Source of the DNA: Fragilaria crotonensis
Lineage: Eukaryota > Bacillariophyta > Fragilariophyceae > Fragilariales > Fragilariaceae
DNA: 41,577 bases
NCBI GenBank assembly: GCA_022925895.1
Contig: JAKSYS010000568.1
Coordinates: forward strand, 1-41,577
Direction of reading: 5' to 3'
Shown here: in pieces, positions 1-41,577 of the stretch
How positions within the stretch are numbered: position 1 is the first letter of the stretch
Layout of the letters: the number at the start of each line of letters is the position of its first letter
Notes under the pieces: generated by a model
Told to the model about the DNA's origin: nothing
The model's database searches: none
Seen by the model: only the letters and a program-made list of their open reading frames with translations
Position numbers and translations under genes: made by a program

Positions 1-1434
1 TACATGGTCAAAACTGTCTACAGGGTATCCGATCAATCTTACCAGGGCACAGCACTGGAGCCCCTATTTGGAACTGGACAAGGTAGTGGTGCTTCGCCAG
101 CCGTGTGGTTATCCCTTGTCGTCATTCTACTGAACACTCTGGAAAGAGTAGTACCCGAACGCATATGTTTCACTTCAGCCGATGGTACGATTCATCATAA
201 GCGCCTCGTCGATGCGTTCGTTGACGACACGGCGATTGGTCTGACGGACGCAGGCGAGAGGTCACTATTGGAAATTGTCAATGCCCTTGAATCCGTTGCT
301 CAAACATGGGAGCAACTGCTTCACTTTTCTGGCGGAGCTTTGAACTTATCAAAGTGTTCTTGGTATGTAATGTTTTGGGACTGGCGACAAGGACGTCCAG
401 TTCTCCGTGAAATCAAGGCAGACGATCCTACAATTAAGTTGTATCAGGGGTCTAGTGGCAGGGGTCCAGTGCCGATACGCCAACAACGTCTAAATGAATC
501 GTCTCGAATATTGGGCGTTCATCAGACTCCTCTCGGCGACTTTTCGGACCACATAAAAATTCTTAAGTCGAAGGCCGATCGGTATGCAAGCTGTCTTCGA
601 TCTCCGCGACTAAATTCCTCGGACGTAAGAGTGTTTCATCGGTCAATATACAAGCCAGCAATGCTTTACTCGCTACCAGCGATAGCGATCGACGAAGAAG
701 AGCTCAACAGCATCCAATCAAAGATTCTTCCAACACTTGTACAGCGATTGGGTCTATCGTCTAAACTGCCTACTGCAATTCGACATGGTCCCGTGGAAAT
801 GGGGGGTCTAAACCTTATGGATCTTCGAACGGAATGCGGCATCGAAATGATTAAATATTTTCGACACGAGGTGTATGGGAACACGAAGGTGGGCCAGTTA
901 CTTCTTCTTCAGCTACAGGCATCCCAATTGGAATCTGGTCTGTCTTATCCACTTTTGGAGGAACCGAGCTTTCACATTGCATATCTCACACCGACATGGA
1001 TTTTGTCCATGAGGCAATTTATGTCTAATCACAACATTCGGATCACGTTAACTAACACTTTTACCATCACATTGCAAGGTCGACACGATAGCTGCATAAT
1101 GGACTTACAGCGTTTGCGCGGCTACAGCACTCGTCAACAGATCGACTTAAACCTCGTGCGACTCCACCTTCAGGTCTCAACTCTCGCGGAACTCGTAGAC
1201 CCGACGGAAAGCAATAAAATTGCGACATGGGCACTGGAGGCGCGGCGTCCAAACCATTTCTGCAACAACAAGGCATGGCCAAGGCAGGATGTCTTAACTC
1301 CGTCACAACGTCCGTTATGGAAGCGCTACATTCAGTCACAGTATCTTCGGTACGATCGTTTCTGGGCCATATCACCACGCTCTACACTACGCGATCTGAA
1401 GCAATCCATCACTTCCACTGGGACTCTGACGAAC
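1..1434 (+). pseudogene. Non-LTR retrotransposon copy A, left part (reverse transcriptase C-terminal half)
   Basis: An open frame enters from the window edge (frame 1) and encodes the second half of a reverse transcriptase: motif B appears as GTGQGSGASPAVW and motif C as AFVDD (near nt 208-225), followed by the thumb and connection region. It aligns with ORF2 of copy B over its whole length; by eye roughly two residues in three match near the active site. The frame stays open to 1581, but everything after 1434 belongs to the inserted copy B, so the last ~49 residues are read-through into foreign sequence. The same protein resumes at 10244 with its RNase H domain, in phase with codon GGG at 1420. 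The endonuclease and RT motif A lie outside the window. Seen: motifs and the split. Inferred: one ancestral ORF2 interrupted by nested insertion. Confidence 0.9.
1420..1434. repeat. Target-site duplication, left copy
   Basis: GGGACTCTGACGAAC occurs here and again, identically, at 10244-10258. The two copies bracket copy B exactly. Removing one copy plus the 8809-bp element restores a continuous copy A reading frame, which is the expected signature of target-primed reverse transcription. Confidence 0.93.
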
Positions 1435-1525
1435 ACATTTCAATTTACTAAGTTTTTACATCACCTTTCCGTCCGTCAACCGTTTTCTCGCAGAAAAAGT
1501 ACTGCGCCTTCTCGTGCCGATCACC

Positions 1526-4346
1526 ATGACCGAAGGCTCCGTCCTTACCTCTTTGCTCGCAGAGCACACCCTTCCTCCTGATGATGACCCGCTCTTTGGT
1601 TTTGTTACCAAAGAGTGGTACGATCCAACTTCCTTTGAAATGAAACCCCCGGAAACAGACGAAGAACGCTACAGGCGCCTCGCTGATGAAACTGCTTACA
1701 GGAACACAACGTCCACAACCCATTGGCACAAGTATGCAGTCTTAGCACGCCATACAGTTGAAGGCCCATGGTTCGACGATATCCTCCAAGTCTTTTCTAC
1801 CGATCCATCTCAGCTCCATCACCTTGTCTGGTATAATTTCATGTATCATGTCGACAGAAAAATTGATATTCCTGAACTTCTCCATTCTTGGGCAATGTCG
1901 ATTTCCCATCCCTTCCTCTCTGATCATTACCCAGAGTCACTCAAGTTAGACACAATCACCACTCCCTGGAAAACTTTTCATGGGAAGATTAATCCATGGA
2001 TGAAGATTGGGTCGAACAACAAGCCAACAAACCCGTACAAACGAAAGAAGACTACCTTCATTTCGCCTCCAAAAGCAACCAACCCTACGCAGCCAATCCG
2101 CAAATCTCCGTCCCCAGATAAGCCGTCAACTATCCTCGAAGAGTCCGACAGTCCAGATGTTTTGGACGTACCCACACCACCACTTCAAAACCCAAAGAAC
2201 CCAGACACCTCGTCCGTTTTCGTCTAAAACCACTGCATCCTCCTTTGACGCCAAACAATCTGCTTTGGTGCCAAATTCAACTATTCCACTCAACGACGGC
2301 ACACACAGGGTCACCTTTCGCATCAAAATGGACCTCGATGCTAGACATCTTGACAAAAAATCAGCTGAATTGTCGCAGTCTATATACGATTTCCTGGTCA
2401 AGATTTTCCAAGATGATGACGGCATGTTATACAATTGGCACTCTGAGGGACTCGAGAACCCCAAAGTAATCTCCCAATTGTCCCCTTCCGAAGTCAGAGC
2501 ATACCTCCCGTCAATTACAATGTCACCGACCCAGGCACTCATCATTATTCCAGTTAGGTTTGGCTTCAATTATACTAACTCCACCATTTGGCGAAATCGA
2601 GCAAACACCAAAAACAACTTGGCACTTCACAACGCCACGGTATCTATCTCGAATTCGAAAAGCACTGGAGGAAAAAATGTGATTGCAGGGTATATCCTTC
2701 TCAAGGCTCCAAACCTAACTCACCGCTTCCGTTACCATCAATTCCTTCGAAGTAAGCTCCCAGATGCCACTCCCCACTTTGACCTTCTCCTTCACCGTGA
2801 GACACCACTCGATCAACGTATCGATCATCTCGTTATACAATGCGGCGAAAGGTTTGTGCACAGCGTGAGCCAGGCACTCCTCAACCACCTTACCGGGCAA
2901 AACGTCGGAGTTTACATACCTCGGTTTGCTTTTGAAAGCATGACACAAGAAGCAATCTCGGCTCTATTCCAAAAGCACGACGCCTACGTGAAGTCCCTGA
3001 AGATGATTCCACTAGCACCATTCATTACCAACATTGACACTCTTAGAACAGAGCAATTCGAAACAGGTGAAAAAATTGACAGGAGCACAAGAGAATGGGC
3101 GTCAGCGCTTGCTTTACCAAATAGCGACACCTCCAAGGTGAAATGTGATGTTGTCAATGGAGGCTACGACCAAAAAGCATACCTCCTTATCTCACAGATC
3201 CACTACGACTTCGTTATCTCAGAACTCGCAGCGTATAAAAAGAGAGTTTTTCCCTTCAGCAAGAGAGAAGAACAATTTCGAGCTTCCATTGGGCCTCCCG
3301 AAGTCATTCACATCACTGACAACAAAATCAGAGCAAATCTCGCAATTTTCGACTCACTGTCAGAAGCTGCAAGCCCCATCGCGACAAAAACTAATCCAAA
3401 TGGAGATGTACGTCCACAACATGATCAAAACAGTATGCACTCGAGCGCGTCACTGTCATCAACAAGTTCAGTTTCCGCATCCATCGATCTACACTCTCAT
3501 CGACAACAAAACAGCACCGACACCCCGCGCAGCAGACAAAACCAAACAAACACGTCAAGAAGTCTCTCTCAAGACGATCGCACATCCACTACAGGGGCGT
3601 CTTCCCATTCTTGGAACGCTACATCCATTTCATCTACAAATCAGGCCCGATTTCACGAACTTGACGCCATAATGAAGCGGCAGAGGAAAGATCACGAAAA
3701 ACTTAGTAAGATCACAGATGACAGACTCAGCCAAATGGAACGCCAGTTTCATCGATTGGAAACTATCGAGAACGCGGTCACGGAATCCAAGGCGTCCCAG
3801 GTTGTGCACACCGAGCGACTTCACAGCTTGGAAACGCAAGTTGTACAATTTATGGAACAACAAGTTGATATGGGCCAAAATATTCTTTCCGTTGAAGACA
3901 AAATCAATTCTTTAATCTCCATCGTGAACAACATTGCAATTAATTCTCAACACAAAGAAGACACCACGAGTCCAGAAACGCACAAGCAAAAATCAGGAAC
4001 ACATATCGATGCCTTTCGCCAACCATCATCCATTCTTGAACTTGTTGATACTGACATGGCTTCCAACCCTTCCACGTCCTCCGACGAGTCTTCATCTTTT
4101 CAAACTACATGTTCTGTTCCCTCCCCAGAGAAGAAAAAGGTCCGAGCTTCGCCACCATCCCAACCATCACTCCACGACAGCGCACACTCAACACCCGACT
4201 CACATCAACAAGAACCTACAACACAGCCATTTACAAATGACTCTGCACTCCAAGCGACGTCATCACAATCTTCCCTCAACGACATTTCTGCCAACCTAGA
4301 AGCCCGATACAACTACAACGCTCTAGGTGGCAGGCATACTGAATGA
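1526..4346 (+). CDS. Retrotransposon ORF1 protein (coiled-coil, RNA-binding-type), one frameshift
   Basis: Reads from ATG 1526 (MTEGSVLT) in frame 2 to a TAA at 2225-2227, while the continuation lies in frame 3 and runs to TGA 4344-4346. One base must be dropped between about 2150 and 2224; the T4 run at 2217-2220 is the simplest site, though a +1 ribosomal shift at GTC-TAA-A is not excluded. The whole product would be about 940 residues. Visible parts: an N-terminal segment of no recognised family, a Lys/Pro/Ser-rich basic linker, a mid region of mixed alpha/beta character, and a heptad-like coiled coil (about nt 3645-3950, with LSQMERQFHRLETIE and ERLHSLETQVVQFMEQQ). A Ser/Thr/Pro-rich tail follows. 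A coiled coil in an ORF1 upstream of ORF2 recalls LINE ORF1 chaperones, but no RRM or zinc knuckle is visible. The 3' end overlaps ORF2 by ATGA. Confidence 0.75.
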
Positions 4347-7300
4347 ATCACCATGCAAATGCAACCTCAAGGATTGTCGATGCACAAGAAAGGCATCAGA
4401 CAGGTTCCATTCATCTTACTCATTCTCTTCCGTCTTCCAGTCTACTATCTCTTCCACGAACAAGGCCTCTCAGAAAAGCTTGGGATTCTCCTGTGGATAA
4501 ACAACCTACAGTATCTTTCGGCGACTCCATCACTCAAAAGGCCCACGGTTCGATTCGTTTCTTCTTTCAAAACGTTCACGGCCTGACTTACTCGTCAGGA
4601 CTGGAGGACTACAACTATTACATTCAATCTCTCAAGTTCATACATGCAGATATCTCCGGACTCGCCGAGACTAACACCAGTTGGCAGCAATCTCATCTAC
4701 AAGCAGACTTTCGAAAAATTCTGCGACGACACAGCATTCAAAGTAAAGTGGCGTTTGGATATCCATCGATAGATGTCAATCCAGTTCCGCCGGGCACCAC
4801 CTTCCATTCAGGCGGCAGTCTGGCTTTATCCACGGGAGCTATCACTTCAAGCATTCTGGGTGACAGCATCATGGACACAACAGGCTTGGGACGCTGGTGT
4901 GGATTTACGATTCGAGGATCTGACAATTTTCTTCTCTCAGTCATTACAGCATACAGAGTATGTGGCGGCAACATAAGGACATCTCCACTGGGAAGCTCTT
5001 TTTCTCGAGAATACCAGTTCTTCCGCGATCAAGGCATTGCATCCCCGAACCCAAGAAAGTTTTTCTTCCAACACCTCGGAACACTCATTACTCAGCTACA
5101 ACAAAATGGACACTCCATTATTTTGATGATGGATGCAAACTCTGTTATTCACAGTGAACGGCAGTTCGAAGAGTTTACCACTTCTTGCGCTCTCGTTGAT
5201 CTTCACCGTCATCATCCCCCTCCGTCAACGTACATTGGTTCATCATCACGTCGTATCGATTATATTCTTTGCAGCGACGATCTTGAGAAATTATGCGTTC
5301 GCTCTGGATCCTTGTCGTACCAAGAAGGGCCTCAATCTGATCATCGAGGGCTCTATGTGGATTTATGCATCGATGAAATCAGGAAGAACATGAGGCCACA
5401 ACAACTTTCGCCTCCTTCCCATCGTGCCCTCCACACTAACAATCCAGAATTAGTATCAACTTACATCCGTTACATGAAAGAATACTATGCCTCTCACAAT
5501 ATGCTCGACAGAATGAATGAGTTATGCAAGAACCATACTTCAATGTCCAAAAGCGAGATTCTACATCAACTTATCAAATGGGATGCAGACCAGGGTCGGG
5601 CGATGAAGAATTCGGAGAAACGGCTTACCATTCCTCCTAAAAAGTTTGCCTGGTCACCTCAACTAAGAAACGCAGCAGTTATTAGGAGGTACTGGATTCT
5701 TCGTCTCCGCGAAAATCAAGACTCCAAGGACTACACCACTTTGTTTACCAAGTGGCAAGACTGTATCCAACGTCATGATCGGTCATTTTCTCTACCTTTT
5801 CTGCATCAAACTTTGCCCACCGATGAAATTCGTAGGCACCTGAACCAGGCAACACGCCACTTCCGTCGCTGTCAACTCCGCTCCCAAGATCTTCGTTTGC
5901 AATCGTACGAGGATCTTCTAGACACATATGCACAGGATGAGTCCCCATCGACTAAAGAAGCATCGAAAAGGAAGGCAACTATCGTCCGACGGACCATCCA
6001 GACGGAATCGTGCCGCGCTATTTTCAAGCTTTTACATACGGAACTAAAAGCGGTATCGTTTTCACAATTGTCAAAGATCTTGGTACCTTGCAATACAGAC
6101 AGACAGCCTCTCGACCCTACAGATCATGTCCACGCTTTTCTCACCAACACTGATCCGTCGGAAGTGATATGGGATACAGTGATTGAGAAGGCCGATATTG
6201 AAAAACATCTTCTAACCTTTAACAGAGACGCATTCCGTGCTGCGGCCAGTTCACCCTGCGGGAAAGGAACAATTCACGATGCTCTTACTTACTCCAGTCT
6301 TTCAACCGAAGCGAAAGACATGTTGGCAGGCATCGTTCCTCCACACTGGTACGGTGATGATGAACTTTTGAAGGAATTTCTTTTGTCTTTCACTATACCA
6401 CCGGTGGTTCTTGCATCAGACCCTATCTCTATCGATATTACTGAAGACGACGTCCTGAAAGGTTTCTCGCGTTGGAAAGAATCAACAACCACTTCGCCCT
6501 CTGGCCGACATTTGGGTCACTATCGTGCAATTATTCAGGACCCTGATCTTTTACGATGCTTACAGCAGTTTTTATCCATTGTTCTTGCACACGGCTTGTC
6601 TCTTCCAAGATGGAGCAACGCTACGAATGTCATGATCGAAAAGGATCCTGGTAAACCACACATACATAGGCTTCGCATAATCCATCTCTTCGAAGCTGAC
6701 TTTAATTTTATTCTGAAGCTCATGTGGGGACACCGCCTTGTTAAAAGAGCCGATGAACTCGACCTTCTTCACGCAGGTCAACACGGATCAACTCCCCGTA
6801 GAACTACCATGGATCCCATTATGATGACCCAACTAACTACCGACATGAGTCGAATCATGAAGATCAATCTACTTCGGTTTGACAACGAAGCGTCGGCATG
6901 CTACGACCGCATTATCGTTGCGCTAGGAATGATGGCGGCAAGACGATGTGGAATGCCAGACTCTGCTATCTCCAGTCACGCAACAGCACTGGAACTCATG
7001 AGATACACAGTCAAAACATTCTATGGGGTATCAAACGAAAATTATCATGGGACCAGTTTTGAACCATTATTTGGCACTGGCCAGGGGAGCGGTGCTTCTC
7101 CTGCGGTCTGGCTTACTTTGGTCGTACTGCTCCTTCATACACTTGATAAAGTCATTCCCGAACGAATGACTTTCCAATCCCCCGAACTTAGTCATTCTCG
7201 ACTAGTGGACGCATTCGTCGACGACACGTATCTCGGTTTTACAGACAGTTCTGGACGGCAAACTCTCAATGAACTCATTCGTCGTTTACAAGAAGTCTCT

Positions 7301-10063
7301 CAGACATGGTCACATCTTCTCCATTTATCTGGCGGAAAGCTTAATCTTTCCAAATGCAACTGGTATGCAATGTATTGGGAATGGCACTCTGGTCGACCAC
7401 GCCTTCGTAACGTTCAAGAAGATGACTGTACCATCGAGTTAACGGCTCCGGATACTGGACAAATAACACCCATCAAGCGAGTTCCTTTAGATAAGTCTTC
7501 GCGCATTCTCGGAGTGCTTCTAAATCCTCTGGGTAATTTTTCGGATCATATACATCACCTCAAACAGAAGTCAGATGCGCTTGCCATCCGAATGCTATCC
7601 CCTCGACTAAAGTCATCCGATGTACGAATCTTTCACAAGTCCATCTACGTGCCCATGATGAGGTACAGTCTTCCTGCTTTGTCAGTTCAACACGAGGACA
7701 GCCTCCACCAAATTCAGTCTCGAATCATCCCTGCAATTCTCCAGAAATTAAATATCAACTCTCACCTCCCAACTGAAATTCGTCATGGCCCAGCGGCGCT
7801 TGGTGGGATGGAACTCTACGACGTACGCACCGAAGTCGGTATCGAGCAAATAAAGTATCTTCGGAATGCAATCTTCTCAGACTCAGACATGGGTCAAATG
7901 ATTCGCATTAATCTCCATCATCTCCAGACGGAAGCGGGTATCCCCCAATGCCTCCTTGAGGAGCCTTCATACTCGGTACCATATCTCACTCCATGTTGGC
8001 TGTTATCTGTGCGTACCTTCTTGGCTCATCATAACGTCACTATCTCTATCACGGATCAGCCAACTTTGACATTGCAAACACCAGAAGACTGCTTTATAAT
8101 GCAACAATCTCATCTGGCCCGATATACGTTGCAACAACAGAGAGACATCAATCTCGTCCGCATACACCTTCAAGTTACAACCTTGGCAGACATGACAGAC
8201 CCAGAACGTCTCTCGGCAATCCGCCTGCAATTCCTTGACGGGAGAAAGCCTCAAGATTGGAAACCCAAACACCCACATTGGCCGAGACAAGAACCTCCCA
8301 CATCAAGTCAGCGCCGTCTATGGAAACGGTACCTCGCATCATCGTTTCTCAGATACATCCCATTTTGGAAGGCGCCACCGCTCCGAGAAAAACATATACA
8401 ACAATCAGGAATCCCACCCCAAACTCCCATCCAACCAACTGACTATCACACGCTTCGGGAATATCTTAAAACTCTTCCCCGTTCCCAAAAGAGACTTGTC
8501 GATGACGTACAACAAGTAGCAACTGATGTCCAAGTATGGCGAGCTTTTCGATCAAGAGAACAACTCTATGTTGCATCGGACGGTGGCCTGTCAGGACAAG
8601 AGGGTACCTTCGGATGGATTATAGCCACTAAGAAGCTGACGCTTTTTGAGTGTGCTGGACCAGTCGACGGTCCTTATGATACCAATTCATCCACTCGATG
8701 TGAAATTGCAGGTTTTGCATCTTCTCTTCTTCTTATAGTAAGCATTGCACGAAACTGGGGACTTCGACATCGCTGCAGGTTCAAATGGATCACAGACAGT
8801 AAAGCAGCTCTATCAAGGGTCCAAAAGTTCACTCGACGAGGAGGTAGAAAGCCGTCACGACAACCAAATGACGCAGACCTTCTATCTCTTATCATTCATC
8901 TTCTTCAGGAACTCCATCGACCACTTGCACTTGTATGGACAAAAGGTCACCAAGACAGTTTGAAGGCCTATGCTACCCTCTCACGGCAAGCTCGCCTGAA
9001 TGTCTCTGCGGACTTCTTGGCCACTCGATATAGGTCTCGTGGAAAGCTCAAATCCTCCAATTCATCCGATCATCAACCAACCCAGAAAGTCTCTATATCC
9101 ATTAATGGGAATCGCTTGACAGGACAATACGACGAATGTCTCCGGCACCATGTGAATGGGTACCATCTTCGAATGAACATTCAACGCAAGCGTAAATGGT
9201 CGGATACGGTATGGGACGACATAGACTTTGACCTCTTCAGTAAACACTATCGCGGCCTCAGGCCCTCGCACCAGATTCAACACATGAAATTTGTTCATGA
9301 TCAGCTTCCTCTTGGATGGCGGCGCCAAAAGTATTCTGAGTCCGCTGCAGTGCAACTCGCACTATGTCCATGTTGCCTCAAAACTGCAGAATCAAATGAA
9401 CATTTCCTGCGCTGTCCAAAGAACGACGCTCGAATATCAGGCCTTAAACATCTTCTTTCCGACAAAACAGAAACGTCACCACATCTATGTCGTCGATTGG
9501 CGGTTGAAGGCATCAAGTTCTGGCACACTACGGGAACTAACGACTTCCACCCAAATCTTGCATCTTTCCCACATCACATGCGAGAGGCCATTACCAAGGT
9601 CGCCGGACAACAATCCACAATAGGATGGGACAATCTACTGAAGGGTTACCTGTCCAAAGCATGGACAGATCTGGCAGCATTCGATAACATCAACGAGAGC
9701 AAGTACGAAGTACCACAAGCCCACATGCGCTTACGACGACTTGTTAAGGCCATCCATGTGTACACACGTAGTCTGTGGACATGTCGGAATGAGAAACTTC
9801 ATTCGCGCCAGTCCTCTGAAGCAGATTCGGTCTGGTCTACCTCACAGGCCGAGATCAGACATTTCTACTTCAAACGTGATCTAGTCAGTTTCGAGGACCA
9901 ACACCTTTTTCGATTTTCTTTGGATCACCTTCTCAAGTCCTCACGCTCAACACAAATTCATTGGTTAAGACGAGCGAAAGCATCGTCCAAGCGTAAGCGG
10001 GTTGAACGCAATTCGCAAACTCTCATGACGCGGTACTTTATGGCAGTGCCACAGGCGCCATAG
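4343..10063 (+). CDS. Retrotransposon ORF2: endonuclease-reverse transcriptase-RNase H polyprotein
   Basis: An intact 1906-residue ORF. Endonuclease/exonuclease/phosphatase fold at about residues 70-345: FFQNVHGL, LAETN, LMMDANS, RRIDYIL and SDHRG give the usual metal and catalytic residues. RT at about 700-1150: motif A LLRFDNEASACYDR (Asp ~847), motif B GTGQGSGASPAVW, motif C AFVDD (Asp ~960/961). RNase H at about 1405-1580: SDGG (Asp ~1413), CEIAG, TDSKAAL, the KGHQD histidine (~1536) and NVSADFLA, so all acidic ligands are present. A CCHC-like finger CPCC-x8-H-x3-C starts near residue 1675, as in many LINE C-termini. It should nick target DNA, prime cDNA from the nick and remove template RNA. 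The start overlaps the ORF1 stop as ATGA, suggesting coupled reinitiation. No break is seen, so activity is possible. Confidence 0.95.
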   Translation: MNHHANATSRIVDAQERHQTGSIHLTHSLPSSSLLSLPRTRPLRKAWDSPVDKQPTVSFGDSITQKAHGSIRFFFQNVHGLTYSSGLEDYNYYIQSLKFIHADISGLAETNTSWQQSHLQADFRKILRRHSIQSKVAFGYPSIDVNPVPPGTTFHSGGSLALSTGAITSSILGDSIMDTTGLGRWCGFTIRGSDNFLLSVITAYRVCGGNIRTSPLGSSFSREYQFFRDQGIASPNPRKFFFQHLGTLITQLQQNGHSIILMMDANSVIHSERQFEEFTTSCALVDLHRHHPPPSTYIGSSSRRIDYILCSDDLEKLCVRSGSLSYQEGPQSDHRGLYVDLCIDEIRKNMRPQQLSPPSHRALHTNNPELVSTYIRYMKEYYASHNMLDRMNELCKNHTSMSKSEILHQLIKWDADQGRAMKNSEKRLTIPPKKFAWSPQLRNAAVIRRYWILRLRENQDSKDYTTLFTKWQDCIQRHDRSFSLPFLHQTLPTDEIRRHLNQATRHFRRCQLRSQDLRLQSYEDLLDTYAQDESPSTKEASKRKATIVRRTIQTESCRAIFKLLHTELKAVSFSQLSKILVPCNTDRQPLDPTDHVHAFLTNTDPSEVIWDTVIEKADIEKHLLTFNRDAFRAAASSPCGKGTIHDALTYSSLSTEAKDMLAGIVPPHWYGDDELLKEFLLSFTIPPVVLASDPISIDITEDDVLKGFSRWKESTTTSPSGRHLGHYRAIIQDPDLLRCLQQFLSIVLAHGLSLPRWSNATNVMIEKDPGKPHIHRLRIIHLFEADFNFILKLMWGHRLVKRADELDLLHAGQHGSTPRRTTMDPIMMTQLTTDMSRIMKINLLRFDNEASACYDRIIVALGMMAARRCGMPDSAISSHATALELMRYTVKTFYGVSNENYHGTSFEPLFGTGQGSGASPAVWLTLVVLLLHTLDKVIPERMTFQSPELSHSRLVDAFVDDTYLGFTDSSGRQTLNELIRRLQEVSQTWSHLLHLSGGKLNLSKCNWYAMYWEWHSGRPRLRNVQEDDCTIELTAPDTGQITPIKRVPLDKSSRILGVLLNPLGNFSDHIHHLKQKSDALAIRMLSPRLKSSDVRIFHKSIYVPMMRYSLPALSVQHEDSLHQIQSRIIPAILQKLNINSHLPTEIRHGPAALGGMELYDVRTEVGIEQIKYLRNAIFSDSDMGQMIRINLHHLQTEAGIPQCLLEEPSYSVPYLTPCWLLSVRTFLAHHNVTISITDQPTLTLQTPEDCFIMQQSHLARYTLQQQRDINLVRIHLQVTTLADMTDPERLSAIRLQFLDGRKPQDWKPKHPHWPRQEPPTSSQRRLWKRYLASSFLRYIPFWKAPPLREKHIQQSGIPPQTPIQPTDYHTLREYLKTLPRSQKRLVDDVQQVATDVQVWRAFRSREQLYVASDGGLSGQEGTFGWIIATKKLTLFECAGPVDGPYDTNSSTRCEIAGFASSLLLIVSIARNWGLRHRCRFKWITDSKAALSRVQKFTRRGGRKPSRQPNDADLLSLIIHLLQELHRPLALVWTKGHQDSLKAYATLSRQARLNVSADFLATRYRSRGKLKSSNSSDHQPTQKVSISINGNRLTGQYDECLRHHVNGYHLRMNIQRKRKWSDTVWDDIDFDLFSKHYRGLRPSHQIQHMKFVHDQLPLGWRRQKYSESAAVQLALCPCCLKTAESNEHFLRCPKNDARISGLKHLLSDKTETSPHLCRRLAVEGIKFWHTTGTNDFHPNLASFPHHMREAITKVAGQQSTIGWDNLLKGYLSKAWTDLAAFDNINESKYEVPQAHMRLRRLVKAIHVYTRSLWTCRNEKLHSRQSSEADSVWSTSQAEIRHFYFKRDLVSFEDQHLFRFSLDHLLKSSRSTQIHWLRRAKASSKRKRVERNSQTLMTRYFMAVPQAP

Positions 10064-10243
10064 ATGAACGGACTCTACATTTTTCAACACGTGACATCAT
10101 CTCACTGACTCACTGATACGCATGGCGATTTCTCAACACAACACGAGCTCCCGCGGATGTTACATCCGCTAGAGCGGGGTACATAGCGAGTCCCGGCAGG
10201 TTCTTGCGCGATGTTAACCCTCTAATTAGTTCATATTTAAAAA
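10064..10243 (+). other. 3' UTR of copy B, with hairpin and terminal motif
   Basis: 180 bases from the ORF2 stop to the target-site duplication. It contains a palindromic hairpin at 10153-10169 (GCGGATGT, one central T, ACATCCGC) and a terminal stretch AACCCTCTAATTAGTTCATAT (10216-10236), then TTTAAAAA. Copy A ends with a near-identical AACCCGATAATTAGTTCTAT at 12001. Sharing only at the extreme end, between otherwise diverged UTRs, suggests a 3' recognition signal for the RT. There is no long poly(A) tail. Confidence 0.7.
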
Positions 10244-10258
10244 GGGACTCTGACGAAC
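10244..10258. repeat. Target-site duplication, right copy
   Basis: GGGACTCTGACGAAC, identical to 1420-1434. It directly follows the A-rich 3' end of copy B, and the copy A reading frame continues from its first base. Confidence 0.93.
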
Positions 10259-11898
10259 GCTACAGACGACATTGATACAGTTATCTCCTCATTACCACGA
10301 CCACGGCGACGTCTCCTTTCACACATCCGTCTGACGTCGTCTAGCGACAAATTGTGGGAGGAGTGCCAAAAGAAACAGAAGTTAACGATTGCAACCGACG
10401 GGGGTTTGAAGGGTCATCTAGGGACCTTCGGCTGGATTATCAGTACCAAAGCCAATGAAGTATTGGTGGAAGGAGCTGGCCCGATAGATGGCCCGTACGA
10501 TACGGCGAATTCAACGCGCTGCGAACTTGGAGGATATGCAGCGTCTCTGCTGTTTCTGTCATTGCTTCATTCCTTGTGGGGAAAACAACATAAATGTACT
10601 TTTCGATGGGTGACGGATAGTAAAGCGGCGATCACGAACGTAACAAAAGTAACAGAGCGAACACGTCAGAAACAGCGACAACCAAGCAACGCCGATTATT
10701 TGGGTATTATCCAGACTGAAACGGTAGCTATGCGACGAAGCATCTATCCAGTCTGGGTGAAGGGACACCAGACGGACAGTGGCGGACAGAGCAACGACTC
10801 CAAGATGAACAACCGAGCCGACCATCTCGCAACGTGGTACCGCATGCAACGCTCTCTCCGTCAGTCAGTGGAACGCACGGATCATACTCCAGAATCAAGG
10901 GTATCCATCGTGGTCAACGGCATCAGAGTGGTTGGCCAAGAGCGGAGGCCACACTTCGCTTTCATATTAATGGTTATCACCTCAGGAATTATATCCAGAC
11001 TCGCCAGGGTTGGTCAAATCAAACCTGGGACCGTGTTGATTTCGAACTATTCGGTCGTTTCTATCGCAAACTGACTCCAACTGCTAAAGTTGCACATACA
11101 AAATTCATCTTCGATCAGTGGCACACTGGAAAGCGACGGCAACGAATATCTGCGATTAAGAGTGACAATTTGGACAAATGTCCATGCTGCATGGCTCATA
11201 AAGAGACGACGGATCATGTTCTCCGATGTCAACATAATCCCGATCGGGTGCAGGCACTCCGCGAATTCCGGAAAAATATGTCTCCACGTGAATGTCATCC
11301 AGTCTACACGCTATTGAAGGGCGGTGTGCTGTCTTGGTACGAAGATACGGTATATACTCCCGACATCATGGAATTCCCAGCGAAAATGCGCGATAGGATC
11401 AGATGCGCACTCAAGGATCAAGAAACAATTGGTTGGGACAATGCAGTCAAGGGCTACATGAGTGTGGAGTGGCGGCAACTGGCTGAAGAAGACATGTATG
11501 ATCATGCAAACCAAGAACAGAAAGGCGATGGTTTTCCAAAGCTCACATCTATACTAAGACATTTACATCATGTCAACCAACGTCTATGGAAAAGCCGTAA
11601 CACGGTTCTACATCAATCCGACGAACAGGCATTAAAGGATCTCAGAGACGCGGAAGCTCGCGAGATTCGAGAATTGTATGCACACCCAGACCTACTACAG
11701 ACAGGCGATAGACATTACTGCGATGCTCCGTTGGACAACATCCTCAAGAAAAGTACAGCGTCTCGGCGACGTTGGCTGCGTTATACCCGTATGTCCCGCG
11801 AGCGAATGATCAAAGACGGGAAGAGACAACTTCTGATGACACAGTTTCTTCGACCAACAGCCCCTGTATTACTACAAGCACCAGACATCACACGTTAG
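10244..11898 (+). pseudogene. Non-LTR retrotransposon copy A, right part (RNase H, zinc finger, C-terminus)
   Basis: Continues the copy A ORF2 after the nested insertion. Frame 2 carries RNase H: TDGGLKGHLGTFGWI, RCELGG, TDSKAAI, KGHQTD and NRADHLA. Near 10944-10945 the frame breaks; the rest lies in frame 1 and matches copy B (INGYHLRNYIQ, the finger CPCC-x8-H-x3-C, and WLRYTRMSRERMIK near the end) to TAG 11896-11898. One extra G in the GG at 10944-10945 would restore the frame. With the insertion and this shift the gene is dead in its present form. Apart from that single shift the frame is clean, so copy A is not ancient. Confidence 0.88.
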
Positions 11899-12029
11899 GA
11901 AAGTTAGGCTTAGGATAAAACCAACTGTCGCCACCCTGTAATACGGTTTGGCCCAGTGGGGTACACACTCTGGTCTTGCCCAAAGATCAGAGACGGTGAA
12001 AACCCGATAATTAGTTCTATATATATATT
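11899..12029 (+). mobile_element. 3' UTR and probable 3' end of copy A
   Basis: Ends with AACCCGATAATTAGTTCTAT followed by a short TA repeat, matching the 3' terminus of copy B. A GTGGGGTACACAC segment (about 11957) also resembles GCGGGGTACATAG in the copy B UTR. The exact end and its target-site duplication cannot be fixed, because the 5' end is outside the window. Confidence 0.6.
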
Positions 12030-12289
12030 GCTCGCATTGCCTACAATTACAGTGTTGGCCTTTCGATGTAAGGCGATCATGCCCCGAAGGACAGAACATG
12101 TAGATAGACTGAACGTTTCATTAATCAACAGAACATATAATTGTTCGAAAGAACATCACAATTCCAAAACAACAATTTCACTGGGCACACAGGACAATAT
12201 CAGCGACAGAATCATGATCGTCGTTGAAATGTGTGATTGAAAAGTCAATCACAGAACAAAAGTCTCTCGATCGAGTTCTGAACAGTTCG
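12030..12289. other. Intergenic; nothing recognised
   Basis: AT-rich sequence between the copy A end and the helicase relic. I see no convincing ORF, RNA gene or repeat. Confidence 0.5.
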
Positions 12290-12865
12290 TCATCTGGCGG
12301 GAAACATCGATGCAGAACAAAAGTCGCCAAATGGGGACAAGCCAAGTATGACAGTAGCACATTCACACGTCCCGGTTCGTCGGTGGCCTTCATGCCCGGA
12401 ATCGTGATGCAGGTGTTTTCTTGTTATGGATGTTGGTACGGCAATGATTAAGCTGTTGGGATTGGACAATGTGCGTTCCAATACATGATCAACCGCAATA
12501 TTACTGGGTGCCGCGACGAAAGCCTTGTACTTGTGATGATGGAGAGCCTGTTGAATGAGATCTGCTACTGTGCTTGTTCTTCCTGCACCCGGAAGACCAT
12601 GAATGCACGACACGTGACGATCGGGATATAAGGAAACAGCAATAGCGTCTAGTGGACTCTCGTCAAGATTGGGATTGTAGGGTTTTGTTGTTGCTGTGGG
12701 AGGTGGTGCTGGTGGTGTTGATGTTGTTGTTTCTGGCGCACATGTTTGTTGACCTGAAATAATGGCCTTCCATATAACAGTAGCGCCAGATTTCGTAGTA
12801 GTACGACACGTGCAAGACGATGTCGTTGTGAAGCAGCAAAATGCTGCTGTTAATTCACTCCAGTC
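12290..12865 (-). pseudogene. Fragment of a superfamily I helicase (UPF1/IGHMBP2-like)
   Basis: An open stretch on the minus strand with no ATG, preceded by an in-frame TGA at 12866-12868. It reads TVIWKAIISGQQT, then a Thr/Pro linker, NPNLDESPLDAIAVSLYPDR, CIHGLPGAGRTSTVADLIQQA and AAPSNIAVDHVLER. These match the start of an SF1B RNA/DNA helicase: the Q-motif-like NxxLDxSQ segment, Walker A and motif Ia (APSNIAVDNVLER in active members). Walker A reads GLPGAGRT, with arginine in place of the invariant lysine. After motif Ia the sequence loses similarity and stops, and the DExx box and motifs III-VI are missing. About 190 residues remain of a family usually over 600. Called a dead fragment; the family assignment is firm, the exact member is not. 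Confidence 0.75.
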
Positions 12866-12868
12866 TCA

Positions 12869-13537
12869 ATTTCCAATTCTGCCACCAACAGAAATCGTTG
12901 AAGAAAGAGTCATGAATTCTCTAATCTGCTCATCAATGAATCGCAAGCAGCTCGATCCGCCTCTGCCTTCATTTCCTTCATCATTACCACAGTTGGGACT
13001 CTGTCGAATCGGATCATCAGAATTGCTCGAAGAATGCTCCATGTAACCGTTATGTACTGAGTATGACATCATACATGTACGACGGTACTACTCGGCGAGT
13101 AGACGCCTTGTGTAGTAAGTAGAAATAGGGTTAGATATCATATATATTTTTTGTTCTCCGACGATGTACTGGCGTACTGTTGTACCAGGTACCGTGACCC
13201 TATCGTCAGGCCATACGATACTCTCACATAACGTAAGGGCTTCTGTACGTGCCGGTATCAACTGAGGATCGCACAACAAGATGAAAGGCAAACAAGCCGG
13301 CAGTCGTGTTGCGGCGAGGGGATATTGGTATGACGACGATGATGATTGGGGTCATGTAACATGGACTGGCGATGATGATTGGTGGGACTTGTAGTTGGAC
13401 CTGTCCTTGGAACGAGCCTTTGCGCCCTATTTATTTCGTGTAGTTGCGCATATAATATGTTAACAAGTCATATATGTTTATCCAAGTGCATGCAAAGCTA
13501 GATCACCACTTTCGAGAGGATCAGACCAGGTTGCGAA
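12869..13537. other. Intergenic; no supported gene
   Basis: No recognised coding sequence. A 37-codon ORF at 13281-13394 ends in an Asp/Trp-rich string (YDDDDDWGHVTWTGDDDWWD); its origin is unknown and it is not called as a gene. Confidence 0.4.
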
Positions 13538-13999
13538 TCAAATGCAATGGTCATCAAACAAGATGTTAGCCACACCATCATGAAAGGATGCCAAGCTGGA
13601 CTGGACAATTTCGGGGTAAACTAGTAGATGCTGAGTGTACCTCACAACACTAGCTAGCCACTCACCACAAAAACAGGCGACTCGGCACAAATCGTACCAG
13701 CAACCTACCGGAGGTGCAACGACGGTTGCATCCATGAAAGACGGATAAAATAGAAACCACAAATTTGAGTTACTATTATCATTGAATGCCGCGCATTTTG
13801 TACCGTCTCTGATGGTCATGTACAGAGTCTGAGAAAAAGTGAACTTCTGGCGAGCAACCACAAGAACGAATCGCTTTCGTGGCTGGAAGTGCTGCACACG
13901 TTTTGAAACTGATAACTCAGGAAGTCCTCGCAGGTAAAGTTTGAATGACTCATGTCGAAGGAGGAGAGTTGAAGAACAGATCAAATGAGCCCGGGACAT
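13538..13999 (-). CDS. Hypothetical protein, doubtful
   Basis: A 153-codon minus-strand ORF starting MSRAHLICSSTLLLRHES, from an ATG at 13999. No domain is recognised. It contains several Cys and aromatic residues but no clear signal peptide or membrane helix. It abuts the decayed PDE duplicate, whose 3' flank begins at about 13995, so it may be chance open frame in duplicated non-coding DNA. No intron signals or recognisable motifs support it. Confidence 0.2.
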   Translation of the reverse strand: MSRAHLICSSTLLLRHESFKLYLRGLPELSVSKRVQHFQPRKRFVLVVARQKFTFSQTLYMTIRDGTKCAAFNDNSNSNLWFLFYPSFMDATVVAPPVGCWYDLCRVACFCGEWLASVVRYTQHLLVYPEIVQSSLASFHDGVANILFDDHCI

Positions 14000-14450
14000 T
14001 GATTTGCAGTGCAACGCACGGTGCACACAACCATATACGAATCACACATGGTGTTAGCGTCAAGGCTTGGGTTGACGTTTGCGTTTTGACCTTGATGCTC
14101 TTCCCGTTACGTGATGGTGCCCCGTTCTCAAGTCTTTGCTAGACGGGGCGGGCAATTGTCGCTTTGCGATTGGCATCAACATCCAGCAATACTGCTTCGT
14201 TGGACAGGCTGCTGGGATCGAACGCCCTTTTCCCATCTCTTTTTGCGCAAACACACCATATCAGGATCCATTTAATCAGTTGCCGTCACGACATTGATCA
14301 CCAGCTGTCGGAAGCGTTTGTGACCTGATTCACCGGCGAATATTCATGTTCGCAAGTCAACACATCGAAGTTCCATGAGTAATTCCCACGCGACAGTAAG
14401 TGAATTTTGTTCGGCAATGGCCTTGTAGCTAAAGATGTGACGAGCAACGC
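13995..14450 (-). pseudogene. Decayed partial duplicate of the phosphodiesterase gene at 15761-19957
   Basis: Two blocks match the neighbouring gene at DNA level. 13995-14112 matches 15718-15826 (the last codons plus 3' flank; shared GATGCTCTTCCCGTTACG). About 14150-14450 matches 16308-16596 (PDE domain; shared TTTTCCCATCTCTTTTTGCG and CAGCTGTCGGAAGCGTTTG). Roughly 480 bp of the parent between the blocks is replaced by about 35 bp. The copy has many substitutions and indels and no usable frame. Because 3' flanking DNA is included, it is a genomic duplicate rather than a retrocopy. The cyclase domain and N-terminus are absent. Confidence 0.85.
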
Positions 14451-15760
14451 TGACGTCGAAGCAAAGGATTGCAAAGTCCTCGAAATTTCATCAACAGACA
14501 GCATCATCAACGAAGGTCACACTCTCAGGTTTGTGCTCGCAAGTTATAGGAGCACCGAGTTACTACGGGCTGTGCCGTAGCTCCAATGAAAGGACCCTTC
14601 ACCGTCGCCATTGCCAATTGTGTCGCTAATACCGCCTCAACGCTGCAGCAATGTCAACAGAAACATGAACAACAACGACTCAGGATTGCATGTCCGTTGT
14701 CCATCATATCGTGAGAAGGCAATCATCATTGCTGGTCTTCGTTGTACAAAGAACGGCGTCCGTGATCGTGAAGAAAGATCTTAAGCAACTTCAGAGTAGC
14801 CTCGTGTCATCTTTCCGTCTGTTTTGGAACGACGCCTTTGTCTTGCTTTTCTATTGTCCGCTGGAACGAACGAACAGAAAGAGGAAGGCGACATCTGTTA
14901 AACATACATTTGAGCCTGGCTTTTCGAGGAAAGGATCCGTGGTTGTTACCCTCTGTCATGCTGCCTGCGAAGATGCAGGCAATGATTGTCAATGAGGAAA
15001 GAGACGATCGGTAGACTTTTTGCTGCGACAAAAATGTCAAACCATCCTCAATCTACTATTCACCTTCGCATTAGATTGTTTGGCCAGTGAAGTGCACCTG
15101 CGATTGCGCAAATATTGTGGTTTCGGTCGATGTCGTCCAATGTAGGACAAATGAAGAAGTAGTTCATCCTACATATGTTAAATATGAACTGCTTATAACC
15201 ATATCACGTTGGCTTTGACCATACGAGCTTACCAAGTCTCCGAGAGGCAGGTCACTGGTACGGATAGAAAAAGTCCGGCAGGCTCCTTGTTGGTGTGTGG
15301 GCCCAGTATGTTGTCTTTCAAGTGGGTGCACTCGTCAACGCCATTGGCCATGTCCTTGATCTCATCGTATTGGCATCCGCGACAAGAAAGAACAAGGGCG
15401 ATAATCGATTCAATTCGTTTCAAGTGATACGAGATCATGGGGGTGTTTTCAAGAAAAGTAAGAGGCACGGAACTCTTGCTCGGAGCGTGAACGAGGCAAC
15501 GACGAGTTACTTGTCACCAGATTTCGCTGATCGCCTTCCCGCAAACTTTGACGACCATGCGATTGAGCAAGGTTTGATGCTTCGCAATCCCTTGGTCACA
15601 GCACATTAAAGACATGCGACAGGGGATTTTAATCATGGTTCTCCCAACAAAGCCTACTCTTCCAGCAGCAAATGAAAGCATCATGATTGCGAGGGGCATT
15701 CATGAATGGTCAGTGCTATACATTGAGTACTTCAACGCAATGTGCACATCCATGTCAGAT
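14451..15760. other. Intergenic; no supported gene
   Basis: Several open frames of 60-105 codons on both strands (for example 15295-15609 plus, 15229-15468 minus) have no recognisable domain. The last 40-odd bases form the 3' flank of the cyclase-PDE gene and are partly copied at 13995. I see no transposon ends or RNA genes. Confidence 0.4.
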
Positions 15761-18700
15761 TCATGGCGTTGGCGTCAAGGCTGGAGTTGACGTTGGCGTT
15801 TTCACTTTGATGCTCTTCCCGTTACGACTGCTGCGACGTTTCGATGAACGACGGCTTTTCTTGGAGAATTCCTGGTATCCCGCACTCAAGTCGTTACTGG
15901 GCGGGGGCGTAACTGACAATGATCCAACCACCCCCGGAATCAGCGCGACCGATCTCAAGGATTTCTCAGACGACCGCATCGTACCCTGCACCTTCCTGAT
16001 CATTTTACGAGTTTCTTCGATTCCCTTCTGTTCCCATTCAGCGCGATTCAGTTTGGCATACGTCAAGTATTCGTCGCCGGATACTCCAAAGACGCCGCAT
16101 TCTCCCAATTTGTTGGCCAAAGGAATGACGTACTTGTCAAAGAAAACAAGCTGATCTTGGTACCATCCTTCGGAGGGGTCCTTATCTGAATGGCCGTCAA
16201 TATAGGCTCGATACAACTCTCGGTAAAGCTTTGTGTTCCATTTGATAAAGATATGCCAATGCTGCATGGTATGAGCCACATCCGAGGCCTGAATTATGTG
16301 CTCAATGACAATCGTTGCTTTGCGATTTACATCAACATCCAGCAAGAATGCGTCGTTGGACAGGCTGGGATCGAATGCCTTTTCCCATCTCTTTTTGCGC
16401 AAAGATACCATATCAGGATCCATAATGTCAGTTGCCATCACGACATTAACCACCAGCTGTCGGAAGCGTTTGCGATCCGATTCACTGGCGAATATGCAGG
16501 TTTGCAAGTCGGCGAAGCGAGGATCCATGAGTAATTCCCATGCGACAACAACTGAATTTTGTTCGGCAATGGACTTGTAGTTGAATATGCGAGCAATCCC
16601 GGCCCGTTCCTTCGTCAATTGGGAATTCGACAGGCCGGTATGATCCACGTCGTGAATCAAGGCGGAAAACACTACCGCAAACTGGGTCAGGGGATCAGAC
16701 GAAATTCCAAATGTCGAAAAGTGCAAGTCCGATGCGGTCATGCCAGACTCATTCGCATTGTCTTCCGGTAATATAATTCGCTTCATTAGTTTGTTGGCAC
16801 TCATGGTAACGTGACTGGCATGTTCAAAGTTGTGAAACGGAACTTGTCGATACAAGCTGGCGATGGATGCGACGAACTCCTTCATCTGCATCTGAACTTC
16901 TTTTGGCAGAACAGCAGCGCGACCTCGAGTGGAGGAAAGGCTTGAATTAAACTTTGGAAGGGAAATCACTTCCACCACTTCGTCGATTATGAGTCCACTA
17001 CCCACACCCTCGAACGATTGGCGCGTCTTAAAATTGTCAGACGCATGTTTTCCAAATCGAACACTCCTGTTGTTTTCAGGGGCCATCAATCTATGCTGGA
17101 CAACCTTTTCAAGAAAGCTCATCAATACAGCCACGTTCCAATCAATTAAGCGTTCTTCCTTTACATTAAGTGACAACCGAGACATGACACTTTCAGCGTC
17201 GGACGGCGTATTGCCCGATGTACGCTGGGGGAAGGGAGAATGCGGCTGCTGACGAAGGTAATCCACTTTCCATAGATTTTCATCGGAAATATTCTCCGAC
17301 TCCTGGATCAACGGTGTGGCAGATTCGGTCTTTGGTCGACGCAACATGGCCCAATATGTCTGCATTAGTGAGGATGTAAAGCGAGGTTAGGCTATTTTGC
17401 ACCGTAAAGAGTTATAAACGGGCACACAGAATGCACATACCTGCAATTCCCCTTTTCCCTTGGCAGTGATTTTGCCATCTCGTTTCGTCAACCAGTGTTG
17501 TTTGCCTGCCTCGCGAATCAACTCGGCGGTAGTTTCCGAAACTTGAATCTTCCCCGCTTCACCAGCGCTTTCAATGCGACTCGCAGTATTCATGGTATCC
17601 CCAAAAAGCTGAAATCGTGATTTCGCTCCTCGCAAGACTCCTGCCGTGACGGGTCCACTGTGCAGTCCCACTCGTAGTCCCAAATCGGACGTTCCCGGTC
17701 CCAAGACAGCTTCGAGCTGTTCTGTCAATTGATTGGCAATGGTAAGGATTTTATGGGCGAACCGTACCATGGTCTTGGCGTGATCCTTGTTGGGCGTTGG
17801 CAATCCCGAAACGGCAACGTAACAATCACCAATCGTTTCGACTTTGAACACTCCGAGACGTGTGGCAACAGCATCGAATTCATGATACAAGGTTTCGAGT
17901 AACTTGAAGACTTGACTTGGTTCTCTTTCCGAGCTCCATGCTGTAAAGCCAGCGATATCGGCAAACATCTGTAATGAATGAACAACATATTAGATAAACG
18001 GTGTTTGCAGAAAATCTCATGGTTATTGCATTGAGAACTGAGATCCGACATGTCATAACCGGTGCACTTACCACTGTTGTATTTGAAAACATTTCGGCAA
18101 TGGGTTCATCGTCGTCTTGATGCTCCATAGCATAAACATCATTCGGAGATGTGCTCGTCAAAAAGTTGGTCAATCGTGTCTTGGGGTTGTTGGCATGTCG
18201 TTGTTGCGTCAAACTGAGCCGTCGTCCTCGTCGTCGTCGTAGGGGAATACTGATCAAGGCATTATTTGGAGAAGGAAGCAGATCATTGTTGTTGCTATCA
18301 TTGGCTCTCTTGTACGCCATGGCCTGCCCGAACAGTCGACGGCGAACCACGGCGGGGAAGAGAGATTTGATAATGGCATTGGACTTGGCGGCACTGTCCA
18401 ATACACGCTTCTGTCGTCGATCTACCAGAATGCTGTACAGCACAAAGAGGAATATCGATGTCACGGACAAGACAATCGTTGTCAGCGTATACGTGAAGGC
18501 AAGACCCGTGTGGAATGATTGTTCGTATTCAGTAGTCGGGTAGACAGTGATTGAGTAAATGCAGAATCCTTGTTCACCATTTGTCGTTTCCTCAAAATTT
18601 GTAGATAATGATGAGGAATCGTCAGGATTGGTAGCAGCAGCAGTGTGCGTCATGATTTGTTGACGAAGTTGTTCCAAGGCTTTAAGGACAGACACAGTTT

Positions 18701-19957
18701 TTGCCATTTGTTGGAAGGACACGTCGTGCTGGTCGCCACTGCCGAGATGCGATGCGATTCCCCTCCTTGACAAGGTACGTATGGACTTGTCCACACGTGT
18801 TCTCCAAGACAATGCAGACGGTGGGTGCATCTGGTACAACATTATCAAATAGCGTGATCCATTCAATTTCAGCACCAGTAATGCCAAGAACAATGTCATT
18901 GTCGTCGCCATCTGCGGCAGCATTGAGAATGGGCAACACAGTGAAGGAACGAGGGGTACTGGAATCCTCCAGTGACGAGTTGTTGCCGCCATCGCGGACG
19001 TAATTGGCCGTATAATCGTCCAGAATATTACCAAACAGAGGAGTTTCTGTTTTTGCATTTGAGAAATTAAATGCATTTGGTATGATCGAATCAAGATTCA
19101 ACATATTGAGATGACGTTTTTCCTCGGAAGGATTGATTTGCCAAATTGGTAATTTTCGGTTCGTGGTTGAGTTGGGTATTGACGTGTCGTCCATCCTATC
19201 GTAGTTCGTTTGCCCCAGTCGATAAATCCCCGCTTCGATTGGTCGGATAAAGATATTTTCTGAAATTCCCGCATATGCCGCATGTTCTGCAGCATATTGT
19301 TCCCATTCGGCTTGTTGCTCCGCAGTCACAATAGATGGTGCAAAGAATAGTGATGCGGCCCCCCGATGTTTGCAAATCTCCCAGTGTTTGCGTTTCGAAA
19401 TTTGGTAGTGTAACATTGGGTGTCGTACTGTTGTTGCTGTTGCCATTCGTCGTGTCTGCTTCTGATAATGCAATCAGTGATTTGTAGGCAACCGACAGAG
19501 AGAACAGTGCCCAAAGTTGATTTGTATTTCGTTGTACAAATACATCCAGGAATCGTGTCGAATCACTTTCAAATTCATCTGAAAATCGTTTGTATTCTTG
19601 CGCCGTAGTGTAGGTGTAGGACATGGTTGCAATCGCGGTCCCTGATAATACCAACATGAGGACCACGGACCATTTGACGGCCATAATGTTGGTACTTTTT
19701 GCGATTTCAATCATGTCATCATCACTATCTTCATTATTATTAGTGTTGTTGTTGCTGTTGTTGTTGAGAAAAGGTTGATGATGACGTTGATTGAAAGTGT
19801 TACGACCCTGTGTCTTGTCATTCGACGCTCCCGTGCGCATACATGTGTTGACTGTGTGTGAAAATGAATCATCACAAGCAAAACTCTCGACATCAGCATT
19901 TTCGTACACGTCGGGATGCGAGGCTTGACGTATTTGACGTGATTGTTCTGACAGCAT
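15761..19957 (-). CDS. Receptor-type class III nucleotidyl cyclase-phosphodiesterase fusion (gene 1)
   Basis: Exons 19957-18072, 17968-17441 and 17359-15761, with introns of 103 and 81 bp (gtaagt...ttacag; gtatgt...atgcag). Exon 1 needs one base removed in each of two G runs (C on the plus strand): 19359-19364 and 18760-18763. With those the protein is 1336 residues. Cytosolic N-terminus rich in Asn; TM helix ~91-113; extracellular sensor, possibly CHASE/Cache-like; TM helix ~484-511. Cyclase domain ~622-795: MFADIAGFTAW and GDCYVA carry the two metal Asp, KVETIGD has the Glu typical of guanylate cyclases, and NTASRIES the Asn/Arg pair. The position usually Cys in guanylate cyclases is Gln (RFQLFGD), so GTP versus ATP use is open. 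Class I PDE domain ~975-1250: HNFEHASH, HDVDHTG, QASDVAH and the purine-binding Gln of DQLVFFD. It should make and hydrolyse cyclic nucleotide at a membrane in response to an outside signal. If the two indels are real the gene is dead. Confidence 0.88.
17360..17440 (-). other. Intron 2 of cyclase-PDE gene 1
   Basis: 81 bp, phase 0, donor CAG|gtatgt, acceptor taatgcag|ACA. It lies exactly between the end of the cyclase linker (KGKGELQ) and the PDE exon (TYWAMLRR). The tandem paralogue has no intron at this point. Confidence 0.85.
17969..18071 (-). other. Intron 1 of cyclase-PDE gene 1
   Basis: 103 bp, phase 0, donor GTG|gtaagt, acceptor cattacag|ATG. It splits the cyclase domain just before MFADIAGF. 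The paralogue reads through the same position ([13 protein letters not shown]) without an intron. Confidence 0.88.
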
Positions 19958-21629
19958 GAGTGTATTGTGTTGTGATTAAGTTGCGCTATGCAAGTGAGTG
20001 TGATACTGAAGGAAGGAGGAGTACAAGGTACGCTAGCAATGCAGTCTGTCGCTGCAGCGAAACAGCAAAGTCGATGACGATTCGTTGTTGCGTGTCTTGG
20101 GTTATTGTTCTTGAGACGTTGATGCTTTGTATGCCTGCAGTAGGGTACAAGTGGCGAAGGAGTAGTAATAACGGTAGGTATTCGAAGTACGAGAGCAATA
20201 CCAGCTGATTGAGTAAAGAGTTGGACAACATCCGGCGCAAACAGACACAATGGGCTGTTACCACTTTTCCGCGAGTCACAGGAGCATTCATAATAAATTT
20301 TTAACCAATCAACCATACATACAAGCGGAGTCTACTGTATGTGTGCTGAGACAAAACTTCCTTCCTCGTCAACAGTCAGGAAATAGTCGTATCTGGCAAA
20401 ATCACTGCTGCAACTCGCTCGATAAAGGACTATATAAGCCCAAGAGGCTTAATTCTCGATGTGTGGTAGTAACAGCAGAATTGCAGTACTCCAGTGCCAC
20501 TTCTTACATCGAATTCCACACAAACGTCCATAACAACATGACCAGTGACCGGTCATCAAGCTCCCAGAAATGAGGCTTAGTCGGACGTCGGCAGGCATCC
20601 AGACTCGAGACATTCAACACTTAAGCGCAAAATAACGGATTTAAATCCGATTAACCGTTTCCATAAATACGTACTACCTTCCGTTACTGTCAGATCCGTT
20701 GTTTTCGCTTGATCCTGATTCCTGACCTTTTGGTTTTTATGCCTGTCTCATCGGAAGTAGGTTGTGACTTGTAACCGTGGACGTGCATCAAATGTCTGAT
20801 GAGAAAGGGCATATGACCCCCAACATTGGTCCAAATAGCACACTGAAGGATGCTTCCTGCTATAGAATGGTAGATTGTTCGAATAAAACGACAGTGTGTG
20901 TGCTGAAGGAATGTCCGTGGGATTAGGACAAGTTGAAATTCAACATCAGGACATGCGAAACAAACCAATCATTCAACACATAACAGGACGTCAGCATCAA
21001 TTCAACACCACCACAAACCCAGCTCATTATATTTTCACATGCTGTAATCAGATGATACGAAGAGGGGGGCAGGCTGACAAACAAAATGAAGTTACCCACT
21101 TTGGCGGTGCATGTTGCATTACACTCTAGTGTACGATTGTAGCAGCACTTGTAGATACTCCACGGCCTTTATTTGTGTAAATCTTGAAATCCTGTTACCT
21201 TACACACGTTGTCCCGTAGGCAACCTTTGATTGCCCTTCATATCAAGTAGGTGTTCATCAACTCCGTTGCATACAAAGACAGAATTCGTTCATTCGACAA
21301 GCTTTGTACGTAGTGGCGATGGCACCGTCAAAAACTACGGAAAGACTCGGTTCGTCCAATGGCTTCTCGACACACGCACACGGCACGACACATGGCGCCC
21401 AAGTTCAGGACCATTATCGACCCCGACCCTGGAGGAAAAGGTGCCAAGAGGCGAATAGTGCGACAGCCGGTAGCGTTTTCGCAAGACTATATAGTAACTG
21501 CACATTAGATTCTAGTATCGATATATTGTTCATCAGATACTACTTCGTTTCCGACTTCAGCAGGGTTGCCTTAACTCAGCCTTACGATTGGTTCGGAACT
21601 TAGAATAGCGGACTGGACTTAAAACGTCG
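19958..21629. other. Intergenic region upstream of gene 1 and downstream of gene 2
   Basis: 1.67 kb between the tandem genes; must hold the gene 1 promoter. A perfect 14-bp palindrome CGGATTTAAATCCG lies at 20636-20649, flanked by AA and followed shortly by CCGTT, so a larger imperfect dyad is possible. A TATATAAG string near 20432 points to the plus strand, away from gene 1. ORFs of 75-107 codons show no domain. No transposon ends recognised. Confidence 0.4.
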
Positions 21630-24600
21630 TCACACCAATGGAGGAATATTATCGGGAACTTCGTCCTTCGGAAGTAGTGGAATATCCATTTTTTTGGGTT
21701 CGATCTTTTCAGCAATCAGCAATTCGTTCGCTGGTGATATTGATGTGATAACACTTGGTGGTGGTGTGTTATTTTCCCCATGTCGCTCTTTGTAATTCTT
21801 CAGCATGTTGGCGACCACAGTTTTGCCTTTGATTACCCATTCTTCACGATTTTCCAGAGCAAAACCAAGATATTCGTCGCTGGCGACACCAAACACACCA
21901 CATTCTTTCAGCTTCTTTGCCAAAGGAATGATGTAGTTGTCGAAGAACCATATCTCACCGCCGTACCATCCTTCCGAAGGGTCCGTGGCGGCACGTCCAG
22001 CAAGATACGCAGTGTACATTTCACAAAACAACTTTTCGTTCCATTTGCTGTAGATATGCCAGTGCTGCATTGTGTGAGCGACATCTGATGCTTGAATAAT
22101 GTGCTCAATCACAATGGTAGCCTTGCGGTTCATATCAACGTCAGACATGGAGGAGCACTTGGATTCGTCAAAGGCTGTCGCCCACCGTTTGTCGCGCAAC
22201 TGTTTCAATTCCTTGTCAACAATGTCAGTTGCCATAACAGAGTTGACAACTAGCTGCCGAAAACGGCGTCGCTCCGTTTCCGTTTCGAAGATACAGCATC
22301 GCAAGTCTTGATATTGATCATCCATAAGAATACCCCATGCAATATCCACCGAATTTTGCTCTGCAACGCTCCTGTTGTGATATTTTGCAGCGATTGGTGC
22401 ATTTTCTTTGACAAGTTGAGCGTTTGTGACGCCATAATGATCCACATCGTGGATGAGAGCAGAGAATACAATAGCGAGTTGGCAGAGAGGATCGGAGCTT
22501 ATCCCAAAAGTTGAAATATGTGAAATTCGTTCCATCGACTCAAGACTGTTTTGCACTTCTCCGACGGATTTTCGTCGTCGCAACCGACGCTTCTCTTCAT
22601 CTGGTTGAACAAAGTCGGTCTCGCCTGGAGCAATAATTCGCTTCATCAACTTATTTGCCGAAAGTGTCACATGACTGGCATGTTCCAGATTATGGAATGG
22701 CACATTGCGGTAACAATCTGCGATCCTCGAAATAAAATGATGAAGCTGGCCCTTGACTCTGTCAGAGATTCTGGAGGCATCTGGGACAAGGGTTCCAAAT
22801 CGAATCGAAGCCTCTGAGTAGGTTGGAAAGCTTATAACCTCAGAGACTTCATCAAACGCACAAGTTACCGTATCATCTTCGGTGAACTCGGCTGAGTGAG
22901 TGCTGTTATCCATACGACGTCTGACTTGTTGCTGCGTTCGAATCGAGCGCCACACCACAACCTTCGATAAAAGTTCACCAAATATTTCAACGTTCCAATT
23001 AACCAGTCGGGCTTTTTTATCGGCATCAACTCCATAGCTGTCAATCGTTGTGTTGCCCCATGTGTCAGCAGCCGTCAAAGCCTTGCGCGGCGAATCAAGT
23101 GAACCAGGTGGCTTGGTTTCGGGTGCATCATGATTGTTATCATTGAGACCGCCATGACCATTTCGCCCAGTCTTGGAGGTGGGTGCTCTCTGAGGCCGCA
23201 GCCACCAGGTCTTCATCTCCCCTTACCCTTTGCGTTCACGAGACCCTCACGTTCGGTGAGCCAATGCCCTTCCCGCCCCGTCTAAGAAGCATAGCAGTTT
23301 CTTCTGATACATGAATTCTATTCCGCGTTCCTGTGCTTTCCATGCGACTCGCAGTGTTCATCGTATCTCCAAAGAGTTGGAACCGAGCCTTTTCACCCCG
23401 TAGCACGCCCGCCGTGACTGGACCAGAGTGCAGCCCGACACGAATCGCCAAGTCACTCGTTCCTGGACCCAGGGAAACTTCCAGTGACTTTACTAATTCG
23501 TTCATTTTGAGCAGGCACTCGTACGCGAATCGAGCCATCACCAAGGCGTGGTCCTTTTTGGACACAAAAATGTGAGATAATATGTTCGTACAGTCAATTC
23601 CAGCATCTTTTCAAATCATGCGCACGACACATACCTGATTCGGATCCGGAAGTCCAGTAACTGCAACGTAGCAATCTCCAATTGTTTCGACCTTGAAGAC
23701 ACCAAGCCGGGACGCTAATTCGTCAAACGCGTGATACAGAGTTTCAAGAAGATAAAACACTTGAGAAGGCTCCCTCTCCGAACTCCATGCCGTAAACCCT
23801 GAAATATCCGCAAACATAATCGTGGTTTCTGGAAACAAGTCCGCAATGGGATCATCGAGTCGGTATTGTTCCATATCGACTCTATTTTGACTTGCGCTCC
23901 GATGTAAAAAGGTTCGTAGTCTCGTGGTGGCTGGCTCCGCCACTCGTAGGTCGTCGTTGCTGGCGCGACGGGCAATGGAATCCCATCGTCTCATGGCAAT
24001 TCGTCGTGTTTGTTGCGTCGTCGTCGTCGTCGTCGTCCGATCCTTGGGCATTGTTGTGCCAGTGGATGTGGTCGTGGCAGAGGAGGTTCCTTCTTGTTGT
24101 GCAAAGAGACGATTTCGCACCACTGCGGGGAAGAGAGAATTGACAACATTACGGAAACGAACAGCTTCACCCATGACATGTTGTTGCCGTCTGTGGACCA
24201 GCACATCGTAAAGAGCAAACATTAAAATAATGAATGCAAAAATTACGGCGGACACGGCGGTGTAGATGGCAGGCAAATTCGTCTTGAAGGCAGCCTCGAA
24301 CGATGATGTTGGGTATACAGAAAGACTGTATCCAAAGGTATCCCACGTGTTGCTTCCATTGTTGCTCTGCCAAATTCCAGATGTCATGTTTTGTATCGCC
24401 ACGGCGGATACCTTTGTGGTGACGACATAATTGTCGTATTGAGGGTCATGCAAATCTCCATCTCCGAGGAAGACCACGTACCCATCAAAAATCTCAAACG
24501 ACATGACGTCTCCACCACCAGTCACCAAAACAGCAACGATGGATCCTTCTGATGGTGAGACTGTCTGGAATTGAGTTAGCCAGTCCACATCCAGCTGAAC

Positions 24601-25554
24601 AGCACCGACTACCGACTGAGGTGGTGTGATTTGATTGAATACGGGTGTGGACAGAAGGGACCTGGGAGCGGTTCCCTTCATATCCGACATGATGGGTGTC
24701 ATTTCCTCCATTAAACTGTTGTACATGTCCTGCAATCCTGGAACAGCGTAGTAGTTGGTAAGAATAAATTGCGCATTTTCCGGAGCATTGCTGGTCGACA
24801 ATAAAAAGCCGGGAAAGTAAGGTCCAGGCCCTGGATCTGGAATAAGCGTCCCGTTCGGCCCTGGCATGTAAATGCCATCGGCCAATGTTCGGCAGGCAGA
24901 TGATGATGACGACGAATCAACCGCAGTTGTACAAGACGATGCATCGTTTGGTTGCACAGTCAATTGATTGGCATTCTCCAAAACAAATGCCTCCCACGAG
25001 GCCCGAGTCTCGTCCGTGACGAGTGGAGAAAACAAAATTGTATGCGATCCTGTGATAATGCGATCTCCCTTGAGTCGTAGGTCAAAGTCTGGTAGGAGAG
25101 AGTTTGGCCATGTCTTATTGTAATACTGAGCATCCGATGTCAGGGACACGGAGACGGAAATGGATGTCAGGATTTTCACTTCAAAGATGGTCAAGAAATT
25201 GTCGGTCAATTGGTCTGCAAGAGATTCAAAGTAGGTTTCGAAGAGTGATTGTTCCCTTTGGGCAGTAGATTCGTGAATGAATACCGTTCCCAAGACCCCG
25301 ACAGTCACCAAAACAGCCAAAAAGATTGACCTTTGAATGCAAACTTTCTGAGAATCTTTCTTGACTTGTTCGGTAAACAGGCTGCCTTGCATTTGTACCA
25401 CATTATCCATCCTTCGGCCTTGAGCTGTGTCTGCTCCATGAGCTGGAGTTGGCATCGCTGACAATGCGGACAAGGGCATTGAATAATCATCTTCTTGATT
25501 TAGTTGCAAATCGAACGAGTCTTCTGAGGGATGGAATGATGACCGGCGCTCCAT
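21630..25554 (-). CDS. Receptor-type class III nucleotidyl cyclase-phosphodiesterase fusion (gene 2)
   Basis: Exons 25554-23635 and 23553-21630, with one 81-bp intron. ATG 25554 (MERRSSFH) is chosen because the longer frame begins at TTG. Exon 2 needs one base added in each of two short G runs (plus strand CCC 23267-23269 and CCCC 23219-23222); the protein is then about 1281 residues. TM helices ~73-94 and ~430-452 enclose an extracellular domain with Asn-glycosylation sites, a Ser-rich insert and a late segment like gene 1 ([22 protein letters not shown]). Cyclase ~577-730: [39 protein letters not shown] ~920-1190: [22 protein letters not shown]. The invariant purine-binding Gln is Glu (GEIWFFD; codon at 21954-21956). 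Intact metal ligands suggest catalysis, but substrate affinity may differ. Same domain order as gene 1, so a tandem duplicate, though old to judge by divergence and intron positions. Confidence 0.88.
23554..23634 (-). other. Intron of cyclase-PDE gene 2
   Basis: 81 bp, phase 0, donor CAG|gtatgt, acceptor ccaaaaag|GAC. It joins DPNQ to [10 protein letters not shown], matching the uninterrupted TPNKDHAKTMVRFA of gene 1. The acceptor lacks a pyrimidine immediately before AG but is the only AG that keeps the alignment. Confidence 0.75.
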
Positions 25555-26775
25555 AGTTGCACAAATACTTCTCAATGCTTCTCAATGCTAACGGTAGCTG
25601 ATTACTTCAGGACCAAGGATCAAGACTTGTCGCAGGTAGTATAGTCGGTACTGCAGAAGGGGTCCAGTACTGTGACAGTGTCTTCCAAGCTTGCAGGGAC
25701 AAGTACTTGTGTGATACAATTCTTTGTAATCAATTCCAACAGAGATCCGAGAACAGAGCGCTGTCCAAATTGATCAATGAAGTACAACGAAGGACCTTTC
25801 ACGTATCACCTATTGCAGTAAGGATATAATGCCCGAGTACTGTCACTTGTATAGCAATAGTACGCTTTCGCTCCAAACTTTCACGCTGTGCACCAACTGA
25901 GTGTCCTTGGGTGTTGCGTTGACGTGTTGTACTGATTACTGGTACCTCGTAGCCGTGTGTATTGCTAACAACAATCTTGTATCAATGTAAACACCTGTCC
26001 ACAAACGTTGCACAACACACCGTACACCGATCTTTGATTCAAGATATCAAATTCGTTACCGTGCGCTTTCCAAATTGGTGCTCCTTGGTATGATAATGCC
26101 CGAACAAGTACGAACTCTCTATCACTCTCACTCTCTAACTAGAAGTTGTCCAAAAGATGTAGGAGATGATTCCACAACGGCACACACCTTTTTTCGGATG
26201 GGTACCAACGTGAGGGAGTTTCTGTTGTGGTTGTTGTTACGTAAGCAGCGGAGGCAGCGGCGGAGGCGGCGGCGCAATAAAGGCACTATGATTGCGTGCG
26301 GAGTTTCCAACAACCCGTATGGCACTCCGCGTGTGTTTGTCCATATCCTACTACTACAATACCTACTTGCCAAAAAGTCCAGAGAGCACGTGTTTTGGGT
26401 CATGGGTCATGGGAAGGGTCATTTCATAGTTCTGATTCACGAGATTTCACACTTCGAAGAACCTACAATTAGAGTCATCATGTCCCATTTTCGAACACTT
26501 CTAACCCCAGATAACTATACGAGTACCGGTAGTTTTCAGATTTTGTAACTACACATGTAGTCTGAGTGATGTCGTGTACCATTGAATGTCGTATCCTCAT
26601 CCGAACGACAGTCCACAGACATGGACACCTATGCGTCGGATTTATTGTAGCAAAGGCATATTCACCAAGTGCGACTGATAGAGCCAGTCGCAATGTCCTC
26701 GAATCGAGCTGGCCATCACATGCACCATCGTACGATACGGGAGTAATGACCTCAAATGAATACTGGTACGAAGTA
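25555..26775. other. Intergenic region upstream of gene 2
   Basis: Contains the presumed gene 2 promoter. A 10-bp direct repeat (GCATTGAGAA twice on the minus strand, about 25573-25594) lies just 5' of the ATG. A GC-rich purine run (GGAGGCAGCGGCGGAGGCGG, about 26249) stands out from its surroundings. No gene recognised. Confidence 0.4.
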
Positions 26776-26799
26776 CTAGCATAAACCATATAGTGGGAC
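26776..26799 (+). repeat. Left terminal inverted repeat of the pogo-like element
   Basis: 24 bp starting CTAGCATAAACC directly after TA 26774-26775. Perfect inverse match to 30015-30038; after it the ends diverge (GGGTTTTTTT against TAAAAAAA on the other end). Confidence 0.92.
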
Positions 26800-27039
26800 G
26801 GGTTTTTTTCAAAGAGTACTGGGACTGCATCGTACTCGGTCTGATTTTGAGATAACCATTCACGAAGATCGCCTTTCTATCCGCAAGAGAATGTGTAGGT
26901 AACTCGAAACGAGTAGGGGTTACCGTAGCTAGTTTTTGCAATGGTGGAGTAGTTCTGAAGGTATGATGTCTCCTAGAAGCGAGACAATATTTTGGCGCAC
27001 AACATCATTTCTTTGAAATTAATTACGAGAACTTTAACC

Positions 27040-29685
27040 ATGCCAAGGAAGAGGAAGGCATGTCCTTTGTCCATTGACAATGCATCAGTTAAAGTAGGAA
27101 GACCTTCAAAAGATGGGTGCACCATTGAAGATGCTGTAAAATTGGTGAGTTACTCTTTTAAACGGGCTTTCAAATCACCATTGTGAATTGAGTTTTGATG
27201 CACAACGTATCGATAAGTGAAGGACTCATAATTTTTTTCTACGTGATTTTTGTACCATAAAATTATATGCAGGTCGTATGCAACAAGGTGTCACTCATTC
27301 AAGCGCTTCGTGCTTGTCTGCTCCATGAAAGCGTTACGGTACAAAGCCTTCATTATCATGTGAAAAGGGCTCTTCGGAATGGAGGGATGTGTCTCAGTGG
27401 AAGCCTCAGCAAGAGCAGCAAAGAAGGAATGGTGATTGATACTCACGGCCCTAGTATGACGACAGAGCTAGCAGACGAACAAACCTCTCCTTTGACCGAA
27501 GCATCGTCCTTATCCTTTTCGGATTCTACGAAGCGGATCAGAAAGACATCAAAGCAAGCTAGCACAGCTCGTATTCAGGCGCAACAAGAAAGAGGATTAC
27601 TCTCGTCGCTTTAAAGAGGCTTTCAAAGAAGCCACGAGGATAATCAAAGAAAAGAAGGAAGGCGGGTCGTCGAATGAAACAGCCCAACAAGTTGTAACCA
27701 GGCTCAATGCAGAATACAATCTGAACGGAACAAGGAAGCTTAGTCGAACAACTGTTTATAGAGAAATCAACAAAGGTAATATTGGGATGAGCCCTCCGAA
27801 GAAAGGTCCCGTACCAAAATCCCCGATTTGTTGTTGGATGTTACGGCCGCTCATACTGAGGTATGCCAAGTGGGAACTGATGGGGAATTACGAGGACAGG
27901 AAATAAAGAGAGTACTTGGAGCTGCTGTCTCAGGGACTAAGTATGACAACAAGTTCACTATTGAGTCAGCATGGAGAAAGCTTCGATCCAAGCACCCACA
28001 GCGAATCACAGCAGGAGGCCAGATGTCCGTGGAGGATGCTCGGTCAAAGTGGACAACCCATGATAACTTGCAACAGTGGTTTGATGATGCCAAGAAAGAC
28101 TTGATTTCTACGGGACTTGTGATTGATAGAGAAGTAAGGAATGGCAACGGTGATTTGTTGTCAGAGTTAGATTTTCGTTCTGATCAGGTGACCCGTCGAA
28201 TCATAAACATGGATGAGACACACCACCATGATCTCTCAATCACTGGTGACAAGGGTGGGTCTCGGTCAGTTGTTTATCATAATCCTGATTATCAGAGAGG
28301 TTGCAAGCGAAGTGTTAAGGCGGGTAGGCACGTCACGGGTGTCTACGCAACGAACGCAGCTGGCGAGGCATTGCCTCCGATGTACATTTTCGATTCAGGT
28401 GCAAAGCTGGAGCAGAACTTTCGGGTGAAGACTAAGTGGTTGGAGGGACTTCCCGCCATCAAGGGAAGGTTTGGATGCCCCGAGCTGATTGAGGAGTCAA
28501 GTTTCTATTCTGTGAGAGCTCGAGGTTCCATGGATGACTCGCTTTTCATTGAGTACATCGAGAAAGTAGTGTTGCCACTATACCCCAACATCTCCAAGAC
28601 AACCAAGTTCGATCCTGTGAATGGAAGACTGCTTTGTGGTCCTGTTATTCTCAAAGTTGATTCAGGTCCCGGGCGAATCGTTGCTTCAGAGGAGAGCATC
28701 TCGAAGCGAGCCGACTTCCTTGAAATGGGACTCTACATTCTCATGGGCCTCCCGAATGCGACTAGTGTCCAACAAGAGATGGATGCACTTTATGGGGCTT
28801 TCAAATCAGCAACTTATGCTCGCGGTGAAGTCATCTTGATTGAAAAATGAGAGATCAAGCCAATCATCGAAGCAGAATGCTGGAGGAAGAGGCTGACGAG
28901 GACGATGAAGCCACCGAAGAAGAACAAGCTGATGGTGCCAATACAGGACGCGCCGAGGGTGTCTTGTCTCTTGGGTTTAATGATTTGGCAACAGTGGTAA
29001 ATGGAAGGGAAAATGATGACGTTTCATTGAAGCCATTCGACAAGTGCTTTACCAAAGAAAAAATCCTCGGTTCGTGGAGGAAGGTGGGTTTTGTTCCGTT
29101 TACGAGAAGTTGTCTAAGTAACAAAAGAGTGCGTCATGAATTGGGACAGCAACAGAAAAATCATGCTCTTGAGGAACTCAAGGTGAAGTATGATGACCTT
29201 GTGGCGTTGTCAAAGGACGATGGACTCAATGCTGGAGTATTCTCTGCCACCATTCCCGTTTCTAGTCGTGCGATGAGAGTTGCAAATGATGCAGAGCAGG
29301 TGAAGAAGCTGCTTGAAACGAAAGGCGCCTTATCGGCATCTTCAATCTGGAATGTTTGTGGCAGTCGTATTGGCAATTCAAGGATTACTCTTCAAGCTCA
29401 AAGGCGCAGCTTGCCATCAATGCGGCAAAGCTGCTGCACAGTTGCAGAACAGAAATGATCGGCAACGGAAGATCCTTGCAAACGCACAAAGAGCTCTTGC
29501 AAAGTATCGTTCATGCAGTGAATCACTGACTGATAAAGACTGGGTTGATATCATACGTTGGGTTCTCCTGAGTCAAAGGCAGAGGGGCTTATGAAGGATC
29601 TAAAGAAAAAGCTGCAATTGTTGCGAAGCTCGCAACTCTTGAACGGGAGTGGACGACCTACATACCACTTCCAGAGGCCACCTAG
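27040..29685 (+). pseudogene. pogo-like DDE transposase, frameshifted
   Basis: ATG 27040 (MPRKRKACPLSID). A 128-bp intron (27145-27272, gtgagt...atgcag) joins AVKL to VVCNKVSLIQAL. The N-terminus resembles a Psq/CENP-B helix-turn-helix (VSLIQALRACLLHESVTVQSLHYHV). The catalytic core shows MDETHHHD (first Asp), LKVDSGPGR (second) and LPNATSVQQEMDALYGAFK (third Asp), in the pogo/Fot1 DDD pattern. Frame changes occur near 27585, at A4 27816-27819, at A5 28843-28847 (just after the third Asp, giving a false TGA), and near 29390, 29572 and 29610. The reading ends AAIVAKLATLEREWTTYIPLPEAT at TAG 29683-29685. Between shifts the sequence is clean, so decay is recent or partly due to assembly error. 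Together it would be about 830 residues, long for pogo, with an acidic stretch and a CxxC pair towards the end. Confidence 0.85.
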
Positions 29686-30014
29686 ATGATCAGACCACTT
29701 CTTCTATGTGTTGTGAACAAGTTTAAAGCATTAGGATTAAATTAGATCATTGTCTACCTTGTCGTTACCGTCATCATGGATGTCGTGAATTGTTTTCAAA
29801 GAGTTTTTGTCGTCATTAACACGACAGAAACACGCGCGTCCCACTATTGACCTAAAAAAATTCTGCCCCCAAAATATTCGACTAAACGCATCTCCTCGAG
29901 TATCGCTCCGTTTTCCAAAATTCCTTCACCAGAGGATGCGCAAGAAAATTCTGCGTCGATTCATGTACTGTAGAGTTTTATCCGATGATTTTAAGGCACC
30001 CATTAATTTTTTTA

Positions 30015-30038
30015 GTCCCACTATATGGTTTATGCTAG
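30015..30038 (-). repeat. Right terminal inverted repeat of the pogo-like element
   Basis: GTCCCACTATATGG...ATGCTAG followed by TA 30039-30040. Perfect complement of the left end. Confidence 0.92.
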
Positions 30039-30040
30039 TA

Positions 30041-31938
30041 CGGTATTTCTATAGACACAGCAACACAAGCCCGAGATTCGAATGCCTACATAAAGTTGCT
30101 GTGTGATTTTATTCACACTATATTTCAAAGAGTCCATTTATTTAGCAAGCTCGACCTGCTCGATTAGGGAAAAACGCCCGTCCATCAGTACGCAACCGCT
30201 GGTACTCACTTCCGAGGGCTTGTTCCAGTCAATGTCCCCACCAAACCCACGGGCAGGATTGCTTGCCCTCGTTTCGATGCCGATAAACCGCACCGCATCA
30301 TTGCTGGAATCCACCGAAGCAACGTCACGGCCCGGCGCGAGGCCACCTCGTATTCCAACCGAAAGGCACAGGTACTACTTCGCGCACACAGTACACGCAC
30401 ACGTTGCATACGTCATGGCAGACCATGAACTCCCACCATGGCTGCGCCAATCACTTTCGGTGCCGAGTCTTTCAAGGACTACATGTGACAATTCATGATG
30501 TAATCCAAAGTCATAAGCAAGGATTTCCATAAGACCTGTGCTTTTCACCGATGTCATCCTGTGACATGCCTGCCCGCGTTTTCCCTCCCGTCGTTCGAAT
30601 TGGTTTGTGGTGATGCTATATTATTTCCCATTCCCTCCCATATCTTGATGGTCGACTCTGAGAGTTTTATGTTCCACTGCCTATCTGAGACACCATATGA
30701 CCCTGACTCTCGTTCCGTGTTCGCCCATGGCAATAATGGTTCTATGCCTTGCAACACTCTGTTCTACTCGAATTGGGCCATCTTGGGGAACAGCACTACA
30801 GATTCAGAACCATACTATGTAGCAGTTTCCATAGTATTTTGGGACTTATACTTCAAACTCTTATTACTTCAATTGCACTCTTGCCTGTCATCAGCCAATT
30901 GTAAGGGGAAAAGGTACAAGGTCTATTGTTGAGAAAGCATCTATTCCTCAACACTGTCTGCAACACCCAACTGTCCATGTTGTGAACACTACCAATGCCA
31001 AACACCATTGCCAAAGTGAATTACATACGGTTCTTCGGTATTGGTGGACCACCCAATCTCCCACCAACACCCCCAAGCGCGGTAGGGCTCACTACTTGGG
31101 GGGAGGACGAGATCACACAAAATCCAAGAATTATCCTTGCTGTCACTTCCCCTCTCCATCATTCTTGATGCTTTCCTTTCCCGTTACTGGGTCTGATAAA
31201 CTGTTCCAATTCATAGGTAGTAGCGGATTCTTACCTTCTTGGCAGGGTGAAGTAGTATATAATCAAAGAAAAGGTATGAAAGGGATACTAGAGTAAGAGT
31301 GATTGAAGGTACTGGTTGACACCCATTACCCATTCCTGTGTCATACTATTGAATCAAATCCGCTACGACATCGCCACCAAGTCGACTTACGAAAAAGGAA
31401 GAGTTGAACAAGAAGTTCGTAAGATATATATAACGGCTAGTTGTACGCCGTCCATGAATCGCCAACACACAACACACACGCCTTTCATGTGTAACGGTCA
31501 AAAGTAACCGTACGACCAGCAGTTGGACGGCACATACTTTGCATACCAGTACCAGAGTAGGAAATGCCAATATTTTGCCTACTACTGGAGTATCAGTTTT
31601 CGTACCGTATCGTCCGTACTTAAACTCATCTCGCAGGTACAGTATGTACGACACATACAGCGCATGCAGTGCCTAGCATTGCTGGTCAAACATACAAGAG
31701 AATATCTTCCGAAGGAAGGACAAGACTACGCTTTCCTTTGCTGCTACTGCTGTTGCAAGTCAAGTCATCGCCTGGCGCTGTTGAGTCGCTTTGCATGCTG
31801 ACAAGGAATAAACCAGCACTGTCTTTTGTGTGAATGACTCGTTGATTCGGAATCTATCGACGATACTTGATTGCATATTGCATCTCACACACTCAAAACT
31901 TGGACTTTGCCGACTGCGATATTTTCCAGATCAGAACC
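30041..31938. other. Intergenic; no supported gene; upstream region of the SET-like gene
   Basis: Open frames of 60-131 codons occur on both strands (for example 30103-30498 and 30561-30932 plus), without recognisable domains, splice logic or agreement between frames. The last few hundred bases must include the promoter and leader of the gene starting at 31939, and the ATG context AACCATGG is favourable. No TIR, LTR or tRNA recognised. Confidence 0.4.
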
Positions 31939-34900
31939 ATGGAAACGGTACGAACCGTGGCCGAATTTCCAACGAATGGTCGTGTGGATAACTGCAATGA
32001 TGATCATGGCGATGATGGAATTATCGAATTCCGATGTGATGTTTGCCGGATTGCTACATTCCCTACGTTCGAGGAAGCATTTGATCATGAACAGACATGT
32101 ACGAATAGTCCTCCTCCTATTCTTGTGGCACCGGTCCGCGCAAGCAGCGTCCGCGCAGGCGTCGCTTCGGTTCCCAAATCAGATCCGTTATTAGTACCAG
32201 TACCATTATCACATTCATCCACAAACGGTACAAAAAGTATGGATCAACCGATACTTCCAGAATCAACTGCAACTGCAAATGCGATACCTTCACCACCAAG
32301 TGCGTCGACTGTTTTATCAACAACAACAACAACAACGACGACGATTGACAGAAACAACAACAATGACGCAAGGCACAATACGATACGATTTGCTCCGAAA
32401 TGCGCCACCAAATCTTGTATAACATTCCTTACGACTAAAAAAGTCGATGTGACGAATGGTGGAGCGAGTATGAAACCTTCATCGACAGCAACAATGCATC
32501 AAACCAAGACACACACCAGTGATCCCGGGAAAGCCAATCGTTATCATCATGATGACGACGATATCACTGCAACGCCACCACCACCACCAACAACAAATTC
32601 TGATGCAGCACGTATGCCAACAGATGATTCCAATTCGAATACCGGTAGTTCGCTTCATGGAAACTCGAATGTTTGGAATGATAACTCGACGATCAATGCC
32701 CGACGCAAAAAAACACCGAAAAAGTCTACAACGGCTTCTCCTCCGACGATGAGCACCACCGATCCAGCGACGGCGGCGACGACGCTATCACCTACGAGTC
32801 CTTCCGGTAGCAATATCATGGTTTCGTTCAATGAAGCAGCAGCAGCAACACATTCCTCGTGTACTACGACCAAGGCTCGTGGAGGCTCCAATGCCAAAAA
32901 TCGCAAACCAAAAGCTGCGTCCCGTCCGTTGAAAGCGACCGCAACTCAAGCCCCTGTTGGCGCTCCAAAACACATCTTGTTGGCCACCCCGACGAATTCT
33001 CAGGGAAAGCTCGATACTGGAAACACGACCGTTGATGCAAGGAGTAGTCCCACGACAGTGAGCAATCGCAATGCCTTTGTCGGTCAACGAGTCTACGCCC
33101 AATTTCCTGGCAACAGCATGTATTATTGGGGAATAATTACCAAGGTATCAAGCACTTCACTTCCATCCGTCGAAACGCAGAACTCGATATCAAACGGTGT
33201 TGTCCCACTCATCACCTATCAGGTGTGGTTTGACGACGAAGACGTCGCGGAGGGAATATCGGGCAAGGACATGATAACCGAAGAAGAGTACCTGACGAAG
33301 TGGCTACTGACATACGATAACCAGCCGCCTCCTGCGCGCCCGCGTCATTTGATCGAATACAATTTGGATGACAATGGCAATATCATTGTCCCAACTACAT
33401 CCAGCAGTGAGGATGGCGGCAAAGGTACTCATGTCAGTCCAGTTGCGAAACCGAAAACGCCCGTCGATTTGTTTTTGGAGAAGTGTGGAAATTGTTTGTT
33501 GTGTGTAAGACCAGAATGCGGAAAGTGCATGACCTGTGTCCGTGCTGAGAAGAATCCATCCGAACCGCGAGGTGTTTGCTTCCGCAAGGTACGTTTGTTT
33601 GTCGTTTCAACTCGCGCGCGCGATGTGACTTTCTCCGACCGTTCGTGTCTCAATTTTGTTACCAACCACCCACAGATGTGCCTCGAAGTTGACGTGGAGG
33701 AAAAGGCACAACCAGCTGTTGGATTTCCCTACGGGTGGAGGTTCTACTTCCAATCGACCGATGCGTCATCGACCGTCGTCACACTTCCTATCGGACTCGT
33801 CCTGATCAGTCCGTCGGGAAAATCGTTTGACTCGCTGGATGCTGCATTCCGTCGACATCGCAAATCATTCGAGCGCAAAGTCAATTTAAAGACGGATTTT
33901 TTCAATCATATTGGAGAAGGTTGTGCAGATGAGAGCATCGAACAACGCAATGTTAAACGAAAGGTAGTACCACCCCAGACGAAGAAGCGTCGTAGAGTGT
34001 CGGACGGAAAGTTAAAGAGCGCATCATCACTCAAGAAGCGGACACTCTCCGCCACAAAAGAGGTCGGATCCCGAGTATTCTGCAAGTTCACGAATGGCGA
34101 ATATTATTGGGGTGAAATCTCCGACAGGAAAGAGGACGAGTCGGGAAACGTTACTTATGCAGTTCAATTTGACGACGGTGACTTTCTCGACAGTATTGCT
34201 GACACGTCGGACGACCACCCTGACGGCAATATCTACACAGAAGCTGGATTCTTCAAGAGCTCGAAAAAGTATCCTCCCAAAAGGCAATCCACGTCCGTTC
34301 CGCCGGCGTCCAAGCGCATGAAAGTGGTCCAGCCGCAGACGCTTCTTTTGCAAAACGACAAGAACGGTCAAGTCGGGTACACCCTCGCAGAACTGTATCG
34401 GAAGCGATGTAAGAAATGTAGTGCGTGCAAAAAGGAAGACTGTATGCGCTGCAATAGTTGTACCAACAATAGAAACGGTTTTGTCGAAGAGACCGAATGC
34501 TGCGTTTGGAAGGTAAGTTGCTTGGCGTCTTGGTCACATTTCATGGACAACGACCATCCTAATTCCTTCTCTTGCGCACTCCTTGGTCTTGAGTTACAGA
34601 TGTGCGGTTTTATTAACAAAGATTTGAAGAAACAGCCTGCACCAGGTTTCCCCCCAGGCTGGATGTTCGCATCGGGGACAGGACACATTTTAACGATCAC
34701 TGCACCATGCGGAGATGAATTCCATTCGTTCGAGCAGGCGTTGAATCGTTGTAGGGGCGAAATTCAGGATGCCAAAGCTGCCCAGGTTGAGTTTGAGACA
34801 CATGTTGGGGGCTCATTGCTGTGGAACGACGACGGGCATTTTCTCGTAGGAAAGGAATACTATCATGAATGGACAGATGCCGATGGCAGAAAAAAGGTGA

Positions 34901-36186
34901 TCTACGGAAGTATCACTGGATGTGAGCGCGACAAGCTGGATAAGGATTACCTATGGTTTACAGTGACTTATAATGACGAGTCCTTTGATGACATAGTCAA
35001 ATCAAAACCCTCTTATGAATTGGACTTCAAACCCATCAAAAGGATGTCCCTGGAGTGGGCTCTTGGTGGGTACTTGGCATACGCTTCCAAACATGGGTCA
35101 TCTCTCCTCAAGGATTCCGCTGTCTCTTCATCAGTTCGTAGATGGCTGACACCAGACATGCGCATAGAGGATGTGGTTCCAGGTCCTGGTGGCAAGGAAA
35201 TGCCACGACTGACATTGGTTTGGAATGGATTTCGTCTTGTTTTCTCAGTTCGACAGTCCACTATTCTCAATGCCGGGTTGGGGGTGTTTGTCCAATGCAC
35301 CTCTCTGGTTCCACTTCGCACCAGCTTGAAACTCAGGAAGGGCGAAATGTTGGATCTGGGGGTTTATGCCCCATTACGAAAGGAGGATTTGAAGGAAGAG
35401 TGCGTCTTTTTGGTGAAGAACTTCATCATGGGTTTGAAATGTGAGGAGTGGACGTTTGATGCAGGCCAAACTCCCGCATCACATCAATTGGACATAACGG
35501 ATGATTGGACTGGTGAGCTGCACGAAATTGCAGCACGGCGTATCCTGCCATACATGAACGAGTGTAAAGTGAAGGATAATCCCTCAGTGTACGCGGCGCA
35601 TGATCCAGAGGGTGTACTGCACTACATGCTGGATGCGAGGGTCAGTGATTTGACACTACCTGCGGATGGGTCCATGGTGGAGCTTTTCATCAACTATGGC
35701 CCCAAATACGAGCGTATAAGGATCCGGAGGAACTACTCTTTCCTCCCAGCTGCAGAACAACTGTCCCATGCAAAATCTGTACATCAGGAGAATGCGGAGT
35801 ACCTTGAGGAGATCTCTGGATATCAGGGACCTGAGGTCACCTGTTGTGTTGAGTTTGTTAGTAAGATTGTCAAAACTGGAGCACTGCCTGATGAATTCCT
35901 TCTGAATGCACTGTGTGTAGCAGTGGCCTTGCGCCATCGTGGGAAGATGTTATCGGATGAGATGGCTGATTCTTCTCCCTTTGCTATTGAATTTTCCGGA
36001 ATCATGGGTCAATTTGAGGTCGTGGTGCACGATTTACTACATCGAATGCTGAATGAAACATTTTTGGATCTTGAGGCTGCTGACGAGCATGGTATTCTAC
36101 TGTCTATGCTGGTGAATGCTGTACTTACGGATTTGCCCTCAGGCCATGCCGAAAGGGTAGTTTCCTGCTTCTGTTCTAGCAAATGA
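31939..36186 (+). CDS. Multidomain chromatin protein: C2HC finger, (Tudor-like, CXXC, MBD-like) x2, SET-like
   Basis: ATG 31939 is taken as the start; the frame opens earlier from a TTG. Exons 31939-33588, 33676-34512 and 34600-36186; 1357 residues. Domains: C2HC finger 33-54 (CDVC-x13-HEQTC); long Ser/Thr/Pro/Asn-rich disordered region 55-370; Tudor-like ~381-455 (VGQRVYAQF, YYWGIITKV, VWFDDED); CXXC finger ~516-552 (CGNCLLC-x4-CGKCMTC...CFRK|MC); MBD-like ~566-632 (GFPYGWRF, SPSGKSFDS); second Tudor-like ~680-745; second CXXC ~795-831; second MBD-like from ~845; third Tudor-like near 895-950; SET-like ~1047-1210 (STILNAGLGVFV, HDPEGVLHYML, ELFINYGPKYERIRIRRNYS). CXXC fingers bind unmethylated CpG, Tudor-like folds read histone marks, and SET domains methylate lysine, so a KMT2-like role is plausible. 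The usual RFxNHS/C signature is not obvious, so catalysis is uncertain. Confidence 0.88.
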   Translation: METVRTVAEFPTNGRVDNCNDDHGDDGIIEFRCDVCRIATFPTFEEAFDHEQTCTNSPPPILVAPVRASSVRAGVASVPKSDPLLVPVPLSHSSTNGTKSMDQPILPESTATANAIPSPPSASTVLSTTTTTTTTIDRNNNNDARHNTIRFAPKCATKSCITFLTTKKVDVTNGGASMKPSSTATMHQTKTHTSDPGKANRYHHDDDDITATPPPPPTTNSDAARMPTDDSNSNTGSSLHGNSNVWNDNSTINARRKKTPKKSTTASPPTMSTTDPATAATTLSPTSPSGSNIMVSFNEAAAATHSSCTTTKARGGSNAKNRKPKAASRPLKATATQAPVGAPKHILLATPTNSQGKLDTGNTTVDARSSPTTVSNRNAFVGQRVYAQFPGNSMYYWGIITKVSSTSLPSVETQNSISNGVVPLITYQVWFDDEDVAEGISGKDMITEEEYLTKWLLTYDNQPPPARPRHLIEYNLDDNGNIIVPTTSSSEDGGKGTHVSPVAKPKTPVDLFLEKCGNCLLCVRPECGKCMTCVRAEKNPSEPRGVCFRKVRLFVVSTRARDVTFSDRSCLNFVTNHPQMCLEVDVEEKAQPAVGFPYGWRFYFQSTDASSTVVTLPIGLVLISPSGKSFDSLDAAFRRHRKSFERKVNLKTDFFNHIGEGCADESIEQRNVKRKVVPPQTKKRRRVSDGKLKSASSLKKRTLSATKEVGSRVFCKFTNGEYYWGEISDRKEDESGNVTYAVQFDDGDFLDSIADTSDDHPDGNIYTEAGFFKSSKKYPPKRQSTSVPPASKRMKVVQPQTLLLQNDKNGQVGYTLAELYRKRCKKCSACKKEDCMRCNSCTNNRNGFVEETECCVWKVSCLASWSHFMDNDHPNSFSCALLGLELQMCGFINKDLKKQPAPGFPPGWMFASGTGHILTITAPCGDEFHSFEQALNRCRGEIQDAKAAQVEFETHVGGSLLWNDDGHFLVGKEYYHEWTDADGRKKVIYGSITGCERDKLDKDYLWFTVTYNDESFDDIVKSKPSYELDFKPIKRMSLEWALGGYLAYASKHGSSLLKDSAVSSSVRRWLTPDMRIEDVVPGPGGKEMPRLTLVWNGFRLVFSVRQSTILNAGLGVFVQCTSLVPLRTSLKLRKGEMLDLGVYAPLRKEDLKEECVFLVKNFIMGLKCEEWTFDAGQTPASHQLDITDDWTGELHEIAARRILPYMNECKVKDNPSVYAAHDPEGVLHYMLDARVSDLTLPADGSMVELFINYGPKYERIRIRRNYSFLPAAEQLSHAKSVHQENAEYLEEISGYQGPEVTCCVEFVSKIVKTGALPDEFLLNALCVAVALRHRGKMLSDEMADSSPFAIEFSGIMGQFEVVVHDLLHRMLNETFLDLEAADEHGILLSMLVNAVLTDLPSGHAERVVSCFCSSK
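33589..33675 (+). other. Intron 1 of the SET-like gene (87 nt, stopless, in frame)
   Basis: Donor AAG|gtacgt, acceptor acccacag|ATG. Removal joins CFRK to MC, completing the CXXC zinc-ligand pattern. Its length is 29 codons with no stop, so retention keeps the frame but inserts 29 residues between zinc ligands. Confidence 0.85.
34513..34599 (+). other. Intron 2 of the SET-like gene (87 nt, stopless, in frame)
   Basis: Donor AAG|gtaagt, acceptor gagttacag|ATG. It lies at the same place in the second CXXC finger (CVWK|MC), in the same phase and at the same length as intron 1. The intron sequences themselves are not obviously alike. Confidence 0.87.
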
Positions 36187-37381
36187 AAAGGTGTCACAGT
36201 GATTTAACCAACAGTACGCCAGTACTATTGTATCAGGTTCCAGTCAAAAATGGCTTTGAGCCATTAAAACCACCATGCAGAACTAAAAAGTTCCCAATGA
36301 CAATCTGATGAAATGCAATTAACTTCAAGTGCCTCACGTGTTGATCATGCTTAATGTCACCACATGGTTGAATCATTTCTATACTGGACAAAGAATTCAT
36401 GAAGATGATGCTGCTTTTACAAGCGTCTTTCCGGTTTTAATGACTCTAAGCATTTTGATCATTTATATGTGTACCTGAATATTTGTCCATTGAGTTTTTT
36501 ACTCCATTCAGCAAAATTTGCCAATAGGTAATGTAATTCATCATGTGAAGTACTACATGGCACGGAACTATAGTTAAGCTGCCATCTATATTTCTTGCAA
36601 TCATTAGCAGAACCCTGGCTTCCAAAATGCCTGTTTTCCACAGCAAAGGAAAGTGGCTCCTCATTGCTGTATGTGTGGCAGCAATTAAAATGATATTGAG
36701 TACCTTCTTGTATAGAGGTCATGAAAATTACACCATTTTGAGGCTCCATTTTTTAAAGGGTTCAAAGCCATTTTTAACTGGTACTATGATACTAATGTGA
36801 GCAAGACTTCAGACAATCACTGTAGATGATGCTCTAATCCTACTATGATGTGGTACGTGCTACGGTAAAAAATAACTGTAGGAAGGTTTCACAAATAGTG
36901 TGTTCTGAGAAATTATAAGCTGCTGTTACTTCCGTGCCTTGATCATACAAAAGACAAACTTGTCAAACGTGTCATGTGACAAGTTAGAACCACACATTCC
37001 AGCTCTTCAGTCATGTACTTTAAAAAAAAGAGACCAGACAGCACAGTGCAGCGTGTTTCTCATTTTGATGGATGACCTCACAGTAGCACAGTACAATGAC
37101 CGCATTGTAGTCCTGTGCGGCATAGGTTTCAATTCACTACCACCTAAAAAGGGCTTTGAACCAATGATGTGGGAAATTTCTTTGCCTCTACAGAAAAAGA
37201 TTTGTTGTATGGCAAATCTCTTCATTTATATGTACCACAGCAAATCTTTAGTGGTCTTGAAGTGCAGTTGTACTTGACAGTCTGCTTATAACTCGCAGAA
37301 TTTTTACTCAGGTCAAAGTACGAAGCGCCTACAAGAATTTCTAGTACCTTTTCTACGGCCAAGAAGAGCACAACAAACAAC
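36187..37381. repeat. Gene-poor stretch with an imperfect inverted repeat
   Basis: CCAGTCAAAAATGGCTTTGA at 36240-36259 is matched in inverse orientation at about 36761-36780 (CCAGTTAAAAATGGCTTTGA on the minus strand). Similarity extends outwards into TATCA/GTA-rich flanks, so arms of about 30 bp enclose roughly 500 bp. A related TAAAAAGGGCTTTGAACC recurs at about 37145. Inside lies a 96-codon minus-strand ORF (36459-36749, MEPQNGVIFMTS) without recognised domain; a 112-codon plus ORF (36939-37277) is equally unplaced. It could be a small non-autonomous element; no clear target duplication is seen. Confidence 0.4.
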
Positions 37382-37735
37382 ATGAAGGAGGGGGCCTCCG
37401 AGCCCTCTCACCTCCGTTCTCCTCCTGACTCACTCCTCATCAACAGCAAACAACAGTCAAGCAATAAGGCATTGAAGAAGAAGCAGAAGATCGAAAGAAA
37501 AATTCGAAGGTTTGATGACACCTTTTTGCAGCCATGGTCCGTGTCCTACATGCAAACCCAGTATTCTTTCTACGACGTGAAAAATTCCTCGATCTTGTTT
37601 CCTCCGTATGCTCGGATGATCCATGAACCTCAGTGCTTTTCCCGACGACAGATTTTACTCAACAGTGCAACTCCTACCGTGGACGTACAACCCCTACTGT
37701 TCCATTTACTACCGTGCAATCTATTCCTACCGTGA
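37382..37735 (+). CDS. Hypothetical protein, doubtful
   Basis: A 117-codon ORF from ATG 37382 (MKEGASEPSHLRSPPDS). It is Ser/Lys-rich at first (ALKKKQKIERKIRRFDD) and then runs into the minisatellite in a frame that gives no repeat-like peptide. The frame that does give a regular peptide is different, so either an unseen intron or frameshift joins them or neither is coding. No family recognised. Confidence 0.25.
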   Translation: MKEGASEPSHLRSPPDSLLINSKQQSSNKALKKKQKIERKIRRFDDTFLQPWSVSYMQTQYSFYDVKNSSILFPPYARMIHEPQCFSRRQILLNSATPTVDVQPLLFHLLPCNLFLP

Positions 37736-37845
37736 AAACTACTACAGTGAAAACTACTACCGTGAAAACTACTACCGTGCAACCCATTACCACGGTGAAA
37801 ACTGCAACAGTGCAATCTACAACTACTACCGGGATGCAATCCACA
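37664..37845 (+). repeat. Short tandem repeat, unit near ACTACTACCGTGAAA
   Basis: About a dozen imperfect 12-15 bp units. In frame 1 they translate to Thr/Val repeats (TTTVKTTTVKTTTVQ), as in mucin-like or cell-wall proteins; in another frame to YYREN repeats. The open frame around it is 99 codons and lacks an ATG. A minisatellite is certain, coding is not. Confidence 0.7.
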
Positions 37846-40224
37846 ACTGTCATCGGACAGTCCGAGAGATACCTTGTGATTCCAAGTTTAGTTTTTCCCA
37901 TTACAGCCATCCGCCATACACTGGATGCCTGAGAGAATAGATGTGGATGTGTCTTTCTTATGTCTCTTTGCTGAGGTCATAAGATAGCTTACAAATTACT
38001 CCTTGACAGTACCTGCACAGAGTACTGTTAAGTCGTGAGTCGATTCTTCTTGTCAGTGAGGATAGCGGCAGCACGTTAAACAATTTTAGATTGTTTTTGC
38101 TTATAACTCGCACTGTATTTCTGCGATGAGAGCCCTGACTTTTCCCCTCATTGAGTCAGGCATGCCATTGTAGACCATGTGCCAAATCAGAGTGAGTGCA
38201 TTGCAGAGAAAAGATGTACGTAGCTTTGGTACAAAAGCTGGCATAGCAGTAAAAAATTATTCAATGAAAAAATGTTGCAGCCATTATGACGTTTGTGACA
38301 AGTAAACTTTTTGATAGTTCGATCCCACTCTTCTTTAACCCCTTGTAAGTTACAATGGCCACTTTTGTTTGGTCAATCAGACCCAAAGGCCAATGAGACA
38401 AAAGATGTTTGTAATGAGCATTTATTGGCATGCCTACTATTAGGCATTGCAACTCCTGACATTGGCCATGGCTATATTGGATTAAATCAATTGCAAGTGT
38501 AGTGCACCTGGCTGCCCTTGCAGCAGAGGATTGACACTAGGTATTACTACAACTAATCACTACTAGCTAGTAGTAATAGCTTGCGACTTGATCAATTGTA
38601 AAAAGAGTGAGATGAATGGCTAGGAACACATCTGACTCTGCTAGGAGGGTCATTCTAAAGGTCATTGTAAGCCTGGGCTAAATCCTTTGTTGACGGTCAG
38701 GCCTATCTGGGTGTCCAAAGTCATGATATAACTCACTCAGTCAGTAATCTCCTTCCATACAGCAAGCGCGCACGCTCAGGGGGAGGACCACAATCATCCA
38801 TGATGAAGCACGTATGCGAATACCGAAGAACGGAATGCAATTCTCTTGGTAATGGCAATATTGCATTTGCACTACTCGACACATAGCGTGACAAGTGAGT
38901 TGGACAGAGTGGTGGGATGCGGTTAGTACAATACTAAGCCTTAGCACTTCTATACCCTTATGACCAGGGATTTGCGGCATTCCTTCTTAACCGTTGTCTG
39001 TGGTCTGTTCAGGAGTTACTGGAAACTTGAAAGAATTGATTCAACGTTATTTCATCGCATCTTGTAGGTCGTCTTCCGTACAGAATCCCATCAAGCTTGC
39101 CAGCCAGTCACACTCCAACGATTGTTCTGAGAGGCAAAATCCTTATAATACTTCCAGCAAACAACATTATGCAAATTTCTTTGGACGCAGAAGAAATGAG
39201 AATAAGGTTTAGGAGTGACACATGTAAAAATTCTGCCTTGGGTCGGAGTTCAACATGTACCAGACCGGACTTTTATGTGAACGACTTCTTCGATGACTTA
39301 AGTAGAAAACGACATCTAGTAAACAAGGTTGCTTCGCACGAATAAGATTTGGATGCAGGCTTCTTCTGGAGAAGAAGGTCCTTTCAACATTCTTTGTTCA
39401 TATGAAGGTTCCGTAAACCCCGCAAGCCAAGCTCACGAGCGCAAGTGTGACTTATTCGGCATGCTCAAGAATAGTATTTTGCCATTATTGATCATTAGTT
39501 TAAAATACATTTAACGGCAAAAGACGGTTATTCTCACTGCTTGAGAAGAATTTCCGCATGTCCCAGTAAGAGTGCAGATGAAGCTAAGGGATTAAAGTAG
39601 TAGAAGTTGTGAGTGGAATACATGTGATTTATTACCTCTGTTCCATTCCACTTGTGCAGGCAATTTTCTCTAAACGCTTGTTCTCATCAGGTGTCTTTTT
39701 AGTCATTTCTCTGTTAAATCCAGTATACTTTGTACTGTTGGTGAGGCCGGAGAATAGTATTTAGAAGGTTCTTGCGGTTTTTACATGTTCCACCACCCAT
39801 TTTTTCTTCTTAATATCAAGCCCGCATGCTCGCAGTACTTAAAGCATCGGATATACATAAAACATGATAATAACAGCCGTTTCTGTATCGCATCAAAGCA
39901 ATTGTTCCCCTTGCCAACTTTGAGCTCACCATGGTCCGTTGACGCACTGTGAATGCACCCGGCCGTGAGTACTCAACCCGCTCTGTTCTCAGGGAACAAC
40001 TACCCCAGTGGGGATATGGTCATCAGAATCAATGGGCGTGCGCTTCGTACCGAAAACTGTAGGATGTCATGATTTTTTCTTTCAAACAGTAAAATTGAAC
40101 ATAAGCTAAGACCGACACGCCTGGACTCCCCCATTATATGCATCATGAACAAAGAAGCAAAACAAGGACTGCACAGGAATGCATTCGGATAGTAGAATGA
40201 TAAAAATTGACGTTTAATTGCATG
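37846..40224. other. Intergenic; no supported gene
   Basis: A 15-bp sequence TGCTTATAACTCGCA at 38098-38112 also occurs at 37283-37297. A perfect palindrome CTACTAGCTAGTAG lies at 38560-38573, with outer ATTACTAC/GTAGTAAT arms. ORFs are under 85 codons with no domains. The part nearest 40224 could be a decayed LTR of the copia fragment, but no LTR ends can be defined. Confidence 0.4.
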
Positions 40225-41039
40225 CCATCCAAAGTGCACCATAATGACCCATCAAGGGGCGAAGAACATGTCAGATATGAAGCATGGTGCCGAACACTTA
40301 TGTGAGTGCGTCCGCCGGATTCATGATACCGGAAATGTGGTAAAGAATGATATTGCCATTGGCTTTCACTCTTGAATTGCAAAGTGTTGGATGTAAATAT
40401 GACAAGAGTGCAATGTTGGTCGACTCGGGTTGATCATCAAAATTGCAGCTTGATTGTCCTCGAATAGAACGTCAGCCCGAGTTGTTCGTTATCCAACATC
40501 ATGAGAAGGATGGACCGCAGATGCTTAGCTATCTTAGCTTAAACAGCAGCGGCAAACTCGGCTTCGGTTGAACTCATTGAGACAGTGGACTGCACTTTCA
40601 ACTTGTATGCAATCGGTCCACCGCAGAGCATGAACGCAAGACCGGTGATTAGTCGTTGAGTGCTGAGGTCCGTAGCATGGGCATCGTCAACATAACCGGT
40701 GAGGGAAGGAGGCAACTGGCTGCGGCTGAGAAATATCGGGCAGCAATGGGTCAGGGAGCTAGACGACGAAGTCTCCAATGGGTAATGCGTCGATAGGTGA
40801 AGGGCGCCAATAGATTTGTCCCCAATCCTTTGTCGATTGCCAGTACAGGCAATCTTGACAAGACGGTCGGAGAAATGTGCTATGAGCGGGATGGCAAAAT
40901 GGATATTAATGCAAGCGACAATGTAAACAAAGATCACACAACTGAGAACGCTGTGACACCCACAATTTACCGATGAAGGCGAGAAGAGCAATCTGATCTT
41001 GAGCTGGAGTAGGAAACTTTGCACACATCGATCCACCAA
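40225..41039 (-). pseudogene. Decayed Ty1/copia retrotransposon fragment (end of RT and RNase H)
   Basis: On the minus strand: DFVV followed by a Pro-rich linker, GYVDDAHATDLSTQRLITGLAF, SSTEAEFAAAV, then (other frames) FEDNQAAILMINPSRPT, HIYIQHFAIQE, NIILYHISGIMNPADALT and MGHYG. This is the ordered C-terminus of a copia Pol: RNase H motifs GYVD, SSTEAE and EDNQAA, then the conserved tail. Stops and shifts break it at least four times (for example TAA after AAAV and TAA after ADALT). No LTR, integrase or gag is visible. The tail wording resembles diatom CoDi elements as I recall them; that subfamily call is not proven. Confidence 0.85.
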
Positions 41040-41577
41040 CGTGAACTGACTGTGTTATTCCAACCAACCCAGCATCTAAGTCATGAGCTTAGCTACTAAT
41101 TGTTTAATTTTCCCCAAGCCCACCCCTGGACCTCCCAACGTCAGGGGAGTTGGAGCTGAATTTGATGTCAAGGAATTCCTCTGGACCAGGCCAAACATCT
41201 GCCTTCTACTACTAACTTACGACACCAGCACTAGGGCGACGCAACTACGTTTCCGAGCCCGACAGAAAACAAATTGGATAAACCAAACGGTAACAAGAGA
41301 GAAAACAGACTACCATAGTTTCGAAGTGGAGCAAAAAGTATTCATTTTTGAGCATATACCCTGAAAATACTGTATGTTCTATGCAATATATCATCAACGT
41401 GCGGTCACTCTCGCGTGAATTAATATAACGCAGATCTAATTTCGATCGCTGCCGCAGCGTTCAGATTAAAAACGCTCGACCCACACGGATAGACACTACC
41501 AGTACCGTATACCCAGTAGAGGCTAACCCCCGAATCCCGCTGTGTTGATCATTCTTCTTCGGCGCAAAATAGTGTTG
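41040..41577. other. Window end; nothing recognised
   Basis: One 93-codon ORF (41083-41364) without domain. A CGCTGCCGCAGCG dyad at about 41447 is the only structure noticed. Confidence 0.4.

Follow-up and report, generated by a model that had tools for sequence, protein, structure and literature searches.

A diatom gene encoding a duplicated Tudor-CXXC-MBD-like module ahead of a SET-like segment

Results

The gene and its two introns

The window, meaning the whole stretch of DNA that was analysed, comprises 41,577 nucleotides of a Fragilaria crotonensis contig. It carries a gene, hereafter gene A, whose spliced open reading frame (31939-33588 + 33676-34512 + 34600-36186, plus strand) encodes 1357 residues with a single terminal stop. 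The prediction of one spliced 1357-residue protein was thus borne out, with two GT-AG introns:

31939..33588, plus strand: exon 1, residues 1-550
33589..33675, plus strand: intron 1, 87 nt, phase 0, GT-AG, within the first CXXC finger
33676..34512, plus strand: exon 2, residues 551-829
34513..34599, plus strand: intron 2, 87 nt, phase 0, GT-AG, within the second CXXC finger
34600..36186, plus strand: exon 3, residues 830-1357 plus stop

We compared gene A with a haplotype-like copy (C152) and with a paralogue, hereafter B. Intron 1 is open in frame in gene A. Its counterpart in the C152 copy is 89 nt long, and the one at the equivalent place in B is 86 nt long. Because neither length is a multiple of 3, the frame survives only if intron 1 is spliced out, and a reading of it as coding sequence is ruled out. 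We conclude firmly that intron 1 is removed. In exon 1, gene A and the C152 copy differ by four indels, each a multiple of 3 in length, and intron 1 has no sequence similarity between A and B (score reached by 750/1000 shuffles).

Intron 2 is open and in frame in both A and B (78 nt at the equivalent place in B), and its removal is therefore not forced by the frame. The exon ends on either side of it are similar between A and B (0/1000 shuffles each), whereas the intron is not (424/1000), and this lack of similarity between two well-conserved exon ends rules it out as coding sequence. Its position and the absence of conservation show that intron 2 is, by prediction, removed as well.

The duplicated module

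The following features precede the C-terminal segment:

32035..32100, plus strand: C2HC-like motif, residues 33-54, read by eye
33076..33258, plus strand: Tudor 1, about residues 380-440, Tudor_5 match on exon 1 (E 0.0069)
33484..33681, plus strand: CXXC 1, residues 516-552, split by intron 1; eight-cysteine pattern and zf-CXXC profile
33709..33915, plus strand: MBD-like 1 (GFPYGW...), residues 562-630, AlphaFold2 model and Foldseek
34060..34191, plus strand: Tudor 2, residues 679-722, Tudor_5 match on the whole protein (best stretch 679-719)
34408..34605, plus strand: CXXC 2, residues 795-831, split by intron 2; eight-cysteine pattern and zf-CXXC profile
34633..34806, plus strand: MBD-like 2 (GFPPGW...), residues 841-898, homology to MBD-like 1
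34840..34998, plus strand: third Tudor-like segment, residues 910-962, read by eye

The two modules can be aligned over their full length, with 27% identity (E=1e-20 in a two-sequence comparison). Both GFPxGW motifs begin at the 16th residue after the intron (residues 566 and 845; exons starting at 551 and 830), exactly the equal spacing that had been predicted. The homology, together with an intron position that is equal in both modules and again in B, shows that the module was in all probability duplicated as one unit, as proposed. Both introns lie inside the CXXC finger and not behind it: the eighth cysteine is encoded by the second codon of the exon that follows (CFRK|MC and CVWK|MC). Since B lacks Tudor 1, the (Tudor-CXXC-MBD) x2 arrangement is that of gene A and its haplotype-like copy and not of the whole family.

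The predicted domain order held from Tudor 1, CXXC 1 and MBD-like 1 through Tudor 2, CXXC 2 and MBD-like 2 to the SET-like segment. Tudor 1 is similar to Tudor 2 (0/1000 shuffles reach the score), and on the whole protein Tudor_5 gives E 2.8e-7 and 30.6 bits for the two together, just under the Pfam cut-off of 31. The third Tudor of the prediction did not hold up: the segment has no Pfam match and does not rise above shuffles against Tudor 1 (563/1000) or Tudor 2 (77/1000). It is conserved in B. The predicted N-terminal C2HC stands as a by-eye reading, for which the sole Pfam match, to DUF7128, is sub-threshold (E 0.087); its first cysteine pair reads CVC in B.

The CXXC fingers were examined by pattern and by profile. 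When spliced, both fingers of A and both of B follow the strict pattern CxxCxxCx4CxxCxxCx13Cx4C (37 residues, eight cysteines), which was not found in the unspliced readings that were tested. The laxer pattern CxxCxxCx4-5CxxCxxC...C...C occurs twice in protein A and in 2/2 fingers of B, and in 0/20,000 shuffles of each. These patterns show that the predicted zinc ligands are complete. Unspliced, CXXC 2 also has eight cysteines, with a Cx5C end, and for this reason the finger alone is no proof of intron 2. The zf-CXXC profile (PF02008) matched the spliced CXXC 1 over positions 8-48 of 48 (E 0.002, 18.5 bits) and CXXC 2 over 6-48 of 48 (E 0.018, 15.5 bits). No finger of A or B reached the Pfam cut-off (26.5 bits, against a best score of 18.5), and the second finger of B had no match to this profile. 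By eye, the fingers lack the KFGG loop, a feature of CpG-binding CXXC fingers. Canonical CXXC matches occur elsewhere in the host genome. A CXXC in C55 was considered as sharing the intron position and set aside, its GT falling after CLKK, earlier than in gene A (by eye).

MBD-like 2 is homologous to MBD-like 1 (0/1000 shuffles). An AlphaFold2 model of MBD-like 1 had medium confidence (pLDDT 63.3), and in a Foldseek search of the PDB its first 34 of 268 matches were all MBD/TAM domains, with E-values of 0.028 or more and TM scores of 0.51 or less. The MBD profile (PF01429), which does match the host's own MBD gene, matched none of the four segments (A1, A2, B1 and B2), and global comparison with that canonical MBD was near chance (score reached by 16, 108, 266 and 30 of 1000 shuffles, respectively). 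A profile of the MBD-like segments gave chance matches by sequence in the PDB (best E 0.19). In MBD domains, the second of the arginine fingers for methyl-CpG sits in FRSK; by eye, its position reads D, H, R and N in A1, A2, B1 and B2, and this arginine is not kept across the four copies. The predicted MBD-like domains are thus supported indirectly, by a modelled fold that appears MBD-like, and not by the profile.

The C-terminal segment

Two features make up the rest of exon 3:

35230..35757, plus strand: SET-like domain, residues 1040-1215 (AGLGVF ... MNECKxxxNPS ... VELFINYGPKYE), shuffle tests and SET HMM
35758..36183, plus strand: C-terminal tail, conserved in B and partly in gene D (C553), sequence comparison

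The SET motifs occur in order as AGLGVF, MNEC and VELFINYG, with the histidine of NHxC replaced by glutamate (NEC). Profile searches did not call the domain. PF00856 (SET) matched none of the pieces of protein A that were tested, gene A was absent from the 66 matches listed in a PF00856 scan of its own genome, and a Pfam scan of the protein at E<=1 gave neither a pre-SET nor a SET match. No pre-SET or post-SET cysteine cluster was seen.

Pairwise comparisons gave a stronger signal. Against L047, a SET from this genome that Pfam does recognise and that was chosen after all 22 own-genome SETs had been compared, the global score of A was reached by 0/2000 shuffles and that of B by 1/2000, and windows of A outside the segment scored at chance. 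A and B were also extreme against L040 and L035, while most of the 22 SETs, including L027, L028 and L030, were near chance. Against PRDM9, B was well above shuffles (1/2000) and A was weak (46/2000 global, 419/2000 local). By eye, L027, L028 and L030 resemble classic nuclear SETs.

An HMM built from the 22 SETs aligned the first and last SET blocks in the correct order, and its score was reached by 1/1000 shuffles of A and 0/1000 of B, at tiny absolute values (5.1 bits for A and for B, 1.3 for full-length A). Gene D did no better than shuffles in this test (330/1000), which did not cover its N-terminal block. Alignment of the SET-like profile to the 22 SETs with hhalign gave a probability of 1.5% over 7 columns. 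The same profile found no SET protein in the PDB; weak matches to ADP-sugar pyrophosphatase (best E 0.58) were taken as chance. A single-sequence AlphaFold2 model of exon 3 was uninformative (pLDDT 36.8). The predicted SET-like domain thus withstood the shuffle tests without being called by the SET profile, and a SET ancestry of the C-terminal segment is supported indirectly. Neither a different fold for this segment nor a split of the reading frame into separate genes, the two outcomes named beforehand as refuting the prediction, came to light in these sequence-based tests.

Paralogues and the host genome

B is intact and has both introns at positions equivalent to those of gene A. The dN/dS between A and B is 0.145 over the SET-like part (35041-35751), and that between A and the C152 copy is 0.051 over residues 830-1267, where 2 changes are non-synonymous and 11 synonymous. 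These ratios show that the protein is under selection; together with the paralogues and the conserved intron positions they indicate a gene that is functional and duplicated. Gene D, in the same genome (C553, L073/L074), shares the SET-like segment and tail with gene A (30% identity, E 4.9e-4); none of its three tested stretches gave a Pfam match at E<=1. A GW segment of gene D was considered as MBD-like and rejected, scoring no better than chance against A1, A2, B1 or B2. No relatives were confirmed in viral contigs or prokaryotic genomes.

The silicon-transporter family is a marker of diatoms and of certain other silicifying organisms. The host genome contains 19 matches to it, 18 above cut-off, in agreement with the diatom host that had been proposed. 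It also yields 13 PF00145 (DNA methylase) rows, a number that includes exons of a single gene, and CpG methylation in the host is therefore plausible.

Discussion

The data support a chromatin-type architecture that combines features of several known proteins. Like gene A, KMT2A/KMT2B (MLL) carry a CXXC finger and a SET-type domain in one chain; here the CXXC is present twice, the SET is divergent, and the Pfam scan of protein A gave no PHD, bromo, FYRN/FYRC or canonical SET match at E<=1. MBD1 joins an MBD to several CXXC fingers without SET or Tudor, whereas in gene A each CXXC directly precedes an MBD-like domain. SETDB1, an H3K9 methyltransferase, has Tudor domains and an MBD ahead of SET, as here; it has one MBD and no CXXC. 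Compared with SETDB1/SETDB2, gene A has two MBD-like domains and two CXXC fingers, no pre-SET match and a SET that profiles do not recognise; in fold, the model of MBD-like 1 weakly matches the MBD of SETDB2 (rank 37, E 2.3). In some diatom DNMT5b proteins, according to one report (PMC9998398), a chromatin-modifying enzyme is combined with Tudor and CpG methyl-binding domains; there the enzyme is a DNA methyltransferase, in contrast to the SET-like segment of gene A. Among the titles and abstract openings listed for open-licence papers, none described the gene A architecture.

We consider it moderately likely that gene A encodes a chromatin-docked divergent SET protein, working as MBD1 and SETDB1 would if joined into a single polypeptide. 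The protein would reside in the nucleus of the diatom, where its two tandem reader modules (Tudor, then CXXC joined to MBD-like) would dock on DNA and methylated histone tails, their presumed ligands, with a two-fold avidity conferred by the doubled module. The SET-derived domain could then act on a nearby histone, most likely as a divergent, PR-like lysine methyltransferase if it is catalytic, or alternatively serve as a binding scaffold. We infer that the protein may be linked to CpG methylation and may couple CpG state to histone methylation. A bolder version proposes a lineage-specific class of single-chain writer, in which a PR-like SET methyltransferase is gated by two CpG-reading CXXC-MBD tandems together with the Tudor readers; diatoms would then accomplish within one protein what in animals takes both MBD1 and SETDB1. 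This version seems to us rather unlikely.

A pseudo-enzyme is a real possibility, if not the probable one: the SET-like domain would lack catalysis and the protein would be a multivalent chromatin reader that recruits partners. NEC in place of NHxC, the failure of the SET profile, the lack of a visible pre-SET or post-SET cysteine cluster and the NYR that gene D has for NYG all fit this idea. However, A and B alike retain GLG/GFG, the asparagine of NE, the tyrosine of NYG and YE under the low dN/dS, the Pfam-positive L047 also reads INEP, and PRDM9, an active methyltransferase, reads VNCAR in place of NHxC.

We give little credence to a divergent orthologue of SETDB1 with CXXC fingers gained and the pre-SET lost. 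Of the Tudor profiles, Tudor_5 ('Histone methyltransferase Tudor domain 1') matches best, and we take it to be the SETDB1 Tudor; the order of Tudor, MBD-like and SET-like resembles that of SETDB1. But the SETDB1 hallmarks are a pre-SET zinc cluster and a bifurcated SET, and the Pfam scan gave no pre-SET or SET match at E<=1; divergent diatom SETs (L047), and not classic-looking ones, come closest to the SET-like segment, and the domain counts of SETDB1 differ. An equally improbable reading, that the segment is an unrelated diatom-specific fold resembling SET motifs by chance, agrees with the missing profile and PDB matches, the uninformative exon 3 model, the very low HMM scores and the failure of gene D, but not with the ordered first and last SET blocks, the extreme shuffle tests of A and B against L047, L040 and L035, or the chance scores of non-overlapping windows of A against L047.

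The doubled module, with an intron within each zinc finger, preserves the trace of a clean duplication in which an entire reader unit was copied. As the same report describes, CG methylation in the diatoms studied lies mostly on transposable elements, and CG-methylated regions of P. tricornutum also carry repressive histone marks (PMC9998398). The doubled set of reader-like parts ahead of a highly altered SET-like domain suggests that a single molecule may read chromatin as well as mark it. Because DNA-reading-, histone-reading- and writing-like parts share one chain, the gene A protein makes the linkage of DNA and histone marks in diatoms directly testable.

Gene structure of A

The window gene, A, predicts a putative chromatin protein of 1357 aa once spliced, with a single stop at the end.

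Exons of A
31939-33588, + strand, exon 1
33676-34512, + strand, exon 2
34600-36186, + strand, exon 3

Both introns are 87 nt long, in phase 0 and bounded by GT-AG. Because both are open in frame, the ORF of A also runs through unspliced, the mechanical ORF spanning 31867-36186. We compared A with a haplotype-like copy on contig C152 (97.2% match to the window over 8.1 kb, flanks included) and with a paralogue, B, on contig C762 (1062 aa once spliced). Intron 1 is 89 nt in the C152 copy and 86 nt at the equivalent place in B, so its removal is forced if the frame is to be held; on these sequence grounds we firmly regard it as a true intron. The equivalent of intron 2 in B is 78 nt, at an unchanged position. 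It is open and in frame in B as in A, and thus the frame does not compel its removal. We call intron 2 an intron because of its GT-AG ends, because it lies where intron 1 lies in the other copy of the module, and because A and B are dissimilar there (score reached by 424 of 1000 shuffles) between similar flanking exon ends (0/1000 each). The protein-level evidence for A is independent of the intron 2 argument. Between A and the C152 copy, exon 1 carries four indels, each a multiple of three, intron 1 two 1-base indels, and exon 3 one 2-base indel at 35912 within a TG run, which is either a frameshift in the C152 copy or an assembly error.

The Tudor-CXXC-MBD-like module is duplicated

The original prediction held that the module was duplicated as a unit. 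Indeed, residues 361-660 and 661-905 are homologous in a two-sequence comparison (27% identity, E=1e-20) that spans Tudor, CXXC and MBD-like domains. The scores of Tudor 1 against Tudor 2 and of MBD-like 1 against MBD-like 2 were each reached by 0/1000 shuffles. All spliced fingers, two in A and two in B, fit the 37-residue pattern CxxCxxCx4CxxCxxC-x13-Cx4C, which was found in no unspliced reading tested. A laxer CXXC pattern, found in 0/20,000 shuffles of A and 0/20,000 of B, also fits the unspliced CXXC 2 of A, ending Cx5C. Pfam zf-CXXC matched spliced CXXC 1 over positions 8-48 of 48 (E 0.002, 18.5 bits versus a cut-off of 26.5), CXXC 2 of A (E 0.018) and the first finger of B (E 0.11); it gave no match to the second finger of B. 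Tudor_5 matched A with E 2.8e-7 (30.6 bits versus a cut-off of 31), and among 11 matches in a scan of the own genome (E<=1) Tudor 2 shared third place (E 0.0013), with Tudor 1 in seventh (E 0.057). A third Tudor-like segment, also proposed, gained no support from profile search or from comparison with other Tudors.

The MBD-like domains

The MBD profile matched neither A nor any of the MBD-like segments of A and B. The host genome (62.1 Mb, 881 contigs) holds one MBD above cut-off, one CXXC at E<=0.001 and 13 DNA-methylase rows. Against this canonical MBD, the first and second segments of A and of B scored near chance: per 1000 shuffles, global scores were reached by 16, 108, 266 and 30, and local scores by 90, 73, 54 and 94, respectively. 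An AlphaFold2 model of the window's segments from a two-row alignment (pLDDT 63.3, pTM 0.48) gave 268 PDB matches at E<=10. The top 34 were all MBD or TAM, including MeCP2, MBD1-4, BAZ2A and, at rank 26, a 64-residue chain of a NuRD complex that we take to be MBD2. The best E was 0.028, with zero matches at <=0.001 and TM <=0.51 among the best 50 of the 268. Thus, the MBD-like name found no backing in the profile search, whereas the predicted fold makes it probable. MBDs have a methyl-CpG arginine and CXXC fingers a KFGG loop; since neither is conserved here, we make no claim for reading of DNA methylation state.

The SET-like segment

The SET-like segment (residues 1040-1215) had no SET match by Pfam, hhalign or profile comparison with the PDB, and A is absent among the 66 SET matches listed in the genome scan. 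We fetched 30 of these 66 loci, excluded 8 (5 with stops, 3 too short) and built an HMM from the remaining 22 SETs, of which L042 and L043 are one protein stretch. The HMM aligned the first and last SET blocks in order, scoring A and B at just 5.1 bits each and full-length A at 1.3 bits. Its score was reached by 1 (A), 0 (B) and 330 (D, a distant SET-like relative on C553) of 1000 shuffles each, where hmmsearch reported 660, 596 and 749 shuffles and the others are assumed lower.

In pairwise comparisons with 200 shuffles, L047, L040 and L035 gave counts of 0-1 (global) and 0-7 (local) with both A and B. Among the other 19 SETs the global count fell to 1 only for L044 with B, and L050 (0) and L029 (1) were equally low locally with B. 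Three loci that by eye are classic nuclear SETs (L027, L028 and L030) scored globally at chance. Counts with 2000 shuffles are tabulated for three loci chosen after inspecting all 22, a selection that their counts carry, and for two comparison SETs.

Shuffles (of 2000) reaching the score with A and with B
L047: global A 0, B 1; local A 1, B 12
L040: global A 6, B 2
L035: global A 7, B 10
PRDM9: global A 46, B 1; local A 419, B 2
L027: global A 1947, B 1697

Against L047, a Pfam-positive SET (39.8 bits), windows of A from residue 961 on were reached by 0/200 shuffles and those outside the SET-like segment were at chance (>=15/200). The position of NHxC in classic SETs is INEP in L047 and MNEC in A. 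By summed global z-score L047 (C218) is the nearest of the 22 to the A/B family; it has YGLNYD after its catalytic-type block. The proposed SET-like domain therefore went unrecognized by the standard profiles, but the HMM and both sets of pairwise shuffles speak for a SET-derived sequence.

Paralogues and selection

The genome family comprises A, its C152 copy, B, a frameshifted B copy, a decayed copy and fragments. B lacks Tudor 1 and partially repeats MBD-like 2: in L023 (1524-3220), ∼37 residues of this domain are doubled (SPCGDELNSVQDA...THVGG twice). On C219, the decayed copy, probably A-type and with many stops (L025, ∼177-181 kb), and the frameshifted B copy (L024, ∼157-160 kb) lie within a stretch of ∼25 kb; short pieces of the SET-like block also recur. 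A near-identical ORF adjoins both B and the frameshifted copy. D shares the SET-like block and tail with A (30%, E 4.9e-4), and three stretches of it had no Pfam match at E<=1; it is a longer protein (L073/L074) with a GW...DYYFMPPG segment at its C-terminal end.

Between A and B, dN/dS was 0.145 for the SET-like segment and 0.173 for exon 3, and exon 2 was saturated at synonymous sites. Between A and the C152 copy it was 0.376 in exon 1, which by eye is largely of low complexity, and 0.051 over residues 830-1267 (2 non-synonymous, 11 synonymous changes). By these values, constraint among the parts compared is strongest in the C-terminal one.

Other features of the window

The silicon-transporter family has 19 matches in the genome, 18 of them above the curated cut-off, consistent with a diatom host; outside diatoms, a few silicifying organisms carry such transporters too. 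Three further regions of the window were noted.

1-11898: long ORFs whose text is like reverse transcriptase and RNase H, related copies in tandem (both by eye)
15764-25575, - strand: two adjoining sets of guanylate cyclase-like and cyclic-nucleotide phosphodiesterase stretches
26777-30038: 3.3-kb element missing from the C152 copy

The first ORFs resemble non-LTR retrotransposons; the two tested had no Pfam match at E<=0.01. The second region is apparently a tandem pair of cyclase-phosphodiesterase genes (PF00233, E 2.3e-24 and 1e-24; PF00211, E 4.9e-18 for the one cyclase stretch tested, the other by eye). The 3.3-kb element ends in inverted repeats GCATAAACCATATAGTGGGAC / GTCCCACTATATGGTTTATGC adjoining TA and is like a DNA transposon of what we take to be the Tc1/mariner type; neither of its ORFs had a Pfam match at E<=0.01.

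Discussion

SETDB1, MBD1 and KMT2A/B are known analogues of A. Of the defining features tested, A lacks one or more for SETDB1 and one or more for KMT2A/B, and is thus a variant rather than a member of either. A further analogue is diatom-type DNMT5b, some forms of which have Tudor and CpG methyl-binding domains (PMC9998398). Judged from the spliced gene and its domains, A would most likely be docked on chromatin: its CXXC-MBD pairs would sit on DNA, its Tudors would hold methylated histone tails, and its SET-derived end may mark or bind histones nearby.
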